Part shown: in pieces, positions 1-42,448 of the stretch | How the letters are laid out: every line of letters begins with the position of its first letter | Position numbering within the stretch: the first letter of the stretch is position 1 | The notes under the pieces: generated by a model | Database searches by the model: none | Told to the model about the DNA's origin: nothing | The model's input: the letters and a program-made list of their open reading frames with translations, nothing else | Translations under genes and position numbers: made by a program | Source: Ignavibacteriota bacterium | Lineage (GTDB): Bacteria > Bacteroidota > Ignavibacteria > UBA10030 | Direction of reading: 5' to 3' | DNA length: 42,448 bases | NCBI GenBank assembly: GCA_003155495.1 | Contig: PMDB01000068.1 | Location: forward strand, 1-42,448

Positions 1-2985
1 TCATCGTCTGGCAGCGATGCCAACGACGGAAAGTCAACAACGGCCCCCTGGAAGACAATTTCCAAAGTGAATTCAGTCACGTTTGTATCCGGTGATGCAA
101 TTTCCTTTCAAGGCGGAGATTCATTCTTCGGCCAAATCAATGTCAACCAATCAGGTGTCACTATCGGAGCCTATAATGACGGCGTTCAAAAGCCGGTCAT
201 TACCGGAGCCACTCAGCTTTCCGGCTGGACGGTCTATAGCGGCTCGATCTATGTGGCACAAGCATCATCGCTGGTAAAGAATCTTTTCTCCAACGGCGTT
301 CAAATGACGCTCGCGCGTTATCCGAATACTGGATTTCTTACCATCGGAACCACCAACGGCTCAACGACAATTACGGCAACAGGACTCAACCAGGCGTCAG
401 GTTATTGGAACGGTGCGAATCTCCGCATCAGAACTATCCAATGGACGTTTGAGACTCGTACTGTTTCATCATATAATGGAACAATGGTCACTCTTTCAAG
501 TGCGCCGGATTACCCCCCCATAGTGGGTTGGGGATTCTATCTGGACAATAAACTTGCCGCACTGGATGCTCCCGGCGAATGGTACTGTGATCCCAGTACT
601 AATAAAGTGTATTTCTATGCTCCAGGCGGTGTTGACCCGAACACTCTGAGTGTTGCAGGCACTGTTTTCGACTATGGCGTCTACAGTAGTTCTCAAAGCA
701 ACATCACGGTTCAAGGCCTGGAATTCAGATACCAAGCTCAGGCGGCTCTTATGTTCCACTTCGGAAATACCAATATTCGTCTTCTTTCCAATGAGATCTT
801 CGGTGGATCGGTGTATGGCATTCAATTTGATGCGGCGTCTTCGAGTTGTACTATCGACCGCAATACTATTGAGCAAGTCAATGGCGTCGGTATCAGTGTG
901 GTGTCTGCTAACAATTTTGTAATTTCGAACAACGTGATCAAGAATGTTGGCTTGGTTCAAGGTTATGGAAAAAGTGGACTCAGTGGGATGACGGGAATCT
1001 TGGTGAGCGGTTCCGGCAATACGATGAGCGGCAACAGTGTTGACAGTGTAGGGTATAATGGAATTACCGCATACGGCTCAAACTCTCTTGTTGAGAACAA
1101 CGTGGTAACCAATGTCATGCTGAAATTGGCTGATGGCGGTGCCATCTACACGTACGACGGAAATGCACAGACGATACGTAACAATATCATTTCCAACTCG
1201 GTTGGGAATAAGGATGGTGCTACTCATCCCGAGTACAAAGAAACAAACGGAATTTACCTGGACGGGGGAAGTCACGATATACTTGTTGAAGGCAACACGG
1301 TGTCTCACGTGAGCACTGATGGCATATACTTTCAATATTTCTCATATCGCAATACTATCCGCAACAACATGCTCATGGATTGCGACCTTGATACTCATGG
1401 CGATTTTCTTAACATCCTTCAGAACACCAACTATTCCTATGGACAGCATGTCATCACGCATAATGTCTTCAGTCCTAAAACCTCCATTCAGAGACTGGTT
1501 CTCTTAGAAGAGGACGAGGTGTCCTCGGTACTTCATTCGCCGGGGGTTATCGACAGCAATTATTACTTGAATCCATACGGTAATACTATTCCATTTGGAA
1601 CACTCCTCAATAAATCTGGTGGTTATTCGGGGGATAATTATTCATTCGCAGGGTGGAAGACCGCGACAGGCCTGGATGCACACTCAAAGTATATTATTCC
1701 GGCTTCCTATCAACGTGACACCGTATTCATCAATAGCACAGCAAATCCCGTGATGGTGAACCTGCCTCCGGTTTTCTTCTACGACCTTGACAATAATAGT
1801 GTCGTAGGATCATTTATACTTGCCCCATTCTCGTCAAAGATACTCATTCGGGATACTGCGCGCGTGATACCAGGTAACACGACCATAACAGCGAGTCCCT
1901 CATCATTATCGTTTGGCAATGTTATCAGCAATACGATATCAAGTGAGCGGACATACACTCTTTCCGGTTTAAACCTTACGCCTGCAAGTGGAAATATCAT
2001 AGTCACGGCTCCATCAACTGCTTATCAGGTTTCGTTGACAACAGGATCAGGATTTGGTTCTTCACTGAATGTCTCATATACAGGTGGAACACTTTCAGCG
2101 AAAACAATTTATGTCAGGTTCTCTCCGAAGGCTGTGCAGAGCTACAATGACGATATCATGAATTTAGGCGGTGGGGCATCAACTCAATATGTTGCGGTGA
2201 CCGGAACAGGCATCTCCCCACCAACACCCACACTGACCATAAACCCGACATCTTTATCCTTTGGGAATGTTATCATCAATACAATATCCAGCGAGCAGAC
2301 ATATATAGTAACGGGATCGAACTTATCGCCTGCGGTTGATTCTCTTACCATTACAGCGCCATCGGGATTTACGCTATCAACGGTCAGCGGCTCAGGGTTT
2401 ACTTCATCAAAAAGAATACCGTATACAGGCGGAGCACTTTCAGCGAAAACAATTTATGTCAGGTTCTCTCCAGTGGCTGTGTCAGGCTATGGCGGCAATA
2501 TAACGAATGCAGGAGGAGGTGCGGCAACAAAAAATGTGTCTGTAACCGGCACCGGTATCAGCAGTGCTTCACCGGTCATTACCATCAATCCAGGAACACT
2601 TGCATTTGATACTGTAATCGTGAATACAATATCAAGCGAGCGGACATATATAGTATCAGGATCGAACTTAACGCCTGCAGCTGACTCACTTACCATTACA
2701 GCGTCATCGGGATTTACACATATCAACGGTAAGCGGCTCAGGGTTTACTTCGTCAAAAAGAATACCCTATACAGGAAAAACACTTTCAGCGAAAACAATC
2801 TATGTCAGGTTTTCTCCGACAACGGTGCAGAGTTACAATGGTACTCTTACGAATGCAGGAGGAGGCGCGGCAACAAAAAATGTGTCTGTAACCGGCAGTG
2901 GTATCAGCAGTGCTTCACCGGTCATCACCATCAATCCCATATCACTTGCATTCAGTACTGTTCGTACAAATACAAATTCGAGTGA
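1..2985 (+). CDS. T9SS-type surface beta-helix protein, 5' fragment (partial, frameshifted)
   Basis: The frame is open from base 1, so the true start and any signal peptide lie outside the window; the first in-window start codon (GTG at 67) is probably internal. Roughly codons 1-600 have the Asn/Ser/Gly-rich texture of a right-handed parallel beta-helix (repeated N-x-I/V and NNxI rungs such as 'TIRNNIISNS' and 'ILVEGNTVSHV'), as in polysaccharide-degrading or -binding surface proteins. Ig-like repeats of about 110 residues follow from about 1885. Around 2718 the reading frame breaks: the other repeats read GF-T-I-S-T-V-S-G-S, but here one extra A gives GFTHINGK and then nonsense to the stop at 2985. 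Coding similarity continues in frame +2, so this and the 2825-5926 entry are one gene of more than 1970 codons. The enzymatic activity, if any, is unknown. The frameshift may be a sequencing error or real inactivation. Confidence 0.8.
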   Translation, partial: SSSGSDANDGKSTTAPWKTISKVNSVTFVSGDAISFQGGDSFFGQINVNQSGVTIGAYNDGVQKPVITGATQLSGWTVYSGSIYVAQASSLVKNLFSNGVQMTLARYPNTGFLTIGTTNGSTTITATGLNQASGYWNGANLRIRTIQWTFETRTVSSYNGTMVTLSSAPDYPPIVGWGFYLDNKLAALDAPGEWYCDPSTNKVYFYAPGGVDPNTLSVAGTVFDYGVYSSSQSNITVQGLEFRYQAQAALMFHFGNTNIRLLSNEIFGGSVYGIQFDAASSSCTIDRNTIEQVNGVGISVVSANNFVISNNVIKNVGLVQGYGKSGLSGMTGILVSGSGNTMSGNSVDSVGYNGITAYGSNSLVENNVVTNVMLKLADGGAIYTYDGNAQTIRNNIISNSVGNKDGATHPEYKETNGIYLDGGSHDILVEGNTVSHVSTDGIYFQYFSYRNTIRNNMLMDCDLDTHGDFLNILQNTNYSYGQHVITHNVFSPKTSIQRLVLLEEDEVSSVLHSPGVIDSNYYLNPYGNTIPFGTLLNKSGGYSGDNYSFAGWKTATGLDAHSKYIIPASYQRDTVFINSTANPVMVNLPPVFFYDLDNNSVVGSFILAPFSSKILIRDTARVIPGNTTITASPSSLSFGNVISNTISSERTYTLSGLNLTPASGNIIVTAPSTAYQVSLTTGSGFGSSLNVSYTGGTLSAKTIYVRFSPKAVQSYNDDIMNLGGGASTQYVAVTGTGISPPTPTLTINPTSLSFGNVIINTISSEQTYIVTGSNLSPAVDSLTITAPSGFTLSTVSGSGFTSSKRIPYTGGALSAKTIYVRFSPVAVSGYGGNITNAGGGAATKNVSVTGTGISSASPVITINPGTLAFDTVIVNTISSERTYIVSGSNLTPAADSLTITASSGFTHINGKRLRVYFVKKNTLYRKNTFSENNLCQVFSDNGAELQWYSYECRRRRGNKKCVCNRQWYQQCFTGHHHQSHITCIQYCSYKYKFE

Positions 2986-5635
2986 ACAGACATATACCGT
3001 GCAAGGCTCAAATTTGTCGCCGGCAAGCGGAAGTATTACCGTAACTTCGTCGTCTGTATATCAAGTATCTGTCACCAGCGGTTCGGGGTTTGGTTCTTCA
3101 CTGAATGTCTCCTATACAGGCGGTACGTTATCTTCAACAACAATCTATGTCAGGTTTTCTCCGACGGCTGTGCAGAGTTATAATGCAACTATCAGTAATG
3201 CAGGAGGCGGGGCAATAACACAGAATGTCGCAGTGACCGGAACAGGCGTCTCCGCCACAACACCCGCGCTGAAGGTAAACCCGACATCTTTATCATTTGG
3301 GGATGTTGTCATCAATACGGTATCAAGCGAGCTGACGTATACATTAACAGGATTGAACTTATCGCCTGCAACTGACTCACTTACCATTACGGCGTCATCT
3401 GGATTTACCATATCAACGGTAAGCGGCTCAGGGTTTACTTCATCAAAAAGAATAGCATATACAAGCGGAACACTCCAACCCATACCGAAAATAATCTATG
3501 TAAGATTTTCACCAACGGCTGTACAGAGCTATTATGGCACTATCACGAATTCAGGCGGCGGTGCGGCAGAGCAGATTGTTGCAATAGGTGGTAGTGGTAT
3601 TAATACACCACCACCTCTCCTGACAGTAAACTCGACATCATTGTCTTTTGGAAATGTTATTATCAATGAAACGTCGAATGTACAGGCTTACGCATTAACG
3701 GGATCGAACTTATCACCTGAAAGTGGAAATATCACAATCACTGCACCGACAGGATTTCAGGTGTCGTCAACATCTGGTTCGGGCTTTGACTCATCCATGA
3801 CAATTTCCTATACCGGGGGGGCATTTTCTGCGAAGACGATCTATGGACGATTCTTGCCAACAGTACCGCAGGCCTATAGCGGAAGCATCACAAACATCGG
3901 AGGCGGCGCAACGCCCACGAATGTACCTGTGAGCGGGAGCGGCGTAGAGCCGACGATAACAGTGAGTCCCCTCTCTTTACCGTTTGGCGGTGTTGTACTG
4001 AATACATCAAGTGAACGGACATACACACTTTCCGGTTTAAACCTTTTGCCTGCAAATGGGAATATTATAATCACAGCTTCATCAACGGCTTATCAGGTTT
4101 CCTTGACAACAGGATCAGGATTTGGTTCATCGGTAAGCGTACTTTATTCGGGAGGAGCAATATCTTCACCCGCAACAATTTTTGTGAAGTTCTTGCCAAC
4201 GGTGGAACAAAGTTATTCCGAAAATATCACAAACACCGGAGGCGGTGCTGCAATGCAAAATGTATCGGTAAGCGGGATAGGGGTATCTGCATCGGCTCCA
4301 TTACTAACAACAAATCCTTCATTACTATCATTTGACAACATCACAATAAACACCCTATCTCCGGAAAAGGCCTACACTCTTTCCGGTTTAAACTTATCGC
4401 CAGCAATCGATTCTCTTACCATTACAGCGCCATCGGGATTTACAATATCAACTGTAAGCGGTTCGGGTTTTACTTCGTTAAAAAGAATACCATATACAGG
4501 TGGAACATTGTCAGCGAAAACCATCTATGCAAGATTTACGCCGACAACGGTGCAGGATTATTCCAGTACCATCACACATGCAGGAGGTGGTGCAGCAGCA
4601 CAAAGCGTGTCGGTGAGTGGTAGCGGTGTAGCACCGGCAATACTCGTGAGTCCAGCATCATTACCGTTTGGCAGCGTTATTATTAATTCATCAAGTGAAT
4701 TGACATACACACTTTCCGGTTTGAACTTGCAGCCTGCAAATGATACTGTGAGAATAACAGCGCCAATCGGATTTACCATATCGACCGCAAGCAGTTCGGG
4801 TTTTAACTCTTCTCTCAATCTTCCTTATACAACCAGTACTTTGTCTTCAACCACAATCTATGTACGATTTTCTCCAGTGGCAGTGCAGACCTATAGCGGC
4901 AATATTACGAACAATGGCGGCGGAGCGGTAACTCAGAATGTGCCGGTAAGCGGAGAAAGCATTACTCCGTTGCTTACGGTGAGTTCATCTTCGGTAGCCT
5001 TCGGAAATGTTCCCATACATGCAACATCTGCTGAATCGACGTTCACCATAAAAGGTTCAAACTTAACGCCTGCAATAGGGAATATTATTGTGACGGCTCC
5101 GTCCGGTTTTGAAGTGTCTATAACAACCGGTTCGGGTTTTAACTCTTCCATCAACATCCTTTATACCGCCAGTACTTTATCTTCAACCACAATCTATGTC
5201 AGGTTTTCTCCAACGGCAATGCAGAGCTACAGTGGCAATATTACGAACGATGGAGGTGGTGCGACAACACAAAACGTGACCGTAAGCGGAACAAGTGCAA
5301 ACGCTGCTTCTTTAAGTTTGAGTGCAGCATCTCTCTCTTTCGGTGATGTGACAATCAATGCACTATCGCGTGAGAAATCATATACAATTTCTGGAACAAA
5401 TTTGATAGCCAGCGGAATTATCGCAATAACCTCGTCAAAAGGATTTCAAGTATCAGCGACAAGCGGTGCTGGATTTGATTCATCTATTTCTATCTCCTAT
5501 GCCAGTGATACGTTATCGGCAAGATCTATTTATGTTCGATTTTCTCCAACCGTTGTGGAGAATTACAATGGCAACATTACACATGCGGGGGGTGGAGCAC
5601 CTGCACTCAATGTTTCAGTAAGTGGTGCCGGTTTA
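1885..5635 (+). repeat. Eleven tandem Ig-like repeat units of about 330-345 bp
   Basis: Unit starts, judged from the recurring (L/I)-x-(V/I)-x-P-x-S-L-x-F pattern, fall near 1885, 2231, 2575, 2921, 3268, 3618, 3952, 4301, 4640, 4969 and 5312. The units differ mostly by substitutions, but some stretches are nearly identical in DNA: 2511-2591 and 2857-2937 differ at about 4 of 81 positions. The spacing of that pair is 346 bp, not a multiple of three, which independently marks the single-base insertion in unit 3. The units resemble BACON/ASH-like or 'choice-of-anchor' stalk domains common in proteins with type IX sorting tails, where they act as spacers. Confidence 0.85.
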
Positions 5636-5926
5636 CCCGCTAATGAGATTGTTCAACTAGGCCAAAATTTCCCTAATCCCTTCAATCCAAACACGAAAAT
5701 CCCATATTCTGTTTTTAAGAAGTCGTGGGTGAAATTGACTATCTTCAATATACTCGGACAACGAATTAGTACATTGATCGACAAAGAGCAAGATGTAGGG
5801 TACTATCAACCGGAATTCGACATCGCCAAAACCAACAATAAAGTAGATTTAGCATCAGGTGTTTATTTTTACCGGTTAGAGATAGCCGGGGTTTCAATTA
5901 CAAAAAAGTTTTTAGTGTTAAAATAG
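2825..5926 (+). CDS. T9SS-type surface beta-helix protein, 3' fragment: Ig-like repeats plus type IX sorting domain
   Basis: This is the 3' portion of the gene that starts before the window. The listed start (GTG at 2825) is only the first start codon in this frame; homology to the neighbouring repeats already begins at about 2719, directly after the presumed one-base insertion. It carries the end of repeat 3 and repeats 4-11. Each repeat begins with a pattern like LTVNPTSLSFGNV, has a central GSNLSPA and ends IYVRFSPTAVQSY...NAGGGA...VSGTG. The last 90 or so residues form a Por/T9SS type A sorting domain (NFPNPFNPNTKI, then FNILGQRI, then LASGVYFYRL, ending KKFLVLK). That domain predicts translocation through the outer membrane by the type IX system and attachment to, or release from, the surface. 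The protein is not obviously linked to the capsule locus downstream. Confidence 0.85.
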   Translation: MQSYNGTLTNAGGGAATKNVSVTGSGISSASPVITINPISLAFSTVRTNTNSSEQTYTVQGSNLSPASGSITVTSSSVYQVSVTSGSGFGSSLNVSYTGGTLSSTTIYVRFSPTAVQSYNATISNAGGGAITQNVAVTGTGVSATTPALKVNPTSLSFGDVVINTVSSELTYTLTGLNLSPATDSLTITASSGFTISTVSGSGFTSSKRIAYTSGTLQPIPKIIYVRFSPTAVQSYYGTITNSGGGAAEQIVAIGGSGINTPPPLLTVNSTSLSFGNVIINETSNVQAYALTGSNLSPESGNITITAPTGFQVSSTSGSGFDSSMTISYTGGAFSAKTIYGRFLPTVPQAYSGSITNIGGGATPTNVPVSGSGVEPTITVSPLSLPFGGVVLNTSSERTYTLSGLNLLPANGNIIITASSTAYQVSLTTGSGFGSSVSVLYSGGAISSPATIFVKFLPTVEQSYSENITNTGGGAAMQNVSVSGIGVSASAPLLTTNPSLLSFDNITINTLSPEKAYTLSGLNLSPAIDSLTITAPSGFTISTVSGSGFTSLKRIPYTGGTLSAKTIYARFTPTTVQDYSSTITHAGGGAAAQSVSVSGSGVAPAILVSPASLPFGSVIINSSSELTYTLSGLNLQPANDTVRITAPIGFTISTASSSGFNSSLNLPYTTSTLSSTTIYVRFSPVAVQTYSGNITNNGGGAVTQNVPVSGESITPLLTVSSSSVAFGNVPIHATSAESTFTIKGSNLTPAIGNIIVTAPSGFEVSITTGSGFNSSINILYTASTLSSTTIYVRFSPTAMQSYSGNITNDGGGATTQNVTVSGTSANAASLSLSAASLSFGDVTINALSREKSYTISGTNLIASGIIAITSSKGFQVSATSGAGFDSSISISYASDTLSARSIYVRFSPTVVENYNGNITHAGGGAPALNVSVSGAGLPANEIVQLGQNFPNPFNPNTKIPYSVFKKSWVKLTIFNILGQRISTLIDKEQDVGYYQPEFDIAKTNNKVDLASGVYFYRLEIAGVSITKKFLVLK

Positions 5927-6009
5927 TTTCAAGGATTATTCGTTTCCGGGTTTCATACTCCACATCTTGCTGTGTTCCATGGATGCCTTTCCGACTTTGT
6001 CGATGTATT

Positions 6010-6065
6010 GTTTCGATATGAATATCGAAACGGAAAAGTCATTCCCGAATGATTTAATCGGGAAT
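6010..6065. repeat. Two adjacent inverted repeats downstream of the surface-protein gene
   Basis: A 10-bp perfect inverted repeat (GTTTCGATAT at 6010-6019 and ATATCGAAAC at 6022-6031) is followed by an 8-bp one (ATTCCCGA at 6041-6048 and TCGGGAAT at 6058-6065). Neither is followed by a T-run, so they are not classical terminators. The second resembles short dispersed palindromes found between genes in many genomes, but copies elsewhere in this genome cannot be checked here. The rest of the 578-bp spacer 5927-6504 holds only the sites listed separately; I see no gene in it. Confidence 0.5.
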
Positions 6066-6344
6066 CCAGAATAATAGATTGAAGACGCCGGAGCTTGCTT
6101 CAGGGTAGTTTACTGTTGAGACAGAAAAACTTACTACCCATCCTTGCCAATTATCCAATAGTAAAAGGCTAAAAAGATACTTGATGATGGGTGCAGAGAA
6201 AGATAACTACTGCAGGATAACAATGGCATCGTCATCATTGAGTAAAGATGTGTAGTGCAAAATGCTTTGTGCATCTTGCATTGCTTTCTTATATATACTC
6301 TATTGGAATGTTCGGCAAAAGGTACCTAAAAATCCTACAACTGG

Positions 6345-6384
6345 GTTTTGGGAAGGGTAAGCAACGGTAACACTTCCCTAAAAC
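6345..6384. promoter_or_regulatory. Stem-loop upstream of the response regulator
   Basis: GTTTTGGGAAG (6345-6355) pairs with CTTCCCTAAAAC (6373-6384) with one bulged T, around a 17-base loop. It lies just before the twin palindromes at 6388-6421 and about 120 bp upstream of the response regulator start. It could be a leader structure or part of an operator region. It is seen only as symmetry; the function is inferred. Confidence 0.35.
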
Positions 6385-6387
6385 AGA

Positions 6388-6421
6388 TTAGAAAGTTCTA
6401 ATTATTGTTAGAGGTTTCTAA
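6388..6421. promoter_or_regulatory. Twin 14-bp palindromes, operator-like
   Basis: TTAGAAAGTTCTAA (6388-6401) and TTAGAGGTTTCTAA (6408-6421) share the form TTAG-N6-CTAA and match at 11 of 14 positions. They are 20 bp apart start to start, about two helical turns, so two dimers would sit on the same face of the DNA. They lie about 85-115 bp upstream of the response regulator at 6505. This is the arrangement expected of an operator; the binding protein is unknown. Confidence 0.45.
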
Positions 6422-6504
6422 GTTGTTTTAAATCTTGATTTCTGATAATTTATTTCAGTTTCTGAAGTCATAATATTATCCACCATTGGAAGAAGCATAA
6501 ATCT

Positions 6505-7272
6505 ATGTCGACCCCATTACGGTTGTTAATTGTCGATGATGACGATGCCTTTAGGCTGGCTTTGAAATCGGCAATGGATGATTCAGGATATAGTGTAGAA
6601 TCTTGTGATTGCGGAGAAGCTGGAATAAATATTCTTCGTGCGTCAGTGTTTGATGTTGTCATATTGGATTATCGGATGCCCGGAATTTCCGGTTTGAATG
6701 TGCTCCAATGGATGCATGAACAAAAAATGGAAACTCCGGTTATTATGCTCACCGCAGTCGGTTCTGAAAACATTGCAGTAGAAGCGATGAAATTGGGAGC
6801 ATATGATTACTTTGCGAAAGACACGATAGATATCTTTCACCTCCCGATAGCGATCAACAGTGCATATGAATGCTTTCTTTTCAAAAAAGAAAAAATGCGG
6901 AATCAATTGAATGAACAAACGCATGAAAAAAATTTGAAAGCAGCTGAACTGTTTCACGCGACACTGTCGTCGCTTTCCTATATTGTAAATAACAGCCTGT
7001 CTTTGCTGGTGCTCAATATTCAAGAGGATATGCAGTCGTTATTGCCGAATGTGAAAGAAAAGGCACAAGCGCAATTCATGCAAGCCTTCAACGAAATTGC
7101 CCAGGATATGGATGTCATTTCTGTAAGTGTTCGTGCAATGTTGAATCTTTCTGAAGCCATGTGCAAACAGATAGCGTTGTCTGAAGATACGAGTACTCTG
7201 GAAAACTTTTTACATGAAGAGATAAATGCTTTGGAAGTTGCTCGCACTAACGCAATGAGTGAAATAAAATAA
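6505..7272 (+). CDS. Response regulator with receiver domain and non-canonical helical C-terminus
   Basis: Residues 1-120 form a receiver domain: acidic pocket in 'LLIVDDDDAF' (D11-D14), phosphoacceptor D55 in 'VVILDYRMPG', switch T83 and conserved K105. No DNA-binding or enzymatic output domain follows. Instead residues 125-255 are predicted helical, beginning with a charged Lys/Glu/Gln linker. The stretch at 154-165 (LSSLSYIVNNSL) has the spacing of a histidine-kinase dimerisation box (I-A-H-E-I-N-N-P-L) with the phosphorylated His replaced by Tyr159. It may therefore be a signalling adaptor or a pseudo-DHp protein acting on a partner. A GGAAG stretch precedes the ATG by about 13 bases. It is transcribed toward the phosphatase gene; a role in controlling the polysaccharide locus is inference from position. 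Confidence 0.85.
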   Translation: MSTPLRLLIVDDDDAFRLALKSAMDDSGYSVESCDCGEAGINILRASVFDVVILDYRMPGISGLNVLQWMHEQKMETPVIMLTAVGSENIAVEAMKLGAYDYFAKDTIDIFHLPIAINSAYECFLFKKEKMRNQLNEQTHEKNLKAAELFHATLSSLSYIVNNSLSLLVLNIQEDMQSLLPNVKEKAQAQFMQAFNEIAQDMDVISVSVRAMLNLSEAMCKQIALSEDTSTLENFLHEEINALEVARTNAMSEIK

Positions 7273-7416
7273 GGGAAGCTGTTGTTTGGCCTGCATCCTC
7301 GAACAGAGGGAAAACTTCTTTGAGCTATCGAGAATAAATCATTCGGATGGTTTAGGGGCAAGGAAGACATACAATGATGAAAACGAATGCAAAGACTGAT
7401 GGTGGCGTGATCGGAT

Positions 7417-7887
7417 CTACGATGTATCTTTAAGAATAGCAGGTAAAATCCTTTGTACTTCTCTATCTATTTCCTTAAAACATTTTTCATAAATTATTTT
7501 TGATTTACCGGTCGGATCTTTTATCTCTACATCATCGAGAGAGTTCTTATGTAAATACTCCTTTAAAAGGAAAACATGCTTAGCAAATTTAGGAAATGCA
7601 CTGTGAATACGTTGTTTATGAATTTTTTCCATGCAGAGGATAATATCCATATCTTTCAGCATTGCCTTCGTCAGTTGTCGCGATTTGTGTGAACCGATAT
7701 AAATATGTCGTTTCATACAGACCTCTGAAGTGTTCAGATCAGGTGTACAATTCTCAAGGGCATCGATACCGGCAGATGCCACAAAGACTGAATGAAAGCC
7801 AGGAGAAAAAGCGAGTAGTCTTTTAAGGATTCCCTCTGCCATAACACTGCGACAAATATTTGCTGTACAGACAAATAAGATTTTCAT
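7417..7887 (-). CDS. Low-molecular-weight protein-tyrosine phosphatase (Wzb-like)
   Basis: This 156-residue protein opens with the family's active-site loop, C7-T-A-N-I-C-R13-S14 (CX5R-S), and carries a C-terminal DPTG sequence supplying the general-acid Asp. The length is normal for the family. Family knowledge: such enzymes dephosphorylate the C-terminal tyrosines of BY-kinases (Wzb/Wzc, Etp/Etk) and thereby control capsule polymer length and export. Here the candidate partner is the Wzc-type protein whose gene starts 460 bp away on the other strand. The divergent arrangement is unlike the usual co-directional wzb-wzc order. The start ATG (7885-7887 on the plus strand) lacks a strong ribosome-binding site. 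The enzyme family is certain; the substrate is inferred. Confidence 0.93.
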   Translation of the reverse strand: MKILFVCTANICRSVMAEGILKRLLAFSPGFHSVFVASAGIDALENCTPDLNTSEVCMKRHIYIGSHKSRQLTKAMLKDMDIILCMEKIHKQRIHSAFPKFAKHVFLLKEYLHKNSLDDVEIKDPTGKSKIIYEKCFKEIDREVQRILPAILKDTS

Positions 7888-8006
7888 TGAAAAAAGTAAT
7901 CAATTATTTCCATTATCTCAAAGTATGTCTTGAAGTTTAGCGAATTAGCGGTTGTTGTACCATACGGTAGATGTGATCCTTATCATCCAAAGAGCAATTC
8001 ATTTTT

Positions 8007-8024
8007 ATTAGTTTAAAAACTAAT
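8007..8024. promoter_or_regulatory. 18-bp perfect palindrome in the divergent wzb/wzc spacer
   Basis: ATTAGTTTAAAAACTAAT has 8-bp arms around a 2-bp centre and lies 120 bp upstream of the phosphatase gene. It shares TTAG...CTAA ends with the twin palindromes at 6388-6421, but the inner spacing is 8 rather than 6. A second weaker dyad, CCCAAAA-N6-TTTTGGG, is at 8047-8066. The palindrome could be an operator; the evidence is symmetry and position only. Confidence 0.4.
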
Positions 8025-8203
8025 GTTCTAAACGTCTAAAATTGCCCCCAAAATATTGATTTTGGGAAAAAAATTGGATAATTTGGAATTTATTATAGTA
8101 GAAACTGCTAATTACTAATACTATGGAAGATTTTCGTATTAGGAACTGTCTTTTATTTTTGGGGGTTCTGCTAAAGTTTCGTTAATGGTTTTTTTCCCCT
8201 TAT

Positions 8204-8221
8204 GTCACACATGACTGTGAC
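8204..8221. promoter_or_regulatory. Dyad GTCACA-N6-TGTGAC upstream of wzc
   Basis: GTCACACATGACTGTGAC is a perfect 6+6 inverted repeat with a 6-bp spacer, about 125 bp upstream of the wzc start. It has CRP/FNR-like half-sites but in the inverted order (TCACA-N6-TGTGA rather than TGTGA-N6-TCACA), so it is not a textbook CRP site. It is a candidate operator for the polysaccharide operon. The remaining sequence of the 459-bp spacer 7888-8346 shows no gene. Confidence 0.4.
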
Positions 8222-8346
8222 TGAAAGAGCGGAGCTGTAGTAATTCAGGTATAGTAACCTTAATTGATTCGACAATCGGCGTGCATGTATCACGTTTTCA
8301 GAATTCAGGATTGCACGATTTTTAAGAACATTTTTATAAAGCGGAA

Positions 8347-10698
8347 ATGTATATGAATTCTTCTCAAGACACCAGAAGCTCTGACAGGGACAACGGGCAA
8401 ACGAGCGATACCCCGTACGAGTCACCTCGGGAATATCTCACAACGCTGCTTCGCGGTAAGTGGATCATTCTCGCCACGACTATCATAGTAGCCGGTATTG
8501 TTGCCCTCTATACTTTTACAACAAAACCTATCTATGAAGCAAGCTCATCCGTTCTGATCAACATGCAAGCGAAGGACGAAGTGCTTCGCATATCCGATCC
8601 CACCGGTACGGTAGCTGCTAACATAATTCCCAACGAGCTTGAAATTCTGAAATCCCAATCGACTGCCCAAGATGTTGCCGCTGCTCTCCGTTCTTTGATG
8701 TTTCTCGACGCTAAAAAAACAGAAGTCATCCCTATTTTAACTCTTGAGAAACGAAAGGTGGAGAGAGATACCATAGCGACCACCGATGAGGTCAGGGATA
8801 GATTATTGGGTATCGTCGAATTTATGCCGGTCCGAGAAACAGATGTAATTAAAATCACAACAAGAAGCATGAATCCTCGAGAGGCAGCTCTGATTGCCAA
8901 TATGTATACAGAAATTTATACTACCAGGAATCTCAATGCGAGCAGACTCCATTCAAAAGCCGTTCGTGAATTTCTGCAAACACAGCTTCAATCAAAGAAA
9001 AGTATCCTCGATACAACTGAAAAGGATCTGCAAAACTACATGCGTTCCTCCGGTGTTGTCTCGCTTGATGCTGCGGGAAGCAAGGTTGTGGAACAACTGT
9101 CGCAACTTGAGGCTCAGCGCGATGGCCTTGAAGTAGAAAAAAGTACGAGAGAGAAAACTTTATTATCCTACAAGGAAGAACTAGCGAGGCTGGAACCGGG
9201 TTCAGCAAAAGCGATAGGCGAAGCGGACGACAGCTACATTCGCCTTCTTCAGGAACAGATTGCCAAGCTCGAAGTTCAGCGCGACATTGTCATTGCACAG
9301 AATCCCGAACTGGTTGGTCAAGAGATCTACTCTGACAAATTGAAAGAGATTAATGAACAGATAGGAGTTTTGAAAAAAAACCTCCAGGTTCGTACGCAAC
9401 AATTTCTCGGTTCCATGATGCCGGGATCACATACCCAGGGGCAAGAAACCGGTTCCTTCCTTGCTGAGGCAAAACAAAAAATCATTGAACAACAGATTGA
9501 GTTGCAGGGTCTTGATGCACGGAAAATGGCTCTCAATGTGGTCATTGGGGAATCTGAAAAAAAATTCAATCAACTCCCGAAAAAAAGCATGGAACTGGCA
9601 AAACTGCAGCGGTCCCGCTTGAGCAGCGAAAAACTCTATCTGCTTGTCGAAGAAAAATTCAACGAAACGGCAATCAAAGAAAAATCGCAATTTGGATATG
9701 TTGACGTCATTGACCCTGCCGTTGTACCGGTGAGGCCTGTGAGGCCACGAGTGCTCCTCAACTTGGTTTTTGGATTTCTCCTTGGTCTGGGACTTGGAAT
9801 CGGCATCGTCTTTGTACGGGTATTTAGTGACTTGCATATAAGAACACCGGAGGATCTGAAACGTCATGGGTTTGTCCCGCTCTCTTCGATTAGTCAAATG
9901 GATGATGAAATAAAAAAAATTAAACAGGACGTTAAAAGTCAAAAGGGCCCAAGTTTCTTCGATCCGCACCTTATTACCTTCTACAGGCCGATGGCACCTA
10001 TTGCCGAATCATACCGCCATTTACGCACAAATATACAATTTCTGCAAACAGACAAACAAGTACGATGCTTCGTCGTTACAAGTGCGAATCCCAACGAAGG
10101 CAAAACAACGACAGTGTGTAACCTTGCGGTCTCGCTGGCACAAGCTGAGAAAAAAGTTCTTCTCGTAAATGCAGATTTAAGGCGTTCCATGGTCCAGCAT
10201 TTATTTGGGATGAAGAATGAAATAGGACTTACGAATCTTCTGGTTGGAAGCGCCAGTTTGGAAGAAGTACTTCACCGACAGGTTCTTCCAAATCTCGATA
10301 TTATCAATTCCGGAATTGCACCTCACAATCCAGCTGAAATTCTTGGGTCAAAAAAAATGAAAGAATTTATCAGACTCATGAAGGAAAAATACGATATGAT
10401 TCTCTTTGATACACCACCCTTACTGGCAGTCACAGATGCAGCTGCACTCGCAAGAGAAACAGACGGCGTGCTGATCGTAGCTTCAGCCGGGACAACAAAG
10501 TCGACCGATCTCAAGTCGGTTGCCGAGTTCCTTCTGAACATCGGTGTGAACATGTTCGGTGTCGTTCTGAACAACTTTGACATACGCAACGGCCACAGCC
10601 GACATTCTTCCGGCTACCTCTATGGGTACTACGGCTATGAATCGGGATATTACCATACGAATGAGAAGAAGAGAAAGATCGAAAAAATCAAGTATTGA
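8347..10698 (+). CDS. wzc: Polysaccharide co-polymerase / tyrosine autokinase (Wzc type)
   Basis: This 783-residue inner-membrane protein combines a Wzz-type chain-length domain and a cytoplasmic BY-kinase domain. An N-terminal membrane segment (about 39-60) and a second one (about 470-490) flank a long periplasmic coiled-coil region rich in Glu, Lys and Gln. The kinase has a P-loop ANPNEGKTT (about 580-588), Walker A' VLLVNADLRR (604-613, N-A-D instead of the usual D-A-D) and Walker B MILFDTPP (D688). The extreme C-terminus is a tyrosine cluster (YLYGYYGYESGYY plus a terminal Tyr), the autophosphorylation tail. In Wzy-dependent systems such proteins set polymer length and connect to the outer-membrane exporter. 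The start ATG at 8347 is weakly supported; ATG at 8353 is as good. It heads the polysaccharide gene run. Confidence 0.93.
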   Translation: MYMNSSQDTRSSDRDNGQTSDTPYESPREYLTTLLRGKWIILATTIIVAGIVALYTFTTKPIYEASSSVLINMQAKDEVLRISDPTGTVAANIIPNELEILKSQSTAQDVAAALRSLMFLDAKKTEVIPILTLEKRKVERDTIATTDEVRDRLLGIVEFMPVRETDVIKITTRSMNPREAALIANMYTEIYTTRNLNASRLHSKAVREFLQTQLQSKKSILDTTEKDLQNYMRSSGVVSLDAAGSKVVEQLSQLEAQRDGLEVEKSTREKTLLSYKEELARLEPGSAKAIGEADDSYIRLLQEQIAKLEVQRDIVIAQNPELVGQEIYSDKLKEINEQIGVLKKNLQVRTQQFLGSMMPGSHTQGQETGSFLAEAKQKIIEQQIELQGLDARKMALNVVIGESEKKFNQLPKKSMELAKLQRSRLSSEKLYLLVEEKFNETAIKEKSQFGYVDVIDPAVVPVRPVRPRVLLNLVFGFLLGLGLGIGIVFVRVFSDLHIRTPEDLKRHGFVPLSSISQMDDEIKKIKQDVKSQKGPSFFDPHLITFYRPMAPIAESYRHLRTNIQFLQTDKQVRCFVVTSANPNEGKTTTVCNLAVSLAQAEKKVLLVNADLRRSMVQHLFGMKNEIGLTNLLVGSASLEEVLHRQVLPNLDIINSGIAPHNPAEILGSKKMKEFIRLMKEKYDMILFDTPPLLAVTDAAALARETDGVLIVASAGTTKSTDLKSVAEFLLNIGVNMFGVVLNNFDIRNGHSRHSSGYLYGYYGYESGYYHTNEKKRKIEKIKY

Positions 10699-10741
10699 GC
10701 GTTTGGAATCTGGAATCTCACCATTACGTGGAAAGGTCAGT

Positions 10742-11317
10742 ATGAAATTATTTTACAGATTTGCATGTGCCGGATTTTTGATGTTGTGTCTGACAGTCGT
10801 GCATGCACAGGAAAATTCGAGCAGTCTTCTTTCGGCGACATCAGATAAAACGACAAGTACCAACTATTATTTTGCCCGTCCCAACGACCTCACACTGATC
10901 GTCAATGTGATGGGATTTGTTCAACGGCCCGGCAGGTACGAAATAGCGAGTTCGATCGATCTCATGAACCTGATTTCTCTGGCAGGTGGGCCGACAGCAG
11001 ATGGTTCAATGAGTAAAGTGAAGATCATCCGCATAATCAAAGATGGAGAAAAGACAGTGCGCCAGGATATTCAGCCTGATCAGAAAACTCTTTCCGTTTT
11101 TCTCAAAGAAGAAGCAAAAGTCACCCGGCGGGAAATTCAGCTTGATCTCGATAATCTTTCAACTGTTCGGCCGGAAGATTTGCAGCTGATGCCGGGGGAT
11201 ATTGTCTTTATGGACCGCACAACCTGGTCAACGGTTCGAGACGCATTTGGAGTGGTTGTCTCGGCGGCGGTTATCACGGCAGCTGTTGCACAGGTTATTT
11301 ATGCTACAAAGCATTAG
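10742..11317 (+). CDS. SLBB-domain polysaccharide export protein
   Basis: The chosen ATG at 10742 has a GGAAAGG ribosome-binding site 5 bases upstream and begins a clear signal peptide (MKLFYRFACAGFLMLCLTVV, cut near HAQ). The frame is open farther upstream, but that part overlaps wzc and has no signal sequence. The mature protein of about 170 residues has one SLBB fold (V-M-G-F-V-Q-R-P-G-R-Y, then L-I-S-L-A-G-G-P-T-A-D-G) and a C-terminal hydrophobic segment (about 172-188). It lacks the N-terminal polysaccharide-export domain and a lipobox. It is therefore a small SLBB partner rather than a full Wza. Placement directly after wzc supports a role in export; another gene outside the window may supply the outer-membrane channel. 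Confidence 0.82.
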   Translation: MKLFYRFACAGFLMLCLTVVHAQENSSSLLSATSDKTTSTNYYFARPNDLTLIVNVMGFVQRPGRYEIASSIDLMNLISLAGGPTADGSMSKVKIIRIIKDGEKTVRQDIQPDQKTLSVFLKEEAKVTRREIQLDLDNLSTVRPEDLQLMPGDIVFMDRTTWSTVRDAFGVVVSAAVITAAVAQVIYATKH

Positions 11318-11320
11318 TGG

Positions 11321-11833
11321 ATGATTGCGACGCCGCAATGGTATGCTCTCTATCTGCGCAGCAGATATGAGAAAAAAGTGAATATGGAATTGGAGAAAAA
11401 GAATGTTGAAACATTCCTCCCTCTGATTGAAGAGGTACATATATGGAGTGACCGCAAGAAGAAGGTCATGGAGCCGCTCTTTCGGGGATATGTATTTGTG
11501 AAGACCGATCTGCGGGACAAAGAAACAATTTTGATGACTGACGGTGTTGTTCGATTTGTTGGTATCAATTATAAGCCGTCGTGGATTCCCGAGTTGCAAA
11601 TTGACTGGCTTCGGCGGATCGTTGCCGAATCAATGGACGTGCAGCGTGAACAGTATCTCGAAGTTGGAGGGCAGGTCAGAGTAATTGCCGGACCGTTGAT
11701 CGGAGTGGAAGGGATCGTTCGCCGGTTGCATGGAATCTCACGCGTGGTCATATCGATTACAGCGATAGAGCAATCCGTTTCCATTCAGGTGCCGGCGGAG
11801 TTATTGGAAATACTACACACGAGCAAAGGATAA
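11321..11833 (+). CDS. NusG-family transcription antiterminator (UpxY/RfaH-like)
   Basis: This 170-residue protein has an NGN domain (W7-Y-A-L-Y-L-R-S-R-Y-E-K-K, later PLFRGYVFVKTDL) and a C-terminal KOW motif (GGQVRVIAGPLIGVEGIVRR). It matches the length and build of operon-specific NusG paralogues such as UpxY of Bacteroides capsule loci and RfaH. These bind the elongating polymerase early in a long operon and suppress pausing and termination. It starts 4 bases after the stop of the SLBB gene, so the two are co-transcribed. Its position at the head of roughly 30 kb of co-directional sugar genes suits that job. The specific leader sequence it recognises is not identified. Confidence 0.9.
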   Translation: MIATPQWYALYLRSRYEKKVNMELEKKNVETFLPLIEEVHIWSDRKKKVMEPLFRGYVFVKTDLRDKETILMTDGVVRFVGINYKPSWIPELQIDWLRRIVAESMDVQREQYLEVGGQVRVIAGPLIGVEGIVRRLHGISRVVISITAIEQSVSIQVPAELLEILHTSKG

Positions 11834-11842
11834 AAACTTATT

Positions 11843-13150
11843 ATGACATTACACGAAGAGCTCTTACAAAACGTCGAACATAAAAAAACGGTGGTTGGAG
11901 TAATCGGTCTCGGTTATGTAGGCCTTCCGCTGATTCTCTGTTTTGCCGAAAAGGGTTTCAGGTCGATCGGATTCGATATCGATACGAAGAAAACCGGGGC
12001 GCTCATGCGCGGCGAATCCTATATCAAACATATCCCGGCGGAGCGTATCCAAAAAGCTATGAAGAGCGGATTGTTCTCTGCGGTTGCAGACTTCGCACGC
12101 GTGAAAGAATGCGATGCCATTCTCATAGCGGTGCCAACCCCTCTGAACAAGAATCGTGAACCAGATGTCCAGTATATCGTTTCATCGTGTGAAGCGATTG
12201 CCCCGTATGTGCGAAAAGGACAATTGATCGTTCTGGAGTCGTCGACCTATCCCGGAACGACCGATGAGGTGATGATCCCCATTCTGGAGAAAGGGGGATT
12301 GAAAGTGGATAAGGATTTCTTTGCTGCATTCTCGCCGGAGCGGGAAGATCCTGCCAATAAAGATTACCGCACCGAAACGATTCCTAAAGTTGTGGGTGCA
12401 ACATCACCCGAAGGACTGGCTGTTGCAGAGAAACTGTATCAGCAAATTGTTATCCGAACAGTTCCCGTTTCATCGACAAGAGCGGCAGAAGCAACAAAAC
12501 TGCTGGAAAATACATTTCGGGCAATCAATATTGCCTTGGTGAATGAACTGAAAATGACATTTATGAAGATGGGGATTGATATTTGGGAAGTGATCGATGC
12601 GGCAAAAACAAAACCTTTTGGATTCATGCCGTTCTATCCGGGACCCGGACTTGGCGGACATTGCATACCTATCGATCCGTTCTATCTGACCTGGAAAGCA
12701 CGTGAGTATGGTGCCTCAACGAAGTTTATTGAATTAGCCGGTGAAATTAATATTGCTATGCCTGATTTTGTCATTCATCGTGCCATGGAAGTTCTGAATG
12801 ACCAACATAAATCTGTGAAAGGATCCCGGATACTTCTCCTCGGTCTTGCCTATAAGTCCAATGTTGACGATGACCGTGAGTCTCCATCTTACCGTCTGAT
12901 GGAAAAGCTGGAAGAGCTTGGCGCTACGGTGAGTTACAACGATCCGTATATACCTGTCATCCCTATGACGAGGGAGTACGAAAAATTTGCAGGACGTACT
13001 TCTGCGGCAATATCGGCGAATTTTGATTTGATCATTATCGTAACAGCCCACGATGAATATAAAACACTCGATGTACAGAATCTCCAAGTACCGATCCTTG
13101 ATACAAGGAATATTATACGGCAACCACATCCAATACTCTATAAAGCATAA
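11843..13150 (+). CDS. wbpA: UDP-N-acetyl-D-glucosamine 6-dehydrogenase (WbpA type)
   Basis: This 435-residue UDP-sugar dehydrogenase has an N-terminal Rossmann motif VIGLGYVGLP, a middle domain with ESSTYPGTT and the catalytic Cys274 in GLGGHCIPIDPFYLTWKA. It oxidises the C6 hydroxyl of a UDP-hexose to the uronic acid with two NAD+. The wording of the active-site segment and the adjacency to wbpB- and wbpD-like genes point to UDP-GlcNAc as substrate, giving UDP-GlcNAcA as in Pseudomonas O-antigen synthesis. It starts 9 bases after the antiterminator gene. UDP-ManNAc or UDP-Glc specificity cannot be wholly excluded from sequence alone. Confidence 0.9.
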   Translation: MTLHEELLQNVEHKKTVVGVIGLGYVGLPLILCFAEKGFRSIGFDIDTKKTGALMRGESYIKHIPAERIQKAMKSGLFSAVADFARVKECDAILIAVPTPLNKNREPDVQYIVSSCEAIAPYVRKGQLIVLESSTYPGTTDEVMIPILEKGGLKVDKDFFAAFSPEREDPANKDYRTETIPKVVGATSPEGLAVAEKLYQQIVIRTVPVSSTRAAEATKLLENTFRAINIALVNELKMTFMKMGIDIWEVIDAAKTKPFGFMPFYPGPGLGGHCIPIDPFYLTWKAREYGASTKFIELAGEINIAMPDFVIHRAMEVLNDQHKSVKGSRILLLGLAYKSNVDDDRESPSYRLMEKLEELGATVSYNDPYIPVIPMTREYEKFAGRTSAAISANFDLIIIVTAHDEYKTLDVQNLQVPILDTRNIIRQPHPILYKA

Positions 13151-13200
13151 GGAGAACGTACAACATTTGTTAGATACAATTGTGTTGTGGTTCCTCGTGA

Positions 13201-13443
13201 TTGCGTACATGCCTCGCATGCCGTTTGGCCCTCCATCGTGATCTTGTGACACTGACAAGCGTAAATGTTCAGACAATATTTACTGACACACGACCAGGAG
13301 ATGTAAAGCACTCTTTGGCCTCGATAGAATTATCGAAGAACAAGCTTGGCTCTTGAAGGGATGTGGATTGGCGGAATGGTTTGAAAAAGACAGTTGAATG
13401 GTACAAAGAAAAACATGAGAAGAAGCCCGGAATCTACATCACG
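13201..13443 (+). pseudogene. 3' remnant of an NAD-dependent nucleotide-sugar epimerase/dehydratase
   Basis: One frame of this spacer reads F-T-D-T-R-P-G-D-V-K-H-S-L-A-S-I (around 13273-13326), then S-K-N-K-L-G, a TGA stop at 13354, then R-D-V-D-W-R-N-G-L-K-K-T-V-E-W-Y-K (13357-13407). This is the typical C-terminus of extended SDR sugar epimerases (consensus RPGDVRHSxADIxKAxxxLG followed by GLxxTVxWY). No start or Rossmann domain remains, so it is a decayed gene tail of some 80 codons. The remnant is in the same frame as wbpB and no stop separates them after 13356, so a naive gene call would fuse it to wbpB from the GTG at 13363. Its donor was plausibly a UDP-GlcNAc(A) 4-epimerase; the exact substrate cannot be told. 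It fills most of the 311-bp gap 13151-13461. Confidence 0.75.
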
Positions 13444-13461
13444 TCGAAAAGAGAGACAGTC

Positions 13462-14439
13462 ATGAACTTCGCTATCACCGGAGTCTCCGGCTATATCGCA
13501 CCGCGACATCTTAAAGCTATCCGTGACACAGGAAACCGTCTTGTTGCCGCCACGGATCCCCATGATTCGGTGGGGATTCTCGACCAATATTCATTTGATG
13601 TTCGCTACTTTCCTGAGATCGAGCGATTCGATCGCCATCTTGATAAACTTCGGAGGGGTTCGGATCAAGAGAAAGTGCACTGTGTAAGTATATGCTCTCC
13701 GAACTACCTGCACGATGCGCACATGCGTCTTGCGCTACGAGCGGGAGCAGACGTAATTTGTGAGAAGCCGCTTGTCATTAATCCCTGGAATCTTGATGCA
13801 CTCCACCTGCTTGAAAATGAAACCGGGAAAAGAATCAATACGGTGCTCCAACTGCGGGTGCATCCAGCGCTCGTAGAGTTGAAGGCCAAGTTCGATCATG
13901 AAGGACCCCCTCGTTCGAAGCGTGATGTCGTCGTTACATATGTTACAGGCCGGGGATCATGGTACCTGATGTCCTGGAAAGGATCGGAGGAACGGTCAGG
14001 CGGCTTAGCCACGAACATCGGGATTCATTTTTTCGATCTTTTGATGTGGCTCTTTGGAGGAGTGCAACGCAGTGAACTACACTTGCGGCAGCCAAAGCGT
14101 ATGGCGGGATTCATTGAATTGAAGCATGCCAACATACGATGGTTTCTTTCTGTTCATCCTGAAGATTTGCCTTTTTCTGCAGAAGCAGGGAAAAAGGCGA
14201 CCTTCCGATCAATCACTGTGGATGGGCAGGAATTAGAATTCACAGAGGGGTTCACGGACTTACACACGCGTATCTATGAAAAAACCATCAAGGGCGATGG
14301 ATTTGGAATCGAAGATGCTCGGCCATCGATCGAACTAGTTCACACGATCAGGACTTCTCCTCTTGTGTACGAGAATGGTACCGCTCATCCCTTCTTGCTG
14401 GAAAACAAAGCATTTCTCGACGGCTTGAGTCACGGATGA
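13462..14439 (+). CDS. wbpB: UDP-GlcNAcA 3-dehydrogenase, Gfo/Idh/MocA family (WbpB type)
   Basis: The ATG at 13462 starts MNFAITGVSGYIAPRHLKAI, matching the WbpB N-terminus and giving 325 residues, close to the usual 315. The frame extends upstream, but that sequence belongs to the epimerase remnant. An N-terminal nucleotide-binding fold (ITGVSGYIAPRH) and the family motif E101-K102-P103 (DVICEKPLVINPWN) are visible. The enzyme oxidises C3 of UDP-GlcNAcA to the 3-keto sugar, which a PLP aminotransferase (WbpE) then aminates. No WbpE is in the window. It is followed after 10 bases by wbpD. Confidence 0.88.
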   Translation: MNFAITGVSGYIAPRHLKAIRDTGNRLVAATDPHDSVGILDQYSFDVRYFPEIERFDRHLDKLRRGSDQEKVHCVSICSPNYLHDAHMRLALRAGADVICEKPLVINPWNLDALHLLENETGKRINTVLQLRVHPALVELKAKFDHEGPPRSKRDVVVTYVTGRGSWYLMSWKGSEERSGGLATNIGIHFFDLLMWLFGGVQRSELHLRQPKRMAGFIELKHANIRWFLSVHPEDLPFSAEAGKKATFRSITVDGQELEFTEGFTDLHTRIYEKTIKGDGFGIEDARPSIELVHTIRTSPLVYENGTAHPFLLENKAFLDGLSHG

Positions 14440-14449
14440 GGTAACCATT

Positions 14450-15094
14450 ATGGCGTATTTCAAACATGAATCGGCGTTTGTGGATGAACCTTGTACGATA
14501 GGAGATGGCACGAAGATCTGGCATTTTTCGCACATCCAAAAAGGGGCTGTGATTGGCGCCAATTGCATCTTCGGCCAAAACTGTAATGTTGCAAATGATG
14601 TGGTGATCGGGTCGAATGTGAAAGTTCAGAACAACGTGTCGATATATACGGGAACGACAATCGAAGATGACGTTTTTCTAGGGCCGTCGTGCGTTTTAAC
14701 AAACGTAACCAACCCGCGTTCCCAGGTGAACCGGCACAGCCTGTATGAACAAACAGTATTAAAGCGCGGCTGTACCATTGGTGCTAATGCGACTATCATT
14801 TGCGGCGTCATAATTGGCCGGTACGCCTTCGTCGCGGCAGGAGCTGTTGTGGCAAAAGATGTTCCGGACTACGCCCTTGTCATTGGAGTTCCGGGAAAAC
14901 AAGTCGGATGGATGAGCAGGCATGGCCATAGATTATCATTCGATAACTCCGGAGTTGCAGTGTGTCCGGAGAGCGGCCTGCATTACAAGAAGACGAGCGA
15001 ACAAGTACGTTGCCTTGACTTGGATGAGGACTCTCTTCTCCCTGAAGGACTTCGCCAAGGGACGAAGCCCTACGACACCTTCAGGGTTGGCTAA
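14450..15094 (+). CDS. wbpD: UDP-2-acetamido-3-amino-glucuronate N-acetyltransferase (WbpD type)
   Basis: This 214-residue left-handed beta-helix acyltransferase has hexapeptide repeats (CTIGDGTKIW, VIGANCIFGQN, VIGSNVKVQNN, TIGANATIICGVIIGRYAFVAAGAVV). The segment GPSCVLTNVTNPRSQVNR is characteristic of the WbpD/WlbB group. The C-terminal tail has the Cys-containing GVAVCPESGLHYKK...VRCLD found in that group. It acetylates the 3-amino group using acetyl-CoA, giving UDP-GlcNAc(3NAc)A. It starts 10 bases after wbpB. Together with wbpA and wbpB it marks a 2,3-diacetamido-uronic acid branch. A ribosome-binding site (GAGGTAA) sits just upstream. Confidence 0.9.
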   Translation: MAYFKHESAFVDEPCTIGDGTKIWHFSHIQKGAVIGANCIFGQNCNVANDVVIGSNVKVQNNVSIYTGTTIEDDVFLGPSCVLTNVTNPRSQVNRHSLYEQTVLKRGCTIGANATIICGVIIGRYAFVAAGAVVAKDVPDYALVIGVPGKQVGWMSRHGHRLSFDNSGVAVCPESGLHYKKTSEQVRCLDLDEDSLLPEGLRQGTKPYDTFRVG

Positions 15095-15241
15095 GTTGTG
15101 AAAATCCTTACACCGAGTTGTTGAGAGTAATGCCTCAATCCATCTAGCCTATGGCCTCAGTCAAGCTGTCCACTCCACGCTGCGGATCACCACAGAGCAG
15201 CATCATGATGACAATGATCTTCCCCGTTCTTTCGGACACCG

Positions 15242-15492
15242 AGAAAACGTACTATTCATCAGATCATCATTGTTGAGGGTGTATGTCCATCAGGCGCTGC
15301 CATAGTACCACCCTTGGAAGGGCGTTCGCCTGAAGGCACCTTAAAAGTGCTCCATGTATTTAAATATGCGGAAGAGCACACAAAAGAAAATACGAATGTC
15401 CTCGATGAGGAATATGCAGATGCGTTCTGGCTCAAGTGAAGATGAGATTTCAGAGGCTTGTGCATGCGTGGCTTTCGTTGCCACCTGTAATG
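15242..15492 (+). pseudogene. Decayed family-2 glycosyltransferase fragment
   Basis: The 657-bp spacer 15095-15751 is not empty. From 15257 one frame reads H-Q-I-I-I-V-E-G-V-C-P-S-G-A-A-I, then R-S-P-E-G-T-L-K-V-L and A-D-A-F-W before a stop at 15437. After a one-base shift it continues E-D-E-I-S-E-A-C-A. The intact glycosyltransferase at 33903 reads HQIIVVEGACPSAAAV, STDGTLEVL, TDGFW and KNEMSQAYA in the same order. This is therefore a frameshifted remnant of a paralogue of that gene. The upstream and downstream parts of the spacer show no further recognisable coding sequence. Confidence 0.7.
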
Positions 15493-15579
15493 TATAGCGC
15501 ATACGATACAATGTTTAACAAACTGATCAACGAAGATTGCTGTTGGACAGAAAATATTTTTATCTCTGAGGATTAAATT

Positions 15580-15601
15580 CTCCTCCGCTTGCGGCGGGGA
15601 G
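15580..15601. repeat. GC-rich imperfect hairpin between wbpD and wzx
   Basis: CTCCTCCGC (15580-15588) faces GCGGCGGGGAG (15591-15601) and is followed by CTTTATTTGATTC. The loop is very short and the pairing imperfect, so a terminator is possible but weak. A similar GC-rich element lies at 18668-18685, suggesting a dispersed intergenic element. Confidence 0.3.
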
Positions 15602-15751
15602 CTTTATTTGATTCTTTACGAAAAACTCATAAAAAAATGAAGAATAAAACTTCTTGAGGCTTATATAAAAAATATTTTTCCAGGCCTCAGGTCCAAAATA
15701 GCCAACAACCCCCAGGCTTTTCGTTCTGTCGCAGCACTTTTTGGCGGCAAT

Positions 15752-16948
15752 ATGGCGGCTTCTTTATTCGGATTTCTGGGCGGTCTGATTGCTGCACGTA
15801 TTATCGGACCTGAAGAGACCGGGCTTTTTAAAGCCTTCACGATCCCTCTGACGTATCTCACGGTTTTGCACCTTGGGACTTTTGACGGACTCTGGCGTCA
15901 GATCCCTTATTACGTTGGAAAAAAGATGCCGCAGAAGGTTGAAGCTCTTGCCTCAAGCGCTGGTGCCTGGAACATTCTTGTTTCGATCATCGTCTCGATC
16001 GGATTCATTATCTGTGCACTTTACAGCTTGTGGCACCACGACTATTATGGTGTTGTCGGTTGGATCACTCAAGCGATTTGTTGCTGGGGGACCTTTTATG
16101 CCGGATACCTTGCCGCCACCTACCGGACTATCCATCAATTTGAAGCTCTCGCCCGCATCACGTTGGTAAGGGCAATAGTGAATTTTGGAATGGTTTTAGT
16201 GTTGCCTTTTTTAAGATTCTATGGGCTCTGCATTCGTAACGCCTCCCCATTCATCACCGGGGTTTGGCTTTTGCATCGCAACCGTCCACTCAAAGTGCAC
16301 TATCATTTTGATGCCAAAACTCTTATTGATCTTCTTAAGATAGGCTTTCCGTTCAGTTTTTGGGGCACACTCTATTCGTCAGTTTGGGTTGCTACTGAAA
16401 GTGCCTTGATTCTTTCGTTTGGTGGTGTCACCGCCTTGGGGTTTTTTACAGTGGCAATAGTCTTGCGCGATGGCATATGCGTGCTGCCTAATGCGATTAC
16501 TCAGGTTCTGTTGCCCCGTGCCGTCGAAGGCTTTGCTCAAGATGGAAGCGTCCGCAACGCCAATGCAAAATCTGCATGGCTGACTGTGGGGCTTACCGCA
16601 TTCATGGTTTTGATCGTTCTCGTCGTTTCGTATTCAATTGATTTTCTTGTACCGCTTGCCATCCCTAAATATGTTGACGGCATTCCACTTATGAATATAT
16701 GCCTCTGGTTTGCCGTCGTTCAAACCGCATCTTTACCTCTCAACACTCTTTTTGCAACAGGCAGATCGTGGCTTTATGGCAGGGGGGTCATCGTCGGGTT
16801 CGTTGTTTTTGCGTTGGCTGCCTATTTGCTGACTCCGACATTTGGTGGAGTTATCGCAGTTGCCATTGGGTCGTTGTTGGGACGTACTGCCAGAATAATT
16901 GTTGCCTATTTAGAAATCTTTATGTTAATTCGACGTGAAGCCTTATGA
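15752..16948 (+). CDS. wzx: Polysaccharide flippase (Wzx / MATE-like oligosaccharide exporter)
   Basis: This 398-residue integral membrane protein, with about a dozen hydrophobic segments, has the N-terminal flippase signature (LFGFLGGLIAARIIGPEETG). It moves lipid-linked repeat units across the inner membrane. The first ATG in frame is at 15752, but coding-like sequence continues upstream in the same frame to 15641 (N-I-F-P-G-L-R-S-K-I-A-N-N-P-Q-A-F-R-S-V). A plausible ATG at 15637 lies one base out of frame. The true N-terminus is probably about 38 residues longer and disrupted by a one-base indel, or it uses a non-standard start. The last four bases overlap the next gene. The family is clear; the substrate is not. 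Confidence 0.85.
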   Translation: MAASLFGFLGGLIAARIIGPEETGLFKAFTIPLTYLTVLHLGTFDGLWRQIPYYVGKKMPQKVEALASSAGAWNILVSIIVSIGFIICALYSLWHHDYYGVVGWITQAICCWGTFYAGYLAATYRTIHQFEALARITLVRAIVNFGMVLVLPFLRFYGLCIRNASPFITGVWLLHRNRPLKVHYHFDAKTLIDLLKIGFPFSFWGTLYSSVWVATESALILSFGGVTALGFFTVAIVLRDGICVLPNAITQVLLPRAVEGFAQDGSVRNANAKSAWLTVGLTAFMVLIVLVVSYSIDFLVPLAIPKYVDGIPLMNICLWFAVVQTASLPLNTLFATGRSWLYGRGVIVGFVVFALAAYLLTPTFGGVIAVAIGSLLGRTARIIVAYLEIFMLIRREAL

Positions 16949-18396
16949 ATGTAAAATATCCAGTCATTAATGTTCCTGTTCCGTCGGTTATGCAAAGATT
17001 TCCGATACTGATTCCTTTTATCTTGGGCATGGCCCTCAACTTCATTTCGGTCATAAGTGGCAACCCATATCTGATTTCTCTGATTGGCGTGGTCGTTGCT
17101 TGTGTTGTTACAATAGTATGGGCTGATAAACCTCTGCCATGGATTATTCTTGTCTCGGTAGTAGCAGCAAATCCCTTGAATAATTCGACAACAATATCCC
17201 TGAACCTTATATTTTCTTTGGTATTCCTCGTCCTGAATATACGCTACCTGAAGAGATTGCCGAGATTGCTCTTGCCGGTAATTTTTATTACGCTGCTATC
17301 GGTGCTCGGCAGCGTTTTAAACTGGAGTTTCGGTATTTCCTCAGACAGTTTCTTAACTCAAGGTGCAGCTGTCACCAATTATATCCTAGGACCATTTTTA
17401 TTAATCCCTCTTATCTATACCCGCATTCAGGAAAATCATGATGGCGAACTGCTGCTAAAGGGGTTGGTCTTTGCCCTCATCGTGCCCTCTGTTAGTCTCT
17501 TGGCGCTGGCTTACAGTTTTGGGCATCCCGTTTCGACCAACTTGAAGATCACGTCTCAGTTTCATTACGCGGTTAACCTCGAAACATACCTCTGGGGGAA
17601 TACGGAGTTTCGTTTTATCCGCACGCAGGTAGGTTTTATTTTGGCTTCCATGATCTGTGCATCGTTTGCCGTGGTCATTAACAATGTTTCATGGATGTTG
17701 CGACTCACCGCCGCGGCATGTTTCACTATTGCCGCTTTTCTTCTCTTGACCACCGGCAGTATGGGCAGCAGCTTAGCCTGCCTTTGTGGAATTGCATTGA
17801 TTTTGATCGTCGGGAAACGATATCTTTCCATCAAACGATATGTAATTGTAGTACTTGCCATTGTCGGTTTTGTTTTTGTCGCTTGGTCCGTTCTACCCGA
17901 GGGGATTCAGAAATATGTCGAAAGCAGATACATGGAGCGGTTTTCTCAAGGGGGCGTGGATGCCTCGGACCGCATCTCGATCTGGAAAAATTCGTTTGCG
18001 TTTCTAATGGACAATCCCATGGGTGTCGGCTGGTCGCTGCCCATAGAAGCCCAGCAGCTTGGTTATTCTTCTCACAATGACTATTTGGCTTACGCTATGT
18101 CCTACGGCTTCTCATGTGGACTGTTGTACATGTTTGTGCCGGCTTGGCTGTTGTTTTCGCTTTCTACCGTCAAATCGCGTGTTTTAGACTTTGCACGGCT
18201 AATTGTGATACTTGCCGGTGTTGGCGTTGTTACGAGCTTACTCGTTAATTCCTTTTCTGATCATTTAGCAGCCAATCGGTGGTATTACAATGTTGTCTGG
18301 TCGATAGTATGGTACGCATTCTTTCTGAGCAAACGATCTTTACAGCCCTCTTCTAAAAAAATAGGACACAATTTAGCTTATAGACGACATAAATAA
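16945..18396 (+). CDS. wzy: O-antigen polymerase/ligase-like membrane protein (Wzy type)
   Basis: This 483-residue protein has many hydrophobic segments and a large loop near residues 295-375. The loop carries the Wzy_C/O-antigen ligase pattern DRISIWKNSFAFLMDNPMGVGW, followed by SSHNDYLAYAMSYG. Such proteins polymerise repeat units or ligate glycans at the periplasmic face. ATGA overlap with the flippase stop implies translational coupling. Following Wzx, and with Wzc nearby, the polymerase role is the better guess; ligase activity remains possible. Confidence 0.85.
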   Translation: MNVKYPVINVPVPSVMQRFPILIPFILGMALNFISVISGNPYLISLIGVVVACVVTIVWADKPLPWIILVSVVAANPLNNSTTISLNLIFSLVFLVLNIRYLKRLPRLLLPVIFITLLSVLGSVLNWSFGISSDSFLTQGAAVTNYILGPFLLIPLIYTRIQENHDGELLLKGLVFALIVPSVSLLALAYSFGHPVSTNLKITSQFHYAVNLETYLWGNTEFRFIRTQVGFILASMICASFAVVINNVSWMLRLTAAACFTIAAFLLLTTGSMGSSLACLCGIALILIVGKRYLSIKRYVIVVLAIVGFVFVAWSVLPEGIQKYVESRYMERFSQGGVDASDRISIWKNSFAFLMDNPMGVGWSLPIEAQQLGYSSHNDYLAYAMSYGFSCGLLYMFVPAWLLFSLSTVKSRVLDFARLIVILAGVGVVTSLLVNSFSDHLAANRWYYNVVWSIVWYAFFLSKRSLQPSSKKIGHNLAYRRHK

Positions 18397-18667
18397 CTTG
18401 CGTATATATGAAGTCGAATGTGTTTGAATTAGCAAAAACTATAGAATTTAGGACTTGAATTGATCGCAGATAATTCCATCCGGAGAGTCTTTGGAATGAT
18501 ACGTATTTTAATACCTACGCAGAGTATTTGAAATTAAGTATCCATTATTTTAAAACATGCAAAACAGATTTCTTTTTGGTTTTAATGTAAAGAACAAAGC
18601 ACTCCTCCCCTCATAAAGTGTGTCTGCGTAGCTATTGTAATACCACTTCGCGTATTTTTTTTATCCG

Positions 18668-18685
18668 CTCCTCCTCGTGGAGGAG
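18668..18685. repeat. GC-rich hairpin in the 548-bp spacer after wzy
   Basis: CTCCTCC-TCGT-GGAGGAG forms a 7-bp perfect stem. The T-run lies before, not after, the stem on the plus strand, so it does not look like a terminator for wzy. The rest of 18397-18944 has no gene I recognise. One open stretch, 18474-18590, reads like protein (for example SLWNDTYFNTYAEYLKL) but I cannot assign it. Confidence 0.35.
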
Positions 18686-18944
18686 GGGATAACTTGTCTG
18701 CCGTGCTTTTCCTTTTGGCGGAATGGGTGGTGGAAAATAGTTCTTGTAAATAAAGATAAATTTGTGAAAAGTTAGAATAATTACTTTTAATGATCTGAGG
18801 AGTCACTTATTTTACGAAGAACGGTTTGCGCATGATTACCATCATGCTTTGTATTCGTACGTTCATCTCATCATCGTTTCTAAATGTGCCTACCTTCCTG
18901 TGGTAGCCTGCAATCCCAGAGGGTAAAGCAATATCTATACTCTT

Positions 18945-20348
18945 ATGACAAACTCAAGAGTAAGCGAAGACAATAGCTTTGTAGAAACTGGGACGGAATC
19001 TAATCTTTACCCCAGGATCCTCGTGATAGCGCCAGAACCATTCAATAACGTATGCGGTGCAGGAATCACTATGACAAGCCTGTTTACCGGATGGCCGAAG
19101 GGGAGGATTGCGAGCATTTATTGGGATCAGTTTAAAGTAGAAAAAGGAGTCTGCGAAAAATACTATATGCTGACTGAACAGGAAATGGGGTGGCGATTTC
19201 CATTAAGAGGAATATTCTCACTAAAAGACAGACAAGAGAAAAAGCAATTGCTTCTGAATGGAGAGAATAAGAACGACCCAAATCACCTGAGGCCAACTCT
19301 CAAGGCTATGGTGAGAAAAATTGGGAAATATCTGATTCGCAGGATAGGCGGTCTGGGATTCATGGTCAAAGTTGATATTTCGAATGATTTAGCGGATTGG
19401 ATTTATGCATTCAAACCGGATGTTATCTATGGCACACCGACAAGTCTTGCGAGTATTTCGCTTATAGAAAAAGTGGCAAATCTTTCTAGCGCTTCAATTA
19501 TTATCCATGTCTATGATGATTGGCCGTCGATTGTCGAAGATGGCGGCATTCTGCAAGAATTCTACGGCAAAAAAACTACCCAGGCATTCGTCCATCTGCT
19601 CAAGAGGTCTGTCTATCGTTTTGCTATATGCGAGGAGATGGCAGCAGAATTCGAACAGCGATATAGTATGGAATTCCTGTCATTTCACAATTGTCCCGAT
19701 GCTCTTGTTTGGTTTAAGAAAAGTCGAACTGCTTTTAAAATAGATTCAAAATTTGTGTTTCGCTTTATTGGAGAAATATATTCGGGCGGTAATACGAGTG
19801 TGCTTCAAGAACTGTCGTTAGCCATTGCATGTCTGCAAAGAATTGGCATCGATGCTTCGCTAGAGATTTTTTCCAATGTTGTAACTGTCAATAAATTCAG
19901 AAATGAATTCAATATCAAGAATATTGTTTCGATCAACAAAGTCCCTGATGACTCACAAGAAGTCGCTTCATTATACGCAAGCGCGGATGGATTGATTATG
20001 GCTTATAATTTTGATGAGTATAGCGCAAGTCGATTTCGTTTTTCAATGCCGACAAAATTTCCAACCTATCTTCTATCGGGTACGCCTGTTGTACTCTATG
20101 CTCCAGAGAACTTGGCGATAACACAGCGTGCGATCTCTCAAGGAATTGCATACGTTATTCATCAGCATATGTCAGTCGAACAACTATCAAATCGTTTGGC
20201 TGCATTTATTGGTGACAGACAATTGAGAATCAATATGGCTAGCAAAGGTCAGCAATACGCTTTAGACCATTTGATCGCTGGTGTGATGAGACCGCGCTTC
20301 CATAAAGTCTTGCGCAACGTGCTTGATGTCAATCCCCGATTGCTGTAA
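18945..20348 (+). CDS. Divergent glycosyltransferase-like protein (DDW-motif group)
   Basis: This 467-residue soluble protein is probably a GT-B fold transferase. The N-terminal half has GAGITMTSLFTGWPKGRIAS, comparable with the equivalent segment of the proteins at 20531 and 32431 (SLRNWF.WPK...IY). The centre has VYDDWPS (D191-D192-W193). The C-terminal half has MPTKFPTYLLSGTPVVLYAP, corresponding to STKAHLYMMSERPVLVYGPP in the 20531 protein and typical of a nucleotide-sugar-binding GT4-like domain. It lacks the classical E-x7-E sequence. It probably adds a sugar to the lipid-linked repeat unit; donor and acceptor are unknown. The start ATG is the first in frame with no strong ribosome-binding site. 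It is the most divergent of the three complete group members here. Confidence 0.72.
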   Translation: MTNSRVSEDNSFVETGTESNLYPRILVIAPEPFNNVCGAGITMTSLFTGWPKGRIASIYWDQFKVEKGVCEKYYMLTEQEMGWRFPLRGIFSLKDRQEKKQLLLNGENKNDPNHLRPTLKAMVRKIGKYLIRRIGGLGFMVKVDISNDLADWIYAFKPDVIYGTPTSLASISLIEKVANLSSASIIIHVYDDWPSIVEDGGILQEFYGKKTTQAFVHLLKRSVYRFAICEEMAAEFEQRYSMEFLSFHNCPDALVWFKKSRTAFKIDSKFVFRFIGEIYSGGNTSVLQELSLAIACLQRIGIDASLEIFSNVVTVNKFRNEFNIKNIVSINKVPDDSQEVASLYASADGLIMAYNFDEYSASRFRFSMPTKFPTYLLSGTPVVLYAPENLAITQRAISQGIAYVIHQHMSVEQLSNRLAAFIGDRQLRINMASKGQQYALDHLIAGVMRPRFHKVLRNVLDVNPRLL

Positions 20349-20414
20349 TTGATTATTGTTGCGGTCAAGATACAAAAATATATGTAACTTGTCTTCATTT
20401 TTAATGATGAACGA

Positions 20415-20446
20415 GAACTCCCTATGCTCTTGACATAGGGTTCTTT
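20415..20446 (+). terminator. Possible intrinsic terminator after the 18945 glycosyltransferase
   Basis: CCCTATG (20420-20426) and CATAGGG (20434-20440) form a perfect 7-bp stem extended by GAA/TTC across a 2-base bulge, and TTCTTT follows. The T-tract is short and the stem only moderately GC-rich. It lies in the 182-bp gap between two same-strand genes, so it may be partial or be read through by an antiterminated polymerase. Confidence 0.35.
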
Positions 20447-20530
20447 ACGGGACGATTCATGAGAAGGGGAACTTACGAACCAGGAACTGGATGTGCGCTT
20501 ATCGAAAAAAACGAGGGAAGTTGACAACGG

Positions 20531-21922
20531 TTGGGTGATTGCTTGACATCGCAAAACGATTTCCCGAAAATCTTAATATTGGAAAAAACACTTCTGAACA
20601 ATTCCGATAGCGGAGCCTGCTCCTTGAGGAATTGGTTCTGGGACTGGCCCAAAAACCGCCTGCTGCAAATTTATACAGGGGTGACTATCGAGAAACAATC
20701 GTTTTGCGGATCAGATTTTCATATCGGAATAGAAGAGAGAAGGTTGGGGAATCTTTTCTTCTCACTGAAGGACTCGACACTCGGTGAGTTGGTGCAACCA
20801 CATCGCATGGCCACTCGTCGGAAGACAAGCGGTCGATATATAATTATGGCGAATGTTCTCCGAACTATGGGGAATTTTCTCGTGAAAACCGGGCTTTGGG
20901 AACTGATCTTCCCTCCCGTCCTTTCTCCTCGATTAAGAAAATGGCTTGATGATACACGTCCTGATATTGTGTTCTTTCAGGCGACCGACCTGTCATTCAT
21001 GAAACTCGCTCTCGACATACATGCAGCATATGGGATTCCTATCTGCGTTAACATCGTGGACGACTGGGTGGGGCATCTTTATAAGGATTCATTCCTTTCA
21101 TTTTTCATGACTTGGGTTGTACGTCGAAGGTTTCAAAAATTAATTCGCAGGTGCACATATCGCTTCGTTATCGGGGACCTCATGGCACGTGAATATCAAT
21201 TTAGATATGGGTTAGCTTTTGAGCCACTGATGCAATGTGACGACCCTGGTCGATTCCCAATCGGAATGTCAGGATTGATAGACAAAACAGGAACAGTTCA
21301 AATCGTTTACTCGGGATATCTTGGCATAGGAAGATGGGAAAGCTTGCTGGAACTCTCAGCAGCGATCGAGCCGCTTGTCACGGAAAAACTCAAGATCGAG
21401 ATCGTAGCATATGTGCCATTTGTGCCTGTGGAAGCATCGGAATTAATAAAAGAAGCGCGCAATATTCGGATTGAGGCATCGCCAAAGGATGATGACGTGC
21501 CAGGAGTTCTTTGTGGCGCCGACATCTTGTTCTTGCCCGAATCGTTTGAAGCACAAACGAGGGCATATACGAAGTTGTCTGTGAGTACAAAAGCACATCT
21601 CTATATGATGAGTGAACGGCCCGTCTTAGTATATGGTCCTCCGGAAATAGGGACAGTGGAATATGCAACGCGTGAAGGGTGGGGTTTTGTTGTATCGGAA
21701 AAGAGCATAAGTGCATTGCGCGAGGCGGTGCGATCTCTGATCAATGATGCGAGTCTTCGTGAAAAGCTGGTGACGACTGGAAAACGTGTTGCGATGAGAA
21801 ATCATGATGGTATCGCCGTAAGAGAAAATCTGCGAATACGATTGAGCACCATGAAGGGAAATTTTTCCATTACAAACGATGCTTTGAAAGAAGCAGAATG
21901 TTGGGAGAGAACAAATGTTTAA
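20531..21922 (+). CDS. Divergent glycosyltransferase-like protein (DDW-motif group)
   Basis: This 463-residue protein is closely related to the one at 32431. Shared landmarks are SGACSLRNWFWDWPKNRLLQ, a following FCG...IG.EERRLG.LF..LK segment, GLWELIFPP, V-D177-D178-W179, and the C-terminal STKAHLYMMSERPVLVYGPP. The layout suggests a GT-B fold with an acceptor-binding N-half and a donor-binding C-half, but no E-x7-E motif is seen. The start is uncertain: TTG at 20531 (an A/G-rich GAGGGAAG lies 13 bases upstream) or TTG at 20543; no ATG is available upstream of the conserved region. The role as a glycosyltransferase is inference from the fold pattern and neighbours. Confidence 0.75.
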   Translation: MGDCLTSQNDFPKILILEKTLLNNSDSGACSLRNWFWDWPKNRLLQIYTGVTIEKQSFCGSDFHIGIEERRLGNLFFSLKDSTLGELVQPHRMATRRKTSGRYIIMANVLRTMGNFLVKTGLWELIFPPVLSPRLRKWLDDTRPDIVFFQATDLSFMKLALDIHAAYGIPICVNIVDDWVGHLYKDSFLSFFMTWVVRRRFQKLIRRCTYRFVIGDLMAREYQFRYGLAFEPLMQCDDPGRFPIGMSGLIDKTGTVQIVYSGYLGIGRWESLLELSAAIEPLVTEKLKIEIVAYVPFVPVEASELIKEARNIRIEASPKDDDVPGVLCGADILFLPESFEAQTRAYTKLSVSTKAHLYMMSERPVLVYGPPEIGTVEYATREGWGFVVSEKSISALREAVRSLINDASLREKLVTTGKRVAMRNHDGIAVRENLRIRLSTMKGNFSITNDALKEAECWERTNV

Positions 21923-22219
21923 AGTCGCAATCTTTGCATAACAGCTGGAACGAGAACATTTCGAAATGCCATACTACGAAGGTTTCTAAAGACAGACATT
22001 GCAGAGATTCGCATTCTAAGCAGAGATGAAAAAAAGCAGTAAGAAATTCGCATGAGCTATGCGAATGATAAAATCAAATCATACATCGGGGATATTCGCG
22101 ATTATCGATGTGTCTATGACGCATTTTCTGGAGGTGATTACGTTTTTCATGTTGTTGTATTGAACCATGTTCCATCATGTGAGTTCTATCCTCGTGTCGG
22201 ATTATCTAAATGTTTTTAA
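21915..22219 (+). pseudogene. 5' remnant of a second capE-like UDP-GlcNAc 4,6-dehydratase gene
   Basis: The spacer begins with ATGTTTA, like the intact capE at 40244, and after a one-base deletion reads F-R-N-A-I-L-R-R-F-L-K-T-D-I, then SRDEKKQ, an in-frame TAA (about 22039), K-S-Y-I-G-D-I-R, D-Y-V-F-H and V-P-S-C-E-F-Y-P. By hand about 57 of 85 positions match the intact capE. It ends at a stop at 22217 after roughly the first 90-100 of 341 codons, so the rest of the gene is gone. Its ATG overlaps the stop of the upstream glycosyltransferase. It accounts for the whole 309-bp gap before the ChbG-like gene. Confidence 0.85.
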
Positions 22220-22231
22220 GCGAGAGGGTAT

Positions 22232-22981
22232 GTGAAACTGATTGTCAATGCCGATGATTTTGGCCTTTCTTCTGCCGTGAATGAAGCGATCATGCGAGCA
22301 TTTGAAATGGGAATAATCGACCGCACATCTGCAATAGCAAATGCTCCTTATTTTGCGGACGCATGTCAACTGGCCATTGAGAAAGGGTTCGAGAATCGTG
22401 TTGGCGTTCATTTCAATATTTTGGAAGGAAGAGCTATCAGCTCTAAGATTGCCGACATTCATCCTTTCCATTCGAAAGGTGGAATGTTTACATATCAACG
22501 CAATGCGAAACTATTCCTTTCGAGACGCGAAATGGAAGCCATTTCCGCTGAATGTGATGATCAAATCCGAAGATTCCACGATCATGGATTGTATCCAACT
22601 CGTTTTGATTCACATGAACACGTGCACACTGAATGGTTCATTTTTCGAGCAATAGAACCAGTACTAAGAAAATATGGATTCTTGTCCGTCCGTATATCCC
22701 AGAACATCGGGGAGTTCTCATTTGGAAATAAAGCGTACAAAGGAATCTTCAATTACTACTTGAAAAGACGAAAATGGAATTGCGAAGCGTTCAGTGGCGA
22801 ATACCGTGCTTTTGTGAGACTCAAGGCATTTTCTAATATGACAAATGGCACTGCAGAAGTTGTGGTTCATCCTACTCTTAGTTCCCGCGGAGTTGTGATC
22901 GATGCAGCGTCCGGAGAAGAACTGGCTCCACAGATTAAGAACCTGAGAGGACTGAATCAGTCTTATGGCCAGCCCTTTTGA
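22232..22981 (+). CDS. Carbohydrate deacetylase, ChbG/YdjC family
   Basis: This 249-residue protein has the family's N-terminal metal-binding motif VNADDFGLS (D8, D9), the central SHEHVH (H128, H130) and a C-terminal VVVHPTLSSRG His. ChbG/YdjC enzymes remove N-acetyl groups from small N-acetylated saccharides using a divalent metal. In this setting it may deacetylate a lipid-linked sugar or repeat unit, which is inference. The start is GTG at 22232 with GAGAGGG three bases upstream; an ATG two bases earlier is out of frame. Length is normal for the family. A decayed paralogue tail lies at 25767-25976. Confidence 0.87.
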   Translation: MKLIVNADDFGLSSAVNEAIMRAFEMGIIDRTSAIANAPYFADACQLAIEKGFENRVGVHFNILEGRAISSKIADIHPFHSKGGMFTYQRNAKLFLSRREMEAISAECDDQIRRFHDHGLYPTRFDSHEHVHTEWFIFRAIEPVLRKYGFLSVRISQNIGEFSFGNKAYKGIFNYYLKRRKWNCEAFSGEYRAFVRLKAFSNMTNGTAEVVVHPTLSSRGVVIDAASGEELAPQIKNLRGLNQSYGQPF

Positions 22982-23099
22982 ATAAAATAGTTTTTGCCTT
23001 TCTTCTAGCTGTAAGAAGATCTATCGAATCATCATCCGAACATAACTAACGTTGTATCAAAGTTGCATATATTATTGATGGCCCAAGGAGGATATCGGG

Positions 23100-24023
23100 A
23101 TGAAGTGGCCGGAAGGCAAGAAGTTCGCATTTACGATATTTGACGACACCGATTTCCAAACAGTCGAGAATACAGCCCCTGTCTACGAATTTCTTTACGA
23201 GTTGGGTTTCCGTACAACTAAATCTGTTTGGCCGATAAAGGGTTCTCAGAAGCCGCTCGTAGGTGGTGGAACATGCGATGATCCTGAATATCTTGCCTGG
23301 GCGCAGCTCCTGCAACGGCGCGGTTTCGAGATTGGAATGCACAATGCCACATATCATACATCCACAAAAGAAGAGACGAGAAGGGGAATGGAAGCTTTTA
23401 AAGCCCATTTTGGCTCTTACCCCAAGTGTCTCGCAAATCATTATAGCAATGAAGAGTCGATCTACTGGGGGAATTACAGACTCACGGGAGCGAGAGAGTT
23501 CATTCACAACCTGCTGCTCCATTATAAGCGTGATGGATTATTCCGGGGCCATATCGAGGATAGTCCGCTTTTCTGGGGTGACATCTGCAAAGAGAAAGTG
23601 TACTATGTGCGGAATTTTGTGTATGGCGACGTGAACACTTTAAAAGCCTGTCCGTATATGCCATACTACGATCCATTGCGTCCCTATGTCAATGCGTGGT
23701 TCGCCGGATCTGAGGGTGGAGAAATCGATTCATATTTAAACATGCTATCTGAAAAGAATCAGGATCGACTGGAAAAAGAGGGTGGGGCGTGCATCATGTA
23801 TACGCACTTTGGAAAAGGTTTTTTCAGAGACGGTAAACTGAATCCAAGGTTCAAAAAACTCATGGAGTGGCTGAGCCGCAAGAATGGGTGGTTTGTTCCC
23901 ACCGATGTTCTGCTCGATTATCTCAGTAGTGAAAGCGGAATTCACGAGATCACGGTGCAAGAACGTGCGCACCTCGAATGGAAATGGTTATTGCACAAAC
24001 TGCGGATGCGGGGAACCAGCTGA
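23100..24023 (+). CDS. Polysaccharide deacetylase-like protein (NodB-type fold)
   Basis: This 307-residue protein starts with FTIFDDTDF (D15-D16), and H81-N-A-T-Y-H86 corresponds to the H-x3-5-H metal site of NodB-type deacetylases. The rest departs from classical NodB proteins, with a Trp/Tyr-rich middle section. Near the C-terminus, IMYTHFGKGF may supply a further active-site His. It would act on N- or O-acetyl groups of glycan substrates. No signal peptide is visible, so cytoplasmic action on nucleotide- or lipid-linked sugars is likely. A perfect AAGGAGG (23085-23091) sits 8 bases before the ATG, the strongest ribosome-binding site noticed in the window. Confidence 0.82.
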   Translation: MKWPEGKKFAFTIFDDTDFQTVENTAPVYEFLYELGFRTTKSVWPIKGSQKPLVGGGTCDDPEYLAWAQLLQRRGFEIGMHNATYHTSTKEETRRGMEAFKAHFGSYPKCLANHYSNEESIYWGNYRLTGAREFIHNLLLHYKRDGLFRGHIEDSPLFWGDICKEKVYYVRNFVYGDVNTLKACPYMPYYDPLRPYVNAWFAGSEGGEIDSYLNMLSEKNQDRLEKEGGACIMYTHFGKGFFRDGKLNPRFKKLMEWLSRKNGWFVPTDVLLDYLSSESGIHEITVQERAHLEWKWLLHKLRMRGTS

Positions 24024-24139
24024 TATCATTGAAACTCGATCACTCAATGTTCGGCGAATATATATTTCGAAGCGTTACTGCTTATTCCGACCGTCCGCGA
24101 AACTTAATTTAATCATTTTGTGTAATCGCATAACAAGAT

Positions 24140-24844
24140 ATGATGATCAAAGAAATAACGGCAAGTCTGAAATACAAGGTTACCCGTGTTTACTACCAAC
24201 ACTTACTTAACGGTGTAAATACCTTGGAGGAATTCAATCGATATATTAAAGAAATAAAACCCGCCAATTTTCTGAGATACAAAGAGAGTTCTGCAAATCA
24301 AAGACTTGAATTTACAACTGTCATAGAGAAGCTTTCGCTGAACTTGAATTCCATCAATTTCCTTGATATTGGCCCGGGATTCGGGGATTCCATGGACATA
24401 TGCTACGAACGGGGAGCCAGTCAGATTGAATTTGTAGAACGGGATCCATTCTTCTTTACATACAACCGCCTCAAGAAATGGTGTACCGGTCATCAGATAA
24501 ACCATCTTCTGGGCCTGCATTCTCTTGATCAGAGCAAGTTCGATCTTATCTGGATCAAAGGATCGTTGAACGCCGACACGTTCAACAAATGGCCCATCAG
24601 AAAAATATCTCCGGCACAACTCAACATTTGGCTTGATCAATTGCTGAGACTCGGGCGTCCGGGCTGTACGATCATATTGTGTCCACATTGGTTAAGCCGG
24701 GATGGGAAAAGAAAAATCGAAAATGTGGAAAAAAGCATATTCACGAAGACTATCCTGTCGAAAGGTTTTAACATTCTTCCGACTATACTGCACCACAATC
24801 ATGAACCTGAATACCCTGTGACATTTTTCAGGAAGTTATCCTAG
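24140..24844 (+). CDS. Class I SAM-dependent methyltransferase-like protein
   Basis: This 234-residue protein has motif I as FLDIGPGFGDSMD (D76-I-G-P-G-F-G82) followed by an acidic strand end (IEFVERDPF), which together form the SAM-binding site. A later FDLIWIKGSLN strand corresponds to motif IV. The first 60 residues are basic and helical and may contact a lipid-linked or sugar substrate. It could methylate a sugar hydroxyl or amine in the repeat unit; the target is unknown. ATG at 24140 or 24143 are equivalent starts. It lies between two deacetylase-fold genes. Confidence 0.75.
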   Translation: MMIKEITASLKYKVTRVYYQHLLNGVNTLEEFNRYIKEIKPANFLRYKESSANQRLEFTTVIEKLSLNLNSINFLDIGPGFGDSMDICYERGASQIEFVERDPFFFTYNRLKKWCTGHQINHLLGLHSLDQSKFDLIWIKGSLNADTFNKWPIRKISPAQLNIWLDQLLRLGRPGCTIILCPHWLSRDGKRKIENVEKSIFTKTILSKGFNILPTILHHNHEPEYPVTFFRKLS

Positions 24845-24957
24845 AATTCAGATTATAGAAACGAAGTAAATCACTCAGGCACCCCGTTCATCATTTGAGT
24901 AGCCATCGGTATAATAATTTCCCATGATGTGTTTCAGGTAGATGTTTCTTAAAGAGA

Positions 24958-25770
24958 ATGTTTATGGGTTCCAATGCAATAACAACTATAAAGAATCGGA
25001 TATTTGCAGATTTTTTTATGCCATCTCGATTGGGAGAATTCGAGCAGTTACTGAAATGTGCACTCGAACACGAGTATCGAACGTACTCACTCCTGCAGTT
25101 CTGGAGGATGACGGAGGGTGAGAAAAAGCTACCGCCAGGCAATACTCTCCTACTCAGGCACGACGTTGATACTGATGTTGCGACGGCTGAACGGATGTGG
25201 GAAATTGAGAATTCACTTTCTGTGAAGAGTACATACTTTTTTAGGCTGTCGACACTTAATATCCAACTCATGAAACGCATCGAAGATGCTGGAAGTGAAG
25301 CAAGCTATCATTACGAAGAAGTTGCAACGATATGCAAGCGCGATCGGATACGGTCGCAGCAGGAAGTACAAAATCGACTCCAAGATATTCGAGCTCTATT
25401 CGCGCGAAACATCAAGCAGTTGAGGGAAAGAACGGGACTTCCTATGAGGTCGGTCGCTTCTCACGGTGATTTTATTAATCGTAGACTGGGTATCAGGAAT
25501 GTCGTTATATTACAGGATTTGGATTTTCGAAAAAGGGTAGACATAGATGTAGAAGCCTATGACGAATCAGCAATGAGGCTGGTTGAAAGCCAGTATTCAG
25601 ATCAAGCGTACCCGTCTTTCTGGATACCATCTAATCCAACATTGGCCATCAAGAGCGGCACGCGGGTTGTCTATGTCTTGGTTCATCCACGGCATTGGCG
25701 GACAGCAATCAAAGAGAATCTTGTAGACGATATTCGGCGGTTGTACGAAGAGATGAAATACTCGATATGA
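24958..25770 (+). CDS. Polysaccharide deacetylase family protein
   Basis: This 270-residue protein has LLLRH68-D69-V-D71-T-D, the N-terminal acidic motif of polysaccharide-deacetylase-like proteins in sugar loci, then STYFFRLSTLN, a putative metal-binding H118 in SYHYEE, and VASHGDF. It has no signal peptide. It resembles deacetylase-fold proteins often found beside glycosyltransferases whose substrates are undefined. ATG at 24958 follows AAAGAGA closely; ATG at 24964 is an alternative start. It ends with an ATGA overlap onto the ChbG remnant. Confidence 0.78.
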   Translation: MFMGSNAITTIKNRIFADFFMPSRLGEFEQLLKCALEHEYRTYSLLQFWRMTEGEKKLPPGNTLLLRHDVDTDVATAERMWEIENSLSVKSTYFFRLSTLNIQLMKRIEDAGSEASYHYEEVATICKRDRIRSQQEVQNRLQDIRALFARNIKQLRERTGLPMRSVASHGDFINRRLGIRNVVILQDLDFRKRVDIDVEAYDESAMRLVESQYSDQAYPSFWIPSNPTLAIKSGTRVVYVLVHPRHWRTAIKENLVDDIRRLYEEMKYSI

Positions 25771-25976
25771 AATTGGAGCGTGATTATTCCCGTTTTTCTC
25801 CGCAGGTCTGTTCTGGCTGCCTCGAACTGGATGCAATTTCAAGCATGAAAGATTCTATCCTTGAAGTTATAGTTCATCCGAATTTTATTTCTCACGGAGT
25901 ATTGGTAGATGCATTATCGGGAGAAAAACTTGCACATCAGCTTAAGAAGCTGAAAGAACTCGAGGAAAAGGCTTGA
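25767..25976 (+). pseudogene. 3' remnant of a second ChbG/YdjC deacetylase gene
   Basis: This 69-codon reading frame contains A-I-S-S-M-K-D, then L-E-V-I-V-H-P-N-F-I-S-H-G-V and L-V-D-A-L-S-G-E-K-L-A. The intact ChbG-like protein at 22232 ends AFSNMTNG, AEVVVHPTLSSRGV, VIDAASGEELA in the same order. Only the C-terminal quarter remains, and the N-terminal NADDFG metal motif is missing, so it cannot be an active enzyme. It overlaps the upstream deacetylase stop (ATGA) and the downstream glycosyltransferase start (TTGA), so it may still be translated as a short peptide. Confidence 0.8.
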
Positions 25977-27103
25977 CCGAAAGATACACAATAGTGTTCT
26001 GGCTGAGTGATCTGTCGATGCACTTTTCCGCGACCATTCGTGCAATACTCGATCGGGGACATGAAGTAGTCTTAGTTGCAGCACATGAGATGCTGTCCGA
26101 CCGTCTCCGGATGGGGTGGAAAATCCCGGATTTTGGACGGGCTACCATAGTGGTGAACTCGAATGAGCAACAAACAGACGCAACGATTCGACGTTATGCG
26201 CCAGAGGAAGCCATTCATATCCTTTCAGGGATGCGTCAGAGCTACTATAGACATGTTATACGGCGTCTGATAGAGTCAAATTGTCGTTTTGGGTTCTATG
26301 GCGAAGCTCCTCATCCCGATGGAGTTCTAGTATTTCCGAAGAGGTTAGTATATACAGTATTGAGCACTCCGCTGATTTCTCATGGCTGTTTCTTCCTTGC
26401 CCTAGGACGGTCAAGTGCTGAATGGTTTCGAGACTGCGGATGGGATAATAAAAATTTGTTCGAGTGTGGATACGCGGTTGAGCATCCATCTAACAGACTT
26501 CTGAACAAGAGGATTGCTCATCGAGATGGTACCTACGAAATAGTGTTTGTTGGACGCTTCCTGCCGATCAAGCGTATTGACCTGGCGTTCAAAGCGCTTT
26601 CGAATCAAGTGAGTCAAAATTGGCATTTCACTCTCATTGGAGATGGGCCGGTCAAAGAGGAGATGGTAGCTTTTGCCCACCGCCTCGGTATTAGTCATCT
26701 TGTGTCATTTTACGATTTCCTGCCCAATTCTGAGGCAGTTCAGCGTATTGCAGAAGGCGATCTGCTAATCCTTCCCAGTCTGCATGAGGGTTGGGGAGCA
26801 GTCGTCAACGAAGCCCTCATGTCAGGGGTTCGGGCCATCTGTAGCGATCGATGTGGCGCTGCAGATTTGCTCAGAGATGGTCAACGCGGCATGGTTTTCC
26901 GTTCCGGCGATGCACATTCCCTGACCCATGCCCTCGATAGAGAGATTTCACTGGGGAAACGAACTGAGAAAGACAGGGCAGCGATACGCGCTTGGTCCGA
27001 ATGTATTTCCGGCTCTTCTATCGCCGACTACATTCTAGCCGTACTGGAACATTTTTATGTCGGAGGGCCAAGGCCGAAGCCGCCTTGGTTTGGACCACAA
27101 TGA
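25973..27103 (+). CDS. Glycosyltransferase, family 4 type
   Basis: This 376-residue GT-B transferase has a C-terminal donor domain with VFVGRFLPIKRIDLAFKAL, then TLIGDGPVKEEM and the retaining-GT motif E-x7-E in LHEGWGAVVNEALMSG. The N-terminal domain (FWLSDLSMHFSATIRAILDRGHEV) starts directly at a TTG codon overlapping the stop of the preceding remnant, with GAGGAAAAGG upstream. It would transfer one sugar of the repeat unit; donor unknown. Confidence 0.87.
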   Translation: MTERYTIVFWLSDLSMHFSATIRAILDRGHEVVLVAAHEMLSDRLRMGWKIPDFGRATIVVNSNEQQTDATIRRYAPEEAIHILSGMRQSYYRHVIRRLIESNCRFGFYGEAPHPDGVLVFPKRLVYTVLSTPLISHGCFFLALGRSSAEWFRDCGWDNKNLFECGYAVEHPSNRLLNKRIAHRDGTYEIVFVGRFLPIKRIDLAFKALSNQVSQNWHFTLIGDGPVKEEMVAFAHRLGISHLVSFYDFLPNSEAVQRIAEGDLLILPSLHEGWGAVVNEALMSGVRAICSDRCGAADLLRDGQRGMVFRSGDAHSLTHALDREISLGKRTEKDRAAIRAWSECISGSSIADYILAVLEHFYVGGPRPKPPWFGPQ

Positions 27104-27309
27104 AACCAAAGCGAACAATGAATACGATCACCGATTATGGTACGGGTAAAATCAGAGCACTTGAACTCATGAAGAAGGAAGGTGTGAATGTCCGATGAGA
27201 ATGTGTCAGGAGAGTGGATGCAGAATTGAATTGGAATATAGAAAAAGTAAAGCTCATGAAGTTCTACAACGAATTTCTGTCCATAGAAGAAAACAATGAC
27301 AAGTAACGC
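27104..27309 (+). other. Unassigned decayed reading frame between two glycosyltransferases
   Basis: In one frame this stretch stays open except for a single TGA at about 27196, reading N-T-I-T-D-Y-G-T-G-K-I-R-A-L-E-L-M-K-K-E before the stop and N-W-N-I-E-K-V-K-L-M-K-F-Y-N-E-F-L after it. The second half has the look of a glycosyltransferase C-terminal helix but I cannot assign it. It is probably another gene remnant. Confidence 0.3.
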
Positions 27310-27321
27310 TGGTTGGCCACG

Positions 27322-28554
27322 ATGAACATATTGATTATAAATCACTATATTGGGCCAGACGAATATTGTCCAACGTTTAGAACAACGTATCTTGCCCAGG
27401 AATGGACAAAGTTGGGGCATGATGTAACGATTGTCGGTGCGTCGAACTCTCATTCTTTTTTCAAATATCCTCGATTTTCAGGCAGCTACTCTGTACACCT
27501 TGAAAAAGGTATTCGGTATGTGATCCTGAAAACGCCAAGATACGAAGGCAATGGGGTTGGACGTCTCGTAAATATTCTCGCATTTCCACTTCAGGTTTGG
27601 AGATGGCAGAAGTGGTTCGCCGACAGCTTCAAACCAGAAGTTGTGATCGCGGGATCTGCACACACTCTGGATTGCTTTCCGGCCGTTCGGTTGGCTCGGC
27701 GGTGCGGTGCACTTTTTGTCAGGGAGGTGCGTGATTTATGGCCACTCACTCTAACAGAACTTGGTGGGTTTTCAGAATGGCACCCCGTCGTGATGTGTTT
27801 CCGAAGTGCTGAAAATTTCTCATACCGTAATGCAGATATGATAATAACCACACTTCCCAACTCACTTGAGTATATGCGAGCGCATGGACTGGAAAATGGG
27901 AAGTGGGCTTATATTCCACAAGGAGTAGATCTCAACACGCTTGAAGAAGGGGAGCTGCCGGAATTACATCATAAACTCTTGGAGCGGTTAAACAAGAAGG
28001 GAATATTTGTTATAGGGTATACCGGATCGATTGGTGTAGCTAATTGCCTGGATACTCTCTTAGAATCAGCCAAGGTACTCCGTGATATGCCTGTGGCTTT
28101 CGTGCTTGTGGGGGATGGTCCAGAGAAGGACAAGCTTCAAAAGAGGGTTAACCAATTAGGATTGAAAAACGTTTTTTTTCTTCCGCGAATCCCACGGAAC
28201 TGTATCCCCGGATTTTTATCTAAAGTCTCCGCGACATTCATTGCATGGAAAAGAAGGCCGATGTATCGGTATGGAATCAGCCCCAACAAGCTCATGGAAT
28301 ATATGCTCGCTGGAAAGCCGGTCATCCATGCTGTTCAAGCCAGTAACGATCTTGTTGCCACATCGGGATGTGGTATCTCTGTTCCACCGGAGAATCCGGC
28401 TGCAATCGCCGACGCGATACGGGATATGATGTCGATGACTCCTCACGCCCTCGCTAAAATGGGGAATAGGGGGAGAGAGTATGTGATACGCTATCATGAT
28501 TACGGCAAGTTAGCGGTTCAATACCTCACAGCTATTGAGGAGAAGAGAAACTAA
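27322..28554 (+). CDS. Glycosyltransferase family 4, WbuB-like
   Basis: The chosen ATG at 27322 starts MNILIINHYIGPDEYCPTFR; a TTG nine bases earlier is also in frame. The 410-residue protein has the WbuB-type layout: EYCPTFRTTYLAQEWTKLGH near the N-terminus, REVRDLWPLTLTELG in the middle, GYTGSIGVANCLDTL and LVGDGPEKDKL in the donor domain, and YGISPNKLMEYMLAGKPV in place of the E-x7-E region. WbuB of E. coli is an L-FucNAc transferase; capE and capF at the end of this window make the matching donor precursor. FucNAc transfer is therefore a reasonable inference. Its 3' end has a near copy at 33856-33885. Confidence 0.85.
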   Translation: MNILIINHYIGPDEYCPTFRTTYLAQEWTKLGHDVTIVGASNSHSFFKYPRFSGSYSVHLEKGIRYVILKTPRYEGNGVGRLVNILAFPLQVWRWQKWFADSFKPEVVIAGSAHTLDCFPAVRLARRCGALFVREVRDLWPLTLTELGGFSEWHPVVMCFRSAENFSYRNADMIITTLPNSLEYMRAHGLENGKWAYIPQGVDLNTLEEGELPELHHKLLERLNKKGIFVIGYTGSIGVANCLDTLLESAKVLRDMPVAFVLVGDGPEKDKLQKRVNQLGLKNVFFLPRIPRNCIPGFLSKVSATFIAWKRRPMYRYGISPNKLMEYMLAGKPVIHAVQASNDLVATSGCGISVPPENPAAIADAIRDMMSMTPHALAKMGNRGREYVIRYHDYGKLAVQYLTAIEEKRN

Positions 28555-28717
28555 ATGTATCGCATAGTATCGCTCGTTCTGTTCGCGGGGATGGTGAGCG
28601 GTAATGTGCCATTCTCGATTGTATTTGGCATATCGTGTCTAACGTAGCGGGAATGCCAAACTTATGATCCTCATTGGTGTATGAAGTGCCACTGGATAAC
28701 AACATTATGGTAAAGCG

Positions 28718-29392
28718 ATGCTTCTGATTCGATTAATTCATTCAGATTATCGGCGGTATGTTGCGCAGGGAAACCCGCATTTCTTTTCCATCATTCTCGC
28801 CTGCCAAGGCATTTGGGCTTCCGTTGTGTACCGGATTTCGCACTCACTGGTGTCGAGTACACGAGTGCCGATCGTGAAGAGATGTTTTCGAATTATTGCT
28901 GCAATTGCTTCAAAACTAATGCAGATCATAACCGGGATCGCCTTAGCTTACGATAGTGAGATCGGTGAAGGCCTTCATATCCTTCATTTTGGGAACATCA
29001 TCGTGGGCTCAAAGGTCAAGATGGGTTCCAACTGCACCATCTCACAAGGTGTGACGCTCGGAGGAGGTGGACATGGCCTGGGATGGGGTGTTCCAACCAT
29101 TGGAAACCGTGTGTACATTGGCCCGAATGCTGTTGTATTCGGCAAGATAACCATTGGGAACGATGTAATGATCGGGGCGGGATGCGTGGTTTCTCGATCA
29201 ATCCGGGATCGAGCTGTGGTTATCGGGAACCCTGCACAGATCGTGTGGTTCGAAGGAAGTTTTGAGAGGATACGGTATGACGGAATGGACAGCGATGAGG
29301 AGCGTTGTGCTTCCATGTTGGCAAAGAAATCGAGAATCAGAAGAATGGAAAATGGGAGACCGGACCCTGAACCACCGACTTCTTTTGTTTGA
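28718..29392 (+). CDS. Serine acetyltransferase-like hexapeptide acyltransferase
   Basis: This 224-residue protein has a helical N-terminal region and a left-handed beta-helix with GEGLHILHFGNIIVG, SNCTISQGVTLGGG, IGNRVYIGPNAVVFGKITIG and IGAGCVVSRSI. This is the serine-acetyltransferase (SAT) arrangement, but in polysaccharide loci such proteins acetylate sugars. The N-terminal region is shorter than in CysE, favouring glycan O-acetylation. It is separated from the WbuB-like gene by 163 bp in which I see no gene. Confidence 0.83.
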   Translation: MLLIRLIHSDYRRYVAQGNPHFFSIILACQGIWASVVYRISHSLVSSTRVPIVKRCFRIIAAIASKLMQIITGIALAYDSEIGEGLHILHFGNIIVGSKVKMGSNCTISQGVTLGGGGHGLGWGVPTIGNRVYIGPNAVVFGKITIGNDVMIGAGCVVSRSIRDRAVVIGNPAQIVWFEGSFERIRYDGMDSDEERCASMLAKKSRIRRMENGRPDPEPPTSFV

Positions 29393-29601
29393 TGTTTCGA
29401 ATCTGAGTAGTCCTTCTAACTCTGCGATAGGTATCCTTGACAATTCATTCCGTACCTGCAAGAGGGCATGAACTACTGAACTGTCAAAGCACCTATAACT
29501 CTTACCGATATTGTGGAACACAAAATTTCATCAAGATCTATGCGCTTTTGGGAATTGAAAAGATGTTCCATGGAACTATTTTGCATATCGACGATGTGAA
29601 A

Positions 29602-30792
29602 ATGAACGCGAAACCGACGGTTGCCGTGGTGTCATATTTCTTTCCGCATTATCGGAGTGCGTTGATTCGTGAATTGGTCAAGAGATCGTCGTACTTTTTT
29701 GTTTTTGTGGGCGACACGGTTAATCCCTTCGATAGCGGCATCGTTCCGTGTGATTGTATCGATAGTTCCAGGTTCCTTGCCTCGAAATGTTGGCGCTGTT
29801 TTCCGAATGGAAGTATAACAATTCAGTCGGGAATCTTGCGACTTGCCTTGCGGTCCGATATTAAAGCGATAATATACACGGGAGATCCGCTTGCACTGAG
29901 CACCTGGGTGTCTGCAGCGGTCGCAAGGCTATCTGGCAAAAGGGTTCTTTTCTGGACTCATGGGTGGTACAAAGATAAAAGTGGACCAAGGGAGTGGATC
30001 AAACGTGCGTTTTTCAGTTTAGCAAACGGTCTATTACTCTATGGCAACCGTGCGAAGGCAATCGGGGAGACAAAAGGATTCAGTTCGTCTGATCTATATG
30101 TTATCTACAATAGCTTAGATACTCAGAAGCAAATTGAAATCCGCTCAAAGGTCTCCGTTGAATCGATTAAGGCCTGCCGGCAGGAGCTGTTTGGACATTG
30201 GGACACTCCAGTAGTTATATGCACAAGTCGGTTAGTCGGTGTTCGTCGCCTCGACTTGCTGTTGGACGCTGCATCAATCCTCAAGTCAGAAGGACGCAGC
30301 GTCGATATTGTGATAGTTGGAGATGGTCCTGAACGATCTCGCCTAGAACATCATTCTGCTGCAAACGGTCTTTCGGTAGTCTTCTATGGTGAATGCTATA
30401 ATGAAGAGACACTCGCGGTGCTGATTATGTCAGCAAATGTTTTTGTTGTCCCAGGACGAATAGGTTTGGCAGCCATGCACGCTCTCATCTACGGTACTCC
30501 AGTCATAACCCATAATGATCCGGATGATCAGTTTCCAGAATGGGAAGCAGTTATTCCTGGAGTCAACGGTGCGCATTTTTCAAAAGGGGATCCTGCTGAT
30601 CTTGCTCGTGCGATAAGAACGTGGACAGAGAATATTCTGCCACAGGAGACAATCCGTCAGAAATGCGCTCAGATTATCGAATCGTACTACAATCCTTTAA
30701 ATCAAGTTCTGGTCTTCGATGCTGCAGTGGCGGGTCGCTCGGCGGATGATGTGGCCCTTTCGGAATTATCAGAACAATCAAAGGTACCTTAA
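29602..30792 (+). CDS. Glycosyltransferase, family 4-like
   Basis: The ATG at 29602 begins MNAKPTVAVVSYFFPHYRSA, a typical GT-B N-terminus; the frame stays open to a TTG at 29437, but the extra 55 residues do not look conserved. The 396-residue protein has FWTHGWYKDKSGPREWIKRA, YNSLDTQKQIEIR, the donor-domain VGDGPERSRLE and VVPGRIGLAAMHALIYGTPV. The E-x7-E motif is replaced by G-x-I-G-L-A-A-M-H, as in some GT4 subgroups. Sugar and acceptor are unknown. Its end is followed 9 bases later by the tail of another glycosyltransferase. Confidence 0.83.
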   Translation: MNAKPTVAVVSYFFPHYRSALIRELVKRSSYFFVFVGDTVNPFDSGIVPCDCIDSSRFLASKCWRCFPNGSITIQSGILRLALRSDIKAIIYTGDPLALSTWVSAAVARLSGKRVLFWTHGWYKDKSGPREWIKRAFFSLANGLLLYGNRAKAIGETKGFSSSDLYVIYNSLDTQKQIEIRSKVSVESIKACRQELFGHWDTPVVICTSRLVGVRRLDLLLDAASILKSEGRSVDIVIVGDGPERSRLEHHSAANGLSVVFYGECYNEETLAVLIMSANVFVVPGRIGLAAMHALIYGTPVITHNDPDDQFPEWEAVIPGVNGAHFSKGDPADLARAIRTWTENILPQETIRQKCAQIIESYYNPLNQVLVFDAAVAGRSADDVALSELSEQSKVP

Positions 30793-30801
30793 CCTGTCGG
30801 G

Positions 30802-31017
30802 GCGACTGCCACTCTAAACGAAGCAATGAGGGAGGGGTGTGCATTTGTTGGAACGGATTCAGCCGGAGCCTCGAGTGTGATGATCCCGCACGGCGAAAAT
30901 GGCTTTCTTTTTCAGTCTGGTAATGTTGATCGTCTGGCAGAGCTACTATGTGAATTGAGTTCCAATCGTCCACTGCTTGTCAGATGAGTGGCCGAAGGTC
31001 AAAAGAAAGACTATTGA
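30802..31017 (+). pseudogene. 3' remnant of a family-4 glycosyltransferase
   Basis: Frame +1 reads N-E-A-M-R-E-G-C-A-F-V-G-T-D-S-A-G-A-S-S, then HGENGFLFQSGNVDRLAEL, a TGA at 30985 and a short tail. This is the classic GT4 C-terminus (EAMREGCxxVGTDxxGxxE followed by HGENGxLFxxGDxxxLA). No start, N-terminal domain or intact terminal helix is present. It fills most of the 348-bp spacer 30793-31140; the last 120 bases show nothing recognisable. Confidence 0.82.
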
Positions 31018-31140
31018 TAGTTACTGGTCACCAGCCGTGGCGGCCTTGAGATTGTTAATGATACGTGATTCGCTCCTCTCCCGTCGGAGTCCGGAGTTGT
31101 TCGATGGTGGATCAATATCAAGCACATGGAAATAAGAGAC

Positions 31141-32283
31141 ATGAAAGTGGCAATACTTCTCCCCCTGCGCGACCCTGGAAGTAGGGGATTTGTAAAGTAC
31201 ATAGAGTCGATTATTCCATGTTGGCTCAAACAGCATTTGATCGAGTACGTAAGCATTCTATGTCCCGAAGGTACATTTGCGAACTTGAAAGGTCTCGGTG
31301 TAGATATTGTGTATGTACGGCGGCAGGACTATCAGGATGGCTTTCGCGAGATGACCCAAAAGGTTCGTGCAGGCAATTATGATATAGCCCTAAACACCAT
31401 TGCTCGATCGGTGAAAGTTATTGGTATTCCCCTCGTCACGATAATTCAGAATGTGGAACCAATTCAGAGGTCTATTTATCCGATGCCAATTCAATGGCGA
31501 CTTCGTCTCTGGGCGCTTCGCAGGGAACACGCTGTTGCCTGTCGTCAATCAACGAGGATAATTGCATTGAGCAACCATGTCAAAACAGAAACGTGTCATA
31601 GGTTTAACATTAGTCCTGATCTTGTTGATGTTGTGTATTTTGGATTTAATCAGTATGAATCGACAGCATCAAAAAAACCAGGGATCGGTGTTCCCGAAGG
31701 TGGTTTTCTTTTCTCCGCAGGGAGCATCGTGCCATATCGTGGATATGAGGACGTCATAAGAGCTATCGCTAGATTCCGAGAAATGCATGGAAGGACATTG
31801 CATGTGGTGATTGCAGGAAATAGCGTAAGGAGCGCTCTTGTCTATGAGCGCTCCTTAAAAAAATTGGCGCAAGATCTTCAAGTCTCGGATTGCATTACTT
31901 GGATTGGAGTGTTGCAGCGTGAAGAGATGACATGGTGTTACCAAAATGCAACATTGTTCGTTCAATCTAGCCGAGCAGAGGCGTTTTCTAATATTGCCCT
32001 CGAGGCGATGGGTAACAGGTGTCTGACTGTCAGTTGTGACCACCCGCCAATGCCTGAACTGTTTCACAATTCAGCTCTTTACTACACTACAGGTAATTGC
32101 GAATCGCTTTGTGCTGCTATCCAAACAATGCTGTCAATGAGCGACAAGGAACGAGAAGATTTACGATCCAGAATAAAATATCGAGCAGCGATCTTCACAT
32201 GGGAAAGAACTGCAGTGCAAACATGTGAAGTGTTGAACCACGCAATAGCGGACTATACGATTCCACTGACGCAGGGTCGGTGA
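31141..32283 (+). CDS. Glycosyltransferase, family 4
   Basis: The ATG at 31141 (MKVAILLPLRDPGSRG) is preceded by GGAAATAAGAG; an ATG at 31126 is also in frame. The 380-residue protein has FLFSAGSIVPYRGYEDVIRA and VIAGNSVRSA in the donor domain and E-x7-E in SRAEAFSNIALEAMGN. It is a retaining GT-B enzyme with unknown donor. A strong 12-bp inverted repeat lies inside the gene (31826-31857). Confidence 0.87.
   Translation: MKVAILLPLRDPGSRGFVKYIESIIPCWLKQHLIEYVSILCPEGTFANLKGLGVDIVYVRRQDYQDGFREMTQKVRAGNYDIALNTIARSVKVIGIPLVTIIQNVEPIQRSIYPMPIQWRLRLWALRREHAVACRQSTRIIALSNHVKTETCHRFNISPDLVDVVYFGFNQYESTASKKPGIGVPEGGFLFSAGSIVPYRGYEDVIRAIARFREMHGRTLHVVIAGNSVRSALVYERSLKKLAQDLQVSDCITWIGVLQREEMTWCYQNATLFVQSSRAEAFSNIALEAMGNRCLTVSCDHPPMPELFHNSALYYTTGNCESLCAAIQTMLSMSDKEREDLRSRIKYRAAIFTWERTAVQTCEVLNHAIADYTIPLTQGR
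31826..31857. repeat. 12-bp perfect inverted repeat inside a glycosyltransferase gene
   Basis: TAAGGAGCGCTC (31826-31837) and GAGCGCTCCTTA (31846-31857) are exact inverse complements around an 8-base loop. The hairpin is followed by AAAAAA, not T, on the coding strand. It could impede translation, serve as an RNA-processing site or be a recombination hotspot; no function is shown. Confidence 0.6.
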
Positions 32284-32430
32284 TAACTTTTTAATGATGT
32301 ACGTGAATGAGATTCTCTCGGAAAAAATCGAGATGGAAATGGTATATCTCTCGCATCGGGCTATTTTCGTTGTTACACACCAGTTGAAGATTTATCGGCA
32401 GGTGATTGCCGAAAGCAATAAGAGAAACCA

Positions 32431-33759
32431 ATGACGTGTCCACGCGTCCTCATCGTTTACCATTCATGCATCAATAAAGCGGACTCCAATACGGTATCGC
32501 TACGGAATTGGTTTGCGGAGTGGCCTAAGGATAGTCTCGCCCAGATCTATTCCGGAAACGAAGTTGGGGATCATCGGTTTTGTGGACATACCTTCTGTTT
32601 GGGACTTGATGAACGTCGGTTCGGCAGACTTTTTTTTTGGTTGAAACGTTCCTCGTTAGGAGAAACGGGTCAATCGCATTCGCTCAGCAAAGATCAAGCA
32701 CTGATTGGCGATAGAATGGGCGATGTCGCAAGATTGAAAAACGCCGTTGCTTCCAAGATGCTCGGGTCCGGTCTTTGGGAACTAATGTTTCCACCGGTCA
32801 TTTCTTTAGGGATGGCAAAGTGGATAGAAGATTTCAAACCAGATGTGATTTATGTGCAAGGTTATCACCTTTCCATTGTATGGCTGGCAATCTCGCTCCA
32901 GGATCGTTTTGCTCTCCCTATTTGCTATCATGCGGTGGACGATTGGCCCAGGTTTCTATACGCAAACAGCTTTGTTTCTAGGTACATCCGGCCTTTCGTT
33001 GAAAGTGCAGCGCAGAAACTGATCGAGTCTTCCTCTGTAAGGTTCTCCATTGGTGACCGCATGGCAAATGAGTATAACTCCAGGTATGGGCTTGAAATCG
33101 AATCCTTGATGATTTGTGATAGCCTTGAGCGATTCAGAACTGCGAAACCCTGCCGTTTGGTCCAAGATGATTGTATTTCAATACTCTATTCTGGAGGATT
33201 GGGGCACTACCGTTGGAAATCGTTGGTGGATTTGTCGGTGGCAGCGCGAGTTCTAGAGAATCAAGGAACGAAGGTGAAGATTCTTGTTTTCACGTCGTCA
33301 GTACCTCCAGAAGCTTCCGAGGCATTGCGAGATCTTTCGAATGTGCACTTTGAACCGCTGCCATCACATAAAGAACTACCGGGGATATTGAAAGGTGCAG
33401 ACATACTGTTTCTTCCGGAGTCCTTCGACCCCGTCGAAGCGGATGTCATTCGTCTTTCGGTTTCCACCAAAGCTCCACTTTATATGATGAGTGGTAATCC
33501 GATATTGGTCTATGGCTCATCAGAGACCGGAGTGGTTGATTATGCAAAACAATCCGAGTGGGGGTATGTGGTCGAGAAACAGGATGTGGAGCTCTTGGCT
33601 GCTGCAATTAGAAGGCTTCAAGAGGACATTGTACTCAGACAGAAGATCGTTACAAAGGCGCTGGAAGTCGCGGAACGAAATCATGAAGCCAGTAATGTGA
33701 GGAAAAGACTTCTTGCTGGTTTGCTGCGTGCTGTGGGTGCTCATTCTCCAATGCATTGA
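32431..33759 (+). CDS. Divergent glycosyltransferase-like protein (DDW-motif group)
   Basis: This 442-residue protein is the closest paralogue of the one at 20531. It shows NTVSLRNWFAEWPKDSLAQI, FCG..F.LGLDERRFGRLFF, GLWELMFPPVIS, V-D170-D171-W172-P, SIGDRMANEYNSRYGLE, GADILFLPESFD and STKAPLYMMSGNPILVYGS. These features suggest a GT-B transferase of a family with no E-x7-E motif. Being duplicated with clear divergence, the two copies may add different sugars or act on different acceptors. ATG at 32431 is preceded by AAGAGAAACCA. The 147-bp spacer upstream holds nothing I can assign. Confidence 0.77.
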   Translation: MTCPRVLIVYHSCINKADSNTVSLRNWFAEWPKDSLAQIYSGNEVGDHRFCGHTFCLGLDERRFGRLFFWLKRSSLGETGQSHSLSKDQALIGDRMGDVARLKNAVASKMLGSGLWELMFPPVISLGMAKWIEDFKPDVIYVQGYHLSIVWLAISLQDRFALPICYHAVDDWPRFLYANSFVSRYIRPFVESAAQKLIESSSVRFSIGDRMANEYNSRYGLEIESLMICDSLERFRTAKPCRLVQDDCISILYSGGLGHYRWKSLVDLSVAARVLENQGTKVKILVFTSSVPPEASEALRDLSNVHFEPLPSHKELPGILKGADILFLPESFDPVEADVIRLSVSTKAPLYMMSGNPILVYGSSETGVVDYAKQSEWGYVVEKQDVELLAAAIRRLQEDIVLRQKIVTKALEVAERNHEASNVRKRLLAGLLRAVGAHSPMH

Positions 33760-33829
33760 ATATGGTAATCAGGTCAACCTCATCGAGTCATAAAGGCTTG
33801 TAGAACTATGTCATTCAAGAAAATGGAAA

Positions 33830-33898
33830 AAAGTTGCTGTGGTTTACCCTTTCTTTACCTCACAGCCGTTGAGGAGAAGAGAAACGGATTGAGAGGAT
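33830..33898 (+). pseudogene. Short duplicated 3' tail of the WbuB-like glycosyltransferase gene
   Basis: 33856-33885 matches 28522-28551, the last coding bases of the WbuB-like gene (Y-L-T-A-I-E-E-K-R-N), at 28 of 30 positions; the copy reads Y-L-T-A-V-E-E-K-R-N. Preceding bases from about 33830 (AAGTTGCTGTGG against AAGTTAGCGGTT) also look related. Only a few dozen bases remain, just upstream of the family-2 glycosyltransferase. Confidence 0.65.
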
Positions 33899-33902
33899 AG
33901 TC

Positions 33903-34985
33903 ATGACAATCAAGCTTACCTTCGGGATGATAGTTCTTAATGGGGAGCCGTTTCTGCGCTATAATTTACGTTCTCTTTATCCCTTCGCACATCAAATCAT
34001 AGTAGTTGAGGGTGCATGTCCTTCTGCTGCTGCTGTTGCGACGGCAGATGGGCACTCCACAGATGGCACACTGGAAGTACTCAAAGACTTTAAGCATTCT
34101 GAAGACCCCGAAAACAAGATATTCATTGTTACCGCCTGTGACGAAGGATTTACTGACGGATTTTGGCCGGGGAAAAATGAAATGTCTCAAGCCTATGCCA
34201 AGCGTGCCACCGGAAACTACCTTTGGCAGGTAGATTCTGACGAATTCTACCATGAGATACAAATGTCTAGATTGATAACTCTTCTCGAAAGAGAACGACC
34301 GGACGCAGTATCTTTCCCGATGATTACATTTTGGGGTGGGCTGAACTACGTTGCGAACGGTTTTTATCTAATTCGCGATGCTCCAGAATATCATCGACTG
34401 TTTTCATGGAAAGCTGGCTATACGTACAAATCTCATTTTCCTCCGAAAGTATACGATGAACGTGGCGTAGATTTGAAAAAGAAGAATTGGTTAAGGGCAA
34501 AAAAACTCGAGAAGGAAGGCATTTTTTTCTATCATTATTCCCTGCTCTTTCCATTGCAAGTTTATAACAAGGTCAAGTACTACAAGGAACGGAACAAGAG
34601 TCAAATCGCATCATGGGAAGAATCGGTCTATCGCCGTCTTGAAAAACCATTTCGTGTCCACAATGTCTATTGGTCTATTAGTTGGCTCGAACGTTTCTGT
34701 GGGGATCATCCAAGTCAGGTATTGGCAATGATGAATGATGTCAACAATGGCACTATCGTCATCGAAAAGAGGGATTGTGCGGATGTCGAACGTTTGTTGT
34801 CAAGGAGTATGTATGTTCATGCCACCGTGGTTCTGAGAATGGTAGCACGAATATCATTTTATCAACCCTTTAAATTTATCCGCCGAGCATATTCTTCTTT
34901 TATCTATAGAAGCAGTAGATTGTGGAAAGCTATCTGGACGAATCCAACTTCTACTTCTACTGTTGTTAAAGAACATTTCGACTGA
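33903..34985 (+). CDS. Glycosyltransferase, family 2-like
   Basis: This 360-residue GT-A type enzyme has an N-terminal LTFGMIVLNGEPFLRYNLRS, then IIVVEGACPS and the metal/nucleotide-binding D-x-D in WQVDSDEFY (D111-S-D113). The central region is Tyr/Trp-rich and the C-terminus basic and amphipathic, possibly membrane-associated. Such inverting enzymes use a nucleotide sugar donor and act at the inner face of the inner membrane. GAGAGGA sits just upstream of the ATG. A frameshifted remnant of a paralogue is at 15242-15492. Confidence 0.85.
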   Translation: MTIKLTFGMIVLNGEPFLRYNLRSLYPFAHQIIVVEGACPSAAAVATADGHSTDGTLEVLKDFKHSEDPENKIFIVTACDEGFTDGFWPGKNEMSQAYAKRATGNYLWQVDSDEFYHEIQMSRLITLLERERPDAVSFPMITFWGGLNYVANGFYLIRDAPEYHRLFSWKAGYTYKSHFPPKVYDERGVDLKKKNWLRAKKLEKEGIFFYHYSLLFPLQVYNKVKYYKERNKSQIASWEESVYRRLEKPFRVHNVYWSISWLERFCGDHPSQVLAMMNDVNNGTIVIEKRDCADVERLLSRSMYVHATVVLRMVARISFYQPFKFIRRAYSSFIYRSSRLWKAIWTNPTSTSTVVKEHFD

Positions 34986-35000
34986 TATGGTAACCAGACT

Positions 35001-35230
35001 CACTCGCCGAGACTGCGGGGCGATCAAGCAATTTATAGACCAGACGATGAAGTCTTGTTAGCTCAGCAGATCGAACACCATGTGACGGACAATACCTTTT
35101 GGATCAGACAGATTTAAATGGCAGTCTTTTGAAGAAGTGAAGTAATCAGAAGGATTGTATGATGCTTTTGCTGATGTCGAAGGAGCAACTGATAGTATAA
35201 TCCGCTACAATGAAGCCTTTTTTTAGACAT
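35001..35230 (+). pseudogene. 3' remnant of a family-4 glycosyltransferase
   Basis: In the 312-bp spacer one frame reads G-D-Q-A-I-Y-R-P-D-D-E-V-L-L-A-Q-Q-I-E and V-T-D-N-T-F-W to a stop at 35115. A +1 frame then reads F-K-W-Q-S-F-E-E-V-K, a stop, and L-Y-D-A-F. This matches the generic GT4 tail (GGxAxYxxPxDxxxLAxxIxxxLxD followed by FSWExxAxxxLxxYD) with a deletion of some 15 codons and two stops. No closer paralogue is obvious in this window. Confidence 0.6.
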
Positions 35231-35297
35231 CGTGTGATGTATCGATGTAGTCCGACTGGATTTCAAACTAGCAAAATCAAGTAAAATTTAAATTAAC

Positions 35298-36578
35298 ATG
35301 AAAATTCTTTGGCTTTGCAACTCCATTCTATCCAGTGGCGATTATAAAAGTACCGGCACTTGGGTCAGCACAATGGCGCAACGACTTACGGCTTCTGATC
35401 AGATTACACTCGGCAATGTCTCGATGGGGAAGGTTAAGGAACTGACATCACGGGATTGCCTGCCAGTACGGCAATGGCTAGTGCCAGCAACGTCTCCTGG
35501 GAAAGACGGCCTTCCTCTCCGCAATGTGGTTGAGATGGTTAAACGAACAGTTGAGTTGTTTTCACCTGACTTGGTTCATATCTGGGGTGTGGAAGAGTGG
35601 TGGGGTCTATTGGCTACTCGAGGGCTTATAAAGTTGCCGATTTTGCTTGAAATGCAGGGGATCAAGGGTGTCTATTCGCGTGTGTATGCCGGGGGATTGA
35701 CATTACAAGAGCAACGGAATTGTTACGGGCCGAGAGAGTTGATTCTGAGACGTAGCATAGAAAAAGGTCGCCGCAAATTTGCCGCTTGGGGAAGTTTTGA
35801 AAAAGAAATCATTGAAGGGTGCCACCACGCGGCAACTCAAACCCCTTGGGTTGAAGCTTGGGTTCATGCCGCCAACCCTGAATGCAAGACCTACCAGACC
35901 GACCTGATTTTGCGCCAGCAGTTTTACGACGGCGCAGTGTGGTCGCATTCGACAACAGAGCCGGTGCTTTTCTGTTCGGCTGCTACTCCTGCACCCTACA
36001 AAGGATTTCATGATGCGATTCGAGCCATTGCGCTCCTCTCGCGCCGCTTTCCGAAAATCCGCCTGCGAATCGCCGGTAATCATCAGAGGATGGGAATAAA
36101 GCAGAGTGGTTATATCCGCTGGCTTAACAGGTTGTGCGAAGAGTTAGGCGTTGCAGATCGCATCGACTGGCTTGGGCCTCTTTCTGCAGGGCAAATTGTA
36201 ACCGAATGTCAGAACTGTTCGGTATTCATTATGTCGTCACATATTGAGAACTGCTGTACCGCTATGCAAGAGGCACTTTATCTGGGGGTTCCAACCGTAT
36301 CCGCATATGCAGGTGGGGTGCCTGCTCTTGCCCGTGAAGAGGAAGCAGCTCTTTACTACCCCCCCGGAGATGAAGCTATGTGCTCCTATCAAGTCGAACG
36401 TCTTTTGACCAATCGGGATCTGGCGAACCGGCTCTCGCTCAATGCTCGCGCGGTTGCACTTAAGCGCAATGATCCCGCAAAGATTGTTGCCAACCAAATT
36501 GAAATCTATCAGCAGGTGATGGCGGCAAGCAGTGAAGAGAGGTTGCGAACTACCCGCGCATCCTTCTGTTGCAAATGA
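35298..36578 (+). CDS. Glycosyltransferase, family 4
   Basis: This 426-residue GT-B protein starts MKILWLCNSILSSGDYKSTG. It has LVHIWGVEEWWGLL in the acceptor half, FCSAATPAPYKGFHDAIRAI and LRIAGNH in the donor half, and E-x7-E in SSHIENCCTAMQEALYLGVP. The C-terminus is a normal GT4 helix. Its GC content seems somewhat higher than that of the AT-rich gap before it. It ends with an ATGA overlap onto the remnant at 36575. Donor and acceptor are unknown. Confidence 0.87.
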   Translation: MKILWLCNSILSSGDYKSTGTWVSTMAQRLTASDQITLGNVSMGKVKELTSRDCLPVRQWLVPATSPGKDGLPLRNVVEMVKRTVELFSPDLVHIWGVEEWWGLLATRGLIKLPILLEMQGIKGVYSRVYAGGLTLQEQRNCYGPRELILRRSIEKGRRKFAAWGSFEKEIIEGCHHAATQTPWVEAWVHAANPECKTYQTDLILRQQFYDGAVWSHSTTEPVLFCSAATPAPYKGFHDAIRAIALLSRRFPKIRLRIAGNHQRMGIKQSGYIRWLNRLCEELGVADRIDWLGPLSAGQIVTECQNCSVFIMSSHIENCCTAMQEALYLGVPTVSAYAGGVPALAREEEAALYYPPGDEAMCSYQVERLLTNRDLANRLSLNARAVALKRNDPAKIVANQIEIYQQVMAASSEERLRTTRASFCCK

Positions 36579-36790
36579 TAAAAGTTCACTCCGATGATGC
36601 GAAGAATTTGATGGTCCGAAGTCTGTTCGGAGATTGGTCCCGGGAAAATATTACACAGATTTATACGAATTGTTACTCTGGAACAGGTGAATTCTGCGGA
36701 GAATATTATGCAATTGGTCGCAAAGAACGAAGGCTCGGCAGAATTTTCGGATTGTTGAAGCTCGCAGCAGCGATGGACTTAAACGGATGA
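36575..36790 (+). pseudogene. 5' remnant of a DDW-group glycosyltransferase gene
   Basis: The 71-codon frame reads H-S-D-D-A-K-N-L-M-V-R-S-L-F-G-D-W, then I-T-Q-I-Y-T, then E-F-C-G-E-Y-Y-A-I-G-R-K-E-R-R-L-G and I-F-G-L-L-K. The intact proteins at 20531 and 32431 have SLRNWF, QIYTG, FCG..F.IG..ERRLG.LF..LK in the same order. The frame then ends, and traces (a W-E-Y-F segment like GLWELIFPP) may continue to about 36850. It is the head of a third copy of the 20531/32431 lineage. It fills most of the 353-bp spacer 36579-36931. Confidence 0.8.
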
Positions 36791-36931
36791 TGAACATCTG
36801 GGAATATTTTTGCCTTGGTTATGGAAGTGGCTTACAAGTCAATCGTAGCGTCATGATCTAGTCAATTCTTCGCAAAAGTTAAGACAGATTTGCTTCAAAT
36901 ACATTCTGTTCGATAAAGGAGAAGATCGATT

Positions 36932-38173
36932 TTGCGAATCGCCTATGTTGGTGTTTTTCAATTCCCTGACGATGATGCGGGGGCCTCTCGAGTTCTGGGT
37001 ATTGGAAGAGCTTTGCGAGAACAGGGGCACACGGTTGTGTATTTTGGAATTAGTAACCACGCGACTGACAATGCAGACAAGAGAATCGTAAATGATGATA
37101 ATCTCTTTTACGCTGGGTTCAGATACCACTTGCCATACCCGGCGGTGGTAGGTTTTACACAAAGGATTCGAAGACAATTCTCTATTTATACTGGATCATT
37201 CCTCTTCGATCGCTTAGTAGCTGAAGAGACTCGCCACGGTCCGATCGATGCCGTTATTGCATATCAGTCTTCGTCAGTGGTAATTCTGCTGTTGCAGCGC
37301 TGGTGCAGGAAAAGAGGAATTCCACTCATTTGTGATACGGTAGAATGGTATGACCGATCTCATGTCATGGGAGGTAGATTCGGCCCTCTCGCTCTCGATT
37401 CAGAACTGCGGATGAGAAAAATCCAACACAAGTGTGATGGCATCATCGCGATTAGCAGCTACCTTGAGAAATATTACAGGAATACCTCCAGTATCCCCGT
37501 GGTGAGAATTCCTCCTTTGCTGGATCTTTTGGACAACAAATTGCCGAAAAGGTCGAATAAGTTGTCAAGTGGTCGTCTTTCTTTAGTCTTTGCGGGAAAC
37601 GCAGGGAAAAAGGACCTTGTTATTAATGCCATTCGAGGCCTTGCGATGTTGGGCGAACAAGCAAAGTTGTGTGAAATCGCGATGATCGGACCGTCAAGTG
37701 GTGAACTTCGCAAGAGCTTGGGGGCTGATGCCGACTTTCTGATGAAACTCAGTGGATCTCTTCTCTTTACAGGCAGACGCCCACATCAGGAGGCACTTAA
37801 CAATGTTGCACAAGCAGACTTTTCTATTTTGCTTCGTCCAGACGCTCGATTTGCTCATGCGGGATTCCCGACCAAACTAGTAGAGAGTCTGGGGATGAGC
37901 GTGCCTGTGATCTGCAACTTGACCAGTGATATTGGTATGTATGTGCACGATGGACAGGAAGGGATTGTGGTGAAAGATTGCTCGCCTGCCGCGTTTGCAG
38001 ACGGTGTGCAGCGAGCTCTTTCGTTGTCTGTTGATGAAAGGATGGCTATGCGCCGCCGAGCCAGGAAATGTGCAGAGGACAACTTTGACTACCGCAATTG
38101 GGTGAAACCGATGCGTGAATTTATGGATATGGTAGTACTGAAGGGACGCACAAATAGGGCAACGAACCAGTGA
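36932..38173 (+). CDS. Glycosyltransferase, family 4-like
   Basis: The start is TTG at 36932, backed by AAAGGAGAAG ending about 8 bases upstream. The 413-residue protein begins MRIAYVGVFQFPDDDAGASR, has CDTVEWYDRSHVMGG in the linker region, LSLVFAGNAGKKDLV in the donor half and ADFSILLRPDARFAHAGFPTKLVESLGMSVPV as the sugar-binding segment (shown here only for position). This P-T-K-L-x-E-x-L pattern is typical of GT4-like capsule transferases. Its stop overlaps the GTG of the next gene. Confidence 0.85.
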   Translation: MRIAYVGVFQFPDDDAGASRVLGIGRALREQGHTVVYFGISNHATDNADKRIVNDDNLFYAGFRYHLPYPAVVGFTQRIRRQFSIYTGSFLFDRLVAEETRHGPIDAVIAYQSSSVVILLLQRWCRKRGIPLICDTVEWYDRSHVMGGRFGPLALDSELRMRKIQHKCDGIIAISSYLEKYYRNTSSIPVVRIPPLLDLLDNKLPKRSNKLSSGRLSLVFAGNAGKKDLVINAIRGLAMLGEQAKLCEIAMIGPSSGELRKSLGADADFLMKLSGSLLFTGRRPHQEALNNVAQADFSILLRPDARFAHAGFPTKLVESLGMSVPVICNLTSDIGMYVHDGQEGIVVKDCSPAAFADGVQRALSLSVDERMAMRRRARKCAEDNFDYRNWVKPMREFMDMVVLKGRTNRATNQ

Positions 38174-38838
38174 CGGCACAGCCTAACAAAATAGAAACAG
38201 GATGGTCAATAAAAATGATACGCTCCTTGATTTCCTTACCAGGTCGCCTGCATTTTGTGTTTCGTCGGATACGCAAGAGAGTTTTAATGATCCTCTATCG
38301 CCCTCTGTTTGGTTCCCATGGCAAGGATTTCTCCTTCGACCCGGACGGACAGTATTCATACAAAACCATTCATGTTGGTGACGACGTTTCATTGGGGTAC
38401 CTTCCGATATTGCTTGCCACTCGATCACGGATTGAGATTGGATCTAAAGTTATGTTTGGTCCGGAAGTGACTATTCTGGGCGGTAATCACACCACAAATT
38501 ATGTCGGACGGTTCATGGTTGATGTGAGGGATAGCGAGAAAAGACCTGAAGATGATTTGGAAGTCGTCATCGAGGATGATGTTTGGGTTGGGACGAGGGC
38601 GATCATACTTCATGGGGTCACTATTGGACGTGGTTCCATTATTGCGGCGGGAGCGGTAATTACACGAAGTGTACCGCCATATGCTATCGCCGGAGGTTTG
38701 CCAGCCCGCGTTCTTAAATTTCGTTGGGATGTAGACACAATATTGCGACATGAGGAATCTTTGTATCCCCCAGAAAAAAGAATTACACGCGAAGAACTTA
38801 CACAATCGCAGCAAATGACTATGCCTCGGAAAATTTAA
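38170..38838 (+). CDS. Hexapeptide-repeat acyltransferase (maa/CatB-like)
   Basis: This 222-residue protein has an N-terminal basic/helical segment and a left-handed beta-helix: IEIGSKVMFGPEVTILGGNH, then VVIEDDVWVGTRAIILHGVT and IGRGSIIAAGAVITRSVPPY, ending IAGGLPARVLKFRW. It acetylates, or otherwise acylates, a sugar hydroxyl or amine. The GTG start overlaps the stop of the upstream glycosyltransferase (GTGA); ATG at 38215 is an alternative giving a shorter protein. The coupling suggests it modifies the same repeat unit. Confidence 0.85.
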   Translation: MTAQPNKIETGWSIKMIRSLISLPGRLHFVFRRIRKRVLMILYRPLFGSHGKDFSFDPDGQYSYKTIHVGDDVSLGYLPILLATRSRIEIGSKVMFGPEVTILGGNHTTNYVGRFMVDVRDSEKRPEDDLEVVIEDDVWVGTRAIILHGVTIGRGSIIAAGAVITRSVPPYAIAGGLPARVLKFRWDVDTILRHEESLYPPEKRITREELTQSQQMTMPRKI

Positions 38839-38923
38839 TAGTCTATTTCATGACTCAAGATTAATTTGGTATGAACGTAGATTATGCAAGAAGTATCAAT
38901 TGCTATTTAAAGAATCAAATTTA

Positions 38924-40057
38924 ATGAACGGAAAAATTAAGATCGTCCTTGTTTCTCCTCTCCCCCCGCCTGAAGCAGGTATTGCTAATTGGACCGCTGC
39001 TATATTACATGAAGTAAAAACACGGAACGATGTTGAGATCGTTCATGTGGATACAAAGCTGCAGTGGCGATCTATAACTGATTTCAGTCTATATAAAAGG
39101 CTTCTTGGAGGATCGTTGCAGGCTATTCGCGACACTTTACGGGTCTATCATGCCATAAACACGTCTAAACCTCATCTCATTCATCTTTGCACGAGCGGAT
39201 CCATGGCATCTCCAAAAGATATTTTAATCCTTATCTTTGCCAGGATTCTGGGAGTGCGAAGCATTATCAATTACCATATGGGACGTTTACCGATGATCAT
39301 TGCCGGTAGCACGTGGGAATGGAAAATGATAAGGATTGCCATGAAACAAGCTGATATGGTTCTGTTGTTGGATCAGAAATCAGAGGACGCGGTGAAAAAA
39401 GCGCTTCCTAACGTGTCGGTCAAACGAATTCCAAATCCCATCAATATGAAAATGGTAGAGGAAGTTCTTTCCAAGGGGAAGAAAAAAAATGTGAGAGAAG
39501 AACCATATCGTATTGTTTATGTAGGCCATGTTCTTCCAACCAAGGGTGTATGTGAACTGGTAAAGGCTTGTCTGCCTATCGAAGAGTTTCAAATTGAACT
39601 GGATCTTGTGGGAGCGATTGAGAATGACTTCCGGCGAGAGTTGGAGGGTCTTGCAGCCCAAAGAATGGAAAGGAAGTGGCTTAGGGTTCACGGAAACAAG
39701 GAGCGGCAGGAGGCAATGGGTTTTACCCGTGACTCGGACCTGTTTGTCCTTCCGAGCTATACTGAAGGATTTCCCAATGTAATCCTGGAGGCCATGGCAC
39801 TTGGTAAGCCAATTCTGGCAACAAGAATCGGAGCGATACCAGAGATGCTGGGCGAAAATACAGATGAACCCTGTGGATTGTTGGTAAGTCCGCAAAGTAT
39901 AAATGAATTGCGTGATGCGATTCTCTATTTGTTCAAGCACCCAGAAATAGCCAGAACGTACGGAGACCGTGCACGAAAGAAAGTTATGGGAGTGTACTCC
40001 ATGGAGAGAGTCATAGAACAGTATGTAAGTTTGTGGCATTCGCTGGCAATCCAATAA
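38924..40057 (+). CDS. Glycosyltransferase, family 4
   Basis: The ATG at 38924 begins MNGKIKIVLVSPLPPPEAGI, the typical N-terminus; TTG at 38900 is in frame but adds an unlikely leader. The 377-residue protein has IVYVGHVLPTKGVCELVKAC and a textbook E-x7-E in SYTEGFPNVILEAMALGKP. It is a retaining GT-B enzyme with unknown donor. The 186-bp gap after it may hold a promoter for capE and capF, since the intergenic spacing widens here. Confidence 0.88.
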   Translation: MNGKIKIVLVSPLPPPEAGIANWTAAILHEVKTRNDVEIVHVDTKLQWRSITDFSLYKRLLGGSLQAIRDTLRVYHAINTSKPHLIHLCTSGSMASPKDILILIFARILGVRSIINYHMGRLPMIIAGSTWEWKMIRIAMKQADMVLLLDQKSEDAVKKALPNVSVKRIPNPINMKMVEEVLSKGKKKNVREEPYRIVYVGHVLPTKGVCELVKACLPIEEFQIELDLVGAIENDFRRELEGLAAQRMERKWLRVHGNKERQEAMGFTRDSDLFVLPSYTEGFPNVILEAMALGKPILATRIGAIPEMLGENTDEPCGLLVSPQSINELRDAILYLFKHPEIARTYGDRARKKVMGVYSMERVIEQYVSLWHSLAIQ

Positions 40058-40243
40058 GAAAATAATTGTAATTACTATAAGTAAAATAATTTCTTTCCTG
40101 TTGGTTGTCAATTGTAGCGTGACCGGATTTCATTTCTGTCATACTGCTGCGAAATCTGTATCGAAAAGATTTTTTGATTAATCAACCCGAAGTTTCCAGA
40201 CACAGGAATACTTCACATATAAACGATTCAAAGGGTAACAACC

Positions 40244-41269
40244 ATGTTTAGTAATAAAAACCTTCTCATCACAGGCGGCACTGGCACATTTGGTAATGCC
40301 GTACTTCGCCGTTTCCTGAAAACGGATATCAAAGAAATCCGAGTCTTTAGTCGTGATGAAAAAAAACAGGAAGAAGTGCGGATGCATTACAATAATTCAA
40401 AGGTTAAATCGTACATCGGCGATGTTCGCACATATGATTCTATTGCATCGGCGATGAACGGCGTGGATTATGTGTTTCATGCAGCCGCACTCAAACAAGT
40501 GCCATCGTGTGAGTTTTATCCGCTTGAAGCTCTTCGCACAAATGCTCTTGGCGCGGAAAATGTTATGAGCGCCGCAATTGCAAACGGCGTAAAGCGCGTC
40601 ATTGTTCTCAGCACCGATAAGGCCGTCTATCCGATCAATGCCATGGGTATCTCCAAGGCGATGATGGAAAAACTCATGGTTGCGAAGTCACGGCAAGTGA
40701 GCAAATCCGGAACAGTGCTCTGCGGAACACGGTACGGTAATGTGATGGCCTCGCGCGGATCAGTGATTCCGTTATTCATACAGCAAATACGGGAAGGGAA
40801 GCCCCTCACCGTTACCGAGCCCAATATGACCCGTTTTATGATGTCGATTGAGGATGCCGTCGACCTAGTGCTCTACGCGTTTGAACATGGAACTCAGGGA
40901 GACATATTTATTCAGAAAGCTCCTGCCGCAACAATTGAAACACTCGCCCAGGCTGTAAAGAAGATCTTTCGTGCAAAGAATCCCATCGAGGTTATTGGAA
41001 CTCGGCATGGAGAAAAACAATATGAAACGCTCCTGACACGTGAAGAGCGTGCGATGGCAGAAGACCGCGGCAATTATTTTCGCGTGAAGGCGGATAACCG
41101 AGACCTCAACTATAATTCGTTTTTCTCAGAAGGGAAAACCGAAATCGCAACATTGGAAGACTTCAATTCAAACAACGCACATATCCTCAATGTAGATGAA
41201 ATGGCAGAACTCCTTCTGTCGCTGGAATATATTCAATTGGAGCTTAAATCTTTAAAAATAAATCCTTGA
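40244..41269 (+). CDS. capE: UDP-N-acetylglucosamine 4,6-dehydratase (CapE/WbjB type)
   Basis: This 341-residue extended SDR has the NAD(P)-binding LLITGGTGTFGNAVLRRFLK, FSRDEKKQEEVR, DYVFHAAALKQVPSCEFYP and STDKAVYP, with M134-G-I-S-K138 where classical SDRs have Tyr-x3-Lys, as in CapE/FlaA1-type inverting dehydratases. It converts UDP-GlcNAc to the 4-keto-6-deoxy sugar with C5 inversion, the first step to UDP-L-FucNAc. AAAGGGTAACAACC precedes the ATG. Its pairing with capF is diagnostic. A decayed copy of its 5' third is at 21915-22219. Confidence 0.93.
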   Translation: MFSNKNLLITGGTGTFGNAVLRRFLKTDIKEIRVFSRDEKKQEEVRMHYNNSKVKSYIGDVRTYDSIASAMNGVDYVFHAAALKQVPSCEFYPLEALRTNALGAENVMSAAIANGVKRVIVLSTDKAVYPINAMGISKAMMEKLMVAKSRQVSKSGTVLCGTRYGNVMASRGSVIPLFIQQIREGKPLTVTEPNMTRFMMSIEDAVDLVLYAFEHGTQGDIFIQKAPAATIETLAQAVKKIFRAKNPIEVIGTRHGEKQYETLLTREERAMAEDRGNYFRVKADNRDLNYNSFFSEGKTEIATLEDFNSNNAHILNVDEMAELLLSLEYIQLELKSLKINP

Positions 41270-41303
41270 ACCTTACTGTTATCAAAACATGCCGGGAGAG
41301 TTA

Positions 41304-42443
41304 ATGGATAGTGAAAAACGTGAAATGAAAACGATTCTTGTCACAGGTTCCGATGGTTTTATGGGGAGAAACCTGATTGAAGCTCTCGATAGAATACCGG
41401 ATATGACGGTACTGAAATTCGATATTGCCGGGAACCAGGAATCACTTTATGCCCACTTAGACACAGCAGACGTCGTCTTTCATCTTGCGGGCGTCAATCG
41501 TCCGGAACGTGAAGAAGAGTTTATCGAAGGAAACGCCGACTTAACAAAATGTATTGTGGGGCGTCTTCTTAAACGTGAAAAGAAGCCGATGCTCGTGATG
41601 TCTTCCTCTATACAAGCTGCACAGGATAATCCCTATGGGCGAAGCAAACGAATAGCCGAAGAGGCGCTTGAAGAGTATGGGGCTGCCGGTGGAAACGCTG
41701 TAATCTTTCGTTTGCCGAATGTATTCGGTAAATGGAGCCGTCCGAATTACAATTCTGCGGTTGCTACATTTTGTCACAACATTGCCCGCGGTCTCGATAT
41801 TACAATTTCAGATCCAAAACGCATTGTTGAGTTGGTTTATATTGATGATGTTGTAAAAGCATTTATCGGTTTATTGCACGAACCCATATATCCGGGCGCT
41901 CGACAATGCAGCGTTAGCCCAGTAAAAAGTATCACACTAAAGGAATTGGTGGATGAGTTGTTTCGTATACGGGATATTCGCACCGAACTCTTTTTGCCGG
42001 ATATAAACGATCGATTTCGTCGAGCCCTCAATGCAACATATCTTTCATTTCTCCCGGAAAATTCGTTCGGATATCAACTTTTAAAGCGGGAAGACCAACG
42101 CGGCTCACTTGCTGAACTTCTAAAATCTCCTCACTTTGGGCAGATTTTTGTGTCGCGGACAAAACCGGGATTTGTACGGGGCAATCATTACCATAACACG
42201 AAGGTTGAAAAATTTTGTGTGCTCGAAGGAGAGGCAATAATCCGCTTTCGTCACATTGCAGGCGGCGATGTTTTACCATACCATGTCAAGGGAGAAGAGT
42301 TCCGTGTCGTTGATATTCCGCCAGGATATACACACTCGATAGAGAATGTTGGCACAAGTGACCTTGTAGTACTCTTCTGGTCCAGCGAAGTGTTTGATCC
42401 GAATGTGCCGGATACATATGCACTTCCTGTTATTAAGCAGTAA
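41304..42443 (+). CDS. capF: CapF-type bifunctional epimerase/reductase with cupin domain (UDP-L-FucNAc pathway)
   Basis: The ATG at 41304 has GGGAGAG five bases upstream; an ATG at 41289 is also in frame. The 379-residue protein has an N-terminal SDR domain (TILVTGSDGFMGRNLIEAL, Y111-x3-K115 in YGRSK) and a C-terminal cupin from about residue 250 (GNHYHNTKVEKFCVLEG with metal-binding H295 and H297). This fusion is the hallmark of CapF/WbjC. The cupin part epimerises C3 and the SDR part reduces C4 of the CapE product, giving UDP-6-deoxy-L-talNAc. The C2 epimerase CapG should follow beyond the window. The gene appears complete; five bases remain after its stop. Confidence 0.93.
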   Translation: MDSEKREMKTILVTGSDGFMGRNLIEALDRIPDMTVLKFDIAGNQESLYAHLDTADVVFHLAGVNRPEREEEFIEGNADLTKCIVGRLLKREKKPMLVMSSSIQAAQDNPYGRSKRIAEEALEEYGAAGGNAVIFRLPNVFGKWSRPNYNSAVATFCHNIARGLDITISDPKRIVELVYIDDVVKAFIGLLHEPIYPGARQCSVSPVKSITLKELVDELFRIRDIRTELFLPDINDRFRRALNATYLSFLPENSFGYQLLKREDQRGSLAELLKSPHFGQIFVSRTKPGFVRGNHYHNTKVEKFCVLEGEAIIRFRHIAGGDVLPYHVKGEEFRVVDIPPGYTHSIENVGTSDLVVLFWSSEVFDPNVPDTYALPVIKQ

Positions 42444-42448
42444 AAAAA

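Follow-up and report, generated by a model that had tools for sequence, protein, structure and literature searches.

In the window, the 42,448-nucleotide stretch of an Ignavibacteriota bacterium genome analysed here, the interval between wbpA and wbpB very probably holds the decayed gene of an SDR 4-epimerase that formerly stood directly behind wbpA. The segment at 13225-13416 on the forward strand, which reads in the wbpB frame as LALHRDLVTLTSVNVQTIFTDTRPGDVKHSLASIELSKNKLGS, a TGA stop (13354-13356) and then RDVDWRNGLKKTVEWYKEKH, is by its sequence a remnant, by descent, of the C-terminal ~64 residues of a WbpP/WbgU/TviC-type epimerase. The genes around it are intact and lie on the same strand. 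On its 5' side is a wbpA-like gene for a UDP-sugar 6-dehydrogenase (11843-13150, 435 aa; TIGR03026, E 8.5e-125), whose end is separated by 311 bases from the ATG of wbpB at 13462. The wbpB gene (13462-14439, 325 aa), encoding a UDP-GlcNAcA 3-dehydrogenase, matches the WbpB structures 3oa2 (E 1.9e-101) and 3o9z (E 8.5e-99), and the next pathway gene, for a wbpD-like N-acetyltransferase (14450-15094, 214 aa), is recognized by hexapeptide acyltransferase models. The order wbpA-wbpB-wbpD also occurs at locus L017 of the same-genus genome G002, the nearest relative with wbpB.

The initial annotation had pointed to two C-terminal motifs of SDR sugar epimerases with one TGA between them, and this was borne out by three kinds of search. 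RPGDVKHS (13291-13314) and GLKKTVEWYK (13378-13407) lie in one frame, and tblastn with an intact epimerase (L114:4088-5074) as query matched 13225-13404 with 57% identity over 60 residues (E 6e-17). The NCBIfam TviC model matched the 55-residue tail at model positions 293-342 of 348 (E 2.5e-8). When 15 intact homologues were combined into a profile (328 positions), a frameshift-aware alignment against it scored 181 half-bits; 30 dinucleotide shuffles averaged 30 and reached 57 at most, and the reverse strand gave 31. Pfam gave no epimerase match on the short tail, only a sub-threshold unrelated one. All seven columns that are invariant across the 15 intact homologues are retained in the remnant, as are 14 of the 16 that are conserved in 13 or more of them, and because these columns survive, the decay looks fairly recent.

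Most of the gene is missing. The remnant aligned to profile positions 267-328 of 328, so ~260 codons are absent, and no trace of the 5' half of the epimerase was found in the window. The catalytic Ser and YxxxK are also gone, as the YAVSK of intact relatives precedes the aligned part. In 13151-13230, an N-terminal epimerase trace (profile columns 1-40, including the GxxGxxG NAD-binding Rossmann motif) did not score above shuffles; a degenerate epimerase start there, suggested by eye and by a GERTT/LLD match from the aligner, was dropped for the same reason. At the other end, 13417-13461, the last 15 codons before wbpB, resemble nothing. Epimerase similarity had been claimed across 13201-13461, and this extent holds for 13225-13416 only. 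With both the NAD-binding motif and YxxxK lost, the remnant retains no enzymatic function. An intact homologue occupies the corresponding place in L114, and the copy in the window is disabled by the ~260-codon deletion and the TGA, as in a pseudogene.

We propose that an SDR nucleotide-sugar 4-epimerase gene of the WbpP/WbgU/TviC family once lay directly 3' of wbpA, that a deletion would have removed ~260 codons of its 5' part, and that a substitution would have produced the TGA. Loss or displacement of the epimerase's own stop codon would then have let the remaining frame run into wbpB. The deletion is placed in 13151-13224, the stretch without recognizable epimerase similarity. At the start of that stretch an AAGGAG (13149-13154, forward strand) overlaps the wbpA stop and is a possible orphan ribosome-binding site; none is present at the equivalent place in the same-genus copy L129. 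The motif is perhaps what remains of the deleted gene's start, a reading made after the motif had been seen.

The nearest intact homologue places the remnant within the family. For the L114 protein, the best solved structures were capsule protein 10ke (E 2.6e-82), WbpP 1sb8 (E 8.4e-79) and WbgU (E 6e-77), and the best NCBIfam model was TviC, yet under its cut-off (280 of 760 bits). Compared with WbpP and TviC, L114 is missing an N-terminal stretch (residues 2-3 align to positions 18-29). The remnant is 57% identical to the L114 group versus 32-33% to the WbpP/TviC-like genes at L056 and L044, two loci from Campylobacterales; an epimerase at G054:C301, which we take to be glucuronate-epimerase-like, shows 28% identity to the tail. 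Over 59 aligned columns, the L114 copy, which belongs to genome G054, was 56% identical to the remnant versus at most 49% to the 14 other intact homologues. Like WbpP, WbgU and TviC, the remnant carries the C-terminal pattern RPGDVKHS...LG...GLKKTVEWY and adjoins a gene for a WbpA-type dehydrogenase; unlike them, it amounts to about one fifth of a protein, contains a stop and has no NAD-binding or catalytic motif. A paralogue from the same genome was also considered as the source of the fragment. Of the 16 places in this genome with an SDR of the PF16363 family, the eight with loci were compared; the best of these eight was 35% identical to L114 and the tail matched four at 26-33%, and the paralogue was rejected as source.

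Gene order in G054, a member of another family of the order, supports a former position behind wbpA. Its locus L114 runs wzc, export gene, nusG-like gene, wbpA and intact epimerase, and the window has the same order upstream of the remnant. The wbpA of the window is 74% identical to this copy and 84% identical to that of L017. Among 12 loci with neighbours examined, six (L114, L116, L122, L135, L141 and L156) have this epimerase type immediately after a wbpA-like gene. Across 39 wbpA loci of the order (38 genomes, window included), four have it directly downstream, in two others a small ORF is followed by an epimerase of another subfamily, and one has a more distant SDR (L134, 29%). The order in G160 is wbpA, epimerase, another 3-dehydrogenase-like gene and a wbpD-like gene.

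The remnant itself is carried by one genome only. A search with the tail matched 16 of 98 genomes of the order, including its own (15 others, E up to 1e-6); the matches in the others are not all beside wbpA, and two lie in short frames (139 and 64 residues). No close copy of the tail was found in the five other genomes of the same genus (0/5), and a phylum sample of 395 genomes, searched at a stricter cut-off, returned only its own genome and G160. In G002 (wbpA 84%, wbpB 80%), 216 bp separate the two genes, and this gap (L017:4785-5000) contains no epimerase trace. Related genomes were also searched for a complete epimerase between wbpA and wbpB, which was found in more distant genomes only. 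Among 80 wbpB loci of the genome collection these are L056 and L044, the latter having other sequence ahead of wbpB; further cases are L122, with a different 3-dehydrogenase, and G046, where the epimerase is of another subfamily. Directly upstream of wbpB in the same 80 loci, a WbpP/TviC-like epimerase was found once (L056) and a wbpA-like gene 13 times; in seven loci no upstream gene could be named or picked by script. The interval holds a deacetylase gene and a FemAB-like gene in G036, and a small ORF precedes the other epimerase in G046. Because its contents differ in this way among relatives, with none in G002, the wbpA-wbpB interval is a variable place.

The sequence from 13357 to the wbpB ATG is free of stops, as the initial annotation had stated, and the frame stays open to the end of wbpB. 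The longest ORF begins at a GTG at 13363 and ends at 14439, adding to wbpB a 33-codon extension (13363-13461) that is a mechanical ORF only. This open frame and its GTG could be taken as a nascent fusion, in which the 33-codon tail is translated from 13363, or the TGA is read through, to give WbpB an N-terminal extension. Of 2000 shuffles, though, 39% leave such a 15-codon stretch open, and one frame in three fits, so an in-frame junction is close to chance (~1/3 x 0.4) and needs no special explanation; the last 15 codons, moreover, are the ones without any resemblance. Nor do wbpB homologues naturally carry such an extension, an alternative that had been left open: upstream of the aligned wbpB start, the open extension in the 80 loci has a median of 2 codons and reaches at least 33 codons in only six. 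The extension peptide gave one short match against those loci, within a distant epimerase-like gene of L029. WbpB structures 3oa2 and 3o9z align from residue 2 of the window's wbpB, and its start site is shared with the 80% identical G002 copy. Judging from these alignments, translation of wbpB most likely begins at its own ATG (13462), which would correct a gene call placed at 13363. We rejected the fusion, which is extremely improbable, on the start-site evidence and the chance of an open frame.

The route by which the epimerase end came to lie behind wbpA is less settled. Rather than decaying in place, it could have arrived with a block (epimerase end, wbpB, wbpD) that recombined in with its break inside a donor epimerase and was joined behind wbpA, in which case the epimerase never functioned between wbpA and wbpB in this lineage; the segment would still be a gene remnant, differing only in its route. 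The traceless wbpA-wbpB junction of the same-genus locus fits such a scar, as do the differing contents of the interval in G002, G036 and G046, and an epimerase followed by wbpB, as a donor would have it, is present in L056 and also, though of another subfamily, in G054:C301. Other fragments of the cluster, described below, could be junction scars as well. We nevertheless regard this route as doubtful, since the closest intact homologue lies behind wbpA with the same upstream genes and the AAGGAG at the wbpA stop resembles the ribosome-binding site of a lost gene. An assembly or sequencing artefact, with an intact epimerase in the real genome that was collapsed or lost in assembly, is highly unlikely. 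The assembly is fragmented (119 contigs), the stop could be a read error, and a frameshift splits a large gene around 2700-2985; however, ~260 missing codons are beyond any base error, G002 shares the order of the flanking genes, and a search of the same genome with the tail found no second close copy. Decay of an epimerase gene behind wbpA is the reading we prefer, and it has to accommodate the absence of a close tail from the same-genus genomes, the empty G002 gap, the presence of the epimerase type behind only 4 of 39 wbpA genes, and a 5' half that left no trace in the window.

The gene names wbpD and wbpI belong to the pathway for UDP-ManNAc3NAcA. With the wbpA-wbpB-wbpE-wbpD-wbpI pathway for this sugar (wbpA, wbpB and wbpE: PMC10622841), the window shares homologues of wbpA, wbpB and wbpD in the same order; unlike that pathway, it shows no wbpE or wbpI homologue beside them. 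A DegT gene at C100:46649-47746 is ArnB-like, and WbpE was not among the eight structures listed for it. In the preferred explanation, the locus after the loss would keep wbpA-wbpB-wbpD, a route towards UDP-GlcNAc3NAcA.

PMC10622841 gives UDP-GlcNAcA as the product of WbpA and has WbpB oxidize it at C3, and PMC3628348 describes WbpP as preferring UDP-GlcNAcA/UDP-GalNAcA while also interconverting UDP-GlcNAc/UDP-GalNAc, and dehydrogenase-epimerase pairs as frequent in producers of UDP-GalNAcA. From this literature and the adjacency to wbpA, the intact enzyme most likely interconverted UDP-GlcNAcA and UDP-GalNAcA, or else UDP-GlcNAc and UDP-GalNAc. The initial annotation had suggested that an ancestral branch from UDP-GlcNAcA to UDP-GalNAcA was lost. 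Such a branch is plausible, though unproven, because WbpA makes UDP-GlcNAcA and WbpP prefers the UDP-GlcNAcA/UDP-GalNAcA pair, and the epimerase remnant beside wbpA, the closest intact homologue directly behind wbpA and the enzyme family all fit it; the same family is also active on UDP-GlcNAc/UDP-GalNAc. The word ancestral fares less well: since none of the five same-genus genomes has a close tail and the nearest relative has wbpA-wbpB without a trace, the branch need not date back to the genus ancestor and may have been gained, then lost.

The epimerase remnant is not alone in its cluster. A search of the window's gaps against ORFs from the loci under comparison revealed, between intact genes, no fewer than five additional gene fragments and a weaker one, all on the forward strand. 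Behind wbpD, the gap at 15095-15751 holds a glycosyltransferase-like fragment with stops around it; its match (~15257-15430) is 47% identical, across 60 residues, to an intact gene at 33903-34985. The N-terminal 90 residues of a FnlA-type dehydratase lie at 21923-22192 (gap 21923-22231); they are 66% identical to the intact fnlA-like gene at 40244-41269 and have an internal stop and an altered glycine motif. A C-terminal piece at 25771-25972 resembles the gene at 22232-22981 (47% over 49 residues), by its look presumably a ChbG/YdjC deacetylase. A 28-residue fragment at 32285-32368 (gap 32284-32430) is 79% identical to residues 172-199 of the ORF at C100:47766-48410 (L178:6767-7411), which we assume to be sugar-transferase-like. 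An N-terminal glycosyltransferase-like fragment with stops at 36579-36931 is 34-37% identical to intact genes at 32431 and 20531, and the weaker match, at 30793-31125, resembles the C-terminal part of a glycosyltransferase, with 34% identity across 61 residues (E 4e-4).

A second scan of this kind found fragments in 6 of the window's 22 gaps, in none of 19 gaps elsewhere on contig C100 and in none of 24 gaps from parts of three further contigs of this genome, a comparison made after the fragments had been seen and with a protein set rich in polysaccharide genes, which favours fragments in such clusters. Its mechanical gene picker drops some intact genes, and of eight matched gaps in the window, 961-2824 and 10699-11320 were removed as missed intact genes. 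In G002, the single matching gap of L179 was an intact nusG-like gene and L180 gave 0 of 4, and L190 of G041 gave 0 of 3; the matches in G036 and G046 (L184-L187) were counted without separating fragments from genes, and neither genome serves as a control. Tentatively, the fragments in ~24 kb of the cluster, at least six with a weak seventh, might all stem from a single process that recurred, in which cassettes were replaced and short deletions then arose where genes join. They would then record earlier polysaccharides of this lineage, among them one with a sugar of the GalNAc(A) type and a second sugar that depends on FnlA.

By itself, the epimerase remnant is ordinary gene decay, and remnants in O-antigen clusters are already known, such as those of wzy in Salmonella groups B1 and D1 (PMC3715488). 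Like the wzy remnants in that account, it is a truncated gene between working polysaccharide genes, and related clusters hold the intact form; unlike them, it derives from an epimerase, in an uncultured bacterium that offers no serotypes within the species from which the course of decay could be traced. Our literature search found no paper on a wbpP/wbpB epimerase pseudogene. The remnant shows a polysaccharide locus to have lost an epimerase and hints at a formerly different sugar coat; read together, the fragments could directly record a change of surface sugars in an uncultured lineage.

Two further features of the window were noted. The ORF at 15752, presumably flippase-like, continues upstream in frame for 37 codons (15641-15752, forward strand) without an ATG, GTG or TTG, as if its start had been lost or shifted. 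Near the beginning of the window, an apparent frameshift at 2700-2985 divides a large, repetitive gene of surface-protein type into two overlapping forward-strand ORFs (1-2985 and 2825-5926); a homologue of this gene in G002 has an open frame of 1828 residues.
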